This document shows positions 1-64,000 of a DNA stretch of 64,000 bases, one piece after another; position 1 is the first letter of the stretch, and each line of letters starts with the position of its first letter. The DNA is taken from contig NZ_CP037452.1 in the NCBI RefSeq assembly GCF_007754425.1, positions 4,563,164 to 4,627,163 of the forward strand. Reading direction: 5' to 3'. The DNA comes from Gimesia fumaroli. Lineage in GTDB: Bacteria > Planctomycetota > Planctomycetia > Planctomycetales > Planctomycetaceae. The notes beneath the pieces were generated by a model. That model saw only the letters and a list, made by a program, of their open reading frames with translations, was not told where the DNA came from and searched no databases. The position numbers and the translations under genes are program-made.

Positions 1-1
1 G

Positions 2-1348
2 CAACGCGGATTGACCACGGATCCCGAAAACAACGGCAAACCAACACACCATTTTGAGATCCTGGGCCCCACTGCCGCCGATGATATTGAACACTGGAGA
101 TCAGAGCTCGATCTCAACGAGCAGGACTCGCTCATTCCGTTGAATCAGGGTCCCTGGGAAGACAAAGGCATCCTGCAACTGACCCGAGCTGACAAAGTCT
201 CCTACTGGAAACTCACCGAAGATGCAGACAATCAATTCTTCCTCTCCGAAACTCAGTATCGACAAACAAACGAGAACGGCTCGATTGTGATCAACGGGCT
301 CCCCCAGGGAACCGGCGAAGGAGAAACCGATTTCTATCCCGTCGGTCGCATCAGCAAACTGCCCGGCGATAAAACGGAAACCGGTGCGCTCGGACCAGCC
401 GAATTCCTGAGTACGATCCGGGAAAGTGAGATCATTCTCTGGGGCTCAGAAACGATCAAGGAAGACGACGGCTCTGTCATCACCGTCTATTACCCCAAAC
501 CCACATCAGGGAAAAAAGTCCTCAGCCCTGGAAATCACCCGAAATTCGCGGGCATCCGCGGGACTGACCTGAAAGGCAAACTAAACTTCCTCTCCTTGAT
601 GCTGGCACTATTTTGTGGAACGGCGTCCCTGCCTCATATCCTGATCCGCTACTACACGGTGAAAGATCAGGCCAGTGCCCGTAAAAGTACCATCGTCGGC
701 ATCGGCAGTATTGGTTACTTCTATATCCTGACCCTGTTTATGGGTCTGGGGGCGATGACCAGTGGCTCACTCGATGTGACCAACAGTAATATGGCAGCCC
801 CCCTGCTCGCCAAGAGCATCGGCGACTGGTTATTCGCGATCATCTCTGCCATCGCCTTTACCACCGTGCTCGGAACCGTCAGCGGCCTGATTATCGCGTC
901 CAGCGGCGCCGTCGTGCACGACCTGATGTCGAGCTTCATGAAAATCGAGATGAACGATTTCGCCAAAGTACGCATCGCAAAAATTGCGTCTGTGGTTGTC
1001 GGCGTTATCGCGATTATTCTCGGGATTCTGTTTGAGAAATTTAACGTGAACTATCTCGTCGGCTGGGCCTTCAGTGTCGCTGCCTCGGCGAACCTGCCCG
1101 CGCTCGTGATGCTCTTGTTCTGGCCTAAGACAACGAAGCAGGGAATCACAGCCGCCATCTTTGCCGGCATGATTTCTTCCCTCGGCTGGATTCTGCTCAG
1201 TGCCGACTCTTACAAAGGTATTTACGGACTCGATCCGGAAACCGCCATTGTTCCCTTCAGCCAACCTGGTCTGGTTACGATCCCACTCGGATTTATCATC
1301 CTGATCATCGTTTCATTAATGACACAACCCAAATCACAGGATACTTAA
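2..1348 (+). CDS. Cation/acetate-type sodium:solute symporter, C-terminal part (5' end outside window)
   Basis: The reading frame is open to the window edge, so this is the C-terminal part of a larger protein. From about residue 190 (counted from the TTG at 11) it matches ActP-type sodium:solute symporters: a GTASLPHILIRYY-like helix start, then a K-D-Q-A-S-A-R-K-S loop and GYFYILTLFMGLGAM, followed by several more hydrophobic helices. These proteins couple Na+ entry to uptake of acetate or similar small carboxylates across the inner membrane. The first ~185 visible residues are hydrophilic and acidic, an unusually long loop compared with E. coli ActP. It ends 2 bases before the next gene, so the two are probably co-transcribed. 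The family call is firm; the substrate is not shown by the sequence. Confidence 0.85.
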   Translation, partial: QRGLTTDPENNGKPTHHFEILGPTAADDIEHWRSELDLNEQDSLIPLNQGPWEDKGILQLTRADKVSYWKLTEDADNQFFLSETQYRQTNENGSIVINGLPQGTGEGETDFYPVGRISKLPGDKTETGALGPAEFLSTIRESEIILWGSETIKEDDGSVITVYYPKPTSGKKVLSPGNHPKFAGIRGTDLKGKLNFLSLMLALFCGTASLPHILIRYYTVKDQASARKSTIVGIGSIGYFYILTLFMGLGAMTSGSLDVTNSNMAAPLLAKSIGDWLFAIISAIAFTTVLGTVSGLIIASSGAVVHDLMSSFMKIEMNDFAKVRIAKIASVVVGVIAIILGILFEKFNVNYLVGWAFSVAASANLPALVMLLFWPKTTKQGITAAIFAGMISSLGWILLSADSYKGIYGLDPETAIVPFSQPGLVTIPLGFIILIIVSLMTQPKSQDT

Positions 1349-1350
1349 CG

Positions 1351-1788
1351 TTGACAGAGCCACAACCAGAACAAGAATGGTTAACCGCGACCGCCACTGA
1401 AGAGGACATGACCGTTCTGTTTCGACTCCTGCCGGAAATTCCGCAGGACATTACCCCAGCCGATTTTCCTGCGCGAATCGAGATCATCTGGAACTATCAG
1501 TCTCCCAACGAAACCGGCATGCCCGGACCGGAAGATCTGGAACTCATGAACCAGTTCGAACAGAAACTGGTTGACGCCTGGCAAGAGACAGCACTGGGCT
1601 TCATGACCATGCTAATTACGGGAAACCAGATGTGTGAATGGCAATGGTATCTCAAAGACGCCGACCAGGCTTTGGTGGCGCTGAATGAAGCAGCCACGGA
1701 ACTGCCTCCGCTGCCGATCGATATTCACACCGAAACCGATCCTGACTGGTACGCCTATTCTAATTTCATGCGTCAGGTCACAGAGTAA
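1351..1788 (+). CDS. Hypothetical acidic soluble protein, TTG start
   Basis: A 145-residue acidic protein with no signal peptide or membrane segment. I do not recognise the family. It starts with TTG two bases after the stop of the symporter gene, which suggests translational coupling; an internal ATG at 1408 is an alternative start. The tail is rich in P, D, W and Y. Its position directly behind a transporter suggests an accessory or unrelated co-transcribed role, but no motif supports a function. Confidence 0.6.
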   Translation: MTEPQPEQEWLTATATEEDMTVLFRLLPEIPQDITPADFPARIEIIWNYQSPNETGMPGPEDLELMNQFEQKLVDAWQETALGFMTMLITGNQMCEWQWYLKDADQALVALNEAATELPPLPIDIHTETDPDWYAYSNFMRQVTE

Positions 1789-1815
1789 GCCTTATTCTGA
1801 ATCAGCGTCCTTTGT

Positions 1816-2775
1816 TTAAGAAGGGGGCTGTTCAAAGGAAATCGAAGACGTTCCCGGCCGAGCGATTTCGCCCGCGTTCTTTCCGAAGCGGTCCAGAATT
1901 TCGTTCACCGTAGAACGTATCGTGATGCATAAACCGTCCAGGTCCAAATCGTCTTCATCCAGACCAAACGGCTCTTCTACAGAATGCGCAATCACTTCAA
2001 TCCCGATCATGAAGTAAGCCAGAATAATTGTGATCGGGATCGTCCAGAAATCAAAATCCTCTACAAGTCCCCAAGGCAGCGTACACAAATACAATCCGAT
2101 ACAGTGCCGCACGAACAATCGATACGAAGGCGAAAGCCGGGTACGACGAATGCGTTCACAACCGCCACAGATCTCCATCAATTCACGGGTCTCGGAATCC
2201 AGAATCCGGAGTTCGTCGCCGTCAATTAAGCCGGAGCGTTTCCAGCCAATCACGCGGCGGTAGATCAAATCAGAAATATACGCTGGTATATGCCGTGGGG
2301 GCGGATCGATCTGCTCGATTTCCGGAAACATGTCAAAATCGTCGTCTTCACGCAGGTGATCGCGCAGCGCTTCGGGAAAGGCAACAATCAGATCTCCCAA
2401 TTCGCGAAGTTCATCGGAACCAAAGTTCGAAAACTCACGAAATTTGATGGCCATGTTACGGCTGATATTGACCAGTTTCCCCCACAACTTGCGCGCCTCC
2501 CACCAACGAGAATACGAGCTGTTCGTTCGGAAGACTAATAATAAACCCAGCACCAAACCAAGAGTGGTGTGGATGTCAGATGATACGTCACCCATATTCT
2601 TGACATCATCAATCACGTCGGGGGCGACTCCAAAGGTAGCAAGAAAGTCGATATGATCTTTCAGGACTGGTATGAGACTATAAACGCCAAATAATCCCGC
2701 GTAGAGAGAAATACGCCCCAGTGTCCCCAGTTTTTTCTCAATGAACGACAGGTTCAGTTCTGCATCAGCAGCCAT
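1816..2775 (-). CDS. Bestrophin-like (UPF0187 family) anion channel
   Basis: A 319-residue membrane protein. The hallmark is the segment LLVFRTNSSYSRWWEARKLW at about residues 77-98, which is close to the consensus of bacterial bestrophin homologues (F-R-T-N-x-S-Y-x-R-W-W-E). Hydrophobic stretches lie around residues 23-45, 68-85 and 228-260. Bestrophins form pentameric chloride or bicarbonate channels in the membrane. The gene is convergent with the preceding gene, and the start ATG has an AGGAA-type ribosome site about a dozen bases upstream. Ion selectivity in bacteria is variable, so only the family is claimed. Confidence 0.85.
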   Translation of the reverse strand: MAADAELNLSFIEKKLGTLGRISLYAGLFGVYSLIPVLKDHIDFLATFGVAPDVIDDVKNMGDVSSDIHTTLGLVLGLLLVFRTNSSYSRWWEARKLWGKLVNISRNMAIKFREFSNFGSDELRELGDLIVAFPEALRDHLREDDDFDMFPEIEQIDPPPRHIPAYISDLIYRRVIGWKRSGLIDGDELRILDSETRELMEICGGCERIRRTRLSPSYRLFVRHCIGLYLCTLPWGLVEDFDFWTIPITIILAYFMIGIEVIAHSVEEPFGLDEDDLDLDGLCITIRSTVNEILDRFGKNAGEIARPGTSSISFEQPPS

Positions 2776-2846
2776 AAATCAAAGTTTCCTATATCAATCA
2801 GACAAACGTCGCCAATCAAGTCGCGCTACCAGATAATACAGGAACT

Positions 2847-4040
2847 CTAATTTTTTCGGCCCAATAACACAACAGACGTATCATCGTGTCTGCCAGATCC
2901 GTCTGTAAAAGCATTCGAATCGCGGAATAAATTGGACAACGCCGTCTCCAAATCATTTGACCGCGACTCCTGTAAAGAGTTCATAATGCCGGGGATTCCG
3001 AACTCGCCGAACGTCTCTTTTTCGCCGGGAAATGCTTCTGCCAGTCCATCAGTAAAAATCAGCAATCGGCTGTCGGCAGGCACAATGGAGGTATGAATGT
3101 CGTATTCGACATCAGGCACGATGCCCAGCGGGAGACCGCCGTCATCATTCGTTCCCAGTTCATACACTTTGTTGGTTTCCAGCTCGTGCACAATCGGAAT
3201 CGGCGCTCCGGCTGACGTCCATTGAAATTCATTCGTCCTGGCATTCAAGATCCCGTACAGCAGCGTTATGAAGCCACCATCATCATTCACAATTGCCTGG
3301 TTACACAAACGATTATTCACATCTGACACAAACGCCGCGGTATCCAGATACTTATTCGAACGGATCATGCCCACCAGGGTATGCATCGTCATAATCGACA
3401 TGCAGGCTTTCATCCCATGCCCCGATGCGTCTCCCACCAGCAACACCAGATTCTCATCGTCGAGCATGAACACATCATAATAGTCGCCCCCCGCAAGCGT
3501 CACAGGCTGACCGCCAAACACGCGAATCTGCGAAGACTCATAACGGGCCGTCACATCAAACCGATCGGGAGATTCCAGATCGCTGGGAATAATCGATTCC
3601 TGTAATTTCCGCACCGATTCGATTTCTTCACGCAGACGCTCTGCTACAAATCGCTCACGTTCGGCTTTGACGGAATCGACCACACTCTGCAGCGTGGTTT
3701 CCAGTAGGAACATAAAGTCGCCGCCTTCATCGCGGATGATATAAGCCCGCATGCCCGCGGTTAAAAAGCGAGCGACATGAAAGGTCCCCTGAGTCGGACA
3801 GGCCCCCACGATCGGCGTATCAAGATGCTTCTGGCGGATCTGTTCAAAATGATCAAACGCCGTCTGCGGATCAGGACTCATGATCGACATCAGAATGATG
3901 TCCCACGCGTTTTTCTCTAATGCCTGCTCCAGAAATTCTTCCGTCGTAGAACAGATGACTAAGTCATTCTCACTCACTCCCAGATAGAGAGAAATGAGAT
4001 CACACTCTTCGGGATTATCCCACCCGATCAGAATCCGCAT
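2847..4040 (-). CDS. SpoIIE-type PP2C phosphatase with N-terminal degenerate receiver domain
   Basis: The C-terminal half (from about residue 150) is a PP2C/SpoIIE phosphatase: GGDYYDVF and GDASGHGMKAC are the metal-binding motifs, and GLAEAFPG, FGE and HDDTSVVLLGR follow. The N-terminal ~120 residues fold like a response-regulator receiver (MRILIGWDN start, then DIILMSIMSPD). The position of the usual phospho-acceptor Asp reads Ser, so it may be a non-phosphorylated pseudo-receiver. A coiled linker (residues ~120-150) joins the two. The frame opens 48 bases earlier, but I chose the ATG at 4040 because the receiver strand begins there. Such proteins dephosphorylate anti-sigma-factor antagonists in partner-switching pathways; no partner lies nearby. 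Confidence 0.85.
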   Translation of the reverse strand: MRILIGWDNPEECDLISLYLGVSENDLVICSTTEEFLEQALEKNAWDIILMSIMSPDPQTAFDHFEQIRQKHLDTPIVGACPTQGTFHVARFLTAGMRAYIIRDEGGDFMFLLETTLQSVVDSVKAERERFVAERLREEIESVRKLQESIIPSDLESPDRFDVTARYESSQIRVFGGQPVTLAGGDYYDVFMLDDENLVLLVGDASGHGMKACMSIMTMHTLVGMIRSNKYLDTAAFVSDVNNRLCNQAIVNDDGGFITLLYGILNARTNEFQWTSAGAPIPIVHELETNKVYELGTNDDGGLPLGIVPDVEYDIHTSIVPADSRLLIFTDGLAEAFPGEKETFGEFGIPGIMNSLQESRSNDLETALSNLFRDSNAFTDGSGRHDDTSVVLLGRKN

Positions 4041-4557
4041 AGTTGGCCCCACAAATTCGAATTCATTGAATATTAACCCGCCCATCATATTAAATTTACA
4101 TGCGAATATCGACAGAAATCCCTCAGAATGATGCAGACAGATAGAGATACCCGTTCAGCGAACACAGAACTGAACAGTTTTTACTCCACTGAAGAAATCC
4201 GACTTGACGATCACGCGCGCATCGGCATGATCATGCGGAGATAACGTCGGGCGCGCGAGTGAGCACCACTGGTTCAGTTGTCGTTTTCAAAGCTCTGAAA
4301 AAATCAGCACCATAAAAGCCGCTTGTTTCAGCAAGATTTCCCAAACCACTACTTGCACGCACCTCAGTTATCAAACGATATCGCAACGCTTCGCTCCGCA
4401 TTCTCTGATCTTCATATAGGCATCCCTGACAGTCACAGGTCGTTCGCAAGCAAAATAAGCGTCTCCCCCTTGACGCCCCCACGCCACTGACAATGATGTT
4501 TTTCACAAACATGATTTGAGATCCCATAAACCGGGTAAGCTCGGATGCATATCCGGA

Positions 4558-4903
4558 CCGAGCGCAGCGAGCAGGAAGCCAACAGATCAAACAACGGTTA
4601 CAGATCACGAATCCATCCTCAAAAGTAGGGGCGTGCCCGATGTGACCGCCCGCCTGACGAGCCAATCAATGGCACAAGGTTGTGTGGCACTGTTGGCTTG
4701 CCAACAGTGATCAGTTCACCAACCAAAAAAGACATTCAGAAAACCCAGCATGCCTGTACCTCTGAGCGACTCGGCACTAGCCTTCGGTACGAACCTCCGC
4801 CGACACACAAACCACCGGCACCCCAATCCTACCAGATACCACCGGCAGCAACGCAGCTGAACCTGCCGTACTGAACGTGAATAAAACTCCCCTGATCCAG
4901 CCA
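4558..4903. repeat. Mosaic intergenic repeat, copy 1
   Basis: It contains recognisable modules that recur elsewhere. A CCGAGC...AGCGAGCAGGA block (4558-4575) recurs at 6087-6105. A block around 4628-4661 with GACCGCCCGCC recurs at about 8066-8096 and in weaker form at 33556-33593. A perfect palindrome sits at 4688-4709. A ~40-base block at 4821-4860 differs by one base from 8191-8230, and a diverged relative of it lies at about 34825-34890. The modules are non-coding and stay in intergenic DNA. Confidence 0.75.
4688..4709. repeat. 22-bp palindrome (hairpin module)
   Basis: CACTGTTGGC, two T, GCCAACAGTG: ten perfect base pairs around a two-base centre. One-mismatch and degenerate copies occur at 8370-8391 and about 6191-6214. 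The copies are always intergenic, which resembles a REP-like or small non-autonomous palindromic element. Confidence 0.7.
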
Positions 4904-5017
4904 CCTTTCGACCAAATCATTTTGTAACGACACTCCACTCTCTGCTAGAATGGCAAAACAATCAGCACCGCCCCATTCTGCGAAAGCGACCTCCTCTGAA
5001 AAGAAATCACCAATGAC

Positions 5018-6049
5018 ATGTTGACTGTATTTAGCAATGATCAACTGCTTCATGAAGGCAAGAGCGAATTTCATCGCGGTCAATTGCTCCCCTGCTTCGA
5101 ATCACCAAAACGCGCTGAACTGATTCTAGCCGAACTGCAGGCAAATAAATCGGGGGACATCATCGCCCCCGATCGCTTTGGATTAGAACCAGTCTTGCGG
5201 ATTCACGATGCGGCTTATGTGGAGTTTCTGCAAACCGCATTCGACAGGTGGCATACCATTCATCCCGATTGCGATGCCCTCCCCCACACCTGGAACATGC
5301 GCGGGGCCCGTGACATCTTACCCAACAACATCTACGGTCAACTCGGCTACTATTCCTGCGACGCGAGCACACCGATCATGGCACATACCTGGCAGGCCGC
5401 AAAAGCGTCAGCAGACGCCGCGATCATGGCGCAACGTCTCGTTATGCAGGGACACCGTTCCGCATTTGCCTTAACGCGGCCCCCAGGTCACCATGCGACC
5501 TCAAACGTGTACGGCGGTTATTGCTATCTCAACAATGCCGCCATCGCAGCGCAAGCTTTTCTGGACGGAGACGCCAAGCAAGTCGCCATTCTGGACATCG
5601 ACTATCATCACGGCAATGGAACCCAGATTATCTTCGAAGACAGAAACGACGTGCTCGTGGTTTCAATTCACGCCAACCCTGCCGAAGCCTATCCCTACTT
5701 CCTGGGATATGCAGACGAAACAGGCACCGGTGCAGGCAAAGGCTATAACCTGAATCTGCCACTCCCAGACGGTACTGACTGGAACTCGTATCAAGGTGCA
5801 CTGGAAACAGCCCTGGCTGCAATCTCGCGGTTTACTCCTGACTATCTTGTCGTCTCACTCGGAGTCGACACCTACGCCGGCGATCCCATTTCAAGTTTCA
5901 AACTCAGCTCGAACGACTTTTCCAAATTGGGCCACCATCTCGGCAAAGCAGATTTCCCAACCTTGATCCTGATGGAAGGCGGCTACGCAGTCGACAACAT
6001 CGGCTGCAACGTAGTCAAAGTACTGACAGGCTTCGAAGACGCAATCTGA
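5018..6049 (+). CDS. Acetylpolyamine amidohydrolase / class II histone deacetylase-like protein
   Basis: A 343-residue protein covering the whole deacetylase fold. RPPGHHA (H158, H159) carries the catalytic His pair; GGYCYLNNAAIAAQ follows. ILDIDYHHGNGTQ supplies the zinc ligands D195 and H197, and SLGVDTYAGDP gives the second Asp ligand. The C-terminus MEGGYAVDNIGCNV is typical of the acetylpolyamine amidohydrolase (AphA) branch. Family members remove acetyl groups from polyamines or lysine side chains in the cytoplasm. The length is normal and all key residues are present. It stands alone between two repeat-rich intergenic regions. The exact substrate cannot be told from sequence. Confidence 0.88.
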   Translation: MLTVFSNDQLLHEGKSEFHRGQLLPCFESPKRAELILAELQANKSGDIIAPDRFGLEPVLRIHDAAYVEFLQTAFDRWHTIHPDCDALPHTWNMRGARDILPNNIYGQLGYYSCDASTPIMAHTWQAAKASADAAIMAQRLVMQGHRSAFALTRPPGHHATSNVYGGYCYLNNAAIAAQAFLDGDAKQVAILDIDYHHGNGTQIIFEDRNDVLVVSIHANPAEAYPYFLGYADETGTGAGKGYNLNLPLPDGTDWNSYQGALETALAAISRFTPDYLVVSLGVDTYAGDPISSFKLSSNDFSKLGHHLGKADFPTLILMEGGYAVDNIGCNVVKVLTGFEDAI

Positions 6050-6559
6050 TTGCTTCTGATAATCTGCACTCCACTTTTCAAAAGGGCCGAGCAAAGCGAG
6101 CAGGAGGTTTATAGGTCGACTCAAGAATCCAGAACAAGATTCCATACTAGAAGAATAACAATACGCTGTTAAATGGGTCCCTCAAATGTGGCATTGTTGG
6201 CTTGCCAATAGCGCTAAGTGAGCGTTCTCCAACCAGTGTCAGGAATCAAAAACAGGCCAAATTTCCCACGAATGAAAAGACCACTAGATGTTCTGTGAAT
6301 TTGTCTTTACGAATTGCTGATTCGGTATTGGAACCAAAGGACTGACACTTAACATTTTTAGGAAACACATAAAAACATGTGTCCACATCTTGATCATCCC
6401 CCCATATACGCTATGTTATATATTTCACCTACAATCGGGAGCCAGGTTGTTGAATTTCTATAAAAGAAGCAGCTTCCATGTTTTGTTCCTAAATTCTAAA
6501 GCTCAGTCACACATACGAACAAAGACTAGCTTGCTACTATTAAATGATGAGTCAAGCGG
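6050..6559. other. Intergenic region with repeat fragments, becoming AT-rich
   Basis: A CCGAGCAAAGCGAGCAGGA module (6087-6105) and a degenerate copy of the palindromic module (about 6191-6214) occupy the left half. The right half, 6290-6559, is clearly richer in A and T than the neighbours and leads into the metallophosphoesterase gene. No gene was found here. Confidence 0.6.
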
Positions 6560-8008
6560 ATGCAGCATTTTATAAACATCCTGCACCTTACGGATCTACA
6601 TATTGGTGGTGAGCGAACTGATATTGCACGCGCACAATTCAACAATGCAGTTGATGCACTTTATCATTGCTTGGAATCTATCAAGAATGAACCGCGAGGT
6701 GAAGCAGCAAACGACGACTGGCGACCTCAGATGATCGCTATATCAGGCGACATTGCGTATTCTGGTTCCATGGAAGAATTTCGAGATGCGGGTAAGTTAA
6801 TCAGCCGAATTTGTCAACTATTCAATCTTGACTCTAAAAGCGTAGTTCTCTGTCCAGGAAACCATGACCGAAATACGCGGAGAGTTAGCGGAATAACATA
6901 TCCCGGTTCTTCTCACGAGGCAGATGACTGGTTAGCTCCTGAAAACTTTGTGATCGACAAGAAAAATGACGCAGCCGCACCATTATCCATTCCCTTTCAG
7001 AATTTCTACAGATTTTGTGATTCTTCAAAGTTCCTCAAACCTGAAGGGTTGAGTGGACTTGAATATTTAACAGGAGTTTGTCAACCAAGTACTCAAAAGG
7101 GCTTAGACTTCATCGTTCTGAATTCATCCTGGTTTTGTAAGCCCAAAGGCAACGATATCCGAAATTTATGGCTTGGCTTACCGTTGTTGGAAAAAATGCA
7201 AAGCAGCAGGCAGATTACACGAACAGACGTCCTCACGGATCACCGAATTCGTATTGCTCTCGTCCATCATCCCAAGGATTGGTTAAACGAAGAAGAACAT
7301 GACACATACTCAAATCGACCTAACACTTTCAGATACTTGGCTGAACGATGTGATATCATTTTATCTGGACATGTTCATGGTGCCCTAGAACCTCCGACAC
7401 GTTCATATGATCGGGCTCTGGTATTTTCAGGCGGCGCAAGCTATGCCGGACACCGTTTTCGGAATAATTTTTCAATTATTCAGATTGACGTGGATGACTT
7501 AACTGTTCGTCGGCGTGGCTTCGAATATGACTCTCGCGAAACAGTCTGGATTGAAAGCGAACGTGCCAGAGGCATTTACCCCCTACGCAAAAAGTCGCCG
7601 CCAAATACACTCTTCCCAAATACAAAGGCTATCCAACTATCTGGCGAGTGGGAAAGTGACTTCTGGATCGAGGGGGCAAATGATCTGCGCAAACCAAGCC
7701 ATAGGCTGCAAATCGAGCAAAAAAAGCAAGGCAAGAAGATTTCTGTAACAGGAAAAGTAAAGACGGGTGATGAAGCACTCCGTTTCTCTTTTGATGGGTT
7801 TCTTAAAAATGGCTACATTACTGGGACATGGGAAGGACAAAGTCGTCCAAGCCCTCGCTATGGAGTTTTTCAGCTCAGAGTCGAAGAGAATCAACAGACT
7901 TTGAGCGGACGTTGGCTTGGTTTCAATCGAGATGGAACGATTAACGTTGGAAAGTGGAAGGCTGTGAAAATAAATCGAACCAGTAAGAAAAAATCATCCC
8001 CTTCCTGA
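6560..8008 (+). CDS. Calcineurin-like metallophosphoesterase with C-terminal beta domain
   Basis: A 482-residue protein. All metallophosphoesterase motifs are present in order: D-L-H (D12, H14), SGD (D64), GNHD (N101-D103), HHP near residue 235, and GHVHG near residue 271. This domain binds two metals and cleaves phosphoesters; the substrate may be nucleic acid, nucleotide or protein. Residues ~355-470 form a separate beta-rich domain with repeated G-x-W and I-x-G-x-W patterns, which I do not recognise. There is no signal peptide, so it is probably cytoplasmic. The gene is more AT-rich than its neighbours and lies between two repeat blocks, suggesting acquisition by transfer. The ribosome site is weak. 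Confidence 0.82.
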   Translation: MQHFINILHLTDLHIGGERTDIARAQFNNAVDALYHCLESIKNEPRGEAANDDWRPQMIAISGDIAYSGSMEEFRDAGKLISRICQLFNLDSKSVVLCPGNHDRNTRRVSGITYPGSSHEADDWLAPENFVIDKKNDAAAPLSIPFQNFYRFCDSSKFLKPEGLSGLEYLTGVCQPSTQKGLDFIVLNSSWFCKPKGNDIRNLWLGLPLLEKMQSSRQITRTDVLTDHRIRIALVHHPKDWLNEEEHDTYSNRPNTFRYLAERCDIILSGHVHGALEPPTRSYDRALVFSGGASYAGHRFRNNFSIIQIDVDDLTVRRRGFEYDSRETVWIESERARGIYPLRKKSPPNTLFPNTKAIQLSGEWESDFWIEGANDLRKPSHRLQIEQKKQGKKISVTGKVKTGDEALRFSFDGFLKNGYITGTWEGQSRPSPRYGVFQLRVEENQQTLSGRWLGFNRDGTINVGKWKAVKINRTSKKKSSPS

Positions 8009-8478
8009 CCTATTCACTCTCCTAAAAATGTCTATTTCATAAACATACTCACTTTCAGACATAGGGGCGGCCACCACATGTCCGCCCGCCAGGTGAATCG
8101 CAATCCCAGATCACCAATTAAATGGAACCAGAGCGGCCCACCCAAAAGTGAGCGGGTCGGCACTAGCTGCCGGGACACAACCCACCGCCCCCCCAATCCT
8201 ACCAGATACCACCGGCAGCAACGCAACTGAATATCCTACACTGATCACGCCCCCACCCTTAAGATAATCCAGGAATCCTGGATACGATGCGACTGTCGGA
8301 CAAACCGATCAGTGGCACACGGCAGGGAAAACCTACGAGGTTTGTTTTCATTTTCTGACGGTCCGGTGGCACTGGTGGCTTGCCAACAGTGAATGTGATG
8401 ACGCACGATTTTCACAATAAAATATGCTGGACCGGAGAAGCACGAGGTTCGTCTTTTTTCTCGCAGCAACCGCAACTG
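8009..8478. other. Intergenic repeat region
   Basis: Almost all of this gap is repeat sequence. A GTCCGCCCGCC module lies near 8066-8096, a CGGCACTAGC module near 8159, a ~40-base block at 8191-8230, and a palindrome at 8370-8391. No supported gene. Confidence 0.65.
8058..8395. repeat. Mosaic intergenic repeat, copy 2
   Basis: It shares with copy 1 (4558-4903) the order GTCCGCCCGCC module, CGGCACTAGC module, then the AATCCTACCAGATACCACCG block. The last is 39/40 identical over 8191-8230 versus 4821-4860. The palindrome (8370-8391, one mismatch) lies on the other side compared with copy 1, so the modules have been rearranged. Confidence 0.75.
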
Positions 8479-10899
8479 TCAATGCATCGAATCGAGCAGC
8501 ATGTAATATTTCAAATCGAAGTAGCCGGCGTCGGGTTGGCGATTCGAAAAATTCCAGTCGGTTAACCAGTCCAGCAGCGGCCAGAAGCCGGCCATGTTGC
8601 GGAGTGTGCCGAACTTCGTTTTCCAGGCAGTCCATTCCTCTGTAGTCGAAACGGCGTCGAGCTCTGTGAGAAACGCCGATGCGTCTTCGAGTTTCAGATC
8701 AATGATCAAATTGGGAAAGTCGCCGACGAGTCCGTGGTAGGCACTCACTGTATCCAGCTCGGGTTGCCGGGCGCCGTTTTCGTCGAACACGACGTTGTTA
8801 AAGGCATACGAACGATTCGCCACCAGCGAGTAGACGCGGCTTTCTTTTCCTTTGGTCAAACGCACAAACGTGTTGCTGGGCAAAAACCGTGTGAACGTGA
8901 GCTGGGTCCGCATGGTGAGCGTGGAGACAGCCGCTTCCCAGCCTGCGAAGTCGTCTATCGGATCGGACAATTTGACGTCCGGTTTCCTGCCGGGATTGAG
9001 CAGGTCGTGTGGGCCGCTGACCACTTCCGTGAAGCGGCGTTGAATCTTACCCAGCACACCTGAAATGGGGTCCGTCCCTTCTACCTCGAGCCCCTTGCCG
9101 ACGTTTTCGCCGGGAAACGGCATTCGGAACAGCAGTTCCTGACCGATGCCCCGTGTCCAGAGGTCACGATATCTCTGACGTTCATCCACAGGGAGCAACC
9201 GGAGAAAGTTGTCTTCAAACTCCTGCCGTAGCCGGCTCATGAATTCCCAGGTAGACAGCTTTTGTTCGACGCTGCCATAATATTCATAGTTGACCACCAG
9301 CGAGTAGTAAAGTCGCTCGAAGCCGCTGTAATCGATCAGCCAGAACGTGGGCGGAATCCCCCCCTGTCGTCCCCGCAGTACGGTCGCGTTGGTTTCATTG
9401 CGCAGAATGGTCAGCCAGGCGTTCGAGTTTTTCTGATTCCCGTCCCAGATGTCGTTGATCTCATAACCCGTCGGTTTGTATTTATCCAGCATCCGGTTAT
9501 AGGCATCGTTGTATTTGACATTGCCCGTGATGCCATACCCCATGAAATCATTCCACGACTGCAGACCGAGTTCCGGCTTCAATACGGACGGATCATGTGC
9601 GGGATCGACAAAAAAGACCCAGAAATTATCTTTAATGGCGTAAGTCGCCAGGTTCCCGACACAGACCGGCCCGCGAATCATGCCGCTGACGATCAGGTGA
9701 GAGTTCTCTACCATGAACAGGGCCCGCGACCGCGCAGGGATTGCCTGAAAGACTTCGAACGGGTTGTGACTGGCAAAGTCAGACTTCAGGCTCTTCCCGG
9801 GTACCGGTTCGACTTGAAAAAAAAGTTCGTCGAGGCGCTTCAGTTTAGAGTCGTTCAGCTTCCACAGGAACAGCGACTTCTGCACCCGAGATTCGGTCAC
9901 CTTTTTCAACCGGTAGTAAAACTGGTCGACTCCCTTGAGGTAAGGCGTGTCATAGGGTCGTGCCGTCTTGATCTCGTGAACCGGACTGGCTGTGACAACT
10001 TCTTTGCCGTCCTTGTCCGTCGTGACCTGAATCGGCGGCGTCGTGGAGCGGACCAGTCGGAAATACTCGCCTGGCGACTCGTCGAAATGCAACGTCGCCA
10101 GAAATGCATGTTCGAAAATAAACCGACTCACCAACGGCGACAGTGGAACATCCTGATTCAAAAACGCTTCCCAGCGAGCGATGACTTCCGGCTGTGCCAG
10201 TTTCCCGACCTCGGCCATCACACGTGCCGTCGGTCCCGGCGAACCGGCAGAGATCCACTCGGAAAAGAGTTGATTCTCCTCAGGCGACAGCGCGGGCATC
10301 GCGAACGGCATCCCCGCCTTCGGTCGCTGCTTCAAATAGTCGTCGATCCCCTGTTCGCACGGACAAACATGTTTGTTAATCGCCTGGTAAACCGGCTGTA
10401 CCGGCTTCAAACTAAAGGGAGGCTGGTTATGCTCGGTGCCAGCGACCAGCATCCGAAACAGAATACTCTTCGCGGGCCGCTCTGCCGACGGTCCTTCCTG
10501 TTCCACTACCGGACAAAACCCCTGCTCACGCCAGGCTGCTAAAGAAGGCTGGTCAGTCAGACGGACCGGCTTCTCGGCAAACAGATGTGTGCCATCCGGG
10601 TTCCCTTTCCGCGCACCGCGGAGTAAACCTTCGTAACAAGTGAGTTTGAGCAGACAGGGTGAATCGAGACAGCCATGACAGACAATACACCGTCGGTTAA
10701 ATATCGGCTGAATCTTATCGAGATAGAATTCACCATCGAGATCAGAGCCGGTTGTTTCCGGATACGCGGGTGGGACATAAACAAACGGCCCCCACGCTGA
10801 TTCAACGCGTGCTTCCTCCCAGAGCAGACTGCCGGCGATCGCACCCGCCACAACCAGAATGAGCAATCCAACAACCGCGTGGTGTACCTTGAGTTTCAA
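8479..10899 (-). CDS. cti: Fatty acid cis/trans isomerase
   Basis: An 806-residue protein with an N-terminal membrane anchor or signal (residues 9-27) and a single heme-c site, C71-I-V-C-H75, as in Cti of Pseudomonas and Vibrio. Long family-typical segments follow, such as GVDQFYYRLKKVTESRVQ and LYYSLVVNYEYYG. Cti is a periplasmic enzyme that converts cis double bonds of membrane phospholipids to trans under solvent or heat stress. Length and domain order agree with the family. It stands alone on the minus strand between two intergenic regions. The gene is well known in gammaproteobacteria and less expected here. Confidence 0.88.
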   Translation of the reverse strand: MKLKVHHAVVGLLILVVAGAIAGSLLWEEARVESAWGPFVYVPPAYPETTGSDLDGEFYLDKIQPIFNRRCIVCHGCLDSPCLLKLTCYEGLLRGARKGNPDGTHLFAEKPVRLTDQPSLAAWREQGFCPVVEQEGPSAERPAKSILFRMLVAGTEHNQPPFSLKPVQPVYQAINKHVCPCEQGIDDYLKQRPKAGMPFAMPALSPEENQLFSEWISAGSPGPTARVMAEVGKLAQPEVIARWEAFLNQDVPLSPLVSRFIFEHAFLATLHFDESPGEYFRLVRSTTPPIQVTTDKDGKEVVTASPVHEIKTARPYDTPYLKGVDQFYYRLKKVTESRVQKSLFLWKLNDSKLKRLDELFFQVEPVPGKSLKSDFASHNPFEVFQAIPARSRALFMVENSHLIVSGMIRGPVCVGNLATYAIKDNFWVFFVDPAHDPSVLKPELGLQSWNDFMGYGITGNVKYNDAYNRMLDKYKPTGYEINDIWDGNQKNSNAWLTILRNETNATVLRGRQGGIPPTFWLIDYSGFERLYYSLVVNYEYYGSVEQKLSTWEFMSRLRQEFEDNFLRLLPVDERQRYRDLWTRGIGQELLFRMPFPGENVGKGLEVEGTDPISGVLGKIQRRFTEVVSGPHDLLNPGRKPDVKLSDPIDDFAGWEAAVSTLTMRTQLTFTRFLPSNTFVRLTKGKESRVYSLVANRSYAFNNVVFDENGARQPELDTVSAYHGLVGDFPNLIIDLKLEDASAFLTELDAVSTTEEWTAWKTKFGTLRNMAGFWPLLDWLTDWNFSNRQPDAGYFDLKYYMLLDSMH

Positions 10900-11433
10900 A
10901 GCTCTGATCCCCTACTCCATTACGAGACATCAATTCCGGATCGCAGTCGACAAGCACCCGGCACAAAATTGAAGATAGACCTGAATAAATAAGGTGTCAA
11001 CCCACGAGTTTATTCACACAGAGATTATCTAACCAACTGTCGCCCCATTATCACTCCTCCAAATAACCGCCCACTATTGCCCTGCACACTTTCGCCCGGT
11101 TATCATGGCGTGTATCCTTTCAGGATCGAATCCTGTTCTCACACGAACCTGATTCGCCGCTGACCTGACTTTGGTCAGTTCAGAATGATAACTTTTAAAA
11201 GCGCCTCCTTGTCGATGTGGAACCCTTTGAATTGAGATTGTACCAGGACTGATCACGCCGATAGATTTCCGGGTTTTCCCTACCATTTTCCCGCCCTACT
11301 CATCGCACTGATTTAGAATCATTCCCACGTGTTTCGATTCTTTTCGGAATACGCATTCCTGTTTCAATCCCACAAAACGAAATCGTTCGCATCGACAGCC
11401 CATGACACGAATTGAACGTAAGGAACTGAGAGT
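10900..11433. other. Intergenic region with an interrupted hairpin
   Basis: No gene is supported in this 534-base gap. It contains an inverted repeat at 11127-11156 (CGAATC, CT, GTTC, six-base loop, GAAC, CT, GATTCG) and a smaller CTGACC...GGTCAG stem shortly after. A 70-codon frame on the minus strand (11074-11286) crosses these structures and looks accidental. Control of the flanking divergent genes is possible but not shown. Confidence 0.5.
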
Positions 11434-12906
11434 ATGCCATCCTGGCCAGAAAAAATGTTTATCGATGGAAAATGGATCGACGGTCATTCCAGCACCAGTT
11501 GGACGATCACCAACCCGGCGACCCGCGAACCGCTGGCAGAAATTGCGATGGCCGATGCCAGTGACGTCGACCTTGCCGTCACCGCAGCCCGCCGCGCGTT
11601 TGACAAAGGCGAATGGCGGCGGATGGATGGCCTGGAGCGCGGACGTCTGCTGTATAAGCTGGCCGAGAAGGTACGTGAGGCGGCTGAAGACCTCGCCATG
11701 ACCGACACGCTCAATATCGGCAAACCGATTCGCGATACACTGGGCTTTGACATTCCCTGTGGTGCCGACATGCTGGAAAGCTACGCCGGGCTTCCCGATA
11801 AAATCGCCGGTCACTCCTATGGGGGACTCGCCGATAACGTAACCATGCAGTTCCGCGAACCGATGGGTGTCATCGCGGCCATTGTTCCCTGGAATTATCC
11901 GCTGACCAACGCCGCCATCAAGCTGGCACCAATCCTCGCCTGCGGAAACACGGTCGTCCTGAAACCATCCGAAGTCTCTCCACTGTCTGCCTTGATGCTG
12001 GCGAAGCTGGCCGAAGAAGTCGGCTTCCCGCCCGGCGTGATCAATGTGATTCACGGAACGGGTGCGGAAGCAGGAACGGCGCTGGTGAAACATCCCGGCA
12101 TCAATAAAATCGCCTTCACCGGTCGCCATGAAACCGGCGCCCAGTTGATGGAAGCCGCCAAAGAGGGCATGAAAGGCGTGCTACTCGAACTGGGGGGCAA
12201 GACGCCGAGCGTGGTCTTCCCGGATGCACCGCTAGACCACGTCGTCAATGGCGTGATCACCGGTATTTTCTGTCACCTCGGTCAGATCTGCGTCGCCGGC
12301 TCTCGTCTATTGGTACATGAAAGCCAGCACGATGAACTGCTGGAAGCGATCATCGCTAAAGCCAAAGGACTGAAGCAGGGGGATCCTACCGATCCCGAAA
12401 TGCACCTGGGTTGTCTCGCCACGCCGACGCACTGCGACTTCGTTCGCACCCGCGTCGAACAGGCGAAACAGGAAGGGGCCCGCCTGGTCCTTTCGGGGGA
12501 AGTCTCCGACGATCCTCTCGACTGCTTCTATCCGCCGACCATCTTCGACCAGGTCTCTCCAGACATGGCCGTCGCGAAAGAAGAAGTCTTCGGCCCCGTT
12601 TTAAGCGTGTTGACCTACAAAACGGAAGAAGAAGCGATCCGCATCGCCAATGATTCCGACTTCGGTCTGATGGCCAACATCTGGACCACCGATGGCACAC
12701 GGGCGCTGCGGGTTGCTCGCGAATTGCAGGCCGGCCGCATTTCGATCAACGGCGGCGGTTACCTGCGTCCCAACGTGCCGATCTACGGTTACAAGAAAAG
12801 TGGCTTCGGAGCAGAACTCGGTTTCATCGAAGCGGCCCACGAATTCTGTAATTCGAAATCTGTCATCTATTCACTGGCGACAGAGAAATCTCCCTGGCCC
12901 GAGTAA
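11434..12906 (+). CDS. NAD(P)-dependent aldehyde dehydrogenase (betaine-aldehyde type)
   Basis: A 490-residue aldehyde dehydrogenase of normal length. PWNYPLTNAAIKLAPILACG is the N-terminal cofactor segment. The general base E252 sits in LELGGK and the nucleophile C286 in GQICVAGSRLLV; EEVFGPVLSV follows. The enzyme oxidises aldehydes to acids in the cytoplasm. The motif normally FTGS-x-x-x-G reads FTGRHETG here, placing Arg at the usual Ser of the nucleotide-binding turn, so cofactor handling may differ. It is followed 81 bases later by a secreted sialidase-like gene on the same strand. The substrate is not determinable. Confidence 0.88.
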   Translation: MPSWPEKMFIDGKWIDGHSSTSWTITNPATREPLAEIAMADASDVDLAVTAARRAFDKGEWRRMDGLERGRLLYKLAEKVREAAEDLAMTDTLNIGKPIRDTLGFDIPCGADMLESYAGLPDKIAGHSYGGLADNVTMQFREPMGVIAAIVPWNYPLTNAAIKLAPILACGNTVVLKPSEVSPLSALMLAKLAEEVGFPPGVINVIHGTGAEAGTALVKHPGINKIAFTGRHETGAQLMEAAKEGMKGVLLELGGKTPSVVFPDAPLDHVVNGVITGIFCHLGQICVAGSRLLVHESQHDELLEAIIAKAKGLKQGDPTDPEMHLGCLATPTHCDFVRTRVEQAKQEGARLVLSGEVSDDPLDCFYPPTIFDQVSPDMAVAKEEVFGPVLSVLTYKTEEEAIRIANDSDFGLMANIWTTDGTRALRVARELQAGRISINGGGYLRPNVPIYGYKKSGFGAELGFIEAAHEFCNSKSVIYSLATEKSPWPE

Positions 12907-12987
12907 TTGCCACGAGTTTAAAAATGCAACAGGAGCAGGATGCGGTTATACTGCAGCCTGCTTCTGTTTGATTCACTCACTTAGAAA

Positions 12988-14379
12988 ATGAGAACGACCA
13001 TGCGCTCCCTCTTCTGTTCTTTGTTCTTCATCCTCGTTTCCGCGAAGTGTGTTGTCGCCGATGAGAAAACAGCCGCCTCTATCAAGCTGACGATGGGGGA
13101 ACCGCGGGTTATCGTGCGGGGAATTCGGCCCGAGGAACAGATCTGGGGGCCCTACCAGTTTCCGCGGCCCTACAAAGTAGGGGACCGGTATCTCGTTTCC
13201 GTGCATGTGAAAAACGACGACATCAGCAACTACGGTTCGACGGCCCTCTGGTTTGAGAGCCGTGACAAAGGGGAGACGTGGAAAGAGGTCGACGCGTCCA
13301 TCGCACAAGAGTGCGGCCTGGTGCTTCCCAATGGCGACCGGGTCTATATGCCGCCGGAATCGGGTATTGACGTCAGCGATTACAAAACCACACCCTGGAA
13401 TAAATACACGCCCGCCTATGACTTTTCGAAACAGGCGAAACCGGGTACGCTGCCGGTCCCCGACGGAATGACCTTTTGGATGGGAGGCACAACGATCTAT
13501 GCTTTTAACGCCGATCGTCTCCCAGCCAATCTGTCGAAAAAAGAATGGACGTTGTTTCGCATTCCCAAAGGTGAAACCGAACCGAAGCTGGAACATGCTT
13601 CCGTCGACTGGCCTTTTCTGACGCGCGTGGTGCATGTCAGCCGCAGTGGTAAAAAGATTCTGAAGTCGATCTTCCCCCGTGGCAATCCCAAGATCGGTCC
13701 CGACGGCGCGATCTGGGTCAGCGTCTTTTCGGGCGAAGGCCATCTCAATCCCGCGAATGGACAATACAGCCCCTACTACTCAGCCGAAATCTTTCGTTCG
13801 GAAGACAACGGGAAATCATTCCAGCGCCGCGCCCATCTGGAATACGAGGCCGACGGTCACGAGTTCCCCTACAAGAGCGGCGGCTTCAGTGACAGCGATT
13901 TCGAATTCATGCCCGACGGCTCCATCGTCTGGTTCCTGCGTTCGACCTGGTATTCCTACACCGGCAAAGAGTGGGACCCGATGTATATGACTCGCTCGAC
14001 GGACGGCGGCCACACCTGGTCCAAGCCGATCAAGTTCGACAACGTCGGTATTCTCCCCCGGCTCTGTACCCTTGAGAACGGCGTCACCCTGCTTTGTTAC
14101 GCTCGCCCGGGAACCTTCGTCCGCGCCGCTCTCAACGACAGCGGCACCAAATGGACCGAACCATTGGTAGTCATGACGCCCGACGACCGTAGCAGCCTGG
14201 CGAACAAACCAGTCGCCGACCCCACCTTCCACGACTGGGACGGCTCATGCAACAATCCCGAAATCATCCCCCTCGACAAAAACAGCGCCCTGATTTTCTA
14301 CAGCGACTTCTACTACCCCGACAAGAACGGCGTCAAACGCAAGACGATTTTGTGCCGGAAGATTACCGTCGAGCGGTAG
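12988..14379 (+). CDS. Secreted sialidase-like (BNR/Asp-box) protein
   Basis: A 463-residue protein with a signal peptide (residues ~1-25, cleavage after VVA). Asp-box motifs S-x-D-x-G-x-x-W occur three times: SRDKGETW (91-98), SEDNGKSF and STDGGHTW, as expected for a six-bladed sialidase propeller. An Arg-rich RPEEQIW segment lies near the N-terminus. Planctomycete homologues are annotated exo-alpha-sialidase, although the true glycan substrate is usually unknown. An internal ATG at 13000 is an equally possible start, since GAGAA lies just before it. The protein is probably periplasmic or extracellular and acts in glycan breakdown with the sulfatases of this region. Confidence 0.8.
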   Translation: MRTTMRSLFCSLFFILVSAKCVVADEKTAASIKLTMGEPRVIVRGIRPEEQIWGPYQFPRPYKVGDRYLVSVHVKNDDISNYGSTALWFESRDKGETWKEVDASIAQECGLVLPNGDRVYMPPESGIDVSDYKTTPWNKYTPAYDFSKQAKPGTLPVPDGMTFWMGGTTIYAFNADRLPANLSKKEWTLFRIPKGETEPKLEHASVDWPFLTRVVHVSRSGKKILKSIFPRGNPKIGPDGAIWVSVFSGEGHLNPANGQYSPYYSAEIFRSEDNGKSFQRRAHLEYEADGHEFPYKSGGFSDSDFEFMPDGSIVWFLRSTWYSYTGKEWDPMYMTRSTDGGHTWSKPIKFDNVGILPRLCTLENGVTLLCYARPGTFVRAALNDSGTKWTEPLVVMTPDDRSSLANKPVADPTFHDWDGSCNNPEIIPLDKNSALIFYSDFYYPDKNGVKRKTILCRKITVER

Positions 14380-14403
14380 ACGAATTCACGACCTCATCAT
14401 AGC

Positions 14404-14437
14404 CAGCGGGCCGGCATTAGCCGCCGGTGTTAAAGGT
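14404..14437. repeat. Short GGC.TTAGCCG intergenic repeat
   Basis: The sequence GCCGGCATTAGCCGCCGGT is followed by TTAA. Related versions occur at 14544-14576 (GAGCGTTAGCCCCGGTTAA) and at 34625-34650 (CGGCGTAAGCCGCGGTTAA). All are intergenic and GC-rich with partial dyad symmetry. Confidence 0.55.
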
Positions 14438-14595
14438 TCTAATTGTGTTGCCAAGGACTACAACATGATCAAGTATCAATTAACAAACACCGAGATTGAA
14501 CAGGTCCCTAAGTTACAGAGACATTGAACGCAGTAAAGACTCATTAGCCGCAGAGCGTTAGCCCCGGTTAACGTCTTTGGTAAGAACCGTTCGTA

Positions 14596-15129
14596 CTATT
14601 CAACACTGTCACGATGAAGAGAAATCTCGACGCCGTGTTCTGTATCCCAACTGGAAGCAAAGTAAAAGGTCAAGACAGCGCAGTCATCACGAATCTCGGG
14701 ACCAATGCTGATTTCGTATAACCCATACAGGGAATCAATTGCCGCGGGGGAATCCCAGTCGACGAGATCACGTATTTCTTCCCAGCCATCCGTATCTTCT
14801 GTGCGATCGCTCTGAAAACCTGACCAGCCAAGTTCGTGATGCGCCAGTAACTCCGCGCGTAAGATCTGTTCCACGGTATCGCAATTCTCTATCAGGTAGT
14901 TCCACGCGGCCTCGTAACGGGCTTTGTCGGCGTCAGTTTCGATACGATCCATGGTGACTGCAAAACCAGCGGGATCTTCGTCTTCCTCTTCCCAGCAGGA
15001 GTAGACAGACAGATCAAATCGGGATCGCGCGTCTCGCATGACGGGACGTTCGGTCTCCCAGATCAGATATCCGACTTCGTGCAATTTGAAACTCTGTAAA
15101 AACTGGCTCATCAGGATTTCATCGATCAT
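14596..15129 (-). CDS. Hypothetical acidic protein, possibly DUF6985-like
   Basis: A 177-residue, strongly acidic protein without signal peptide. The ATG is preceded by AGGAACCT at good distance. The C-terminal WDTEHGVEI resembles the W-D-x-E-H-G ending of DUF6985 proteins, a small family of unknown function often found near toxin-immunity genes. This match is from memory and weak. No neighbour on the same strand suggests a role. Confidence 0.6.
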   Translation of the reverse strand: MIDEILMSQFLQSFKLHEVGYLIWETERPVMRDARSRFDLSVYSCWEEEDEDPAGFAVTMDRIETDADKARYEAAWNYLIENCDTVEQILRAELLAHHELGWSGFQSDRTEDTDGWEEIRDLVDWDSPAAIDSLYGLYEISIGPEIRDDCAVLTFYFASSWDTEHGVEISLHRDSVE

Positions 15130-15444
15130 AGGTTCCTGGATTTGATACTTCGCGAACTACTTCAGCATAGCCGGTGGCTTGCGATTATCACAGATAAAAA
15201 GTCAATTCTCTTGAGGCAACTTATTCTTTTCCTGGCAAGTATTAATTCATCATTTCTTCGCAATTCTTTTTTTTTATGGTTCGCTTTCAGTGCCACTTTT
15301 CTTCAAGATTTTGAATCGGTACGATGTTGTCTTACGAGTCTAAAGCTGCACTTAACAATGAGCTTGTCGATTGCAGCTCGCGACTCGAACAGAGAACGTT
15401 CCCGGCCCTTCTTTCTGATTCCCTGTTTTCTGCGAATTCCTATT

Positions 15445-16620
15445 ATGAGTCCTCGAGTTACCCTGCTGATTCTTCTCGCATTGACACTGACCACGAACGC
15501 TCGGGCCGAAAAACTGATTCCGATCAGTGAACTCCAAAAAGGGGGACTGCCGAAGAGGATCGGCCAAGTCACCCTTAAAAAATCCGGCACGAAAATCCTG
15601 ATTGTCAAAATGGTGGTCAGTCGTATGAAGTCCATTTACAAACTGCTGGATTTCGAAACGGGGCAACCGGTCACCTTCCAGGCCAATCAGATTGCCATCA
15701 CAGCTGTTGCAGACAAGCCAGCGACGCTGGAGAACTTTCGCCAACAGCTGGATTCCGCGAACAATTTCCTGATCAAGGTTCATCCGATCCGCGACAAGAA
15801 ACTGATCACTTCGGAAGCCCGGATCATTGTCGTGATCACATCGAAAGGGGCTCTCGACACCACGTCGGAAGGGAAACAGATTGAGAATGCCTTTCGTGGC
15901 CTGCTCAATGATTCCAAAAAGCTCCTGGTCTTCCAGAAAACGAAGGTCAGAAAACTCGCTGATGAGCTGGATGCCGTGGGAAACAGCTGGGTTAAATTCC
16001 ACAAAAGGACGGAAATCGTCCAGGCGCTGGAATTTGTCGAGCGGGGACGAAATCGAATTGAATCGTTAGCGTTCAGCCTGTCGATCAGAAATCTCTGCTT
16101 GTCCGATGCAGATCGAGTACCAGAAACGTTTGCTTTGGAAGATGAAATTGATGCCTATGTCGCGGAACTGAAAATTTACTCCCGGCTTTACAAAGAGCTG
16201 AAACGAAAAGAGCAATTGGCCGAAGAGATGAAACGGCAGAGTGCTGCTCTGATCGCGTCTATTGAGGCATTTCAACAAAAGCAGCGAGAACGACGTACCA
16301 AAACCATAAACTCACTGATCGCGGAGTTTGAAGTACTGACCGCCAAAGCCGATCTGATTCGGGCCGACCAGGAGTTTCAGCTGGACAGCTTATTGATCCG
16401 CCACTCCATTCGTGAGCAGGAAATCGAAGAATACCGGCAATGGCTGGAAGCCGAACAAGCGGCCGAGGCAGAACGTGTTGCCCAGGAGTATTACGATCAA
16501 GTGGACTACGGCAGCGACTGGAACAATTTCCAACTCATGCACCAGACCGACCGAATGATGTTCAACTCATTCTACAGCAACAGCTGGGACCATCGACCGG
16601 CGACTGACGGTCGACAGTAA
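15445..16620 (+). CDS. Hypothetical secreted coiled-coil protein
   Basis: The frame is open from 15142, but the signal peptide begins at the ATG at 15445 (MSPRVTLLILLALTLTTNARA), so I place the start there, giving 391 residues. After the signal, residues ~22-75 include an SHD1-like stretch (LPKRIGQVTLKKSG, IYKLLDFETGQPVTFQ). The middle and C-terminal parts are long charged helices (KRKEQLAEEMKRQ, EEYRQWLEAEQAAEAERV) that probably form coiled coils. The end is rich in N, S, W and D. No catalytic motif is seen. It is probably periplasmic; function unknown. Confidence 0.65.
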   Translation: MSPRVTLLILLALTLTTNARAEKLIPISELQKGGLPKRIGQVTLKKSGTKILIVKMVVSRMKSIYKLLDFETGQPVTFQANQIAITAVADKPATLENFRQQLDSANNFLIKVHPIRDKKLITSEARIIVVITSKGALDTTSEGKQIENAFRGLLNDSKKLLVFQKTKVRKLADELDAVGNSWVKFHKRTEIVQALEFVERGRNRIESLAFSLSIRNLCLSDADRVPETFALEDEIDAYVAELKIYSRLYKELKRKEQLAEEMKRQSAALIASIEAFQQKQRERRTKTINSLIAEFEVLTAKADLIRADQEFQLDSLLIRHSIREQEIEEYRQWLEAEQAAEAERVAQEYYDQVDYGSDWNNFQLMHQTDRMMFNSFYSNSWDHRPATDGRQ

Positions 16621-16632
16621 CCCTACCCATCC

Positions 16633-17112
16633 TCAAATCTCAACAGGTACCAGCGTCAGACTCACCAGCACCTGTCCGCTGGCGAACAATGTGATTGTGG
16701 TTGCCAAAATGGGGATCAGCGCGAAGCGGCGGCTGCGGAGTTCCTGGCTGAAGAGAATCGTTGCGTACAAAAATACAATCAACGAAGCGACCAGCATCAA
16801 CGGTATTAAGGCAAGCCCCAGCCTCGTATACGCCGCGACGATCCACAGGAACAGCCAGCCGACTCCATACCCAGTTAACAGCAGCACCGCAGGTTCGGGG
16901 CGGCGGATGCGAATCCATTGCCAGATCAGAAACACCGGCCCTAGAGCGACCGGGGCCAACACTGTATTGACCAGGGTACCGTCGGGGTTATATCTCGAAG
17001 ACGAACCATGCCCCACCAACCAGTAAGAGAACGCGTACAGAAAACACAACAGGCCCACCGCAGCGAAGAGCCGATGCAGGCCTGATGAAACATATTGTGA
17101 TTCTGTATTCAA
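16633..17112 (-). CDS. Hypothetical integral membrane protein, TTG start
   Basis: A 159-residue protein with about five hydrophobic segments (roughly 13-33, 48-66, 74-95, 98-118, 130-152). I see no family signature. The start is a TTG at 17112 preceded by AAGGA. It converges with the preceding gene with only 12 bases between stops. Confidence 0.6.
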   Translation of the reverse strand: MNTESQYVSSGLHRLFAAVGLLCFLYAFSYWLVGHGSSSRYNPDGTLVNTVLAPVALGPVFLIWQWIRIRRPEPAVLLLTGYGVGWLFLWIVAAYTRLGLALIPLMLVASLIVFLYATILFSQELRSRRFALIPILATTITLFASGQVLVSLTLVPVEI

Positions 17113-17182
17113 ATCTTCATTCCTTACCGCTTCAATTGTTCGCCCTACTCGATGTTACCTGTTTTACACGATCCTCGACAGA

Positions 17183-17213
17183 TTTTTTCGTGTGTTTTCG
17201 TGCTTTTCGTGGT
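17183..17213. repeat. Short TTTTCGTG tandem-like repeat
   Basis: Three imperfect copies of TTTTCGTG (the first with six T, then TGTTTTCGTG, then CTTTTCGTGG) lie in the gap between 17113 and 17398. The gap otherwise shows no gene and serves as leader for the downstream propeller gene. Confidence 0.4.
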
Positions 17214-17398
17214 AGTCCCTACCGTTCCACGAATAAAACGCCTGCATTTCGCTCAATCGATCGACCAGAAATCCGCCTCTTCCGTTCCCGAACACTGGAC
17301 CTGCTCATCGAAGTCAGTCAAAATAAGAGAGAAGCACGACCTTCCCTCCGAGAAGCGACTCAAACCGACCCGCTCTAATTTCAGGAACCAATTTCATC

Positions 17399-18724
17399 AT
17401 GCCAAGTTTTACGCGCCCCTTGTGGACCGTTCCTCTGACTTTATTATTACTTGCGACTGTTTCCGTACAGGCGGCCGACTGGGCTCAGTGGCAGGGACCC
17501 AACCGAAATTCGATTTCCCCCGAGACCGGTCTGCGTTCGACCTTCCCCGCTGACTTCAAACCGGCCTGGTCGTTTAAAGACTGCGGGATCGGCTACTCTG
17601 CTCCCGCTGTCGTGAATGACGATGTCTATCTGCTGGGAGCCGACAAACAGGAGAACGGCGATTATGTCGAATTCGCCCTCGCGCTGGATCCCAACGGCAA
17701 ACAGCTCTGGAAAACCGAAGTCACGAACTACAAAGAAGGCATCATGCTTTCCAAATGGGGGCACGGCCCGCGGAGTACTCCTTCCATCGCGGACGGTCGG
17801 CTGTTCGGCATCGGCGGTAACGGCGATCTATTTGCCCTCGATCAGAAAACGGGCAAGATCCTCTGGCAGGTCAACATGCGGGAAGCGTTCGGCAGTTCCC
17901 TCAGTGGTGCCCGCGGCAAACCGGAAAACACCTGGGGCTATTGTGAATCCCCCCTGGTTGACGGCAAGCATGTCATCTGCACACCGGGCGGAGATCAGGG
18001 AACCGTCGTCTCCCTCGAAGCCGCGACCGGCAAACTGGTCTGGCAGTCCAAAGAACTGACCGATGCGTGCAGCTATTCCTCCGCCGTGATTGCGGACTTC
18101 GGTGGCGTCAAACAATATGTCGTGTTGTCCGCAAAACAGCTGGCAGGTGTCCGCGCTTCCGACGGAAAACTGCTCTGGACGGCTGAAGTACCTGTCAATG
18201 AAATCGCCGTCATTCCGACTCCCATCGTTTCGGGCAACCTTGTCTATACGACCTGCGATTACGACGCCGGCTGCGGACTCGTTGAAGTGAATAAAGCGGG
18301 TGACAAGTTCACCGCCAAGGTGCTCTACAAGAACAAAACCATGAGCAACCACCACGGCGGCGTGGTTCTGATAGACGGTAAGATCTACGGCTGGTCTGGA
18401 AAAACCAGCGCTCGCGGTCGCTGGGTCTGTCAGGATCTAAAGACCGGCGAAAGCGTCTGGATGGAAGGCCGCGCTGCTCCCGCGGGTTGTGTGATCGCGG
18501 CCGACGGTCACATTTACTGTTTCACCCAGGACGATGGAGAACTGGTCTGCATTGAAGCGAACTCCAAAGAATTCAAAGAAACGGGCCGCTTCACGATTCC
18601 GGAACGGACCAAACAACAGAGCCTCCTCGGCAAAGTCTGGGCCCGCCCGGTGATCTCCAACGGCAAGCTCTACCTCCGCGACCAGGACCTGCTGTTCTGC
18701 TATGACATCAAGGAAGACACATAG
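17399..18724 (+). CDS. Secreted PQQ-like beta-propeller protein
   Basis: A 441-residue protein with a signal peptide (residues 1-25, ending VQAAD). It begins with the DWAQWQGPNRN motif typical of planctomycete PQQ-like repeat proteins. It continues with propeller blades: LFALDQKTGKILWQ, VVSLEAATGKLVW, VRASDGKLLW and CQDLKTGESVW. The fold resembles BamB or quinoprotein dehydrogenases, but no dehydrogenase catalytic residues are obvious, so it may be a scaffold or binding protein. It probably acts in the periplasm. A strong terminator follows. A second relative lies at 20063-21397. Confidence 0.8.
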   Translation: MPSFTRPLWTVPLTLLLLATVSVQAADWAQWQGPNRNSISPETGLRSTFPADFKPAWSFKDCGIGYSAPAVVNDDVYLLGADKQENGDYVEFALALDPNGKQLWKTEVTNYKEGIMLSKWGHGPRSTPSIADGRLFGIGGNGDLFALDQKTGKILWQVNMREAFGSSLSGARGKPENTWGYCESPLVDGKHVICTPGGDQGTVVSLEAATGKLVWQSKELTDACSYSSAVIADFGGVKQYVVLSAKQLAGVRASDGKLLWTAEVPVNEIAVIPTPIVSGNLVYTTCDYDAGCGLVEVNKAGDKFTAKVLYKNKTMSNHHGGVVLIDGKIYGWSGKTSARGRWVCQDLKTGESVWMEGRAAPAGCVIAADGHIYCFTQDDGELVCIEANSKEFKETGRFTIPERTKQQSLLGKVWARPVISNGKLYLRDQDLLFCYDIKEDT

Positions 18725-18756
18725 CCGCCACATACTCGTTAAGCCAGTTTTAATTC

Positions 18757-18793
18757 AAAGTCAGGTCTCGCTTCGTTGAGACCTGACTTTTTT
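18757..18793 (+). terminator. Rho-independent terminator
   Basis: A 13-base-pair perfect stem (AAAGTCAGGTCTC at 18757-18769 pairing with 18778-18790) with an eight-base loop is followed by a T run. It ends the propeller gene transcript 33 bases after its stop codon. Confidence 0.85.
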
Positions 18794-18888
18794 ATATTAC
18801 ATGTCGTCCGTAGTCTGCGACACGACAAAAGGGAGCCATGCCCTCGATCTACTTTCTAAACAATACATTGGCACAGATCGCGTTTTTA

Positions 18889-19311
18889 TCAATAACCAAT
18901 GAATTTAAATGAGGAGATGATGTCATTTGGAATATTAGCATCTTCAACCCATCGGTATTGTCCAACACCCAAGTCCCAATAAGCGCCTCTGTACTCTGAA
19001 TGCTGGTAGAAACGCCAACGACCACGGTAAATCACGATTGACGATATTTTGTCGTTCCACCAATCACCAACATATCGCCAATTTAATGAAGTAATTGCAC
19101 TGCGCCCACCAAAGTCAATATGTTGGTAAATTTGAACTTGAGGTAGCGATAAAGTATCAGCTCCTGCTGAAGCATAATCCCCTCGCGTTTGGTTATCCGA
19201 ATGTGTTAAAGTTCCTAATGGTTGGATTGGCTTCGGAGGATCAAAGTCAAGTAGGTCTGGTATGCAACCATTGCCAGAAGAAAGATCCGAAATGGGAAGA
19301 TCCGTTGTCAT
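18889..19311 (-). CDS. Beta/gamma-crystallin domain protein
   Basis: A 140-residue protein. Residues ~57-140 form two Greek-key motifs: VQIYQHIDFGGRS and WRFYQHSEYRGAYWDL. Each is followed by a calcium-binding signature of the (N/D)-(N/D)-x-x-(S/T)-S type: NDKISS (about 86-91) and NDIISS (about 130-135). Both sites look complete, so Ca2+ binding is expected. The N-terminal ~55 residues are acidic, low complexity, and have no clear signal peptide. A GAGGAT ribosome site lies 7 bases before the ATG. The gene is AT-richer than its neighbours. Microbial members are often Ca2+-stabilised stress or surface proteins; the role here is unknown. Confidence 0.8.
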   Translation of the reverse strand: MTTDLPISDLSSGNGCIPDLLDFDPPKPIQPLGTLTHSDNQTRGDYASAGADTLSLPQVQIYQHIDFGGRSAITSLNWRYVGDWWNDKISSIVIYRGRWRFYQHSEYRGAYWDLGVGQYRWVEDANIPNDIISSFKFIGY

Positions 19312-19692
19312 GGTAAAATCCTCATAATTCTAGTTTGGAAAATAAGTTGATTGGATGTTGTTGGTACTTGCCAAGAAACTGCTATTTAAATAGGAGCTAC
19401 TTAGTAACCGTAAGCCCCTCTCCTAGTCGATCATTTTTTCTATTTTTAATTACTTAATGCTCAAGATAACCAAGCAGTAGGTTTTAATTTTGGAATGTGA
19501 AAATATCGACAAACTTTTTCTACCAACTTCATTTTCAGGCTTCCAATCCAATATAAAACATTCCACTCATGCTTTTGTTCTCCCATTCATGCTGACTATG
19601 CTTAAGCGCCCTGAAACGTTATCTTAGCGAGACGCGGTGCCGGGCGTGCAATCGGCCAGGAGAGACGGATCATTTAAGCTACAGGAATTGAG
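19312..19692. other. AT-rich divergent intergenic region
   Basis: These 381 bases separate the crystallin gene (minus) from the zinc-ribbon gene (plus). The region is AT-rich and must contain both promoters. I could not single out convincing -35/-10 boxes, and no gene is visible. Confidence 0.4.
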
Positions 19693-20031
19693 ATGAGCGA
19701 TTTACCAAACTGCCCGGAATGTCACTTTGAATACACCTACGAAGACCGGGGCATGCTGGTTTGTCCCGAGTGCGGGCACGAATGGAGCCAGACAGACGCA
19801 GAGAATGCTCCCACCGGCCCTGTCGTCAAAGACGCCAACGGCAACGAACTGCAAAACGGCGATACCATCACCGTCATCAAAGACCTGAAAGTGAAAGGCT
19901 CGTCCACCGTCGTCAAGGTCGGCACGAAAGTCAAAAACATCCGCCTGGTCGAAGGCGATCACGACATCGACTGCAAAATCCCCGGCATCGGCGCCATGGG
20001 ACTCAAATCAGAATTCGTGAAGAAGGCTTAG
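19693..20031 (+). CDS. yjdM: PhnA/YjdM-type zinc ribbon protein
   Basis: A 112-residue protein of normal family length. The N-terminal zinc ribbon has paired cysteines, CPEC (residues 7-10) and CPECGHEW (25-32). The rest matches the conserved core: [28 protein letters not shown] and a hydrophobic [17 protein letters not shown] end. The family was named for alkylphosphonate utilisation, but its role in that pathway is doubtful and its function remains unclear. It is cytoplasmic. AGGAATTGAG precedes the ATG, and a propeller gene starts 31 bases later on the same strand. Confidence 0.9.
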
Positions 20032-20062
20032 CATCGCTGGCAGAATAAAACAGGAATGAATC

Positions 20063-21397
20063 ATGAAACATCAAATCACAGTACTTTTGCTACTTTGCAT
20101 CACTTCGGAAATCCAAGCTCAGGATCAGTGGCCCGGCTTTCTGGGGCCGGATGCATCCAAAGTCACTGCGGAGTCGATTCCGACGGCCTGGTCTCCCCAG
20201 GAAAACATGGCCTGGAAATCTGATATTCCCGGTTATGGGCAATCGAGCCCAGTGATCTGGAACAACCAGGTTTATGTCACATCGGTCGAGGGGCCGAATA
20301 AAGAAAAACTGCACATCGTCTGTTATGACATTAGAACTGGCAAACAACTTTGGATTCATACACAGCCCTCGACCTATCCGGAAAAGAACACCGTTTACAT
20401 CAGTCGCGCCGCGCCAACTCCGGTCCTGGATGAGAATGGCGTCTACGCTTACTTCGAAAGTGGTGATGTGGTCGCCGTCTCGCATGATGGTAAATTCCAG
20501 TGGACCGCTTCACTAACGGAACGCTATGGTGCTCCCATAAATAAATTCGGCTTGTCCGCCTCACCAGTGCAGACCAAAGAGGGCGTCATTATTCTGATCG
20601 ACGACGAAGGTCCGTCGTACCTGACCGCGCTGAGCAAATCCGATGGCAAAGAACTATGGAAAACAGATCGCAAGAGCCGCGTCAGTTGGAGTTCACCGAT
20701 GCTGGTTCCCGTGGGTAAAACTTCACAGGTGGTCTGCAGCTCTGCAGGCAGCCTCGAAGGCTATGATCCCGCGACAGGAAAACGGCTCTGGTCCTTTGGC
20801 CAAGTGGGCGGCAACAATAAAACCAGCCCCCTTCCCGTCGGCAATGGAAGCTTTCTGGTTGGTGCTTCTCCTGGTCGCTCCGGAGAGAACGAGCAACTGG
20901 CCAAACAGTCCAACGGCCTGTTTAAAGTCAGACAAGAAGGCGACAAATGGCAGAATGAATTTGTCTGGACCGACTCCAGCCCGGTTCCCTCCTGGGCCAC
21001 GCCCATCGCGTATCAGGGGTATGCCTACTGGGTCAATCGCGCAGGTGTGGTTTACTGCCTGGATCTGAAAACCGGTAAGCCCGCCTACACGAACCGCATC
21101 CAGGAATCCTGCTGGGCGACGCCGGTCGGCCTGGGCGATCACATCTACTTTTTCGGCAAGAACGGCGCGACAACCGTGCTGAAAGCAGGCGCCGAATTCG
21201 AAGTCGTCACGGAAAACAAGCTCTGGACCGAAGAAGCACCGCCGGTCAATAACGTCCCCCAAGCAAAAGAAACAGGCCAACGCCAGCGTTCCGCAGCCAT
21301 GTTCTCACGACCGACTCTGTACGGAGCGGCGCTCGTCAACGAGTATTTAATTCTCAGGACAGGAAGTCAGCTTTTCTGTATTCACACTAAAAAATAG
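20063..21397 (+). CDS. Secreted PQQ-like beta-propeller protein (second paralogue)
   Basis: A 444-residue protein with a signal peptide (residues 1-19, ending IQAQD). The mature start WPGFLGPDASK matches the W-P-x-F-x-G-P motif of planctomycete PQQ-like propellers. Blades recur as CYDIRTGKQLW, LSKSDGKELWKT, GYDPATGKRLWSFG and CLDLKTGKPAY. As in its relative at 17399, no quinoprotein active site stands out. It is probably periplasmic. It lies 31 bases after the PhnA-like gene, so the two could share a transcript, although their functions seem unrelated. Confidence 0.8.
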   Translation: MKHQITVLLLLCITSEIQAQDQWPGFLGPDASKVTAESIPTAWSPQENMAWKSDIPGYGQSSPVIWNNQVYVTSVEGPNKEKLHIVCYDIRTGKQLWIHTQPSTYPEKNTVYISRAAPTPVLDENGVYAYFESGDVVAVSHDGKFQWTASLTERYGAPINKFGLSASPVQTKEGVIILIDDEGPSYLTALSKSDGKELWKTDRKSRVSWSSPMLVPVGKTSQVVCSSAGSLEGYDPATGKRLWSFGQVGGNNKTSPLPVGNGSFLVGASPGRSGENEQLAKQSNGLFKVRQEGDKWQNEFVWTDSSPVPSWATPIAYQGYAYWVNRAGVVYCLDLKTGKPAYTNRIQESCWATPVGLGDHIYFFGKNGATTVLKAGAEFEVVTENKLWTEEAPPVNNVPQAKETGQRQRSAAMFSRPTLYGAALVNEYLILRTGSQLFCIHTKK

Positions 21398-21561
21398 CAG
21401 TATCCAGAGAGAATCGAAGTCTCAGGACATTTTTACTCGTTCGCGCAGTTGGCGTTGCAATCAGGGTGGACGTTGAATGATAATTAATCTTCAACATATA
21501 TAATAACTAGACCCGTTGTGTCTGGGCCGCAGGCACAGCATTTTTGATAAGGACTCCGCGC

Positions 21562-22977
21562 ATGCAGGTTCGTTTTTTTGTTTTCATTCTGATCGGCTGT
21601 CTGTTTTCTCCCAACGGGGTCCAGGCGGAAAAAACAGAGCCTAATATTTTATTCATCCTCACCGATCAATGGCGGGCGCCTTCGCTCGGTTATGCCGGGA
21701 ATGAGCAGGTTCAGACGCCGCACATCGACGAACTCGCACGACAGAGTGTCAACTTCAAAAATGCCGTTTCCGGGTGTCCCGTCTGTTGTCCCTTCCGGGC
21801 CTCATTGCTGACCGGTCAGCGGCCGTTGACGCACGGAGTGTTTCTGAACGATGTGCAACTGCCGGAGAAATCCGTCACGATTGCCGAGGTGATGGCCGGT
21901 TCGGGCTATGCGACCGGGTTCATCGGGAAATGGCACCTCGATGGCCGGGGCCGCACGGCGTTCACACCGCCCGAGCGTCGACAGGGATTTCAGTTCTGGC
22001 GAGCGCTGGAATGCACGCATAATTACAACAAATCGTTCTACTACGGCGACTCGCCCGAACGACAGACCTGGGAAGGTTATGACGCCTTCGCCCAGACGCG
22101 GGTGGCCCGGCAGTACATCCGTGACCAGTCAAAAGCGGGTCAGCCGTTTCTGCTGGTCATGTCGTACGGCTCTCCGCACAATCCGTACCATACGGCTCCC
22201 CCGGAGTACCAGCGACTGTATCAACCGGAGAAAATCAAGTTACGTCCCAATGTACCGAAAGACCAGCAGGCCGCCGCGAAAAAAGAACTCGCCGGTTACT
22301 TTGCCCACTGTACTGCGCTGGACGACTGTGTCGGCGACTTGATGGCGACCCTCAAAGAAGCAGGCATCGACCAAAATACCATCGTGGTCTTCACCTCCGA
22401 TCACGGCGACATGCTGCGCTCCCACGGACAAATCCGCAAACAGAAACCGTGGGACGAATCACTGCGAGTGCCAATGCTGTTCCGGCTGAGCGGTGCGCAG
22501 CATGGGAAAGGCCGCACGGTTGATTCGCCCATCAATTCGGAAGACCTGATGCCGACGCTGTTAGGCTTGTGCGAACTCACAATCCCCAAAACGGTGGAAG
22601 GGCTTGATTACAGCGACTATCTGCGCGGCGGCAAAAATCCGTCCGATGGGGCGACGGTCATCACCTGCCCCTCCCCCTTCGGTGAATGGCAGCGGAGCCG
22701 GGGCGGAAAAGAGTATCGGGGCCTGAGAACCGCCCGTTACACCTACGTGCGCGACCTCAACGGCCCCTGGTTGTTGTACGACAACCAGACAGACCCGTAT
22801 CAGCAGAACAATCTCTGCAATGATCCCAAGTCAGCCCCGCTACAGGCTCGACTCGATGCAGCACTAAAGAAAAAACTGGCCGTCCAGGGAGACCAGTTTC
22901 TGCATGGCAGCAAGTACATTGACCAGTTTGGTTACAAGGTCAACCCGAAAACAGGTACGGTGCCTTATACGAATTGA
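21562..22977 (+). CDS. Secreted sulfatase (C-x-P-x-R type)
   Basis: A 471-residue arylsulfatase-family enzyme. The frame opens at 21544, but TAAGGAC lies just before the ATG at 21562, which also starts the signal peptide (cleavage after VQA). NILFILTDQWR carries the first metal-binding Asp. CPVCCPFRASLLTGQ has the formylglycine site with C75 converted, followed by x-P-x-R. GKWHLDG and TSDHGDMLRSHG complete the active site. It hydrolyses sulfate esters, probably on polysaccharides, outside the cytoplasm and needs a formylglycine-generating enzyme elsewhere. The length is normal and the substrate unknown. Confidence 0.9.
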   Translation: MQVRFFVFILIGCLFSPNGVQAEKTEPNILFILTDQWRAPSLGYAGNEQVQTPHIDELARQSVNFKNAVSGCPVCCPFRASLLTGQRPLTHGVFLNDVQLPEKSVTIAEVMAGSGYATGFIGKWHLDGRGRTAFTPPERRQGFQFWRALECTHNYNKSFYYGDSPERQTWEGYDAFAQTRVARQYIRDQSKAGQPFLLVMSYGSPHNPYHTAPPEYQRLYQPEKIKLRPNVPKDQQAAAKKELAGYFAHCTALDDCVGDLMATLKEAGIDQNTIVVFTSDHGDMLRSHGQIRKQKPWDESLRVPMLFRLSGAQHGKGRTVDSPINSEDLMPTLLGLCELTIPKTVEGLDYSDYLRGGKNPSDGATVITCPSPFGEWQRSRGGKEYRGLRTARYTYVRDLNGPWLLYDNQTDPYQQNNLCNDPKSAPLQARLDAALKKKLAVQGDQFLHGSKYIDQFGYKVNPKTGTVPYTN

Positions 22978-23242
22978 AGCATAAGATGCCAGCGAACTGA
23001 ATTCTGAATTCCAGAAGAAACTTGAGATAGCTTGGTCCCAAAAACAAGAGACTTTGAATAGGGATTACTCTGCATTACCCCTATTTCATACAAAACGCAC
23101 TTGACAATACACTTTTGACCACATCCAATACATTTGACCACACAAGCGGAGTAAGCATTCGAAACAAGATACATTTTGGGAATAAAACTGTAATCCTCCC
23201 AACCCAGGCAGCATGCAAAATCTATTAGGCTGGAGATGACTC

Positions 23243-24466
23243 ATGGCTATCTATCGAATCTGTATTCCACTTATTCTCCTAGTGCTTCAACTTGCCGCCC
23301 ATGCAGTCGCTGCTGCGCCTCCCCAAAAACTGTTTCACTTCATGGACACAAAAAAAACCGACTTGACGGAAAAACAGTCATCCTTAATAGCATCTCTCAA
23401 ATCTAAGAAGTGGAACGAAAACGTCACTATCGTAAAATTGGATGCTGCAAGATTCGCTGACGATCAAGTAGTCATGAACCTCAACCAGGAGTTGAACGTA
23501 ACCCTTGATCGATCAAATGTAACGACCACAAAAAATAAAACTATCTGGTCAGCTAAGCAAAATGACGAAGTAAATGATGTCACGTTTATTAAGCGAGGCG
23601 ATAATGTTACTGGGACCATTCGCATTAATAACCAACACTTTTCGCTTCGCCCCCTTAGCGGCGGTCTTCACGCCCTTATCAAACGGAATGATTCAAAGTT
23701 TCCTCCTGACCATCCACCTGAATTTGAGGAAGCCCAGCGAGCAATCTCTATAGAAGAAAAACAGGCGGGTGACAAAATCGAAGAAAATAATCTCTCGGAT
23801 ACAAATATGTCGTATCACATCGATGTAATGGTAGTCTACACTCCAGCTGTAGCGAACGTACTAACCGATGTCCCATCATTGATTGACCTTGCTATTGAAG
23901 AAACCAATAAGTCTTATGAATACAGCAAAATAAACGCCTCGCTTCGCTTAGTTCACCAAGGAAAGGTATCCTACACAGAATCAGGATCTTTCAAGACGGA
24001 TGTCGATAGACTTGCGGCTACTTCAGATGGTCACATCGATGGCGTACACTCGTTACGCAACCGCAAAAAAGCAGATGTTGTTGTCATGCTGATCAATGAT
24101 GATCAAGCTTGCGGCAGAGCTAAAACAATATACGCAAATGCGAGTACGGCATTTGCTATTTGCCACTATGATTGTGCCACAGGGTATTACTCATTCGGAC
24201 ACGAAATCGGACACCTGCAAGGTGCCCGACACAACCCAGAAGCTGATTCAACTAATACACCTTTTATGTACGGGCACGGATATTACAATAAGGATAAGCA
24301 GTGGCGTACGATCATGTCATATAACTGCCCTGGGGGGTGTGTACGAAAACGATTCTGGTCAAACCCAAACACAACATATAACGGGGATTCAATAGGCTCA
24401 GCGAATAAACACAACAATGCAAGATCCCTCAACAATACTGCATCTCGCATTGCTGGTTTCAAATAG
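23243..24466 (+). CDS. Secreted metzincin zinc metalloprotease (M12-like)
   Basis: A 407-residue protein with a signal peptide (residues ~1-24) and a ~170-residue propeptide-like region. The catalytic domain begins around YHIDVMVVYTPA. The zinc motif HEIGHLQGARH (H320, E321, H324, H330) is complete, and the Met-turn IMSYNCPG follows as in metzincins. Six or more cysteines in the catalytic domain suggest disulfides. The enzyme is expected to be secreted and activated by propeptide removal. GGAGATGA precedes the ATG. The gene and its upstream gap are clearly AT-richer than the surrounding genes, a sign of transfer. Confidence 0.85.
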   Translation: MAIYRICIPLILLVLQLAAHAVAAAPPQKLFHFMDTKKTDLTEKQSSLIASLKSKKWNENVTIVKLDAARFADDQVVMNLNQELNVTLDRSNVTTTKNKTIWSAKQNDEVNDVTFIKRGDNVTGTIRINNQHFSLRPLSGGLHALIKRNDSKFPPDHPPEFEEAQRAISIEEKQAGDKIEENNLSDTNMSYHIDVMVVYTPAVANVLTDVPSLIDLAIEETNKSYEYSKINASLRLVHQGKVSYTESGSFKTDVDRLAATSDGHIDGVHSLRNRKKADVVVMLINDDQACGRAKTIYANASTAFAICHYDCATGYYSFGHEIGHLQGARHNPEADSTNTPFMYGHGYYNKDKQWRTIMSYNCPGGCVRKRFWSNPNTTYNGDSIGSANKHNNARSLNNTASRIAGFK

Positions 24467-24499
24467 TCATTCTAATAAAACGCTGCAGCGGAAATGTTC

Positions 24500-25432
24500 T
24501 CAATCCTTCAACTTGATAAATGCCACGGCGTTGTTGTTGTTCATGGGAATGATCAACTGCTTCTGTTTGGAATCGTAGCCCATCGAGGCGGCACTGGGGA
24601 TTCCGGAGGCAATGACCTTCGCTGGCTTTCCGGGACGGATCTTAGAGACACTTCCAAACCGGACACTGCTCACGTACTTGGTGCCATCGGGAAGAATCAC
24701 CAGACCGTCGTTGCCCCCTTCTGCAGCATGTTCGGTACGCAGCAGTTTCCCATTGGCGGGATCAAAGGTCATCACATCATTGTTGCCAACATTGACGACC
24801 ACGACATTCCCGTCCTGATCAATGGCCACGCCGTTCGGGATATCCAGTGGCTTGCCGTCCACGAACAGGGAAACGTCGCCGTTCGCAGTGATTTTATAGA
24901 CGCGGCTCTCCGGTTTCGAGTTGGAAACAAAGATCGTTCCGTCTTTATTGACGGCGATTCCGTTGAGAAAGGTAGCACCTTTCACGGGATAAGCACGCCC
25001 CGGCTTGCCTGAGGCGAGATCGAAGGTGCGAACCACATCGATGTCGGCCGTGTAAAGGGTCCCGTTATGAATCGCGGTGCCCAGTGGATGATTCAGGGTC
25101 AGCCCTTTCCGGCTTGCCCCGATCCATTTTGTCGTGTGGACCGAACCGTCGGGATTCAGCAAAGAGACGTAACCGTCGTTCTTCTGCATGTTTTGCGGGA
25201 CGCCGGCATTCATGACCACAATCAGGTTCCGTACCGGATCATAAACGCAACTTTCGGCAAAACGAAAACTGCCATACACCTTAACATTGTCCGAAATCGG
25301 CACGAATTTCCCGGCTTCGTTGACGGCCTCCAGCGGCTTTCCCGCCTCAAATGTTTTCGCTGAGTCCTGGGCCAGTGCGCTGCTGCCCAGCAGTGACATC
25401 GCTCCGATGGTAATCACAAAGAACGCTTTCAT
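24500..25432 (-). CDS. Secreted SMP-30/gluconolactonase-like propeller protein
   Basis: A 310-residue protein with a signal peptide (ends SALAQ). The propeller repeats include FAESCVYDPVRNLIVVMN, NGIAVNKDGTIFVSN, PNGVAIDQDGNVVVVN and NDGLVILPDG, as in the SMP-30/LRE family and NHL-type propellers. Members hydrolyse lactones or act as metal-bound propellers. The Glu and Asn ligands of the family have plausible matches (AES, NGI, NDG), but the activity is unproven. AGGAGA lies before the ATG. It is probably periplasmic and converges with the metzincin gene. Confidence 0.75.
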   Translation of the reverse strand: MKAFFVITIGAMSLLGSSALAQDSAKTFEAGKPLEAVNEAGKFVPISDNVKVYGSFRFAESCVYDPVRNLIVVMNAGVPQNMQKNDGYVSLLNPDGSVHTTKWIGASRKGLTLNHPLGTAIHNGTLYTADIDVVRTFDLASGKPGRAYPVKGATFLNGIAVNKDGTIFVSNSKPESRVYKITANGDVSLFVDGKPLDIPNGVAIDQDGNVVVVNVGNNDVMTFDPANGKLLRTEHAAEGGNDGLVILPDGTKYVSSVRFGSVSKIRPGKPAKVIASGIPSAASMGYDSKQKQLIIPMNNNNAVAFIKLKD

Positions 25433-25583
25433 GAGTGGTTTCTCCTAGTGTGAATCGTTTTGAAGATACAGGGTTGCTGTGAAAGACAAAATAACTAAAT
25501 TAAATGCGACAGGGAAGTATCTGACATAATCGTCGTAGAAATATAGGTGTCTGGAAACATCCATTCGATCAACCACACAAAAA

Positions 25584-26321
25584 TCAGGGCTGCACAACTT
25601 TCAAAATCGCATCTGCAATCGCCTGCATTCCTTTGTCACCGGGATGGGCGGCGACGCCGGCGTGTTGAAAGTCTCGTTCCGATCGCGCGTAGTTCGATTC
25701 CTCTTTTCCAAGACTGCTGATGTCCACAAACATCCCGCCCGCCTGTTGACAGGCCTGACGCAGCGCTGCATCTTTCGCCGGGTTGGGCCAGAAGCAACTC
25801 CGCACGATAATCGTCGGCTGATTATCAGTCTGCAGTTCCTTGAGCAGTTGATCAACGCTGGCCTTGAACTGTGCTTTCGCTTCCTCTGTTTCCAGCTTGG
25901 GCACATTTTCTCCAATCGCCAGCACAACTAGATCAGGCTGAAACGCAAACGCCTCTTTCAGGTTTTGTTTCAGGTCGTAGGTCGCGTACTGCCGTTCAAA
26001 AGCGGCAATGTTCCTGACCAGCGTTTTCGGCGTTGCTCCCGACGATTTGGCAAGTGCACCGGTCACGATGTGGACAAAGTCCTTTTCCGGGGCGCTGGCG
26101 GCCATCCCCCAGTTCCCTTTCCAGCCAATCTTTGGTGCCGGGCCATGCAGGGTGATACTGTTTCCCAGGAACAAGATTTTCAGATACTTGCCCGTCGCCT
26201 GGGGTTCGTCCGCCCGGACATTGGTGCTGAAAGTACCAATTAGAATAACACTGATTAAAACAGATCCCATCAAGGCCAATTCGTCAAGAGAACCTACTTT
26301 ACCAGGCATATATTTCATCAT
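25584..26321 (-). CDS. Secreted SGNH/GDSL-type hydrolase
   Basis: A 245-residue protein with an N-terminal hydrophobic signal or anchor (~20-38). Block I reads FLGNSITLHG, with Asn replacing Asp of the usual GDS. Block III reads AIGENV, and block V is HPGDKGMQAIADAIL with the catalytic His. This family hydrolyses esters of lipids or acetylated polysaccharides. The GNS variant is common in planctomycete and Bacteroidetes carbohydrate esterases. The start is uncertain: an internal Met at residue 18 would give a shorter signal. It lies 151 bases downstream of the start of the propeller gene, on the same strand. Confidence 0.78.
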   Translation of the reverse strand: MMKYMPGKVGSLDELALMGSVLISVILIGTFSTNVRADEPQATGKYLKILFLGNSITLHGPAPKIGWKGNWGMAASAPEKDFVHIVTGALAKSSGATPKTLVRNIAAFERQYATYDLKQNLKEAFAFQPDLVVLAIGENVPKLETEEAKAQFKASVDQLLKELQTDNQPTIIVRSCFWPNPAKDAALRQACQQAGGMFVDISSLGKEESNYARSERDFQHAGVAAHPGDKGMQAIADAILKVVQP

Positions 26322-26560
26322 TTGCTGTTCTTTCTAAAAACGCGACTAGTGTGCCAGCAATTCCCCAAAGGCGCCGTCTTTCATTTCATAAGTCTTGCGT
26401 CCTCCAGTATAGCTTGGATATGACTTGAAGTGAATGAGCCTGCCCGAACCTTTTGTTCAAATGAAATGTCAATACCGGCGAGCAAACGGTTCGCTCTTAA
26501 GGATCGTTCTTTATTAAGTTATTCCAGGAAGCAACTCTAATAGCGAGCCTCGATTGAAAT

Positions 26561-27682
26561 ATGGAACTCCCCGCTTTTCCTCTCGTTCAATGGTTTGCTG
26601 CCGCGGAAGACCGTTTTGACATCTCGCTCAGCCACTCTGACTGCGAACCATTATCAGTTTCCGATATTCTGAGCGATGCAGAGCAAAAAGCGTTTGCTGA
26701 TTTCCCACTCGGTTATGGCTCGTTCGCTGGTCTGGAGGAACTAAGACAGAGTGTCGCCGATCAATACACCTCCCTCAAACAAGACGACGTACTGATCTTT
26801 GGTGGCGCGAGTGAAGCCATCTATACATTCATGCGAACGAATTTGAATACGGGCGATGAAGTTGTGATCCAGGCTCCGATTTTCAATTCGCTGAAAGCAA
26901 CCGCACAAGCCATTGGCTGCCGCATCATCGAGTGGCGTCCCACTAACGAGATCACGCATGAATTCGATGTTTCGTCTCTCATTGATCTCTGTAACGAACA
27001 GACGAAACTCATCGTTTTTAATTTTCCGCACAACCCCTCCGGGCAGATGATCTCAGAAAACGAACTCAAAGCCATCGTGGAAACAGCCCAGCGGTATGAT
27101 GCCCTGATCTTCAGTGACGAACAGTTCCGCATGCTGGAGCAACCGGGTACTCCACTCCTGCCCGCTGCATGCGATCTTTATGACAAAGCCGTCTCGGTCA
27201 CCGGTGTCTCGAAAACCCTGGGGCTAGGTGGCTTGCGAATCGGCTGGCTGGCGACGCGTAACCGGATTGTGCTCAAACACGCGCAAGAATATCGCTACTA
27301 CACCACAGAAATGACCAACACGCCTTGCCAGATGCTGGCGACGCAAGCGATGAAACATCGCGTCGAAATTCTCTCACGTAATCGAAAGCGTATTGTGCAG
27401 AATTTAAAGCAGCTGCAGTCGTTCTGTTTACGTCACGAGAATCACCTCGAACTGCATCCGCCCCAGGCAGGCTCGATGGCCGCCGTTGAGCAAAAGACGT
27501 CTTTCCCGAGCAGGGAATTCTGCCAGCGTCTGCTCGATAAACAGCGCGTGCTGCTGGTTCCCGGCGAAGTCATGGGAATCTCAGATCGATTACTGCGAAT
27601 CGGACTCGGCAGAAACGGCTTTAAACACGGGCTGAACCGGCTTGAGACATTCCTGCACTCAATATCGTCCGAAGATCTTTAA
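26561..27682 (+). CDS. PLP-dependent class I/II aminotransferase
   Basis: A 373-residue fold-type I aminotransferase of normal length. YGSFAGLEELR is the N-terminal substrate loop; FNFPHNPSGQ carries the conserved Asn-Pro. FSDEQFR holds the Asp that pairs with the PLP ring, and SKTLGLGGLRIGW contains the Schiff-base Lys. A C-terminal RIGLGR binds the substrate carboxylate. It is cytoplasmic. No biosynthetic genes adjoin it, so the amino acid substrate is unknown. No clear ribosome site is seen upstream. Confidence 0.87.
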   Translation: MELPAFPLVQWFAAAEDRFDISLSHSDCEPLSVSDILSDAEQKAFADFPLGYGSFAGLEELRQSVADQYTSLKQDDVLIFGGASEAIYTFMRTNLNTGDEVVIQAPIFNSLKATAQAIGCRIIEWRPTNEITHEFDVSSLIDLCNEQTKLIVFNFPHNPSGQMISENELKAIVETAQRYDALIFSDEQFRMLEQPGTPLLPAACDLYDKAVSVTGVSKTLGLGGLRIGWLATRNRIVLKHAQEYRYYTTEMTNTPCQMLATQAMKHRVEILSRNRKRIVQNLKQLQSFCLRHENHLELHPPQAGSMAAVEQKTSFPSREFCQRLLDKQRVLLVPGEVMGISDRLLRIGLGRNGFKHGLNRLETFLHSISSEDL

Positions 27683-27739
27683 AAAAGGCAGGAACCTAAC
27701 ACAAAAATTACTCTCCCCTTAAATCCCAGGATCGATCTA

Positions 27740-27780
27740 AGGGGGCAGCGACTATCCTAAACATTGAATCGCTGCCCCCT
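27740..27780. terminator. Bidirectional terminator hairpin
   Basis: A 12-base-pair GC-rich stem (AGGGGGCAGCGA at 27740-27751 with 27769-27780) and a 17-base loop lie between two convergent genes. T-rich stretches are short on both sides, but position and strength fit a shared terminator. Confidence 0.65.
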
Positions 27781-27789
27781 CTTATTGTT

Positions 27790-28536
27790 CTATTGACCAA
27801 TTGCCTCTTTGAGTAACTTTTCACCAAGCTTTGTCGGTTTTTCCTCAGTTTTCTTAACCTCTCCGGACTCCACGTCAATCCATACGATCGCTTCATGCAT
27901 TTTTTCCGGGTCTGTTAAACTAAGCTTTAATAAATCTTTGTCCCATTGAAATCCTGACACCATGGGCCTCGGACCTCCGGAACTACCATAACCATTTCCA
28001 AACACGATTGAATCTTTGTTTATATCCATCAAGTTTGTCCGTCTTTTATTAGCTGTGTGCGCATCCAGATAAAAAGAGCCGCCCGTGACATCTTTCTCAA
28101 AACGATTGGTGATATTTGTGATATCGGTTAAAGTCGATTTGGAGGCATGATCCAGAATACTCTCAGTCCAAAGAATTCGATGTTGGATGACAAAAAAACC
28201 CAAAATTTTATTTTCAATCTACAGGTATCCACTCTGTTCAGGTCCCACCCAGATACTCCCAGATTCTGAATCGGAGAATGCAGTCACAGGTGTCGTAAAA
28301 TTATCTGAACCATCACTGAATTCGTAAATCGCTCTTTTCGCATTGATAATAACTGCTGGCTGCTTACCGGATCGAAGTAACCTGGCTTTTGAAGCCTCCC
28401 ACTTACCAACTTGCTTCTTTTTAATTTTTTCCGGGATTCCAAAGGGGCTATTTATCAGTACATTTTCCCTCTGCTCACATCCTGTGAACCATACAAACAT
28501 GAGGGCACACCAGTTGAGTAAATACGAATACTTCAT
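27790..28536 (-). pseudogene. Lipoprotein gene interrupted by an in-frame amber codon
   Basis: The first part (28536 to 28222) encodes a lipoprotein signal with cysteine at residue 20 (FVWFTGC) and ends in WVGPEQSGYL followed by TAG at 28219-28221. The same frame then stays open without any shift for another 143 codons (IENKILGFFVIQHRILW onward) to the stop at 27790. The two parts read naturally as one ~248-residue protein, so this is most simply a single nonsense mutation of Gln or Tyr. Alternatives are readthrough, or independent translation of the second part from a TTG at 28203. The family is not recognised; it would be a secreted lipid-anchored protein. Confidence 0.65.
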
Positions 28537-28661
28537 TTTACCATTTCTTAATAACTGATGTTAATAAGTTGAAATTGCATCTTGTTGGCAGCAAGTACTC
28601 CTCTTCTATTAAGGAATGGCCAGAAAGTGGCTAGACCAATCCTCAGGTTGTTACTTCCGGC

Positions 28662-31100
28662 TTACTTTTCATTAACCCGAAGATGCTCCTTCAAGAAGTT
28701 CAAACGCTTCCTCGACGCCCACGGCGTTTCAGCGGAACCATGTCCCACTCCCGTCACCAGCACATATTCGAAGTCCTTGTTGTGTTTGATGAGTTGGTGA
28801 ACCACTTGCGTCGTGCTGGCAGGATCCACATTGTGATCCAATTCCCCTACAATCAGCATTAAATTCCCCTCGAGCAAATGGGCGTTTGCGGAATTGGAAC
28901 TGGCGACATAACTCCCATCAACAGGCCAGCCCATCCACTGCTCGTTCCACCAGAGCTTGTCCATCCGGTTGTCATGACAGCCACAATCGGCAACAGCGAC
29001 CTTATAAAAATCATGATGCCAGAGCAAAGCCGCCATCGCGTTCTGGCCTCCCGCTGAACCTCCATAGATGCCTACTCTGGAAATATCCATCTGCGGATAT
29101 TTCGCTGCCGCTGCTTTGATCCAGGCAATCCGATCCAGAAACCCCGCATCGCGGAGATTCTTATAACAAACATCGTGAAACGCTTTTGATCTCCAGGCCG
29201 TTCCCATGCCATCAATCTGTACCACGATCATTCCCGCGTCAGCAATTTGATGCTGGTAACGATACTGGGGTCGAAATGCCTTAGGCACATGATGGTCATG
29301 AGGCCCGGCATAGATATTTTCCACCACCGGATACTTTTTGTTCGGGTCAAACTCAAGCGGCCAATGAATGATCCCCCAGATATCAGTCTTCCCGTCGCGT
29401 CCTTTGGCAACGAACCGTTCCGTCATACGTCGCTTGCCGAACTTTGTTGCAGTATCATCACGATGCAGTTCACAAATGAGTTCGCCCGATTGACTATCAC
29501 GTAATTCGGAAACCGGAGCTAAATCGACCCGAGAATACGTATCGACGAAGAACTTATCTTCCTGTTCAAATTGAATCTGATGCGTGCCATCTCCATCTGT
29601 AAGGATCTGGAACTGACTGCCATCATAATTGACGCGGCAAAAGTGTTCGTGGTAAGGGTCTTGATTTTCGTGGACTCCGACTGCGTAAAACCAGATTTGT
29701 TTCGATTGAGGATCAATTTTTTCGATCCGTTTCACATTCCAGTCACCCGTTGTCATCTGATTTAAAAGTTGACCGGTATCGCGACGATAACGATAGAGAT
29801 GGTTCCAGCCACTCCGCTCACTCGCCCAGAGGATTTCTTCGTCTCCTAATGATTTAAAGACCAGTTTGCCGGGGTTAGAATAATGAATGAAGGTCTCGCT
29901 CGATTCCTCAATGATCGGCTTGACGGCGCCGTCAACGGCGGTAACTTCTAACTCACGCAGCATTTGATGTCCGCGTTGGTTGTAATGCAACCAGAAACAA
30001 TCACCCGATTCTGACCAGCCGCGAAATCGTAAAGTCCAGGGATTTTCAAACAGGCGATTCGAGATCGGAATTTCTTTCTTGCTCGGCATCGCAAAGAGTC
30101 GTAAGGTCTGTTGGGGTAATTTATCCCCTGGCTTGCGATAGGTGTAGCTCTTAACCCGTGGTTGCAATTGATCGGAAGGCGACGATTCGATGAGATGTAC
30201 TTCACGTTCTGGCACACGTTTTGTCTGAAATGCCAATAGATATTTGGAATCAGGAGACCATTCAACGCGCGGGACTTCACTCTCACTGAATTGAAAGGTA
30301 TTGTCCGGAGTCCCATCTGAAGTCAGCGGAATCTCGCGCTCGTCCTGGCGAATCCACAGATTATGATTCTGTACGAAGCACGTCCATTTCCCGTCAGGTG
30401 ACGTGGATTTGTATCGCTTTTTTGCTCGTGGTCGGCGTGGGGTATCGTGACGAAGTTCTTTCAGCGCGCCTGGATCGATGTTCCAAGAATCATTGCCTCG
30501 GGCGATGAAACACCCCAGGTCCTCCTCCGACGTATTGCGAAGCAACCATGCGTGACCGATGTAAGTATGTTGTTCCCATTCCTGATCGACTTCGATGCTT
30601 CCGTACAATCGTTTCTCACCGGAGGGACTGACCCAGTAGACCTTGATCGGCTCACTCAGTCGATTGTGAATCACGATTGTGGTGGAAGCTCCACCTGCTT
30701 TACTGTTGCGCGCCGGTAGAAACAACCGCCGATCATGGGACAGAGGATCTTCGTTCTTTGGAGTAATCAATTCATATTCCGGTAATTTCAGGAGCCATGT
30801 GGCACCACGAATCTTTAACAGGAGCTGCTGCTGCGACTCGGTGAAACCAATCTGCTCGACTACGCTGTTTTTTGACGATACTTTCTGTTGAAGAACTTTC
30901 GACACTGCTTTAGCAAGCCGATGCTTGTCGAAGGCCGGTGTGCATTGGCGTGTTTGAACATTGACAACGAAGTAATCCTTGTCGACTCGAAACCAGCATC
31001 GATTGCCATCTTGTGCCCAATTCAGCCTAATTGGCTGTGCTGCGACTTGATGCAGGATTGAAAAGACCAGAACACAAGTAAGCAGAGCACATCGTATCAT
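28662..31100 (-). CDS. Secreted S9 family prolyl oligopeptidase (DPP IV-like)
   Basis: An 812-residue protein with a signal peptide (ends QVAAQ). The N-terminal ~500 residues form the propeller of the DPP IV family, with WSPDSKYLLAFQ and ASERSGWNHLYRY. The C-terminal alpha/beta hydrolase has the nucleophile motif YGGSAGGQNAM, the acid in VGELDHNVDP and the catalytic His in GVGHGSAE. It should cleave short peptides, probably after proline or alanine, in the periplasm. Length and domain order are normal for the family. It lies 181 bases downstream of the start of an FAD-oxidoreductase gene on the same strand. Confidence 0.88.
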   Translation of the reverse strand: MIRCALLTCVLVFSILHQVAAQPIRLNWAQDGNRCWFRVDKDYFVVNVQTRQCTPAFDKHRLAKAVSKVLQQKVSSKNSVVEQIGFTESQQQLLLKIRGATWLLKLPEYELITPKNEDPLSHDRRLFLPARNSKAGGASTTIVIHNRLSEPIKVYWVSPSGEKRLYGSIEVDQEWEQHTYIGHAWLLRNTSEEDLGCFIARGNDSWNIDPGALKELRHDTPRRPRAKKRYKSTSPDGKWTCFVQNHNLWIRQDEREIPLTSDGTPDNTFQFSESEVPRVEWSPDSKYLLAFQTKRVPEREVHLIESSPSDQLQPRVKSYTYRKPGDKLPQQTLRLFAMPSKKEIPISNRLFENPWTLRFRGWSESGDCFWLHYNQRGHQMLRELEVTAVDGAVKPIIEESSETFIHYSNPGKLVFKSLGDEEILWASERSGWNHLYRYRRDTGQLLNQMTTGDWNVKRIEKIDPQSKQIWFYAVGVHENQDPYHEHFCRVNYDGSQFQILTDGDGTHQIQFEQEDKFFVDTYSRVDLAPVSELRDSQSGELICELHRDDTATKFGKRRMTERFVAKGRDGKTDIWGIIHWPLEFDPNKKYPVVENIYAGPHDHHVPKAFRPQYRYQHQIADAGMIVVQIDGMGTAWRSKAFHDVCYKNLRDAGFLDRIAWIKAAAAKYPQMDISRVGIYGGSAGGQNAMAALLWHHDFYKVAVADCGCHDNRMDKLWWNEQWMGWPVDGSYVASSNSANAHLLEGNLMLIVGELDHNVDPASTTQVVHQLIKHNKDFEYVLVTGVGHGSAETPWASRKRLNFLKEHLRVNEK

Positions 31101-31281
31101 AAATTTGACTCAATCCTGGTTCCAAAGATTTATTCTTTTCTTGCCGACTTTCACGCACAGGATTAAAATTGGCATTAATGGAAAGAAAAAGGGGGACAGA
31201 GTCTCTAATATATAACCTGCTCCCCACTTGTGTCCATTGCCTGGTATCGAGAAGTACTTGATCGGTCACTTCACGTTCCAT

Positions 31282-33351
31282 TCAGGGAACGGGCAGGAGT
31301 TGGATCGCATCCAGAATCACAAATCCATTTGTGCCTGCATTCGTGATAGTAATCGTCGTTTCTGCATCTCCCGACAGATAGACCGTATCGATGGGCCGAA
31401 AGTGCTTTCCCTGTGGCAGCGGTTTGGTCTGGTCGACAGTGAATGTGGTTTTACTGGAGCCGCAACTCACGGTCAAAGGCACATTCTTTCCACGCGTTTC
31501 ATGTGCCGAATAGGCCATCAGAAGCTGGTATCGTCCCGCCTTAGGTGCCTTGAAACGAAAGGTGGCGACCGCGTTTCCGTCGCCTTTCTTTTCGTCGTGG
31601 ATATAGTCCGTTCCAATGTAGGGTTTGAAATTGGTAGAGCGGACCCAGCCATCAGAAAGACTCGCTTTGGTGTTGTCCAGAACAATGCCGGGCAGCGTCT
31701 TTGCAGCAATCGACTTGACCATCGGCGGTTCGGGAGCAATGACAGGTAGCTCAAGTACCTGACCTTGTGCCTGCAGTCGCTTGCGGAGTTTGGGATAAGG
31801 CAGTTCCTGCACAGGCACGTTTTCCTGCACCGACATCGCGGCTGCAATGCCGGCACTCTGGCCGAGAATCATCCAGGTCGGCTCAACTCGAATCGACGAA
31901 ATCCCGACGTGCGTGCAGGACAGCGCCACCGGAACAAGTAAGTTGGTGCATTCATCAGGGCGAGGCAGAATCGAGCGATAAGGAACGTGATACGCATAGC
32001 CCTGTTTGGGCCTGGATCTCCTGACGGGAAAAATCGTTCCTTCGTTGATGACGCCGCCCCCTTTCAGCGCGACACGCTGACAGTCATGTGAATCAATGGG
32101 AAATGAAGAGATCACAATCGGATCGTCCTTTTCCGGTTGTTCAAGAATATCCTTCTGACTGAGCACATACATGCCCCGCATCCGTCTCCCCTCGCGCACA
32201 TACAGCGCCGGTGAGAAGTGCCCGTATTCAGGAAATTCGTCCTTACATAATCCCAGCCGGGCATACTTATTTCGAATAGATTCAGGCACAGCCGGGTCTG
32301 TGGTGAGGAAATGATAAAACTCCAGCGTGTACTGCTTGTGTGCTTCCCAGATTTCAGCCCGTCCTGCCGCGTCGGCTTCACTCCAGCCATTACAGGCTCC
32401 GACCAGACCGAGCGAGAATTGTCCGCCGATCGAATTGTTACCGTCAAATTTATTGCCGGGTAGCGGATAGAGATCCCAGCCGACACGGCCTCCGGCTTTC
32501 ACATAGCGTCGCACCAGTTCAAAGCGGGCAGGATCGTAGTTCGCGGGCTCGGGAAAAGGCACGCGGTTAGCAGGATCTCCGGTTAGACAAAGTCGGAAGC
32601 TGTAGACCATCACGTTGGAATCACCGGCCTCTTCCGGGCCGGCATCCGTGGTGGTGATAAACGGCAGCGGCTTAAAGAAGCTGCCAAAACCATCGATGTC
32701 CATTTTTTTCTTGGGGTAACGTTTCCCTGCCAGCGACTCGCCAAATTCCGCCTTGCCTTCTCTGCCAATCGTCCAGCTGACTCCCGCCGCCGCCATCAGG
32801 TCACCTTCATAGGTCGCATCGACAAACACGTTCGCCGCGAACGTGCCATCGCTGGTGACCAGTTCCGTAATCCGCGTTCCCTGCTTCTTCACTGACTGCA
32901 GATCGCGTTTCGTGAGAACCTTGACGTTCGCTTCCCGCAACATGTTCCGAGTAACTCGCATCGCCACATGCGGCTCGTAGGTCCATTTGCTCTGATCTTT
33001 CACGCCGACACTGTAAGGCAGTTTGACGCCCCGATCCGCATAGTCTTTCTCAATGCGCCTGTGCCATTCATCGAACAGCCCCATCACAGTACTGCGAACG
33101 ATTTGATTTGAATCGCTGAAGCTTAATCCCCCGGTATTCAATCCGCCAACATGATCGGTTGTCTCAAGCAGAATCACCGAAGCCTTTTCGCGCGCCGCGG
33201 CAATCGCAGCACAAAACCCACCGGGCGTGGCACCATAAACTACCACATCGGCCCGAGTCACCTCTTGCTGCTCTGGTTTCTGAGCAAAGAGGCAGGTCGG
33301 CAGTATCAGCAATAGAAAGGCAAGCGCGAGAACAAATCGTTTCTTCATCAT
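31282..33351 (-). CDS. Secreted FAD-dependent oxidoreductase with C-terminal golvesin-like domain
   Basis: A 689-residue protein with a signal peptide (ends LFAQ). The Rossmann motif VVVYGATPGGFCAAIAAARE is followed by LLETTDHVGGLNTGGLS, typical of the secreted FAD-dependent oxidoreductases common in planctomycetes. Domain I runs to about residue 540. Residues ~550-689 form a beta-sandwich (DGWVRSTNF, FRFKAPKAGRYQLLMAYS, FVILDAIQL) like the golvesin/xanthan-lyase carbohydrate-binding domain. Together these suggest oxidation of a carbohydrate or related polymer unit outside the cytoplasm. The reaction is not known for this family. It lies upstream of the S9 peptidase on the same strand. Confidence 0.82.
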   Translation of the reverse strand: MMKKRFVLALAFLLLILPTCLFAQKPEQQEVTRADVVVYGATPGGFCAAIAAAREKASVILLETTDHVGGLNTGGLSFSDSNQIVRSTVMGLFDEWHRRIEKDYADRGVKLPYSVGVKDQSKWTYEPHVAMRVTRNMLREANVKVLTKRDLQSVKKQGTRITELVTSDGTFAANVFVDATYEGDLMAAAGVSWTIGREGKAEFGESLAGKRYPKKKMDIDGFGSFFKPLPFITTTDAGPEEAGDSNVMVYSFRLCLTGDPANRVPFPEPANYDPARFELVRRYVKAGGRVGWDLYPLPGNKFDGNNSIGGQFSLGLVGACNGWSEADAAGRAEIWEAHKQYTLEFYHFLTTDPAVPESIRNKYARLGLCKDEFPEYGHFSPALYVREGRRMRGMYVLSQKDILEQPEKDDPIVISSFPIDSHDCQRVALKGGGVINEGTIFPVRRSRPKQGYAYHVPYRSILPRPDECTNLLVPVALSCTHVGISSIRVEPTWMILGQSAGIAAAMSVQENVPVQELPYPKLRKRLQAQGQVLELPVIAPEPPMVKSIAAKTLPGIVLDNTKASLSDGWVRSTNFKPYIGTDYIHDEKKGDGNAVATFRFKAPKAGRYQLLMAYSAHETRGKNVPLTVSCGSSKTTFTVDQTKPLPQGKHFRPIDTVYLSGDAETTITITNAGTNGFVILDAIQLLPVP

Positions 33352-33658
33352 AAATCGTCTTTAAATCGTCAGTGAATATTCTTATGAAAAGGGCACATGC
33401 ACGAGGGTAAAGGAAATTCTGAATCGTTCTGGGAAGATCGTTTACCAGTGCATCACTGATTATAGGCACTTATTCACGGATTCACCAGTTGACTGAAAAT
33501 GCGCACCTTTAGATCGATTCACAAAATAAGATCATAAATTCAGCCACAAAATGTGTAGGGTGAGGGCCCCATGTGTCCGCTCGCCCAGGTAGTGTTTCTT
33601 AATTTGAACTATCCATTGAAATGTTGATGAACCAGGGCGAATGCCCTTCGACTAATTA
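33352..33658. other. Intergenic region ending at an IS insertion
   Basis: No gene is visible. A diverged copy of the GTCCGCTCGCCCAGG repeat module lies at 33556-33593. The right edge is the TA duplication (33657-33658) of the IS copy. With the IS removed, the target reads GACTAATTAGTC, a perfect 12-base palindrome. Confidence 0.55.
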
Positions 33659-34585
33659 GAAGTGGTTTCATAACTTATTAAGTAAGGTGAACACGCACGC
33701 GAGTTGTGCGAATCCTAAAAACAAATGACTGTATCTTTCATACCGTACTACCAGGCGACGAAAGTTGAACAACCAACTGATGGTGCGTTCGACTTTCCAA
33801 CGGCGTTGATATCGCCGCAATGCACGCCCATCCTGCGTCGCTGGTTTTACACGGTTCTTGCGATGCGGACAGATCAGCTCTATCTTCCGTTCCGCCAATT
33901 GTGTGCGCAGGGGATCGCTGTCGGCCGCACGATCATAAATCAGGCGATCAGGGTCGCGTGGCAAAATGCGCTGGTCCAGCAGGGACTCAATCAACTTCAC
34001 CTCTGCCGGCGAGGCACTGGTACGATCCAGAGCGAGAGGGAGTCCGTTCCCGTCGACCAGCAGCATAAGCTTGGTTCCCTTTCCCCGTTTTGTCTTGCCG
34101 ACATCGGCGCCCCTTTTTTTGCAGGGCAAAATGTGCCATCCCCGAACGCTTCCGACCAGACTACCAGCTTCCGGCGATCGAGGTGTTCGAGTAATCGCTG
34201 CCACGCTTCCAGGAACACACCGTCTTCGGTCCATTCCTTGAAACGACGCCAGCAGGTGCTGGGCGATGGTAAAAATGTTGGTAAATCTTTCCATCGGGCA
34301 CCAGTCCTTAATACCCAAAGGATTCCTTCGAGGCACTCGCGGGCAGCCACTCTGGGCCGCCCTCCGGCTGCGTTTGCCGGTGGTTCTGGAAACAGATCTT
34401 TGATCAGAAGCCATTGCTCGTCCGAGAGTTGTGGTTTTGGTTCCGTCCTGGACCCGGTTATGTTGCGACCTGTGGCAGGTCGGGACACGCGGGTCATGGT
34501 CATAATGAGACCTCCTTTCTGGGGAGGTACTCTTACAAATACTATACCAAACTGTTCACGTAATTTTGGGTTTTGAAACTACCTC
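33659..34585 (-). mobile_element. IS5/IS427-like insertion sequence, copy A (927 bp)
   Basis: The boundaries follow from comparison with the second copy. The terminal inverted repeats (GAGGTAGTTTCAAAAC at the 5' end versus GAAGTGGTTTCATAAC at the 3' end) match at 13 of 16 bases. A TA duplication flanks the element (33657-33658 and 34586-34587). It sits in intergenic, repeat-rich DNA and breaks no gene. All reading frames within it are identical to those of copy B at 48764-49690, which lies in the opposite orientation. Confidence 0.9.
33668..34503 (-). CDS. IS5-family transposase, made by -1 ribosomal frameshift (copy A)
   Basis: Two overlapping frames (34503-33997 and, shifted by -1, to 33668) join at seven A residues, which are T on the plus strand at 34114-34120. 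The zero frame reads GCA AAA AAA GGG, a canonical slippery site. The fused product is 278 residues. The DDE residues are the Asp of FGDGTF, the Asp of IYDRAADSD and the Glu of KVERTISWL. An N-terminal domain (DEQWLLIKDLFPEP, GRPR) is typical of IS427-group transposases. Without the shift, a 168-residue protein lacking two catalytic residues results. The enzyme cuts and rejoins the element at TA sites. Confidence 0.88.
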
Positions 34586-35039
34586 TAGTCATTCCGGCTG
34601 GCAAATTACTTAAAAACAAGATCAGCCGCACGGCGTAAGCCGCGGTTAATACCAATTTAGGTGAGGTTACGATCTTGAGAATCACACTCATAACCATTAA
34701 ATAAACTACCAGACGAAGTTCTTTCCCAAAACCCGATTGGAATGTAACCAGAAATCAACATCAAACACCAATGCAGACCGACCTCTGAGTAGCACAACAC
34801 CAGACGCCGTTTCAAACCGGAACAAATCACCAACGGCAACAAAGCTGAACATGCCGTAGCGAGTGTGAAACACTCCCCTCAAAATCAAACCCACGTCCCG
34901 TTATTAGCCCAAATGGGAATTCCGGGGTTCATACATTGGTAGAAAGCTTGGAAAGTCAGTATGGATTACTTACGATAGTAACTGCACCTTTTGTCTATGT
35001 TGCACAGACGTCCCGAAAGACTCTCGATCGGATTTAGAA
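34586..35039. other. Intergenic region with diverged repeat copy
   Basis: Next to the IS, a CGGCGTAAGCCGCGGTTAA module lies at about 34627-34645. At 34825-34890 there is a diverged version of the AATCACCAACGGCAACAAAG block found at 4838-4900 and 8207-8231, continuing into ACTCCCCT as in copy 1. No gene is supported before 35040. Confidence 0.5.
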
Positions 35040-36185
35040 ATGTTCACGCTTAAAAGTCAGTTTCTCATTCACACGTGTTTTCTCGTCCTGTGTACCCTCG
35101 TCATTCCAGGCGGGATTCAAGATCTGAAGGCGTTTCTCCCTGCAGAAAACCTCGACTTCTCTGAGAAATACAGACAGTTGTTACAGGAAGCGCAATCAGC
35201 AACTTCCAAAGAAGATCTGAAAAAAGTGGCGTTTTACGCGATCGAAGCCAGTCAGGCTGCAATTAAATCAGGCGATTATTCTACAGCAGTGAAGATTGCA
35301 ACTCTCGCTGTCAAACTTGGGAAGTCTTCAGGAAACAACCACGCCTACACCCTGGCGAACAGTGTAAGACAACGCAGCGTGATGCTGGTTCGCGAATATC
35401 GCGACGTCGCAAGGTCTCATCAAATACTGAACGCGAATCCGAACGACGCAGAATCGGCTTTTCTATATGGAAAGTTTGTCGCCTTAAAGTTGAACAACTG
35501 GAAACAGGGACTTGCCTGGTTCGCCAGGGGGGATGATGCTGCATTTCGAACCCTGGCCAAACAGGAACTTGCGAACTCAAAAAATCAAGGCGCGCTGCTG
35601 GCGGTTGCCAATGGCTGGTTTCAATTAGCCAGTAAAGAGAAAGGTTCGACAAAACAGGAGTTGGAACGACACGCGTATGACATATATAGCCGAGCGTGGC
35701 GAAATTCATTCGGAGCAGATCGGACGGCGCTCAACGCCAAGCTAAGCGAGCTGCCCCTGAGGTATCTGAATCACATGCAGGAACAGGATGTCATTCACGG
35801 TGGATGGCCTTTCGGAAAGAATGGTGATCCTGGAAATGGCGAAATATTTACCGTCGATCAGATTGAGTTTCCCAATGGACTCGGATTAGTCCCACCAAGT
35901 AAAGGTTTCGCACGCGTGCGTTACCAACTGGACGGTCAATACAAAATTTTTGTGACCGGCGTGGCCCTCATAGACGATACCTATGAATTTCCCAATACAG
36001 TGACATTTACGGTGATGGGAGATGGCAGGATTCTCTGGAGATCTCCTCCCTTTCGAGATCAAGGGGACGTGCTATTCTGTAAGGTTTCTGTCAAGAACGT
36101 TCAAAGACTGGAAATTCGAACCGAAACGCCAGGGATTAATCGGGGAGCCCATGCCGTCTGGCTTGATCCACATGTTTTGAAATAG
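35040..36185 (+). CDS. Secreted NPCBM-domain protein with helical N-terminal region
   Basis: A 381-residue protein with a hydrophobic N-terminal segment (residues ~8-26) acting as signal or anchor. Residues ~35-240 are helical and TPR-like (AIEASQAAIKSGDYSTAVKIA, LNANPNDAESAFLYGKFVAL). Residues ~262-381 form an NPCBM/NEW2 carbohydrate-binding-like module: EFPNGLGLVPPSKGFARVRYQLDG, VTFTVMGDGRILWRSPP and a GAHAVWLDP end. Such proteins are common and secreted in planctomycetes. A role in binding polysaccharides is inferred from the module; no enzyme motif is present. Confidence 0.75.
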   Translation: MFTLKSQFLIHTCFLVLCTLVIPGGIQDLKAFLPAENLDFSEKYRQLLQEAQSATSKEDLKKVAFYAIEASQAAIKSGDYSTAVKIATLAVKLGKSSGNNHAYTLANSVRQRSVMLVREYRDVARSHQILNANPNDAESAFLYGKFVALKLNNWKQGLAWFARGDDAAFRTLAKQELANSKNQGALLAVANGWFQLASKEKGSTKQELERHAYDIYSRAWRNSFGADRTALNAKLSELPLRYLNHMQEQDVIHGGWPFGKNGDPGNGEIFTVDQIEFPNGLGLVPPSKGFARVRYQLDGQYKIFVTGVALIDDTYEFPNTVTFTVMGDGRILWRSPPFRDQGDVLFCKVSVKNVQRLEIRTETPGINRGAHAVWLDPHVLK

Positions 36186-36364
36186 TTCAGTTCCAGTGGA
36201 CCTCTACTTTATTATTACTTCCGAATCCCCCCCTCAAACGCTTGCCCCCATTAACGGGGTTTGCCCCTTTAACACTTTTCCTTGTCATTTTTTATGACAG
36301 TCACTGCCCTTTTTTATGCCATGTTATTTTTGACAAAACAAATAATATGTGTGTGATGATTCTT

Positions 36365-37915
36365 TTAATACAAGAACTCAAAGTTACGGGCTATACCGTT
36401 TCCAAAGTCAAAAAGAATATCTTCCACTTCATCGGCGGATAAGCAAGTACCTGTTCTTGGTGTATCGACAATCGTATCGTTGTGTGCCCTGCCATCGTAC
36501 CATGGATCATAATTGGAATACCCTGGTCGAGGAGTGAGCATCTTCCCGTTCTTCCCTGTCAACCTGTCGTCAGCACCATACAATTCGTGACGTTTCTTTG
36601 ATTCTGCAACCTCCAACATCGCACCTAAGCCATTGAGCGTCACGTCATATTTATAACAAACTTCTGGTTTTATTGAGATGATACAACGTGATCTTCCATC
36701 TGATTGTGTGTCGTATGTACAAAGTACAACAAAACCATCAAATTCCGATGCTCTGTTTAAGTCGCTTCTCGCCCAGATTTTGAAATATCGGCTTGGTTCA
36801 GGATTATTGCTTGTCACGTTTCGAATCAGCAATGTGTCAACAGATTTTCGACCGCCATATCGCAATGGCAATTTCAGCATTCCCTGACGAGCATGGCACT
36901 CCTTTCGAGACAAGCTTTTTTCGTAACGGAGATGGTCTTTTCTGACGAAGGCCCGATCTTCATCATCATACATCCCTGGACAGTTAAATGCATCAATTTC
37001 TAACAATGAACGGTCTGAATTGGCAAGGTTGGCAAGTACAAAGTCAAATAATTTGCTACTCGAAGATATTGCAGCAAGTCGTGCGGTATCTGGGTCATTC
37101 TTATGCTCGTGACGCAAACGCCCGGTCATTCGGTAGAAAGCGGAATATAAAGAGTATTTGTCCTTGTGCGTCATCGTCAAGAATCCTTGATCTACACGAT
37201 CTACAAATGAGATGAACGATTCTATAACTCGTTTTGATTCGTGAAATCTGCCAGTCGTGAGGTAGTTTTTCGTGAGATAGAGCGCAGCCAAACAATCCAA
37301 ATCTGTGTTTGATTGGAGAACAATTGTAAATGGGTCAGTAGAGTTGCGTCCAGGACGGACTGCATTCTGAATAAACTCAGGATGGTCATACACTAATCGA
37401 GTAGATGAATTTGCATCACCTGATTTCTGGTGGTGATCGATAACCCCATCACCAAGACGATTTCCTACATCCAGCCACAACTCATCGGAATGGCGGTAGA
37501 AAGAAGCCGCAGTTGTCCCCATCTCAACAAATCTATACCTGAAGCATTGCAGAGGAACGATAAAAACGTTGTCGCCTGGATCGGAGTTTGTTGGGAGAAT
37601 TTCATCGAAAAGGCAAATACGATCAGAAGACGGAATCCAAGAGATCTCTTCAAGCAGGAGGCGTACCTGTTTTGCTGTTTTATCAGGCAAACCTAAGCGT
37701 TCAGGGTAGCAGTTTGCATTTTGACAAATCGTAACAACTGTGTTTGCAGCGATTCTCTGGATGCCAGATTTCTTAATCTGAGCATGCCATCGATTAAACG
37801 TTTTGGAATTAATCCCTAGAGTTTCAGCCAATTGTCGTTGAGACATTGACAAGGCTTCTCTGAGGTCTTCCAAGACTTCAAGAAATGGTGACTGTATCTC
37901 CACGTATCCAGGCAT
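36365..37915 (-). CDS. Helix-turn-helix protein with DHH-phosphoesterase-like domain (unusual order)
   Basis: A 516-residue protein from the ATG at 37915, chosen because AGAGGA lies 6 bases upstream; the frame opens 57 bases earlier. Residues 22-43 (LSMSQRQLAETLGINSKTFN) form an XRE-like helix-turn-helix. The middle region has LDVGNRLGDGVIDHH (D149, D160, H161, H162), which looks like motifs II-III of DHH phosphoesterases. About 40 residues later comes SNTDLDCLAALYL (D205, D207), which resembles motif I but lies after DHH instead of before. The C-terminus has a distinctive PWYDGRAHNDTIVDTPR segment. I do not recognise the whole protein. A DNA-binding nucleotide or nucleic-acid phosphoesterase, regulatory or defensive, is possible. 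Confidence 0.65.
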   Translation of the reverse strand: MPGYVEIQSPFLEVLEDLREALSMSQRQLAETLGINSKTFNRWHAQIKKSGIQRIAANTVVTICQNANCYPERLGLPDKTAKQVRLLLEEISWIPSSDRICLFDEILPTNSDPGDNVFIVPLQCFRYRFVEMGTTAASFYRHSDELWLDVGNRLGDGVIDHHQKSGDANSSTRLVYDHPEFIQNAVRPGRNSTDPFTIVLQSNTDLDCLAALYLTKNYLTTGRFHESKRVIESFISFVDRVDQGFLTMTHKDKYSLYSAFYRMTGRLRHEHKNDPDTARLAAISSSSKLFDFVLANLANSDRSLLEIDAFNCPGMYDDEDRAFVRKDHLRYEKSLSRKECHARQGMLKLPLRYGGRKSVDTLLIRNVTSNNPEPSRYFKIWARSDLNRASEFDGFVVLCTYDTQSDGRSRCIISIKPEVCYKYDVTLNGLGAMLEVAESKKRHELYGADDRLTGKNGKMLTPRPGYSNYDPWYDGRAHNDTIVDTPRTGTCLSADEVEDILFDFGNGIARNFEFLY

Positions 37916-38577
37916 CCATAATCCTCTGGTTAATTTCTCTATAGTGTGGTTGTTCTGTCGACAATAATACAAAGAAACCCAAGCAAATGAATAGTACCAT
38001 AACCATCAATACACTACAAACTCAGGCTTGACTTTGAGAGTTCTGAAAAGCTTCGTTTCAATGCGATAAGTCATTGAAATGCTGGTGCTATGCCCCTGCG
38101 CATTTATAGATCATCGAAAGTAAACAATTTCGGATTTAGCGACAGGATCGTAGCTGTAGCTCTCATTACGCGCTACTGTGATCTTGATGTTTGTTGTAGC
38201 CAGGATAAATCTTCAATTTGTTAGTCAGGAATATGCTTTACCTATGCATATCTGGTAAAGGAGTTCAATTCCATCCACTTAGGAACTAGTAATACTTTGC
38301 TTGAGACGAAGTCATAATTTCAAATAAACCAAGTGTCTGCCTCAGATTGTTCAATCCTGGACAAAATCTCTTTTGTGTCTCATATGGACGCCTTGACTTA
38401 CTGCTGTCTCGCTCTTTTGAAATAAAGAGTCTCATATATGTCACTTCTAACTTTGTCTTCAGGAATGCGTTCTAAGCCCTGAATTATAGTGTTTTCCCGC
38501 GCGTACACTTCTGGTGTTGCTCGTATAGGTTTCAATCCAATTGTGTCAGAATCGAAGTATGCGGAGGGGATTTGACA
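37916..38577. other. Intergenic region, AT-rich
   Basis: About 660 bases hold no gene I can support. A 69-codon frame on the minus strand (38398-38607) overlaps the start of the small plus-strand gene and lacks a ribosome site. No repeats of the families seen elsewhere were found. Confidence 0.45.
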
Positions 38578-38775
38578 ATGTCTAAGATCAAAGATTACGT
38601 GGAACAATCAAACAACAAGAACCAATGGGATGAGTATGATAGCAAATTAGATTCGGACATGATTTATGAAGGTTGTCCAAACTATGGACAAAACACTTCA
38701 GTCCAGAATGTAGAAAACAACAGTTCAAAGGGGGCAGCCCCCGATTCCGTCAACGATAATGACAGACGCCATTGA
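38578..38775 (+). CDS. Small hypothetical hydrophilic protein (65 aa)
   Basis: A 65-residue protein rich in N, D, S and K with no hydrophobic segment. The start ATG at 38578 has a strong ribosome site, GGAGGGGA, 7 bases upstream, the main reason to believe the gene. No family is recognised. It contains a single Cys and may be disordered. An overlapping minus-strand frame is the competing interpretation. Confidence 0.45.
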   Translation: MSKIKDYVEQSNNKNQWDEYDSKLDSDMIYEGCPNYGQNTSVQNVENNSSKGAAPDSVNDNDRRH

Positions 38776-38845
38776 TTCATTCCTGAGAGGGCTGCTTTCT
38801 TAAGTGATCCTCGAATGACAGCAGGACTACTTGGCTGCCGCTTGA

Positions 38846-39502
38846 TCAATGATTCTTATCGCTAGCGGTCTGTCGCATCAGTTGAGAAACTTTCACGTTG
38901 TCATTGATTTCTGCATTCTCTGAGATCACGCCGAGAAATGGGTAATCGATCTTCCCGCCGACGAGAGGAAACACGGTTGTCGGGTGACGCTCTCTAAAGC
39001 GTTCTAACCCTGAGTCTGTCACTCGAGTCCATCTGGTATCCAAGATCTCAATGTCCGCGTTCGTATTTTTGGCAAATTCGAGCAGGCCCTTGTCAGTCAA
39101 ATTTGATCGTGCCAAATTCAAATGCTCGATTCGAACCAAACCTTTCAGACTCGGCAGTAACGTATTCACATCTCTCTGGTGGGAGGCATCGTTTTTTGAA
39201 ACCGGGAGGAGAGCCGGGGAATCGACTCCCACATTTCTTGCGTCATATTCTTCAATTTTTTCAATTCGATCTTGTTGAAATCCCATGAAGAAGTGCCATC
39301 CCAGACTCCTTTTTTTCTTGCCAATACTCGTCCCGGACAAAACACACCCTTCAGCCGCAAATGGTTTTGCAATTGGAAACACAGGATCAGCACCAGCCAA
39401 TTGCCGTTGATTGTTAATAATCACCCTGATCCCCGGGTTCTTTTGTTGCAGTTTTTCTACCGCCTCAATCCTGATTCCCAAGTTGTTTTTTGAAGAACGC
39501 AA
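38846..39502 (-). CDS. LRR-like protein, probably an N-terminally truncated remnant
   Basis: A 218-residue frame on the minus strand that starts inside the end of the dienelactone hydrolase gene (38-base overlap). Residues ~115-170 read as leucine-rich repeats ([39 protein letters not shown]), of the type abundant in planctomycetes. The first residues ([19 protein letters not shown]) look like the last repeat of a lost N-terminal LRR array. There is no signal peptide and no good ribosome site. I think it is a 3' fragment of a larger gene, though translation coupled to the upstream gene cannot be excluded. Confidence 0.45.
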
Positions 39503-40361
39503 TCGTCCGTTTCCAGGCCAGCTTTGCCGAGTCTTCGTCGTATCGGGGAGTGGTATCGTTGTGGAAGCCGTGATTGGCGTCTTCGTACACGAACGCCTCG
39601 AAAGGAATCTTGTTCTTCTTCAAAGCCTGTTCCAACTGCGGCGCGCCGGCCATGATGCGTCGGTCGAGCGAGGCGTTGTGAATCTGTAGCGGTGCTTTAA
39701 TCTTCGACACCTCAGCTGCGTCCGGCTGGCGACCGTAATACGGCACCCCGGCATCGACCACATCAGGAATCCGCAGTGCGAGTTCATACACCATGCCACC
39801 CCCAAAACAAAATCCGACCACACCGACTTTGCCCGTCGATCGTTTGTTCGTTTCGAGCCATTTCGCCCCGGCGACAAAATCCTGCGTCATTTTCTCCTTA
39901 TCACGCTTCCGCTGCATCACGCGGCCTTCATCATCATTCCCGGGATAACCCCCTAAAGGCGTTAACGCGTCAGGTGCCAGAGCCAGAAATCCTTCCGTAG
40001 CCAAGCGGCGGGCGACATCTTCGATATAAGGATTCAGTCCCCGGTTTTCATGAATTACCAGGACGGCGGGAAACTTAGTTCCTTTGGAAGGATACGCCAG
40101 CAGTCCCTGCATCTTGCCGGCCCCTTTGGGGGAATCGTAAGTCACGCGTTCCGTCTTGATCCGGGGATCGCTGGCCTTAACCTGTTCCGCCCAGGCATAG
40201 TTCGGCGACAGGCTGGCCAGTAATGATTCCACTGTCATGCCTCCGACAGCGAATGCACCGAGTTGTTTGATATAGTCTCGCCGATTCAGGCGACCGTGTG
40301 CGTAGTCGTCATACAAATCCAGAACTTCCTGATCAAATTGTGAAGCACGTTTCCGATCCAT
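39465..40361 (-). CDS. Dienelactone hydrolase family protein with twin-arginine-like signal
   Basis: A 298-residue protein. The alpha/beta-hydrolase core has [18 protein letters not shown], the nucleophile motif GFCFGGGM with catalytic Cys, an Asp in NASLDRRIM and the catalytic His in ANHGFHND. The N-terminus carries [18 protein letters not shown] at residues ~24-41, a twin-arginine-like export signal preceded by an unusually long hydrophilic stretch. Similar YghX-like proteins exist in many proteobacteria. The enzyme probably hydrolyses a lactone or ester outside the cytoplasm. Length is normal. The LRR remnant overlaps its 3' end. Confidence 0.83.
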
Positions 40362-40798
40362 TTTTCTGTCTCTCTCGATCTTAAAAGAACACTTGGGATG
40401 AATGACATTCTGATCTTGTCAGTTCGACACTAACCTGAAACCACCTTTGAATCACTACTGATTCAAAGCGGCTTGACTTAAACCTGACGAAGCAATCGTG
40501 TTCATGATAAAGATTAAAACTTCAAGTTGAAATGTTTTTTCGCAAATAAGCGTTTTTGGTGAGCACAAAGAAAAGAGGGAGCACTTTCGGTCGCTTCGCG
40601 CCTGGCACTTTCATAATGACCTAATCAGTTTCCAGTATTTTGTGACACGAGTACCACTAATCCAGGTTAACAGGATCGATGTGGCTGGTGATATCGATGA
40701 AGTTTCTTCCCAGAAGGCGATCAGAAAAGAGCCCGGTTATCCCAATCATTCATGCTCTGCTGCTGATCCTGCTGTTGGATCTTTAGCCATCCGGAACG
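40362..40798. other. Intergenic region without clear content
   Basis: These 437 bases lie between two genes on the minus strand. Only short unsupported frames occur (for example 40642-40836 on the plus strand). No repeat of the mosaic family is recognised. Part of it should be the promoter of the dienelactone hydrolase gene. Confidence 0.35.
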
Positions 40799-41959
40799 TT
40801 ATGCCCTTCGTTTATTCAGAACGAAATAGCCAATGATCAGAAGAATGAGTATTCCATTTAAAATCAACAGCCATCGCATTCCCGACCCATTCTTGAAGTA
40901 CAATCCACCTGTATTTTTCAGTGCATCGACTTTAGGAACAACCTTGCCATCCAGCCATGCGTATTGTAAGTGTTGCGCATCCTGCATTGAAACTCCCAGA
41001 CCGTTCGGTACTTTAGCCTGAAATTCAAAATCGTTGTCAGAAAAATCATCCAGGTGAATATCTGACAGAGTCACTTCAGCGATCAAAGTAGACGAGGGAA
41101 TATTAATACTATCTTCCCCTTCGTCAGAATTATCTTTGGTCATGATAACAATCGCTCCATCAACGATTCGAATCCCCTGAGGGAGCTTATGCTGCTGATC
41201 AAAAGTTTCAACTTTGCATTCATATTTCACAGGCAACCAGAGTCCGGCTTGCTCGGTAGACTGCTCCACGGTGTACACCATTGATTTCAAAGTTTTGTTT
41301 TCCCCGGGTTTCGTTCGCGTAAAAGAAATCTGTTCCGGCATGCCTCCTTTCGATGACGTCGCAAGACGAATATTTAAGCGGTACGCTTCCGTCTTACATG
41401 TCAACTCAGTCACGCCGTGAGACTGCTTTACTTCAGTCTGATCGAGAAGTAAATCCGGAATTGACAGGTATTGATTTCCATCCTGCAGATAGCCAAACAC
41501 AGGCGCCAGATACCCCCAGCCAACAGATTCTTTCCACAGAGATTTCGAAGGTTCAAGATAGCCGATGAATGACTCGGCTGTATTAGTGTCTCGTTTCACT
41601 CCAATAGAATAATAGAGATCAGTCCCCAGCACGGTTTCAGAGAAAACGGAAGCCGGTTTTAGCTGATCCGGTTTTTGTGCATCTCCGTTCATCTTTGTGA
41701 CGACGTTCCAGACCCGCTTCTGATCAAAATCGATTTTCCATTTCTGCGAGATCACATTGGTAAACACATCTCCGTCATCAGCAACTCGATCCCGATTCTG
41801 GTTGGTAAAAGAAATCTGATGAATCTGATCTAAATAGTTTTGATAGAGACGCCGAGCGGTCGAAGTTGTACTATCACCCTCTGCGGAATACGACATTGTG
41901 GTTACGCAAAACAGAATTAAAAATACAAGTACTTTTACTTGCGTTTCTGTATATTTCAT
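40799..41959 (-). CDS. Secreted, C-terminally membrane-anchored hypothetical protein
   Basis: A 386-residue protein with a signal peptide (ends MSYSAEG) and a C-terminal transmembrane helix followed by a basic end (about residues 360-386, ending NKRRA). Between them lies a beta-rich region that may be LolA-like, with a DFEFQAKVPNGLGVSMQDA segment of a kind recurring in planctomycete secreted proteins. No enzyme motif is seen. It lies downstream of the cysteine-rich peptide genes on the same strand but after their terminator, so it is probably transcribed separately. A role with them is only suggested by closeness. Confidence 0.65.
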   Translation of the reverse strand: MKYTETQVKVLVFLILFCVTTMSYSAEGDSTTSTARRLYQNYLDQIHQISFTNQNRDRVADDGDVFTNVISQKWKIDFDQKRVWNVVTKMNGDAQKPDQLKPASVFSETVLGTDLYYSIGVKRDTNTAESFIGYLEPSKSLWKESVGWGYLAPVFGYLQDGNQYLSIPDLLLDQTEVKQSHGVTELTCKTEAYRLNIRLATSSKGGMPEQISFTRTKPGENKTLKSMVYTVEQSTEQAGLWLPVKYECKVETFDQQHKLPQGIRIVDGAIVIMTKDNSDEGEDSINIPSSTLIAEVTLSDIHLDDFSDNDFEFQAKVPNGLGVSMQDAQHLQYAWLDGKVVPKVDALKNTGGLYFKNGSGMRWLLILNGILILLIIGYFVLNKRRA

Positions 41960-42157
41960 CTATATCCCCATACAACAAAGGTCAGCTTGCGAGAAGAAAA
42001 ATATAATTCCAGACAGAGGACTGTCAGAGAGTCATCGTCATAAAAAGCTCACAAAAATTATGGTTTCACCACGGCTGACCAGAAAAATAATGCACGAATC
42101 CCGATAAAACGTGGAATTGTATATGATCCAGAAATGATGCCCTGAAAAGATACACTT

Positions 42158-42206
42158 AAAAAACACGACTCGTCCTTATCAAAGTGAATAAGGAGAATCG
42201 TGCTTT
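42158..42206 (-). terminator. Rho-independent terminator of the cysteine-rich peptide operon
   Basis: On the minus strand, a stem of about 15 base pairs (ATAAGGA and ATCGTG arms at 42188-42202 pairing with 42164-42179, small bulges) has a loop of about 8 bases and is followed by six T (A at 42158-42163). It closes the transcript 54 bases after the second peptide gene and separates it from the gene at 40799-41959. Confidence 0.8.
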
Positions 42207-42259
42207 TATTTGTGTAACCTCAAACAAATTGATGTACTCAAAACATCATACAACAATGA

Positions 42260-42598
42260 TTAACCGCCTCCGCCACAACCATTTTTAGTCAACTTGGTCG
42301 TGTTTAAAGTTGCGGGACATTGTGCATCACCAGTACAATTTCCTGATGAGATTAAGCCCCCCGCTGGCTGGTGACTTCCATTATTCCCACCGATGTGCAC
42401 CGCTGAAAAAAAGTTTCCCCCAGTACAATGGGAAGGAACGCCAAGGTTGCAAGGCGTACTCTGGTAACCGCTATAGCTACACGCGGCACCTTTAACAGAC
42501 CTGGCCGACACCTGCTCTGCCGAGTCTACTCGTGGCCCCTGGAACAGGGCAATTGTCAGTGCAACAACAGCACCAACACCAAATAAATTTCGTTTCAT
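42260..42598 (-). CDS. Secreted six-cysteine peptide A ending in GCGGGG
   Basis: A 112-residue protein. The signal-type N-terminus (KRNLFGVGAVVALTIALFQ) is followed by GPRVDSAEQVSARSVKGAAC, probably a leader or processing region. The mature part has six Cys, in GAAC, TPC, SHC, GNC, AQC and GCG contexts, and ends GCGGGG. Length, Cys spacing at the end and the leader are shared with the paralogue at 42805-43143. AAGGACTG precedes the ATG in both. It is probably exported and disulfide-bonded. The neighbouring C39-like peptidase and MauE-like redox protein are the likely maturation factors. Family not recognised; the pattern recalls NVEALA-type peptides of Bacteroidetes. Confidence 0.75.
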   Translation of the reverse strand: MKRNLFGVGAVVALTIALFQGPRVDSAEQVSARSVKGAACSYSGYQSTPCNLGVPSHCTGGNFFSAVHIGGNNGSHQPAGGLISSGNCTGDAQCPATLNTTKLTKNGCGGGG

Positions 42599-42804
42599 GG
42601 GAATTCAGTCCTTTTTAATCAAAACTGAGAATCGTCCGTAAAATACCAACATGATATTTTATTCTAAAAAGAAGAGTCACTGATTTATCTCACTTTAGAT
42701 TTTCCACAACCTCTCTCGCTCTGATTCGACAATCAAAAAGACAGAGGACAGAGCACCTTCAAAAGAACCCGTTTTTACTGATTCTCTCCTGGTGAAATAA
42801 ACTA

Positions 42805-43143
42805 TTAACCTCCACCACCACAACCTTCTGTCGAAAGTCGATCTGTACTTAAGGCCGCGGGGCATTGTGCATTACCGGTGCAGTTTCCGTCTGCATGAAC
42901 TCCATCCACTACTTTGTGACTCCCCGCGGTCCCCTTGGCGGATGAAACAGCGGATTCAGACTGCCCTGCGGTACAAGCCGGAACAATATCGCAATCTATA
43001 TTTGTGTATCCATCATGATCACAAGCAGCCGCTCCTTTGGCAGACATCGCCAACACCTGTTCTGCCGAATCGACCTGCGGCCCCTGAAACAGGCCAATCG
43101 TCATCATGATCATCGCACCTATGCCAACTAATAATTTTTTCAT
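42805..43143 (-). CDS. Secreted six-cysteine peptide B ending in GCGGGG
   Basis: A 112-residue paralogue of the protein at 42260-42598. The N-terminal hydrophobic segment (KKLLVGIGAMIMMTIGLFQG) leads into PQVDSAEQVLAMSAKGAAAC. Six cysteines occur in AAAC, IDC, PAC, GNC, AQC and GCG contexts, and the C-terminus is again GCGGGG. The core between the third and fourth Cys is variable while the ends are conserved, as expected for peptides with a common processing system and diversified function. AAGGACTG lies before the ATG. It is 106 bases downstream of the MauE-like gene and in the same direction. Confidence 0.75.
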   Translation of the reverse strand: MKKLLVGIGAMIMMTIGLFQGPQVDSAEQVLAMSAKGAAACDHDGYTNIDCDIVPACTAGQSESAVSSAKGTAGSHKVVDGVHADGNCTGNAQCPAALSTDRLSTEGCGGGG

Positions 43144-43249
43144 GAAAATACAGTCCTTTAAAAAGTGACAACTTAAAATATTCTTCCTTGAAACCTTTAT
43201 GTGATCTTTCTATTTAAAAAGAGTTCACACGTTTCTCTGTTTCAATTAG

Positions 43250-43750
43250 TCAATGATTAGCCTGGAACTGTGCTGTTCTTCCCATCCACCAATACACGAG
43301 CATCCAAGACATCGATAACAAAAGTAGCCCACCGACCAGTGAAATTGTGGAAAGATCAATTGCCGTACTCTGGCGCGGCCCAAAGCAGCCACACGAAATA
43401 TCTAACCCTCTGATCTTCACCGAAATTTGAACGAGGGTGAATACCATGAGCATCAGCAGAGTAATCACATGCGCAGCGAAATGAAAAAAACGAAAGATAA
43501 GACAAGCCGCTAAAACCAACTGCAGGAAGGGAAGTACCATCGCAGTAAATTGTGCCATCACTGGGGGAATCAATTCGTATCGATAGACGGAACCAAGAAA
43601 ATAATAAGGGTTTCCCAGATGTGGCAATCCACTGAGAATCAAGAACCCTCCCAGCACCCAGGAAACCACGCTGTCAAATAACAGGAACCGCTCATCGGGT
43701 TCGATAAGGTGCATCTCGTCAGTCAAGTTCATCGTGGCATCAGACATCAT
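43250..43750 (-). CDS. MauE/DoxX-like redox membrane protein
   Basis: A 166-residue protein with four or five membrane helices (about 25-45, 65-85, 90-113, 130-155). The ISCGCFG motif near residue 120, between helices, is the Cys-x-Cys signature of MauE-like membrane proteins thought to pass electrons to periplasmic disulfide chemistry. Family members support disulfide formation or TlpA/MauD-like oxidoreductases. It lies 12 bases after the C39/rhodanese gene and before the two cysteine-rich peptides, so a role in oxidising or isomerising their cysteines is a reasonable inference. Confidence 0.8.
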   Translation of the reverse strand: MMSDATMNLTDEMHLIEPDERFLLFDSVVSWVLGGFLILSGLPHLGNPYYFLGSVYRYELIPPVMAQFTAMVLPFLQLVLAACLIFRFFHFAAHVITLLMLMVFTLVQISVKIRGLDISCGCFGPRQSTAIDLSTISLVGGLLLLSMSWMLVYWWMGRTAQFQANH

Positions 43751-43762
43751 TGCGAACTTTCC

Positions 43763-44992
43763 TCATTCTTGTGCTATTCTGCTACCTTCAGGAATGTGGT
43801 TTTGACTCCACTCGCGATAACCGCCGCGAAACACAGCAACATTTTTGAAATCATTGAATTCTAGAAATTGAGCAATCTCATCGGCAAAACCGCATCCGGA
43901 ACTTTGACAATACACGATAATGCGTTTTGTCCTGGGAACGCCTGCTAAAACCTGCTGACGATCATGCAATGCGGAATTGATCGGAATACTCTTCGCGTTT
44001 GGTAAAGTACCCCGTTGAAAATCGATTGCATAACGTGCATCCAACACCAATGGTTCCCCTTCCAAAATTTCCTTCTCGGTCTCTGCAAGGGTTAATTTGG
44101 GGATCTTCGAAGAATGATAGCGAATTGTCACTTCCGCCAAAGCAGTCGAATTGTTTAAAAAGCCAATTTCAGATGCGGCGTGGTACCCCAGGCTTAGAAG
44201 TAAGGAAAATCCGAAGATAATGCCCATTTGCCAAAGGAGGCTTACTTTTTTCGAATTGATTTTCAACCTGACAATCGAAAAAGAATTGCTGAAGCATCTC
44301 GCTAAGAAATAGACAGCAAAGGTGAGTAAGCCTAATCCCAAAAAGATTTCGACTCGCGATTCATATAAAAAGCCATGTGTCAGCTTTTCTTTTGAAATGG
44401 CAATTGCGGTTCCATCCCACTTTGAAAGCAGTTCAGCGATTGACATCGTTTGTAATGGAAGTGGCGCATCGACAATGCGAACACGATCTCCTTCAAATCC
44501 AAGGAAAGCAATCCAGTGATTAAAATTCTTGTCTGCCCGATTTCCCTGCACATGCAGAATCATTGGAGTTTGAATTCGCCTGAGATCTCGGTGCGTCAAA
44601 TGGGACAAACTTTCTGCGTGCGCACCAAAATCTCTGGTTGCATCAATGAGTTCTTTCGCACTACTGCCTTCAAATGAGCCGATATATCTGGTCTTGATGT
44701 AGTCTGCCGGATTCGTCTCGATTCCCAAAGCAGTCAGACACGCGTAAAGACTGTTGACACCGCAATAAGGACCTCGAATCCGATTGTCAGTCAACGCCGG
44801 CAATTGATCCTCTGCCTGCTGTTCGTTCTGCAAGGGTAAACGTTGAGCGGTTTGATGATTGTCACCATTGACTGGTTGAAACTCATCTGCATAGGTCGAG
44901 GGACAGGTACTCCCCACCTCTAGAATAAAGCAGAATACGAGAAAGAGATTCGTACTCTGAAACGAAAAAATGAAAGTGTTCCCTGGCATCAT
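43763..44992 (-). CDS. C39-like peptidase / rhodanese membrane fusion protein
   Basis: A 409-residue protein. Residues 8-27 are a signal or anchor. Residues ~66-210 resemble the C39 cysteine peptidase (bacteriocin leader peptidase): GPYCGVNSLYACL with C77, NHWIAFLG with H159 and RIVDAP with D175. Two membrane helices follow (~216-233, 252-275). Residues ~297-405 are a rhodanese domain: LVLDAR, YCQSSGCG with catalytic C362, and VAVFRGGYREW. C39 domains usually cut leaders of exported peptides but are normally fused to an ABC transporter; here the partner is a sulfur-transfer domain. It is first in an apparent operon with the MauE-like and peptide genes. ATGs at 44992 and 44989 are equally possible starts. 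Confidence 0.82.
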   Translation of the reverse strand: MMPGNTFIFSFQSTNLFLVFCFILEVGSTCPSTYADEFQPVNGDNHQTAQRLPLQNEQQAEDQLPALTDNRIRGPYCGVNSLYACLTALGIETNPADYIKTRYIGSFEGSSAKELIDATRDFGAHAESLSHLTHRDLRRIQTPMILHVQGNRADKNFNHWIAFLGFEGDRVRIVDAPLPLQTMSIAELLSKWDGTAIAISKEKLTHGFLYESRVEIFLGLGLLTFAVYFLARCFSNSFSIVRLKINSKKVSLLWQMGIIFGFSLLLSLGYHAASEIGFLNNSTALAEVTIRYHSSKIPKLTLAETEKEILEGEPLVLDARYAIDFQRGTLPNAKSIPINSALHDRQQVLAGVPRTKRIIVYCQSSGCGFADEIAQFLEFNDFKNVAVFRGGYREWSQNHIPEGSRIAQE

Positions 44993-45518
44993 CCTAAGTG
45001 CTTCCTAAACCCTCACCACCTACACAAAAAGCAATACAACTAAACTTAAAAACACTACAATAATCACTTACATTGATACATAAATCCATTTACACTGCGA
45101 TTAATCAGGTCACTATTATCTATTGAAACAAATAAAATCCCCTATAAAACCGAAAATAGCCCGGAACGATACATAAGTACCTTTGTACGTACACATATAG
45201 ACCAAATTCGTTCACAATATCAAGTAAATATTATGGTATTGGACAGATTTCGGTGAAATCACCCCATCTCCAGAACCAAGAGGTAACAACCTGAATCTCA
45301 ATGCCACCTCGCACTGTATATGTTTAACTTTGCCTCGTTAATTTGACGCGCCACACAATCAGTCGATCCCTCAAGATCTCTGTTTACTTGAGAGGCAATC
45401 AGCGGCTATCGCTATTTCTGCGAATGAATTGACAGCCCTTCTCTGTTCATTTACTTTTTAATACATTAAAGAAAGATGCTATCTTCTTTCTTTGCAGCCC
45501 TGACTTGAGGACGCTCCG
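44993..45518. other. AT-rich divergent intergenic region
   Basis: These 526 bases lie between the peptide operon (minus) and the methyltransferase gene (plus). They are strongly AT-rich (especially 45040-45240) and must hold both promoters. I could not define boxes with confidence and found no gene. Confidence 0.4.
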
Positions 45519-46235
45519 ATGCGAATTCTGCTGATTGCCTTGATGACTGTCATTTCTTTAAACGTCTCCCCTCTGCTGGCACAGGAAGCGGCTACCCCCG
45601 CTTCTCCCGCGAAAAGTGTGAAGCCGGGAATCAACAAGAAATTCCTTGATCCTGAACTCGATGTGGATGAATGGATTAAGCGGTTCGAAGTGGAAAGTCG
45701 CGAAGTCTTTCGCGGTCGACATCAGGTCGTGAAACAGCTGAAACTCTCTCCCGGCGATCGGATCGCCGATATCGGCGCAGGAACAGGGCTGTTCCTTGAG
45801 CCGTTTTCGATGGCAGTCGGCAAAAAAGGCTGGGTGTATTCGCTCGATATCGTTCCCAAATTTGTGGAACGCTACGAGAAAATGGCAGACATCCTTAATT
45901 TGGACAACGTCACGCCGGTTCTCTGCGGGCAGAACGATATTCGCCTGCCTCCCGGCTCTCTTGATGCCGCCTTCATCTGTGATGTCTATCACCATTTCGA
46001 ATACCCGGCTGACTCGCTTGCTTCGATTCACAAAGCAATGGTACCGGGAGGCCAGTTGGTCCTGATTGATTTCGAACGCATCCCCGGTAAGTCCCGCGAA
46101 TGGACCCTCGGGCATGTTCGCGCCGGCAAAGAAGTCTTTCGCAAAGAAGTGGAAGACGCCGGCTTCGAATTTGTAGAAGAAGTCAAAATCCCCGCCTTCC
46201 AGGAAAATTACTTTCTGCGGTTTAAGCGGAAGTAA
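45519..46235 (+). CDS. Exported class I SAM-dependent methyltransferase
   Basis: A 238-residue protein with an apparent signal peptide (MRILLIALMTVISLNVSPLLAQ). Motif I ADIGAGTGLF, acidic motif YSLDIVPKFVE and motif IV DAAFICDVYHHF are complete, so it should bind S-adenosylmethionine. Exported SAM methyltransferases are odd because SAM is cytoplasmic. Similar signal-peptide methyltransferases are, however, recurrent in planctomycete genomes. Either the protein is anchored at the inner face or the leader is not cleaved. The substrate is unknown. Confidence 0.78.
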   Translation: MRILLIALMTVISLNVSPLLAQEAATPASPAKSVKPGINKKFLDPELDVDEWIKRFEVESREVFRGRHQVVKQLKLSPGDRIADIGAGTGLFLEPFSMAVGKKGWVYSLDIVPKFVERYEKMADILNLDNVTPVLCGQNDIRLPPGSLDAAFICDVYHHFEYPADSLASIHKAMVPGGQLVLIDFERIPGKSREWTLGHVRAGKEVFRKEVEDAGFEFVEEVKIPAFQENYFLRFKRK

Positions 46236-46595
46236 TTGAAATTCAATCGCAGTTTGAAACGCATCGAGATTTAAAATAAATCGAGCATTCGTAGTGGCGC
46301 ATGTTGTGCAATCTGCGATGTGTGATCTCGTAACACCGGCCATCCTGATACTTCAATTGATCCCCAAAAAACACCCCTTTAATTGACATTCCTTACCATC
46401 TCCTTGTCTATATTTTTTTCCAAATTTCACAAAATAAGATGAAATTATTGACAGACTTACAGATTTACATACACTGATAAGTATGTCTTATCTTAAGTAA
46501 AGTTTTATACTTTTGCTGGTGAAGTTTCTAATTTTTCATAGTAGGGTTTCGTCTTTCTCTACTCATTTCTTCCCTATTTCTTAAAGGTTTTTCTC
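46236..46595. other. AT-rich leader region before the DUF1559 gene
   Basis: A strongly AT-rich 360-base gap without a gene. It contains a candidate sigma-70-like promoter (46448-46475) and a long leader of about 115 bases up to the ATG at 46596. Confidence 0.45.
46448..46475 (+). promoter_or_regulatory. Candidate sigma-70-type promoter
   Basis: TTGACA at 46448-46453 and TACACT at 46470-46475 with a 16-base spacer. The match is good for -35 and fair for -10, in the AT-rich leader of the DUF1559 gene. Planctomycete promoters are poorly characterised, so this is tentative. Confidence 0.35.
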
Positions 46596-47630
46596 ATGGC
46601 TCTATCAAGAAAAGTGCCTAGACCCGGGTTCACACTGATTGAACTCCTGGTGGTCATCGCCATCATTGCGATTCTGATCGCGCTGTTGCTTCCCGCGGTT
46701 CAGCAGGCGCGCGAAGCCGCTCGCCGCACTCAATGCCGAAACAACATGAAGCAAATTGGTCTGGCATTACACAACTATCACAGTACGTTCAAAACCTTTC
46801 CTCCCTCTGCCATTTATCGCTATCCCAATATCGATAACGGGGGAACAACGCCACTGAATTTCTCCTGGATCACAATGATCCTGCCTTACTTTGACCAGGC
46901 TCCTTTGTATAACTCGATTAATTTTTCAGCACCATTCTGGCCACAAACCGATAGTAATGGAAATCGAATCGCTTCCACACTGTTGCCACAATTGCTCTGC
47001 CCCAGTGACCCTGGTTATGGTAAAGCGAATATCCATAATGTCGCCTGGACGAACTATGCAGGCTCTGAAGGATACGACTGGCACCGTCGTCCCGGTCATC
47101 GGTTGAGTGGTATGTTCGAAATCCTGACTCCTGTTGCAGTCCGTGATTGTGTAGATGGTACCTCGAACACGATTATCGTCGGTGAGGTTTCCGCTCATGG
47201 CTACAAGAGTGGCGCGATTCGTACCGGTGGAACAGGTACTCGCCGTCGCGGTAATGATGGCGTATTTCGTGCCTCGTTGCTCGCAACCAACTCGAATGGA
47301 GACGTTAATGTAGGACCGCTACTCGATCCGGAAGGGACACCCCGTGGTGGAAGTCCGGCAACTGGCACCTGGTGGAAAGCAGCTCCTTACGCGTTCCAGC
47401 CAACGTTTCTGGCAGCTTGGGGTCCCAATGCAGAGTGGCCCGGCTCAGGCAGCGTACATGAAGGTGGTGCCTTTTATCTATTGGCTGATGGTGCCGTCCG
47501 GTTCATCTCGACAAGTATCGATACCGGCCCATGGCCTGCGACCACCATTCCGTTGGACGACCCAAGGTCAGGCGGAATCTGGATGTCGCTCAACACGTAT
47601 AACGGTGGCGAGACAATTGGCGAATTCTAA
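46596..47630 (+). CDS. DUF1559 protein with prepilin-type N-terminus
   Basis: A 344-residue protein. The N-terminus GFTLIELLVVIAIIAIL is a type IV prepilin/pseudopilin cleavage and methylation signal. AREAARRTQCRNNMKQIGLA follows, characteristic of the DUF1559 family that is hugely expanded in planctomycetes. The C-terminal H-x9-D-G signature is present as HEGGAFYLLADGAV. The protein is probably assembled at or across the inner membrane by a pseudopilin-type system; its function is unknown. It is followed by a small lipoprotein and a single-pass membrane protein on the same strand. Confidence 0.92.
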   Translation: MALSRKVPRPGFTLIELLVVIAIIAILIALLLPAVQQAREAARRTQCRNNMKQIGLALHNYHSTFKTFPPSAIYRYPNIDNGGTTPLNFSWITMILPYFDQAPLYNSINFSAPFWPQTDSNGNRIASTLLPQLLCPSDPGYGKANIHNVAWTNYAGSEGYDWHRRPGHRLSGMFEILTPVAVRDCVDGTSNTIIVGEVSAHGYKSGAIRTGGTGTRRRGNDGVFRASLLATNSNGDVNVGPLLDPEGTPRGGSPATGTWWKAAPYAFQPTFLAAWGPNAEWPGSGSVHEGGAFYLLADGAVRFISTSIDTGPWPATTIPLDDPRSGGIWMSLNTYNGGETIGEF

Positions 47631-47681
47631 GCCCGATGAAAACCGTCTGAGTTTTGTGTGAGCTGCTAAATGAACTCTAAT

Positions 47682-47715
47682 GGTACCGGTCCGAGTATGT
47701 ATCCGGATCGGTACC
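47682..47715. repeat. Inverted repeat between DUF1559 and lipoprotein genes
   Basis: A 12-base-pair stem with one mismatch (GGTACCGGTCCG at 47682-47693 with 47704-47715) and a 10-base loop. No T run follows, so it may be an RNA-processing or attenuation hairpin rather than a terminator. It would let DUF1559 and lipoprotein mRNA levels differ. Confidence 0.55.
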
Positions 47716-47746
47716 CTTTACAAGATATTTACAGGAAGATGATACT

Positions 47747-47905
47747 ATGAATCGCTTTGTATGGTGTCTCATTACTGCTCTGCTGGTTCCTGCCATGTAT
47801 GGTTGCAGTAGTGAAATGAGTGAAGAAGAGAGAAAAGAATCCATTCAAACAATGGAAGAAGAAGGCAAGAAGATGGAAGAACTTCTGCCTGCCAAACTAA
47901 ACTGA
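47747..47905 (+). CDS. Small lipoprotein (52 aa)
   Basis: A 52-residue protein starting at ATG 47747 with AGGAAG upstream. A hydrophobic signal is followed by MYGC, a lipobox-like site with Cys at residue 20. The rest is highly charged (EMSEEERKES, MEEEGKKMEEL). Such small lipoproteins commonly follow DUF1559 genes in planctomycetes, and the terminator just after suggests the pair is one transcript. Function unknown. Confidence 0.7.
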   Translation: MNRFVWCLITALLVPAMYGCSSEMSEEERKESIQTMEEEGKKMEELLPAKLN

Positions 47906-47936
47906 ACGGGATCTTACAAATTCTTACTGCAGTAAT

Positions 47937-47966
47937 AAGCACCGCTCCTTGAGTCGGTGCTTTTTT
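47937..47966 (+). terminator. Rho-independent terminator
   Basis: A perfect 8-base-pair stem (AAGCACCG at 47937-47944 with 47955-47962) has a 10-base loop, followed by a run of T. It ends the DUF1559/lipoprotein transcript. Confidence 0.85.
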
Positions 47967-47996
47967 CCTTCAACTTTCAAATCCTGAGGAGAGCGT

Positions 47997-48572
47997 ATGA
48001 ATCAGGAACAGAATCAAAAGAATGATACACAACCGGAACCCGCGACTCAGAAAAAACGAAATCCCCTGGAACGCATTTTGGTCTGGGGGGGGATTTTCGT
48101 TCTGGTCGCTATTGTTTTGATCGAATATCGCGCCAAACAAAACTACGATGCCTCAGTCACTGCGCTCCAGGAAGTGGCAGACGGCTCGAGGGATGTTCCC
48201 ATTGATGAAGCGCGTCAGAAAATGGTCGGATTCAGTCAGCAGCAAGGCCCCCAACCAGATAGTCGAGGTTTAAATGCTTACCATTACCAATGGTTCAGCC
48301 TGCTTAAAGGGGACACCTATCAACTGACGCTCGTCGAAGACGAAGACCATACACTCAAAACGTTTGATGGTCCGGCGTTCGCGGAAGACCCGGATGTCCT
48401 GGCCGCAAAAATCGAGGAAGCCAATGCCGATGTTGAAAATCCATCGCCTCCCTTAATCGGTAATGCAGTTCCACAGGATTCCGCTGGAAAAGAGCTCACA
48501 AAAGAAAACGCACCTGCAAAAGAAGAACCCCAGGAGAAAAACAAAACTGAGAAAGATGCTTTCTTGAAATGA
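47997..48572 (+). CDS. Single-pass membrane protein, hypothetical
   Basis: A 191-residue protein with one membrane helix (residues ~26-45) after a polar N-terminus; the rest is probably periplasmic. The C-terminal 60 residues are low complexity, rich in E, K, P and A, and probably disordered. TGAGGAGAG precedes the ATG. Its position after the DUF1559/lipoprotein pair suggests a link, but the terminator between them implies its own promoter or readthrough. Family not recognised. Confidence 0.7.
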   Translation: MNQEQNQKNDTQPEPATQKKRNPLERILVWGGIFVLVAIVLIEYRAKQNYDASVTALQEVADGSRDVPIDEARQKMVGFSQQQGPQPDSRGLNAYHYQWFSLLKGDTYQLTLVEDEDHTLKTFDGPAFAEDPDVLAAKIEEANADVENPSPPLIGNAVPQDSAGKELTKENAPAKEEPQEKNKTEKDAFLK

Positions 48573-48763
48573 TCTTCTGAGAGAGACTTTCTCAGGTCTT
48601 TCTATTTACCGATAAAATACTTAAAAGAAGGCAGTCAGGTTCCCATTACCTGCCTGCCTCATTTTTCTCAACAGCTTTTGTGTTGTCAAACTCTCTGATC
48701 GTTTTCCACAATTCTTTACTTAAGGCCACGATCACTTCATCATCCAGATCTTTCAAATGGGTA

Positions 48764-49690
48764 GAGGTAGTTTCAAAACCCAAAATTACGTGAACAGTTT
48801 GGTATAGTATTTGTAAGAGTACCTCCCCAGAAAGGAGGTCTCATTATGACCATGACCCGCGTGTCCCGACCTGCCACAGGTCGCAACATAACCGGGTCCA
48901 GGACGGAACCAAAACCACAACTCTCGGACGAGCAATGGCTTCTGATCAAAGATCTGTTTCCAGAACCACCGGCAAACGCAGCCGGAGGGCGGCCCAGAGT
49001 GGCTGCCCGCGAGTGCCTCGAAGGAATCCTTTGGGTATTAAGGACTGGTGCCCGATGGAAAGATTTACCAACATTTTTACCATCGCCCAGCACCTGCTGG
49101 CGTCGTTTCAAGGAATGGACCGAAGACGGTGTGTTCCTGGAAGCGTGGCAGCGATTACTCGAACACCTCGATCGCCGGAAGCTGGTAGTCTGGTCGGAAG
49201 CGTTCGGGGATGGCACATTTTGCCCTGCAAAAAAAGGGGCGCCGATGTCGGCAAGACAAAACGGGGAAAGGGAACCAAGCTTATGCTGCTGGTCGACGGG
49301 AACGGACTCCCTCTCGCTCTGGATCGTACCAGTGCCTCGCCGGCAGAGGTGAAGTTGATTGAGTCCCTGCTGGACCAGCGCATTTTGCCACGCGACCCTG
49401 ATCGCCTGATTTATGATCGTGCGGCCGACAGCGATCCCCTGCGCACACAATTGGCGGAACGGAAGATAGAGCTGATCTGTCCGCATCGCAAGAACCGTGT
49501 AAAACCAGCGACGCAGGATGGGCGTGCATTGCGGCGATATCAACGCCGTTGGAAAGTCGAACGCACCATCAGTTGGTTGTTCAACTTTCGTCGCCTGGTA
49601 GTACGGTATGAAAGATACAGTCATTTGTTTTTAGGATTCGCACAACTCGCGTGCGTGTTCACCTTACTTAATAAGTTATGAAACCACTTC
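48764..49690 (+). mobile_element. IS5/IS427-like insertion sequence, copy B (927 bp)
   Basis: Identical in its frames to copy A, in the opposite orientation. The TA duplication (48762-48763 and 49691-49692) is confirmed by restoring the interrupted gene. The leader holds ACCTCC (48821-48826), which can pair with the ribosome site GGAGGT (48834-48839). This can hide the start on transcripts entering from outside, a device known in other IS elements. Confidence 0.92.
48846..49681 (+). CDS. IS5-family transposase, made by -1 ribosomal frameshift (copy B)
   Basis: Upstream frame 48846-49352 and downstream frame (to 49681) overlap. The slip site is seven A at 49229-49235 in the zero-frame context GCA AAA AAA GGG. 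A short GCCG...CGGC stem at 49240-49251 lies about five bases after the slip site and may stimulate shifting. The fusion is 278 residues (130 plus 148) with the DDE residues in FGDGTF, IYDRAADSD and KVERTISWL. The AAAGGAGGT ribosome site is strong but can be closed by a hairpin. Confidence 0.88.
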
Positions 49691-50247
49691 TAGTCATTGT
49701 CTCACCGCTCACACGGAGCCAAAGTCCCTTTTCGAAACGGTTCTTTCTTAATTCAGAGATCTTTTGACGTGGAAACTTATAGAATGTCTCATCGCCAGAT
49801 TCACGCGATACCAGATTCATCCGAAACTGGTCTGCATCAATTTCGAAGACCGCCCGAGGAGGAACCTCAAACTTGAATATTGCATTGGCAATCGAGCTAC
49901 CAATGATCCACATTGGAACCAGGATCAGCGCCAACAAGTCCATATGAGCCAATCCTGAAGGAATTGGTTCGTAAGGTAAAGGCATTGGTATGATCAGAAA
50001 ACACGGTCCTTTTTCCTGAGTTTATTAAAATTGGGATTCGTCACTTCACATCGAAACGTTTTCCTGCCAAGTGAGTCATCACTTCGCTTAGTCTTCATCT
50101 ATGTCATCCTTCGCCTACTCTCTAAACAAGATACTCCAGATAACTCTCAGCTTATTGAACGGAAAACCCTTTCATTCGGATCATATGAAAATCGATTATA
50201 TTGGCATTCCTGTCCAAGTAGAAAAAGCAAGACCCGACTTCATTCGA

Positions 50248-50775
50248 TCAGGCCTTGCTTTCATGAAACTCATCCACACGAATCCGGTATAACCAGCTTT
50301 CCAGCCCTGAAGCATCCATACGGCTGCCATCGCGCAAGCCGCCGATCTTCTCGACCGCCCGCTGGGAACGGATATTTTCAGGACCAATCAGAAACAGAAC
50401 CGACTCCACAAAGCGGAAAGCATGTTGCAGCATCAGTCGTTTCATTTCACCGTTAAATTGACCGCCCCAGTGAGAACGGGCCAGAAACGTCCAGCCGATT
50501 TCGATTTCTGAAGCATTTGCATTATACCCGTGATAACGGGAAGAACCGATGACCTGATTTGTCTTCTGATCAATGGCAATCAACGCCCCACCCGAATCCA
50601 TCGCGTCCTGAAAGAATTTCTGAAAGACCTCCTGCTGGTATCGATCAGACGCCGGGTGCTGTTCCCAGATCAGCGGGTCCGAGGCAACCGCATTTAGGCT
50701 TCCATAGTCGTCTGACTGCAGCGGACGTAACTGAAGCAGATCGCCGATCAGAGTAGGTTGCGTATCAAATGCCAT
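50248..50775 (-). CDS. GNAT acetyltransferase (RimJ/RimL type)
   Basis: A 175-residue protein from the ATG at 50775; a TTG 45 bases upstream extends the frame but seems less likely. LRPLQSDDYGSLNAVASDP is the usual N-terminal strand-helix. EIEIGWTFLARSHWGGQFNGE and IGPENIRSQRAVEKIGG are the acetyl-CoA binding motifs of RimJ/RimL-type enzymes. It should transfer an acetyl group to a protein N-terminus or small molecule in the cytoplasm. The substrate is unknown and it appears to stand alone. Confidence 0.8.
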   Translation of the reverse strand: MAFDTQPTLIGDLLQLRPLQSDDYGSLNAVASDPLIWEQHPASDRYQQEVFQKFFQDAMDSGGALIAIDQKTNQVIGSSRYHGYNANASEIEIGWTFLARSHWGGQFNGEMKRLMLQHAFRFVESVLFLIGPENIRSQRAVEKIGGLRDGSRMDASGLESWLYRIRVDEFHESKA

Positions 50776-51069
50776 TTGTAGGGTGCGCCTTAAATCAGGG
50801 AGGTTTTTCACTGCGGACAATCAATAATACATTAAGGTTCATTAGTATTAGTGGATTTACAATCTTCACGATTTATTCTTTGGACTTCAAGACGTTTCCT
50901 GATTAGCATCATTGTTAAGGCCCGTTTGAATCACCCAATCTTTGAATCTCATCTCTTTTAAATCTTTTTGACGGACCTATAACAACTTTGAAACGATTTC
51001 CTGTACTGAATTCAGGCACTCTTTAGTCTACCTGTTTCCATAATGCATTTTGTACCAGAGGAACCACTC

Positions 51070-52647
51070 ATGAAGTCCCCCACACTAAAATTCCCTGTCT
51101 GGATCGTGCTTCTGACACTATTTAGTTTCCCCGCCCTGTCTTCTGCGCAGAAGCCCAACATTCTTGTCATCTGGGGTGACGATATTGGAACCTGGAACAT
51201 CAGTCACAACAATCGTGGCATGATGGGTTATCAAACTCCCAACATTGACCGGATCGCCCGCGAAGGAATTGCCTTCACTGACTACTATGGTCAGCAAAGC
51301 TGCACTGCGGGACGTGCGGCATTTATTGGTGGTAACGTTCCCGTTCGCACCGGCATGACTAAAGTCGGCTTACCCGGCGCGAAAGAAGGCTGGCAGAAAA
51401 CCGACGTCACCATGGCAACCGTCTTGAAAAGTAACGGCTACGCTACGGGACAATTCGGCAAAAACCATCAGGGGGACCGTGACGAACACCTGCCGACCGC
51501 ACATGGTTTCGATGAATTCTTCGGAAATCTCTATCACCTGAATGCGGAAGAAGAACCCGAACACGAAGACTATCCCGGCGATATGGTGTTACGCAACGGA
51601 AAAACATTTAAAGAACAGTACGGACCTCGAGGCGTGATTCATTCCTGGGCAAACGAAGATGGTACACAGAAGATCCAGGATACCGGCCCCCTTACCAAAA
51701 AACGCATGGAAACTATCGATGACGAAACCGTCGCCGCTGCGAAAAAATTTATCAAAGAACAAAATGCTGCCGGCCAACCTTTCTTCTGCTGGTGGAACGG
51801 GACCCGGATGCACTTCCGCACGCACGTCAAAAAGGAACACCGTGGACTAAGTGGTCCGACCGGTGATGAATACCACGACGGCATGGTCGAACACGATATG
51901 CATGTCGGCGAGCTGCTCAAACTATTGGATGAACTGGGCATCGCCGACAATACCATCGTAATGTATTCCACGGACAATGGCCCGCATTACAATACCTGGC
52001 CCGATGCCGGCACCACCCCCTTCCGTAACGAAAAGAATTCCAATTGGGAAGGCGCCTATCGCGTCCCGGCGTTTGTCCGCTGGCCCAAGCATTTCCCCGC
52101 TGGTAAAACGCTGAATGGGGTCGTGTCTCACGAAGACTGGCTGCCCACATTTGCCGCAGCCGCCGGCGATACCACAATCAAAGAGAAACTCAAACAGGGG
52201 GTCGAACTCAACGGCCGCAAGTATCGCAATTATATCGACGGCCACAATCAACTCGACTATCTCACTGGAAAAACGAAAGAGCCGCCACGCAAAGAATTCA
52301 TGTATGTGAATGATGACGGTCAGATCGTCGCGATCCGCGCTTATGACTGGAAAGCCGTCTTCCTGGAAAACCGGGGGAAAGCCTTCGAGGTCTGGCGTGA
52401 GCCTTTTGTCGAGTTGCGTGTGCCACTGCTGTTCCATCTCCGTCGTGATCCTTTCGAAAAAGCACAACACAACGCGAATACGTATAATGACTGGTTCCTG
52501 AAGCGGGTGTACGTGATCGTGCCCATGCAGCAGATCGCAGCCAATTTTCTGCAATCCATGCAGGAGTACCCACCCAGCCAGACCCCGGGGTCCTTCAACC
52601 TGGAAAAAATCCAAAAGACCATTGAAGACGCCGCTAGCGGCCGATAG
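51070..52647 (+). CDS. Secreted arylsulfatase (C-x-A-x-R type)
   Basis: A 525-residue sulfatase. The start at 51070 is chosen because AGAGGA precedes it and the signal peptide (ends LSSAQ) begins there; the frame opens 27 bases earlier. PNILVIWGDDIG holds the metal-binding Asp pair, and QQSCTAGRAAFIGG has the formylglycine site C78 with Ala replacing Pro. MYSTDNGPHYNTWPDAGTTP completes the metal site. It is similar to arylsulfatases of the periplasm that need formylglycine generation. Substrate unknown. Confidence 0.88.
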   Translation: MKSPTLKFPVWIVLLTLFSFPALSSAQKPNILVIWGDDIGTWNISHNNRGMMGYQTPNIDRIAREGIAFTDYYGQQSCTAGRAAFIGGNVPVRTGMTKVGLPGAKEGWQKTDVTMATVLKSNGYATGQFGKNHQGDRDEHLPTAHGFDEFFGNLYHLNAEEEPEHEDYPGDMVLRNGKTFKEQYGPRGVIHSWANEDGTQKIQDTGPLTKKRMETIDDETVAAAKKFIKEQNAAGQPFFCWWNGTRMHFRTHVKKEHRGLSGPTGDEYHDGMVEHDMHVGELLKLLDELGIADNTIVMYSTDNGPHYNTWPDAGTTPFRNEKNSNWEGAYRVPAFVRWPKHFPAGKTLNGVVSHEDWLPTFAAAAGDTTIKEKLKQGVELNGRKYRNYIDGHNQLDYLTGKTKEPPRKEFMYVNDDGQIVAIRAYDWKAVFLENRGKAFEVWREPFVELRVPLLFHLRRDPFEKAQHNANTYNDWFLKRVYVIVPMQQIAANFLQSMQEYPPSQTPGSFNLEKIQKTIEDAASGR

Positions 52648-52672
52648 CCAATGAAGTCGTATCGCATAATTA

Positions 52673-52703
52673 ACGACTGGCTTGCTTCAGGTAAGCCAGT
52701 CGT
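52673..52703 (+). terminator. Terminator-like hairpin
   Basis: A perfect 11-base-pair stem (ACGACTGGCTT at 52673-52683 with 52693-52703) and a 9-base loop are followed by TCGTTTA. It lies shortly after the sulfatase gene. The T run is weak. Confidence 0.6.
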
Positions 52704-52752
52704 TCGTTTATGATCTGTGATAATACAGCAAATTCATTTTCGAGAGACTTCC

Positions 52753-53733
52753 ATGAGACACGCACTCGTTTTCTTCTGTCTATTTTCGATCAATGTCGTA
52801 TTCGCCGCCGATCCCCTTCCCTCCTGGAATGCTGGCCCTGCAAAAGACGCGATTATCAACTACGTGAAATGTGCGACCAACGATGGTTGTCCCCTGTATG
52901 TAACGCCACAGGAACGAATTGCCGTGTTTGATAATGACGGCACGCTTTGGTCCGAACAACCGGCTTATTTCCAACTGTTGTTTGCTCTGGACCGTGTGAG
53001 AGCCCTCGCCGATCAACACCCGGAATGGAAAACCGAGCAACCATTCAAAGCGGTTCTGGAAAATGATTTTAAAACCATCGCCGCATCCGGGAAAGCCGGG
53101 TTACTGAAAATCATGGCTGTGACACACACGGGAATGACGACCGACGAATTTGAGAAAACCGTTCGCAACTGGATCAAAACCGCCCGTCATCCAGAGAAAC
53201 AGGTCCCCTACACAAAGTTAGTCTTTCAACCGATGCTCGAACTGCTGAACTTCTTACGTGCGAATGGTTTCAAAACCTATATCGTCTCCGGCGGAGGCAT
53301 CGACTTCCTGCGAGTCTGGACCGAAGACGTATATGGTATTCCCCCCGAACAGGTCATCGGCAGCAGTATCAAAGTCAAACTGGAACAGCGAGATGGCAAA
53401 CCGGTTCTGGTCAGGCAGGCTGAGATTGACCTGATTGATGACAAGGAAGGGAAACCGGTGGGCATTCACCGTTACATTGGCCGCGCACCTGTGATGGCGT
53501 TCGGCAACTCGGACGGCGATCTGCAAATGCTACAGTGGACCGACCGCAGAGAGAACACGCTCAAAGCCCTGGTCCACCACACCGATGCCAAACGGGAATA
53601 TGCCTACGATCGCGAGTCGCACATCGGACAGCTCGATCAAGCCCTGAAGGAAGCGCAAGCAAAAGGCTGGACCGTGATCGATATGCAGCGCGACTGGAAA
53701 CGGATCTATCCCGCACCAACGCCCGACAATTAG
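52753..53733 (+). CDS. Exported HAD-family phosphatase
   Basis: A 326-residue protein from the ATG at 52753 (GAGAGA upstream, signal peptide ending VFAA). Motif I FDNDGTLW (D60, D62), motif II YIVSGGGIDF and motif IV GNSDGDLQML are complete. It should therefore be a Mg2+-dependent phosphatase resembling phosphoserine phosphatases. The insert between motifs I and II (residues ~70-170) forms the cap. It is probably periplasmic and could act on phosphorylated metabolites. It lies downstream of the sulfatase on the same strand but after a terminator-like hairpin. Confidence 0.82.
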   Translation: MRHALVFFCLFSINVVFAADPLPSWNAGPAKDAIINYVKCATNDGCPLYVTPQERIAVFDNDGTLWSEQPAYFQLLFALDRVRALADQHPEWKTEQPFKAVLENDFKTIAASGKAGLLKIMAVTHTGMTTDEFEKTVRNWIKTARHPEKQVPYTKLVFQPMLELLNFLRANGFKTYIVSGGGIDFLRVWTEDVYGIPPEQVIGSSIKVKLEQRDGKPVLVRQAEIDLIDDKEGKPVGIHRYIGRAPVMAFGNSDGDLQMLQWTDRRENTLKALVHHTDAKREYAYDRESHIGQLDQALKEAQAKGWTVIDMQRDWKRIYPAPTPDN

Positions 53734-53815
53734 CACTGCACTAACTGGTATAACCGTTATAACCAGCCCCGCACTGTTCAGACCATACAGGTACTATCAA
53801 ATATACATTGAGCCG

Positions 53816-53834
53816 GTGTGTGTGTGTCTGTGTC
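53816..53834. repeat. Short GT dinucleotide tract in porin leader
   Basis: GTGTGTGTGTCTGTGTC lies about 55 bases upstream of the porin start. It is too short and impure to be a clear phase-variation switch. Confidence 0.4.
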
Positions 53835-53887
53835 GAAAAGTACCGAAAGGATCTCTCACTTTCATCGTATCCTGATCGAGATATTTC

Positions 53888-55264
53888 ATGTTCACAGGCA
53901 TAAGAAAATCGCGCCGTTGCCTGCGACAAAGTAAAACACTCAAATTCACCTGCTTTTTGATCTGCATTTTCAGCCTCGCTTTTACCAGTCGCTCAACTCA
54001 CGCAGACGAATATTTACCCGCTTCCCTTGTCGAAGAAGCTCCGCCAGAAGCTGTTGCTTGTGAGCCGGAGTGTGAAGAATGTACCGGCCCGGATTTCTGG
54101 AGCCAGTCCACACTGACCGAAAATCTGTTTGCACGCCGTCCCTGTCTGGCCGAACAGGGAATCACCTTTGACGCCGATCTGACCCAGTTCTATATGGGAG
54201 TCGCCTCCGGCGGCCTCGAACAGGAATTCCGTTATTCGGGGCACGGCGATTATGTGACGAATATCGACTCGGGCAAGCTTGGCGGACCTCAGGGGCTGTT
54301 CGTCAAACTTCGTGCAGAACACCGATTTGGTGAAGGGATCAGTGACGCAACCGGCGCCATCATTCCCGTCAACGTGCTTGCCGATCTCCCGGTCGCCGAT
54401 AGCACGGAACTCTATCTGACCAATGTGCTGTTCACACAAATGTTTTCTGAAACCTTCGGCGTTTTCGCGGGCAAGCTGGATACGCTTGATGGTGACATGA
54501 ACGCCTTCGCCCATGGTCGGGGTAAGACACAATTCTCCAACGCGGCGTTCGTCGCGACTCCGATTGGCCTCCGTACCATTGTCTATTCAACACTAGGGAC
54601 CGGCTTTCTGATTCTGCGCGAAGGCGAACCGATCTTTACTTTTACGGTTCTTAATTCAACCGACACTTCTCGAACCAGTGGCTTCGATGAATTGTTTGCC
54701 AACGGCGCCGCGGTCATTCCCGAACTACGCCTGCCAACCAATCTCTTTGGACGACCCGGCCACTTTCTGTTCGGAGCCAGCTGGAGCAGTCGAGACTATG
54801 CCTCGCTGGAACAGGACCCGTTCATCACCCTGCCCGATATTCCAATCGCGCGGGAGACCGATTCCTGGTCCCTCTATTGGAACTTCGATCAATACCTCTT
54901 TGTCGATCCCTGCGATCCCACACGAGGCTGGGGCGTCTTCGGCCGGGCTGGCATCGCCGATGATCGTACGAATCCGATCGACTGGTTCCTCAGTTTAGGT
55001 ATTGGTGGCAACAGTCCTATTTCGAGCCGCAAATCTGACACATTCGGCCTCGGCTGGTATTATTCCGCCACCAGCGACCGCCTGGCCCCCTTCATTGAAA
55101 CAGCACTGGGAGGTGTCGGCGACGGGTATGGCGTCGAAATCTTCTACAATGCCGAAATCACCAGATGGTTTCATTTGACCGCCGATATGCAGGTCCTCAG
55201 ACCCGCCCGCCAGACTGCTGATACGGCGCTCGTGGTGGGTTTAAGAGCCGTGATTGAACTGTAG
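53888..55264 (+). CDS. OprB-like carbohydrate porin
   Basis: A 458-residue protein with an extended signal peptide (hydrophobic residues ~20-35, ends THAD). A short Cys-rich linker (CEPECEECTGPDFW) precedes the beta-barrel. The barrel shows OprB-type features: AEQGITFDADLTQFYMGVASGG near the start, repeated amphipathic strands, and a C-terminal LVVGLRAVIEL ending in a hydrophobic residue. It should form an outer-membrane channel for sugars or oligosaccharides. The planctomycete Cys linker is not part of the proteobacterial OprB. It stands alone. Confidence 0.8.
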   Translation: MFTGIRKSRRCLRQSKTLKFTCFLICIFSLAFTSRSTHADEYLPASLVEEAPPEAVACEPECEECTGPDFWSQSTLTENLFARRPCLAEQGITFDADLTQFYMGVASGGLEQEFRYSGHGDYVTNIDSGKLGGPQGLFVKLRAEHRFGEGISDATGAIIPVNVLADLPVADSTELYLTNVLFTQMFSETFGVFAGKLDTLDGDMNAFAHGRGKTQFSNAAFVATPIGLRTIVYSTLGTGFLILREGEPIFTFTVLNSTDTSRTSGFDELFANGAAVIPELRLPTNLFGRPGHFLFGASWSSRDYASLEQDPFITLPDIPIARETDSWSLYWNFDQYLFVDPCDPTRGWGVFGRAGIADDRTNPIDWFLSLGIGGNSPISSRKSDTFGLGWYYSATSDRLAPFIETALGGVGDGYGVEIFYNAEITRWFHLTADMQVLRPARQTADTALVVGLRAVIEL

Positions 55265-55427
55265 AGTCTCTCTGAATTCCAATTCTGCGAAAAGCGATGC
55301 TGCACTAGACTGGCAAATAGAGTAGATTATCAACTTGTAGAAGACCACTCAGGTACTCTTACACAATGATCGATTTATTCGGGCCACGATAAATTGAATT
55401 CAGTTTACTCGCGCGGAAAACTCTCCC

Positions 55428-56150
55428 ATGAGCAAGACAGGGATCATATTTTCTCAATGGATTCGCAAACTGACCTTTGTGTTTATCGCGTTGGCCATCG
55501 GTTTCTTCCTTGCCAGGAGTTCGTGGCCCCATCAATCGACCACGCAAAGACTGGATGAACTGCACGTATCAATCCAGGAAAGCAGTATGAGTTCCAAAGA
55601 TAAATTACTGTTACTGCATCTTATCAGAAAACGAGCATCTTGGGAGTCAGGGCTCATCAACACTTATCTACAAAAGGGTTTTGTAAAACGAGTCATCTGG
55701 GATACTCAATTTCAGACTTCGGCAGGAGAAACCCGCCATGTATTTCTACTCACCCCGTATCAGGCTCCGGGTTATAAGAAACTTCCTATCACCACCCTCT
55801 GTGTGGTGACAAACAAAAACTACGAACTACTGAGCTGGGATACAATTTTGACGAGCGCATCAGGAATCAGGAATGCAAAACTCTCGAAAGATGGAACTAA
55901 TATCTTAGAGGTGACTGGAGCATGTGTCTGGTTTTATGGCTTGGGGGTTCATCATTTTGCACTCAATTCAGATCAAATTGTGCGCATCAATGATGTTAAG
56001 TATCGTCCGTATGAAAAAAGCGAGAATAAAGATCAGTTCATCGTTCCTTATATCAGCCAATCTGAATACGCCAGTCTGAATTTAAACTTTCCTCCAATTG
56101 ATTCCTGGAACAAAAGACGCCGAGTAAAAGTGTTCGAATGGCAAGACTAA
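55428..56150 (+). CDS. Hypothetical protein with N-terminal membrane helix
   Basis: A 240-residue protein with one hydrophobic segment (residues ~13-30, FVFIALAIGFFLARS) that is a signal or anchor. The remainder is probably periplasmic, beta-rich from about residue 80 (VFLLTPYQAPGYKKLPITTLC). No family is recognised. It overlaps the end of the convergent kinase gene by four bases. Confidence 0.65.
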   Translation: MSKTGIIFSQWIRKLTFVFIALAIGFFLARSSWPHQSTTQRLDELHVSIQESSMSSKDKLLLLHLIRKRASWESGLINTYLQKGFVKRVIWDTQFQTSAGETRHVFLLTPYQAPGYKKLPITTLCVVTNKNYELLSWDTILTSASGIRNAKLSKDGTNILEVTGACVWFYGLGVHHFALNSDQIVRINDVKYRPYEKSENKDQFIVPYISQSEYASLNLNFPPIDSWNKRRRVKVFEWQD

Positions 56151-59100
56151 CGTCGATTCGAAAACTCAAACCAACGTCGTGTCCCTTTCGTCTGCACCCC
56201 CACCGCCAGAGAATCCCCTGAGGTACTGAAGACCAGATCCACCAACTCCCCTCGCGGCAGCGGTTCATCCAGCACGAGATCCCAGGTGTTCGTATCATAA
56301 ATTTCCAGATGCCCGTCACTTCGTGCCACTGCCAATAATGGTTCCCGGGGATGAAAGTGCGAATAGACGGACTGCGCATCGGTTTGAATCTGATGCACCA
56401 GCTTGCCTGTTTCCACCTCATGAATCTGCACCAGTCCGTCTGCGGTATCAATTGTCAACAGTTGGCTGTCCGGCGAAAACTTGACCGGGTGGTCTGACTT
56501 AAAAGGTTGTGCTGCTGTCGGCTGCCAGGTTTCGGTGTCGATTCGTTTGCCATAAATGAACAGATACTTTCCGTCCGGGGTGAATTTCAGTTTGCCGTTC
56601 CCCTCTTCCATGAATCGGAACTCCTTGTTTCGGTGGATCACCTTCTGCTCCGGAATCGACCAGATCACCAGCGCGTCGGCATGCCCGACAGCCAGTAGTT
56701 CTCCGTTCGGATGAAATGTCAGATCCGTATTCACGGGCCAGGGATCACAGCGAAGGTGGGCCAGTTGCTTGCCGGTTTTGAGCGAAAACAGATCCAGAAA
56801 CTCGTTGCCATTAATTAAGGCCAGGGTTCCCGTCGGTTCATGAAAGGCAACCCGCCGCGCCTGGTGATAAAAAACCTTTGAGGCATGCTTGATGCTGATC
56901 ACTCGTGTTTCCAGATCAACGGTGTCAGTACCCTGATCGTGGATCAGCACCACCCAGGGTTCTTCCTGAGAATACAGGATGACAGGATAGACGCGATTCT
57001 GTTTGCGGGGTTGAACCGGCTCCCACTTCTCCAGTTCCTTTTCCGTCACTTGAGATCGAAAACGGCGAATCCGCACGGGCGCCTCGCGTATTTTGACCGT
57101 TTTAGATTCGATCGATGCAAACCGTTCTCCATCGGAACTGACAGCAATCCCCATCGCTTTCCCCAGATACTCTCCCGTATCACGGTTCCACCAGCAAAGT
57201 TCTTTCTTCTGGGGTTGCATTACTGCGGTATTACTGGAATTGAGCACAACAAAGCGATCATTAGTCGTCAGGAAGAATCCACTGCCCTGATTAAATATAT
57301 TCAGCGTCATACTCTGTAACTCGGCATATTGGAATAACGCGTGTGCCACCGAGTCATCTGTTTCGAGCACGGAAATCATCCGAGCCGGAAATTGTACAAC
57401 CACAGCCTGCCCCGCCGGTACCATTTTATTCCGACGATTCCAAGGCCAGGGATCTTGCAACTGTCCCACTACATATTTTTGATCTCGCGAAACATTCCAG
57501 TGCGTCGCTCCCAGTCGATCCATGATCGGCCGTAAAACGGTTTGCCTCTTTTCACTGGATTTAAACGTCATCATATTTTTGTATCGTAGAGCCAACACTG
57601 TCCCATCCTGATTCACACTAAAATTGAATGGAAGACATTTTGGTCCGGTACCGAATTCAACCGTTTTCCCGGTTATAAAATTCCATAGAGAATAAGCATA
57701 CTTCCCCTTTTGGTCACGCCGTTGAATCACCACTGCTTCGGGTTGAGTCAGGCAGGGGGAATAATTACTGATGTCATCCTGAGTGGCGATGATCTGTTTC
57801 GTATTTGTATCATAGATCCCCAGATTAAAAGGAGTCTGCCCCCCCTGGGGCAAGCGATTCCACATTATGACCGTCAGATAACGCCCCCCTTGAGTAAAAC
57901 CTGCTCCCGAAGGAGACACCAGTTCGTAGTCATCAGCCACCTTACTCAAGAACTTGCCCGTCTTCGCCTCATACAGCCAGGTAACGAGCCGGTTTCCTAC
58001 TGCGTGCCTCAGTGCAAGCTTTTCTCCGGAATCATCAAAAAAAATGTTGGCATCCTGAAATGCTTTGCCTTCCGGATGTGTGATCGAAATTATTTCCCGC
58101 GGAATCCGCGCGGATTGCAGGTTCCAGACCCAGCCACGGTCTTTTTCATCGATGGCATTCAGCAATAATTCGGCTTCATAAAAGCGGCCCGCCCGTATAT
58201 TGTATCCCGCCAATAGCAGACTGTTCCGCGCCGATTCTTTGCGCTGCGCCTCGGCTGCGGAAATCGCTTTATCCCGCTCATCCACGGCCTCTTGTTCCTG
58301 AGTCTGTGCATATTCCAGATTTTGCTGTGCCTCATTCCGTGCTTCAGACGCTTCGAACAGCGAAAAAGAAACCGCGGTCAGACTGAACAGCAGGATGACG
58401 GCGGTCGACAGCACCAGACTGCTGATCACTCTATTACGACGGCACCATTTAATAAACCGTTCCGTCTGCGTTACGCGACGAACGGAAACAGGATGCCCAT
58501 CCAGCCAGCGCGTCAGATCATCGCCGATCGCCTGACAGTCGGCATAACGATTCTCCACCGCTGGCTGCAGCATTTTCTGGCAGACGGCAATCAAATCCAC
58601 GGGAACCGGCGTCTCTTTATTTTGAATTTCAGGCGGCGGCGGATCAGACTGCAGCTTCAACAATACCTCATGCGTTTTCCCGGACCAGCGCGGCTGTCTG
58701 GTCAACAGTTCATAAAAGATCACGCCCAGTGAATATTGATCACTCTGCGTACCCATTTCCTGAGTCACGCCCCGCGCCTGTTCGGGCGACATATACGCGG
58801 GGGTTCCCAGGATCAAACCGTCCGACGTCAGAGCGACATCGTGATCAATCCGTTTTGCTAACCCAAAATCCATAATCATCGGACGCCCTCGCTCGTTGAT
58901 GATCACATTCGCCGGCTTGATATCTCGATGCACAATATTCTGCTCATGGGCATACGCCAGCGCTTCGGCCAGATCACGTACCCAGACCGCGATCTGCCTC
59001 ACATCAGGCTTCGTCTGATCCAAAAATTCTTTCAGCGTTTCTCCCTGCACATAGGCGGAAGAGATATAAAACTGTTCTCCGACCTGACCTCGTTCCCAGA

Positions 59101-59671
59101 CAGCAACAATATTCGGATGCTGCAACTGTGCTGCAATCTGTGCTTCCGCCAGAAAGCGATCAATCCGCTCGCGATCGTTCTGATCAAATCGAGGCAGCTT
59201 TAAAGCAACTTCACGATCCAGCGTGGGATCATAGGCCAGTGAGACCGTACCAAACGCCCCCTGCCCCAGTTCCGCTTTGAGGAGAAACCGACCGAACCGC
59301 GACTCCGCGTCAGTTGAAGCAGCATTGGTTTCACCGGACGCATGCAAATCGGCCTCAGCCGAGTCGGCTTTTGATGAAATCAGCGTCGCCGTGGGTTCCG
59401 TGCCCGCCACCTCAATCACAGCATCAATGGCATCACGGTATTCAGGATAGAGCGTCAGGTAATCAATCCGTCCGACAGCCACTCCCCGCCGCTGACGCAA
59501 CTCGACATCGACCTTCAACAATTCCACAAAGGCATACCGACGTAGCGGCGCGGGACACTGCGCCAGAGCTGATTTCAGCTCCAGCGCACTGTCGGGGGTC
59601 CACCCTGATTCGTATTCATCGCAGACCGAATCAATTAAATGATAGTCATCAAATCTCAGTTGATCGATCAT
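56147..59671 (-). CDS. Ser/Thr protein kinase with C-terminal WD40-like propeller
   Basis: A 1174-residue protein. After a ~125-residue N-terminal region, the kinase domain runs from about residue 127 to 395. It has GQGAFG (136-141), K158 in VALKLP, HRDIKPAN (248-255), DFGLAK (268-273) and GTPAYMSPEQARG, so all catalytic residues are present. A membrane helix follows (~415-437), then a coiled coil (EARNEAQQNLEYAQ). The C-terminal ~700 residues form WD40/PQQ-like beta blades (for example HPNGELLAVGHADALVIW, FSPDSQLLTIDTADG). The kinase faces the cytoplasm and the sensor region the periplasm. Together with the upstream lipoprotein and divergent sigma factor it forms a likely signalling cluster. 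Confidence 0.88.
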   Translation of the reverse strand: MIDQLRFDDYHLIDSVCDEYESGWTPDSALELKSALAQCPAPLRRYAFVELLKVDVELRQRRGVAVGRIDYLTLYPEYRDAIDAVIEVAGTEPTATLISSKADSAEADLHASGETNAASTDAESRFGRFLLKAELGQGAFGTVSLAYDPTLDREVALKLPRFDQNDRERIDRFLAEAQIAAQLQHPNIVAVWERGQVGEQFYISSAYVQGETLKEFLDQTKPDVRQIAVWVRDLAEALAYAHEQNIVHRDIKPANVIINERGRPMIMDFGLAKRIDHDVALTSDGLILGTPAYMSPEQARGVTQEMGTQSDQYSLGVIFYELLTRQPRWSGKTHEVLLKLQSDPPPPEIQNKETPVPVDLIAVCQKMLQPAVENRYADCQAIGDDLTRWLDGHPVSVRRVTQTERFIKWCRRNRVISSLVLSTAVILLFSLTAVSFSLFEASEARNEAQQNLEYAQTQEQEAVDERDKAISAAEAQRKESARNSLLLAGYNIRAGRFYEAELLLNAIDEKDRGWVWNLQSARIPREIISITHPEGKAFQDANIFFDDSGEKLALRHAVGNRLVTWLYEAKTGKFLSKVADDYELVSPSGAGFTQGGRYLTVIMWNRLPQGGQTPFNLGIYDTNTKQIIATQDDISNYSPCLTQPEAVVIQRRDQKGKYAYSLWNFITGKTVEFGTGPKCLPFNFSVNQDGTVLALRYKNMMTFKSSEKRQTVLRPIMDRLGATHWNVSRDQKYVVGQLQDPWPWNRRNKMVPAGQAVVVQFPARMISVLETDDSVAHALFQYAELQSMTLNIFNQGSGFFLTTNDRFVVLNSSNTAVMQPQKKELCWWNRDTGEYLGKAMGIAVSSDGERFASIESKTVKIREAPVRIRRFRSQVTEKELEKWEPVQPRKQNRVYPVILYSQEEPWVVLIHDQGTDTVDLETRVISIKHASKVFYHQARRVAFHEPTGTLALINGNEFLDLFSLKTGKQLAHLRCDPWPVNTDLTFHPNGELLAVGHADALVIWSIPEQKVIHRNKEFRFMEEGNGKLKFTPDGKYLFIYGKRIDTETWQPTAAQPFKSDHPVKFSPDSQLLTIDTADGLVQIHEVETGKLVHQIQTDAQSVYSHFHPREPLLAVARSDGHLEIYDTNTWDLVLDEPLPRGELVDLVFSTSGDSLAVGVQTKGTRRWFEFSNRR

Positions 59672-59722
59672 AAAGGAACCTGAATGGAATAAGAGCCTTG
59701 TTGCCGAGTCATCGTTGCCTAA

Positions 59723-62062
59723 CTACTTCGTTTCCATCAGACGCAGGTCAAGATATTCCACATCACCATGATCATTGGTCCGACCAAGTATTCGTTTTCC
59801 TGACGCATCCAGACGAAACTCCAGTTGCGTATCCCAGTTGCCAAACACATTACCAGGGCCACTGAATTTCAGTTTCTTTTTTGCGATCAACCCAAATCCA
59901 TTGGTCCCTTTGTCAGAGGTATCCAGGCTCCCTTCAAATACTGTTTTGGCTTTACGATTGACTTTCGGAACGAACTCTAAAGTAACCTGTTTCCCGTCCA
60001 ATTCATAACCACGTACGATCATTTTCACTTCTGCCGTCTGTTTTTGTTTCACACTTTTAATCGTCCCTTCCCATATCTTCCCCACTGTGAGGCACTTTTT
60101 CCAGACCTGTTTCCGTTCATCCGTTGTCAGTTGGTCCGTTTTTTCCACAGCGGGGTCACGTTCCAGCGTTAAGACTTCGCCTTGTTTGCTCAATCCATAG
60201 ATTTTCTTGCCGTCAGGAGAGATTCGAAATACTTTTTTATCTTCCGACTGCCAGCGACTGAAAAAGACGCCAAAGTAATCGTGTTCATAAATCGAAGCAG
60301 TACCAAACTGTTGAGTCACCAGACCATATCCGTCGATCCGCCCGTCTTCCGTGACGAGCGAACCCTCATAAACGACCTGCTGAACCGGGTCATTATCCCG
60401 CTCCAGCGTCAAACGCACATACTTCCCCTGATCACGAATTTCTGCGACTCGCAATGTTGCTCGTTTCACTGCTTCGTCACCCCATTTCGTCACACCTCTC
60501 CAGGCATATCCGGGAACCAGAGTATTCTGCCAGCGTTGATCGGCGGAGACGATTTCCGTTTCACCGGAGATCTTTTCAACATTCACATCAGTCTGGGCAA
60601 AACGGCCCACAAATCCCTTCTCGGTCGGAATCAACAACAGGTTACTGCCTGATTTGCGGGAAAACAGCCCCGTTTTCGGTCGCTGTTGGCTGGGATGCGA
60701 ATGAGACGTCACCTGTTCCAGTCGCACCGGAATCCCCAGATGATGCGGTGCCTCGCGCTGCAGCTTGCCTTCAAAAACCGCAAACGTGAAAGGCGTCTGG
60801 GCATCTTCGATCACGACTCGCACATTTCCCGTTTCCGGTTCAAATTTTGTGATCGACATCACCACCGCCCGGTCAGCCTGTCCGGTTATCGATTCACTGC
60901 CTTTGAATTGCGTCCCTTCTGTGATTGCCTGCGCCAGCTCTTTTTGAGAAACGCTTTGCGAAGCACTTGATGCAGCCGCAGGTTGGAGAGGCGTCGCTCT
61001 GCGTGAATCAGATAGATGAAACCGATTATTTGCTTTGTCATAATACACAATTCGGTTCTCACGTATTTTTCGTGCCATTTTCGACAGACTGGAATCTTCA
61101 TTCTTCAACACCAGCATCCAGCCATCATGCACGCGGCGGAACAAGCGCGAATCGGCTGCTTCCACTGGCGGCAGATACAGAGCCCCATTAAAGACCACCC
61201 GCGACAGCGTATCATTGGCGTCAATGGCCACGGCGCTGAAGGTGTTTGCCGTCCCTGGTTCAAATAACAATGTGACTTCTTCTGATTCTGTCTGCGCGGG
61301 AAACAGTTTTCCCGCGACCGCCATCGGCTGTTGAACTAAACTGACCAGCGCCTGTTGTTCCGCCTTCAGTCTCTGCTCCATCGTCTGTTTGGCCTGTACG
61401 ACGCTGGTGATCAACTTCTGTCGCAATTCCGTAAATTGACGTAACGGATCCAGGGGACCGCCGTCCGCCAGCACTGCTTCTTTTGGCATTGCTGATTTCG
61501 CAATCAGATTCTTTAACGATCGCCCATCGGACAGTTTGAGATCAGAGACCGTCAGTTTCGGTTTCTCGCCAGATTGATCCACAACCGCCGTAGCACTCCA
61601 TTTGACGGGCGTTCCTTTACGATAGACTTGCTGAAACAGCGGGGGAAACGGAAAACGTTCGATTTCCTGTTTCAGTTTGTCCAGCCCCTGACTTTCTGGT
61701 GCCCGCAGTTGCTGATGTGCCTGCAGTGCCGCTTGATATTTTGCTTCCTCGGCCTTGTCCTGTTTCGATTCCTGCGCCAGATCCAGTTTCAACAACCAGT
61801 CTTCCTCCGGGGTTTCCTGACACTCAAATTGTATCTTCCACTGTTGGTCACCGTCCGGCTCAACCGTCAGAATCTCAATTTCCCGATTGGTCGCCGCAAG
61901 ATGATGTGGTGGATTCTGTTTCATGATCTCAGATAAGTCATCAGCGCCCGGTTCCCCTGAACACCCTACACTCCCCAGCAGAAGCAGGGTCGTGACAACG
62001 CCCCCCGAGATACGCAAGTTAATTAAAGAACAAAGAATGCCACGAAAACGGTTATGACTCAT
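59723..62062 (-). CDS. Large hypothetical lipoprotein
   Basis: A 779-residue protein. The frame opens at 62137, but GGAG lies just before the ATG at 62062, which begins a lipoprotein signal with lipid-attachment Cys at residue 34 (GSVGC). A helical stretch (~90-270) is followed by repeated beta-rich units with W-G-x-T or W-x-G-x-x-K patterns (AWRGVTKW, WEGTIKSVKQ), each ending in a G-x-G-L segment (GYGLV, GFGLI). These look like at least three related beta modules. No enzyme motif is seen. It lies 51 bases upstream of the kinase gene and is divergent from the sigma factor, with a 130-base shared promoter region. Confidence 0.72.
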   Translation of the reverse strand: MSHNRFRGILCSLINLRISGGVVTTLLLLGSVGCSGEPGADDLSEIMKQNPPHHLAATNREIEILTVEPDGDQQWKIQFECQETPEEDWLLKLDLAQESKQDKAEEAKYQAALQAHQQLRAPESQGLDKLKQEIERFPFPPLFQQVYRKGTPVKWSATAVVDQSGEKPKLTVSDLKLSDGRSLKNLIAKSAMPKEAVLADGGPLDPLRQFTELRQKLITSVVQAKQTMEQRLKAEQQALVSLVQQPMAVAGKLFPAQTESEEVTLLFEPGTANTFSAVAIDANDTLSRVVFNGALYLPPVEAADSRLFRRVHDGWMLVLKNEDSSLSKMARKIRENRIVYYDKANNRFHLSDSRRATPLQPAAASSASQSVSQKELAQAITEGTQFKGSESITGQADRAVVMSITKFEPETGNVRVVIEDAQTPFTFAVFEGKLQREAPHHLGIPVRLEQVTSHSHPSQQRPKTGLFSRKSGSNLLLIPTEKGFVGRFAQTDVNVEKISGETEIVSADQRWQNTLVPGYAWRGVTKWGDEAVKRATLRVAEIRDQGKYVRLTLERDNDPVQQVVYEGSLVTEDGRIDGYGLVTQQFGTASIYEHDYFGVFFSRWQSEDKKVFRISPDGKKIYGLSKQGEVLTLERDPAVEKTDQLTTDERKQVWKKCLTVGKIWEGTIKSVKQKQTAEVKMIVRGYELDGKQVTLEFVPKVNRKAKTVFEGSLDTSDKGTNGFGLIAKKKLKFSGPGNVFGNWDTQLEFRLDASGKRILGRTNDHGDVEYLDLRLMETK

Positions 62063-62192
62063 TGACTTACTCCAAACCCGAAAGTGATAATTGAATGAAC
62101 GGAAGCAGTGAAAGAGAGCCCTTTTTCTCCCCCTCAATCAGTTACTGCCCAAAATAATTCCTCATCCGCCAGGTTTTTTCAATTTTTTTAAA

Positions 62193-62843
62193 ATGCAGCA
62201 ACCACCCGACAACGTCAGCCCCGATGACTCCCTTGAAGAACTGCCGGAATTCGCGGAAAGCGTGCTGGAAGAAATGCAATCCACCATTTCGCCCCGCTTC
62301 GAGCAGATCTGGGATCGATTTCATCGATTGTTGAAAAACTACGTGGAACAACGACTTTCGCCCCAACTGCAGCCGCATGCGGGAGCCAGCGACATTCTAC
62401 AAAGCGCGTTTCTCAGCTTATGGCGACGTCTGGAAGATCCCTCGAAACCGCCCCTCACCGATCAAGACGACCTCTGGGGCTTTCTGATGACCATCGCCCG
62501 CCGCAAACTTTCGCGCCGCTGGCGACAGATCAATACACAAAAACGGGGAGGCGGGAAAGTGATTTCGGCGACCGACTATACCAATTCTGACGCCAAGTCC
62601 TCGTTTGAAGAGATCGTCTTTGAGGAAGTCAATCAGCAGCTCAAGCTCGAACTGGAAGAAGCGTCCGAATTGCTCGATATCGAATGTCAGACGATTATAT
62701 CCATGAAGCTGGCCGGCATGACCAACGCTGAGATCGCAGAAGAACTCAAATGCAGCATCCAACGTATTGAGCGCAAAAATAATCTGATCCGCAAAGCGTT
62801 CACCGATGCTGAAGCAGACTCGACGATCATCACAGAAAGTTGA
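62193..62843 (+). CDS. ECF-type RNA polymerase sigma factor
   Basis: A 216-residue sigma-70 family protein. Region 2 is visible as YVEQRLSPQLQPHAGASDILQSAFLSLWRRL and region 4 as ISMKLAGMTNAEIAEELKCS followed by IQRIERKNNLIRKAF. The type resembles planctomycete ECF groups genetically linked to Ser/Thr kinases. No anti-sigma gene is seen. The divergent lipoprotein plus kinase suggest kinase-controlled activity, which is inference from layout. No clear ribosome site precedes the ATG. Confidence 0.85.
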   Translation: MQQPPDNVSPDDSLEELPEFAESVLEEMQSTISPRFEQIWDRFHRLLKNYVEQRLSPQLQPHAGASDILQSAFLSLWRRLEDPSKPPLTDQDDLWGFLMTIARRKLSRRWRQINTQKRGGGKVISATDYTNSDAKSSFEEIVFEEVNQQLKLELEEASELLDIECQTIISMKLAGMTNAEIAEELKCSIQRIERKNNLIRKAFTDAEADSTIITES

Positions 62844-62921
62844 CGCCACTCCCATTCTCGATAACAATAGAGAGACTGTTCCCGATTCTTCGCGCCGCAA
62901 TTCAGGAGAACAAACAAGCAC

Positions 62922-64000
62922 ATGATTCACTCAATATACCACCGCCGCCTGTTCCCCAAACGAATCACTCTGCTCTTTCTCTGTGTGATACTCAGTCTCT
63001 CTTCTTTGAAGACAGTCCATGCCGCTTCGAATGAGCGTCCGAATATCATGCTGATCATGGCCGACGACTTGGGTTTTTCTGACCTGGGCTGCTATGGCTC
63101 GGAAATAAAGACACCTCATCTTGACCAGTTAGCCAAAGAGGGCCTGCGGTTCTCCCGGTTTTATAATGCGGGCCGCTGCTGTCCCACCCGGGCCTCTCTC
63201 ATGACGGGACTCTACCCGCATCAGGCTGGCATGGGGTGGATGAATCGTAATGACAATCTCCCGGGCTATCTGGGCGAACTCAATCAGCACTGTGTCAGCA
63301 TCGCGGAAGTTCTCTCTGCAGCCGACTACCGCTGTTATCACGTCGGCAAATGGCATCTGACCTATCGCATGCGGAAAGCCAACGAAAACTGGCCGCTGGG
63401 GCGTGGCTTTGATCGCGCGTATGGCACTGGCGGAGGCGGCAACTATTTCGCCCCTCGTCCGCTGTATGAAGACAATCAACTGATCAAACCACCGAAAGAG
63501 GGCTACTATATCACCGATGCCTTCAGCCGGAGAGCCGTCAATTATCTGAAGGATCATGCACAACAAAATCAAGACACGCCGTTTTTCATGTACCTGGCTT
63601 ATACCGCGCCCCACTTTCCACTGCATGCGCTGCCCGCTGATATCGCCGCTTACCGAGGACGCTACCGCGCTGGATGGGATGAACTCCGAAAACAGCGTCA
63701 TCAGAAAATGACCGAACTGGGGCTGATCAACAGCCCGCTTTCTCCCCGTGATCCGGATGCCAAAGCCTGGGACTCCCTTACCAAAGCAGAGCAGGAAGAA
63801 TGGGAATTACGCATGGCCGTTTACGCCGCCATGGTCACCAGCATGGATCGCGGCATTGGTCAGGTTCTGGAGCAGATTAAACAAATGGGAAAGACCGAAA
63901 ACACACTTGTGTTCTTCCTCTCTGACAACGGTGCGAGTGCCGAATATATCGATCGTGGCCATCAACCCGGCGCCGTCACAGGCACACGTGAATCATTCCG
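62922..64000 (+). CDS. Secreted sulfatase, 3' end outside window
   Basis: The first 359 codons of a sulfatase, cut by the window edge. AGGAG precedes the ATG at 62922. The signal peptide ends TVHAA. PNIMLIMADDLGFSDLGCYG carries the metal-binding Asp pair, RCCPTRASLMTG has the formylglycine site (C86, then C-P-T-R), VGKWHLT and FFLSDNGASAEY follow. It should hydrolyse sulfate esters outside the cytoplasm. It follows the sigma factor by 78 bases on the same strand, so the two may be co-transcribed. Confidence 0.9.
   Translation, partial: MIHSIYHRRLFPKRITLLFLCVILSLSSLKTVHAASNERPNIMLIMADDLGFSDLGCYGSEIKTPHLDQLAKEGLRFSRFYNAGRCCPTRASLMTGLYPHQAGMGWMNRNDNLPGYLGELNQHCVSIAEVLSAADYRCYHVGKWHLTYRMRKANENWPLGRGFDRAYGTGGGGNYFAPRPLYEDNQLIKPPKEGYYITDAFSRRAVNYLKDHAQQNQDTPFFMYLAYTAPHFPLHALPADIAAYRGRYRAGWDELRKQRHQKMTELGLINSPLSPRDPDAKAWDSLTKAEQEEWELRMAVYAAMVTSMDRGIGQVLEQIKQMGKTENTLVFFLSDNGASAEYIDRGHQPGAVTGTRESF

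Follow-up and report, generated by a model that had tools for sequence, protein, structure and literature searches.

What does a protein do that joins a C39 peptidase to a rhodanese, and why is it encoded beside a MauE-like redox protein and two small, secreted, cysteine-rich proteins? The question is raised by a locus in the window, i.e., the entire 64,000-nucleotide stretch of Gimesia fumaroli DNA that was analysed. A sequence-only reading had described four genes in one direction: a membrane C39-like protease joined to a rhodanese, a MauE-like protein with a C-x-C motif and two secreted paralogues with six cysteines each, all closed by a Rho-independent terminator. This layout is borne out. 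Four open reading frames lie on the minus strand with intergenic spacings of 12, 106 and 206 bases (Table 1). Pfam finds the peptidase and the rhodanese in one protein, termed C39R here, and MauE in its neighbour, which carries C-G-C at residues 120-122. The cysteine counts of the two small proteins, P1 and P2, agree, and 62 of 110 aligned residues are identical, as befits paralogues. Behind P2 a stem-loop with a U run was missed by the mechanical terminator scan of the window; nevertheless, the region 42150-42215 folds with -28.5 kcal/mol (z -7.6 versus 200 shuffles), and in G024, the only relative examined, a comparable stem-loop (z -3.7) precedes the same downstream gene.

Table 1. Features of the locus, listed in the direction of reading of the minus strand.
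Feature	Position in window	Strand	Details or basis
C39R gene	43763-44992	-	409 aa; Pfam Peptidase_C39 9e-9 and Rhodanese 2.2e-12
C39 double-glycine-type peptidase domain, aa 77-202	44387-44764	-	Pfam, profile, Foldseek
Two TM helices with short positively charged loop, aa 216-268	44189-44347	-	Hydropathy, K/R count
Rhodanese domain with C-x4-C active loop, aa 304-397	43802-44083	-	Pfam, alignment
MauE gene	43250-43750	-	166 aa; Pfam MauE 2.9e-21
C-G-C motif of MauE	43385-43393	-	
P1 precursor peptide	42805-43143	-	112 aa, six Cys; pattern scan
P1 leader, ends K-G-A, followed by six-Cys core	43030-43143	-	Leader/core split
P2 precursor peptide	42260-42598	-	112 aa, six Cys; pattern scan
P2 leader, ends K-G-A, followed by six-Cys core	42485-42598	-	Leader/core split
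Terminator-like stem-loop with U run, after P2	42159-42207	-	RNA folding
Promoter-like site before D386	42000-42027	-	10/12 consensus matches; weak, equally many in shuffles
D386 gene	40799-41959	-	Beyond terminator; homologues in relatives' loci

C39R consists of a signal/anchor helix (aa 6-24), the C39 domain, two transmembrane helices and a C-terminal rhodanese. The catalytic triad of C39 peptidases is present, and Cys77, His159 and Asp175 are invariant in 15 of 15 aligned proteins. A profile of the family matches PCAT1 at 7.6e-15 with the Cys, His and Asp columns lined up, and in Foldseek the C39 half matches the protease domains of LahT150, ComA and PCAT1. ComA has a Gln ahead of its catalytic Cys; none is conserved upstream of Cys77 in the C39R alignment. 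In the LahT150 structure the oxyanion Gln is 4.3 Å away from the oxygen (PMC6363468). Pfam gives C39 and rhodanese only, and no ABC transporter domain, within the 409 aa. Because the loop between the two transmembrane helices of the window protein is positively charged by its K/R content, both domains are predicted to reside outside the cytoplasm. The matches of the rhodanese half, by sequence and by fold, include sulfurtransferases and persulfide reductases; the cysteines of its C-x4-C loop, Cys362 of the active site and Cys367, are invariant in all 15 aligned C39R proteins. The MauE protein of the window has four hydrophobic helices by hydropathy, and C120, G121 and C122 are invariant in 14 of 14 aligned sequences. 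Profiles from which each row and its near copies had been left out, a procedure also used for D386 below, recovered MauE in all 14 rows.

For the precursors P1 and P2, neither Pfam nor NCBIfam yields a match at E values up to 1, and ten related precursors have no Pfam family above the cut-off. Pfam presumably includes an NVEALA model, and the word is absent from the literature searched. The parallel to the NVEALA-type loci of Bacteroidetes drawn by the sequence-only reading thus found no backing. What the precursors have in common is a Sec-type helix and, downstream of it, a site of the double-glycine type, which mostly reads V-x-G[GA] and closely precedes the first Cys. Position -4 is V, I, L, M or F in 22 of 37 candidates, compared to 6 at -5 and 4 at -6, the 37 including three doubtful matches (at L161, L054 and the second at L157, see below); at -7 there is no clear enrichment. 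P1 has Ala at -4, and both window precursors end in G-A. In LahT150, three residues of the leader occupy the groove, V-4 among them, and leaders of this type terminate in GG, GA or GS (PMC6363468). P2 and its G024 paralogue share 35 of 38 residues in the leader, yet only 28 of 66 in the core. The same picture of a conserved leader and a variable core emerges in the entire P2-type group (33-35 of 38 versus 27-42 of 66-72), whereas the contrast is weak in the P1 pair (30/38 versus 52/74); dS is saturated in several precursor pairs. With such a site in the precursors and a fold match to double-glycine proteases, a leader cut at GG/GA is well supported, in line with the cutting proposed by the sequence-only reading; cleavage proper we infer. 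Export, which had also been assigned to the locus, is probably carried out by Sec instead.

The arrangement is not confined to the window. Seventeen planctomycete loci encode the C39-2TM-rhodanese protein: the window, one close relative with a 92% identical C39R, and 15 divergent loci (a search of named genomes with the single C39R protein gave no relative). The neighbours that had been predicted to co-occur with the fusion do so: MauE adjoins C39R at each of the 17 loci and likewise both C39R copies of the distant genome G499, and a short secreted Cys-rich precursor is present at 15 of the 16 loci with readable flanks. L048 has full flanks and no peptide by any scan, and the two G499 copies have neither such a peptide nor D386. 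The peptide pattern was modelled on precursors spotted by eye in seven loci; it then found a precursor in six of nine others and had three matches per 400 kb of control DNA. Judged from these comparisons, the clustering is not chance, because the set is kept in divergent loci and the pattern is rare in control DNA.

A fifth gene, D386, codes for a secreted protein with a C-terminal transmembrane helix and an R-R tail. C39R has a D386 homologue as neighbour at 16 of the 17 loci, and the remaining locus lies at a contig end. Leave-one-out profiles recovered D386 in all 15 rows (1e-6 to 1e-43); plain BLAST with the window protein detects only 6 of 16 homologues. None of 15 members matches a Pfam family at E 0.03 or better; the PDB gave a single chain at E 0.5 and thus no relative, and the predicted structure of D386 has a pLDDT of 45.6. 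By its recurrent position D386 belongs to the conserved set as fifth member. The set proposed earlier stands, its limitation to four genes does not. A LolA-like identity of D386 was considered and dropped. In the window the gene is situated past the terminator and so may not be transcribed together with the other four.

We propose, with a probability of roughly 0.6, that the products of this locus form a line on which small secreted Cys-rich peptides are matured in the periplasm. Sec would export P1 and P2, whose hydrophobic helix at the N-terminus would then retain them at the membrane. There, the anchored and periplasm-facing C39 domain would recognize the leader and cut after G-A or G-G just ahead of the first Cys, and a six-cysteine core of some 74 residues would be freed. 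The rhodanese C-x4-C and the MauE C-G-C would then operate as a thiol relay that places disulfides into the core. Disulfide formation we infer from the presence of MauE together with the invariant rhodanese CX4C. The rhodanese would take the place which MauD, a thioredoxin-like protein, has in methylamine dehydrogenase maturation; the MauE family is common to both systems, whereas the partner in the window is a rhodanese and the substrate differs. D386 may hold the precursors or hand them over at the membrane. The released peptide would most likely be extracellular, either bacteriocin-like or a surface peptide, and this is the least certain step. At the level of sequence the proposal draws on the conserved gene set, the C39 triad, the GG/GA site, the contrast of leader and core in the P2 group and the topology signals.

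Among the alternatives, the one that survives best, though we regard it as unlikely, considers the peptides as structural subunits of the surface or wall that, once outside the cell, are cut and are joined to each other through disulfides. Cys-rich protein walls have reportedly been described for planctomycetes and would be the model; a literature search on them returned none on such walls by title and start of abstract. Surface products are suggested by prepilin-type reading frames, which immediately adjoin 6 of the 16 homologue loci versus a total of 6 in the 400 kb of control, and by PMT_2 genes, which lie downstream at L038, L040 and L041; a fibre processed by FapD would be a precedent (PMC5557850). 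Yet a core part of the wall should be broadly kept, and the distribution is patchy: C39R is present in 15 and the P1/P2 peptide family in 2 of 170 genomes of the family. Further, the cores change fast.

Somewhat less probable again is that the putative sulfurtransferase is a true one, i.e., that the rhodanese places persulfide or other sulfur on the core cysteines while MauE recycles thiols. The invariant catalytic Cys and the sulfurtransferases and persulfide reductases among the matches would agree with this; the second invariant Cys of C-x4-C fits a dithiol relay, no sulfur donor was identified at the locus, and for MauE a disulfide role has been speculated upon (PMC7794033). Least credible is a C39R acting as quality-control or general envelope protease with a redox protein and the peptides as mere neighbours: L048, both G499 loci and rhodanese-MauE pairs that exist without C39 could be quoted in its favor, but the retention of peptides at 15 of 16 readable loci in divergent genomes, the rarity of the pattern in control DNA and the C39-type site in these peptides speak against it.

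The partnership of rhodanese and MauE extends beyond the maturation line proposed here. Both are present in 17 of 17 core loci, and both are absent from 28 loci with C39 only (threshold 1e-3). Five loci with a TM-rhodanese were read elsewhere in the phylum (L092-L096); MauE is beside the rhodanese in four of them, a C39 domain in none. In the four pairs, L092-L095, from other planctomycete families, the TM-rhodanese overlaps or adjoins MauE as in the window. Since such pairs occur without C39, MauE by itself is no sign of Cys-rich peptides.

Conversely, C39 occurs without rhodanese. In the same planctomycete family, many non-ABC C39 loci comprise a Cys-rich precursor with Sec helix and GG site, a tail-anchored protein of about 390 aa and the C39 protein. 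DUF1573 is found in 10 of the 28, four of these ten having been used to build the profile. One of the loci, L159, gave a single weak MauE match (1.6e-4) in a separate search. The precursor scan was positive at 5/8 and, roughly, 11/20 loci; for the second set 10/20 is fairer, as the match at L161 and the second at L157 are the start of the C39 gene itself. The precursor at L054 depends on a TTG start, and L056 and L162 have Cys-rich reading frames missed by the scan. Two C39-only matches elsewhere in the phylum, G442 and G174, have no precursor by scan. It is conceivable, at slightly less than even odds, that all this belongs to a large and undescribed class of planctomycete peptides, rich in Cys, exported by Sec and bearing double-glycine sites, whose maturation is the work of periplasmic non-ABC C39 proteases. 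In one branch of it the protease would be fused to a CX4C rhodanese, which would stand in for a thioredoxin as partner of MauE, and a single membrane machine would both remove the leader and form disulfides (or persulfides).

The literature searched, with subscription papers mostly outside it, contains no description of this gene arrangement. The nearest precedents are FapD and MauE-linked Cys-rich RiPP candidates from Streptomyces. FapD, a tested case, is a C39 protease that works in the periplasm for the Fap amyloid system of Pseudomonas. Like C39R, and by topology alone, it combines a Sec signal with a C39 domain that is periplasmic and not part of an ABC transporter, and it acts in an exported small-protein system; the available part of the report discusses GG/GA sites (PMC5557850). 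Its substrates are amyloid proteins and not Cys-rich peptides, its target is unclear in that text whereas the window precursors have a recognizable site, and rhodanese or MauE are not mentioned there. The decRiPPter candidates, computational predictions, combine MauE(-MauD) with Cys-rich precursors of at least 8 Cys; C39 proteases, rhodaneses and double-glycine leaders are not mentioned in the available text (PMC7794033). With the PCAT/AMS proteins LahT, ComA and PCAT1 the window shares the C39 fold, the Cys-His-Asp triad, the GG/GA leader end and the hydrophobic -4 (PMC6363468). It differs in the absence of an ABC transporter, in the predicted periplasmic orientation of the protease and in the Sec-type helix of the leader.

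Double-glycine peptides are usually sought beside ABC transporters. At this locus the fold of their proteases, fused to a rhodanese and paired with MauE, apparently acts from the outer face of the membrane on precursors that Sec has exported. If true, this would give MauE, a loosely understood redox family, a defined substrate and partner, and it would point to many candidates for peptide natural products or surface proteins in planctomycetes that ABC-linked mining would miss.

Nothing that matches 40.4-45.4 kb of the window is present in five stretches (14-20 kb each) taken from four genomes of the genus; the two flanks are arranged differently there, and a clean empty site is not seen. A pair of IS elements was considered as a composite transposon and rejected. 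The IS is absent from the syntenic stretch of G024 and thus looks like a later insertion.

The sequence-only reading had placed four genes, a C39-rhodanese gene (C39R), a MauE gene and two precursor genes (P1 and P2), in the Gimesia fumaroli genome, a single contig of 7.7 Mb. ORF coordinates, domain searches and alignments bear this out in positions, spacings, domains and cysteine counts. The stem-loop at the locus yields -28.5 kcal/mol (z -7.6). From its N-terminus the C39R protein has a helix, then the C39 domain, a pair of TM helices and finally the rhodanese. The loop between the two TM helices carries four Lys/Arg among its last twelve residues, and because it is positive both enzyme domains are predicted to be extracytoplasmic. 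All 15 aligned C39R proteins keep Cys77, His159 and Asp175; the ComA-type Gln shows no conservation in this alignment. A C39 profile of 19 rows reaches PCAT1 at 7.6e-15. In an AlphaFold model (pLDDT 71.5 and pTM 0.46 for the whole model) the C39 half best matches the protease domains of PCAT1, LahT150 and ComA.

C39-rhodanese proteins are present in 15 of 170 family genomes, the window genome counted; the G142 protein is truncated at a contig end and that of G011 is split across frames. A search of 392 genomes of the phylum added one protein from another family (G521), and a profile search, likewise of 392 phylum genomes, led to the distant G499 with two copies. We read 16 loci beyond the window, two of them from G119. 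By six-frame profile search MauE lies next to C39R at all 17 loci (at L045 in two frames) and at both G499 copies. D386, the tail-anchored secreted protein of the set, adjoins C39R at 16 of the 17, partially in L046 and L047; the exception, L036, begins at a contig end. The same kind of search finds no D386 at either G499 locus. The two G499 pairs are similar to each other and stand behind proteins of about 800 aa, with weak TPR-like matches in L088; no recognised GG peptide occurs at L088 or L089.

The first profiles already contained most of the rows they were tested on, so each row was retested with itself and its near copies removed. MauE was recovered in 14 of 14 cases (worst 3.6e-30), D386 in 15 of 15 (worst 1.2e-6). 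In 400 kb of control sequence the best D386 match was every time the same ORF, in L102, at 3.8e-8 to 3.8e-4 across these profiles. It slightly outscores L040's own D386 gene and is only about tenfold worse than that of L048; thus, at these two loci the D386 assignment is carried by position and build. Plain BLAST with the window D386 as query recovers 6 of the 16 homologues. At the level of sequence, the D386 family has members beyond these loci. The L102 ORF itself, from the window's own genome, reaches 6.6e-8 when the profile is built without the window pair; the control region around it has no C39 match.

The precursors were first spotted by eye in seven loci. A pattern was then defined, i.e., a start codon, a hydrophobic helix, G-G or G-A, a Cys at most 8 residues on, at least four Cys and a tail of 35-130, and applied to the window, the 16 core (C39-rhodanese) loci and 16 other loci. 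In the window it picks out P1 and P2 and no other ORF; in L033 it picks out three paralogues in tandem, and in 12 further core loci a single ORF adjoining the block, six of these loci being new compared with the set found by eye. A precursor is present at 15 of 16 readable loci, L046 being truncated upstream. This counts L171, another contig from the same MAG as L036; it encodes the first 95 C39R residues and, upstream of them, holds D386 and a precursor. Should L171 represent an independent copy and not the part that L036 lacks, then L036 is not informative. The one genuine absence is L048, where relaxed rules do not recover a precursor either. The control (20 regions of 20 kb, seven genomes) gave 3 matches and contains no C39 match. 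The 16 other loci (52 kb) gave one, adjoining a C39-only gene. When a longer tail was permitted, the core loci gained a single distant match, in L036. Ten precursors searched against NCBIfam and Pfam hit no family above cut-off. L036 also holds a short secreted ORF dense in C-x-C and C-x2-C which looks metal-binding, unlike the precursors.

In many divergent precursors the leader ends in V-x-G-G before the first Cys (e.g., VSGG, VIGG, VEGG, VDGG). Among 37 candidates, which include a few non-precursors, V/I/L/M/F occupies -4 in 22, -5 in 6 and -6 in 4. The LahT150-leader structure is described with a groove filled by V-4, L-7 and L-12, and leaders of this type as terminating in GG, GA or GS (PMC6363468).

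Precursor turnover is fast, in contrast to a conserved machine. P2 and the second paralogue of G024, a close relative, are identical at 33/38 leader and 42/72 core positions; for the third paralogue the values are 35/38 and 28/66. Leader dN in the P2 group is 0.037-0.062 versus 0.35-0.62 for the core, and between the window genome and G024 dN is 0.024 for MauE, 0.036 for C39R and 0.123 for D386. The contrast is weaker in the P1 pair (leader 30/38, core 52/74). The P1/P2 peptide family is present in 2 of 170 genomes.

Cys362 and Cys367 of the rhodanese loop are invariant (C-x4-C), as is C-G-C in 14 of 14 aligned MauE proteins. The MauE profile finds just one other match in the window genome, a weak one (9.3e-7). 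In four of five TM-rhodanese loci read from other planctomycete families, MauE overlaps or adjoins the rhodanese and C39 is absent; these four belong to genomes of four different families. Thus, rhodanese and MauE form a pair in its own right, and by its sequence the window C39R looks like such a MauE-paired rhodanese fused to a C39 protease. These C39-free pairs favour a predicted thiol relay between rhodanese and MauE; they also mean that MauE by itself is no signal of Cys-rich peptides.

The best supported scheme is the following: the precursor would be exported via Sec and kept at the membrane by its leader, the periplasmic C39 domain would cleave at GG/GA, and rhodanese and MauE would oxidise the thiols of the core. 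The cleavage step is proposed because site and enzyme match at 15 loci, the redox step because of the disulfide role speculated for MauE (PMC7794033), the Cys-rich cores and the coupling of rhodanese and MauE. FapD is a periplasmic, Sec-exported C39 protease required for amyloid secretion, its active-site Cys being essential (PMC5557850), and in Streptomyces there are RiPP candidates in which MauE goes together with precursors containing 8 or more Cys (PMC7794033). Unlike the window locus, neither system is described with a C39-rhodanese fusion in the available parts of these two papers. A literature search of partly accessible sources found no account of this planctomycete C39-rhodanese, MauE and precursor set. 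A periplasmic C39 is already known and MauE-linked Cys-rich precursors have been proposed as RiPP candidates; the planctomycete set would therefore be a novel form of a known principle. It forms a branch within a larger class, of which this search turned up no description.

This class extends to loci of the same family with a non-ABC C39 and no rhodanese. With a C39-domain profile, 55 of the 170 family genomes give a match, for a total of 91 rows by our count; 8 C39-only loci were read, plus 20 hand-picked from these rows. The pattern scan places a precursor near C39 in 5 of the 8, and in 10 of the 20 once one false match is dropped. Several also encode, judged by eye, a tail-anchored protein of about 390 aa, together with either a small C39 protein or a C39-DUF1573 fusion (L152, by Pfam). 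Of the 28, ten match a DUF1573 profile (four of these ten went into its build); among the 17 core loci one does, L043. Profiles for MauE and rhodanese find all 17 core loci and none of the 28; a separate run gave one weak MauE match in L159. The window genome itself carries another C39 locus, L148, which is of the DUF1573 kind: two Cys-rich GG precursors in tandem (one with 13 Cys, the other with 12), a tail-anchored protein, a small C39 and a DUF1573 protein, with no match to rhodanese or MauE. L155, one of the 20, encodes a C39 protein of exporter size with GG peptides of its own and is apparently an ordinary double-glycine export locus.

Coordinates of features in the window and in the loci read
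Locus	Feature	Coordinates	Strand
Window	C39R	43763-44992	-
Window	MauE gene	43250-43750	-
Window	P1	42805-43143	-
Window	P2	42260-42598	-
Window	Stem-loop (folded segment 42150-42215)	42159-42207	
Window	D386	40799-41959	-
Window	Flanking IS copies	33657-34593, 48756-49692	
L036	Short secreted ORF	4096-4512	-
L038	MauE-GT2 open frame	6527-7777	
L088	G499 distant C39-rhodanese + MauE	7413-9067	
L089	G499 distant C39-rhodanese + MauE	7108-8765	
L092	Membrane rhodanese + MauE without C39	9-1075	
L093	Membrane rhodanese + MauE without C39	6262-7322	
L094	Membrane rhodanese + MauE without C39	7345-8305	
L095	Membrane rhodanese + MauE without C39	1257-2984	
L102	D386-like ORF	5782-7023	+
L148 (G000:C1:2424000-2440000)	Second C39 locus	4988-5470, 5516-6013, 5935-7224, 7352-7903, 8007-9017	
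L155 (same-genus genome)	Basic peptides with GG leader (EE..PEEA..V.GG) next to 755-aa C39 protein	3944-4228, 4467-4733, 6392-8659	

At 6 of 16 loci (L035, L039, L045, L046, L047, L048) the block has a prepilin-type ORF of the same orientation as its immediate neighbour. Overall, such ORFs number 7 in 229 kb of core loci versus 6 in the 400 kb control; the adjacency exceeds the control density, and a link to secretion or display is possible. Among the neighbours in the core loci are PMT_2 glycosyltransferases (in L038, L040 and L041) and a GT2 gene (in L045). Downstream of C39R in L038, one open frame encodes both a MauE domain and a GT2 glycosyltransferase, and the PMT_2 gene comes next. The window locus is flanked by two inverted IS copies, 99.8% identical; five near-identical copies occur genome-wide, and the syntenic stretch of G024 is without the IS.
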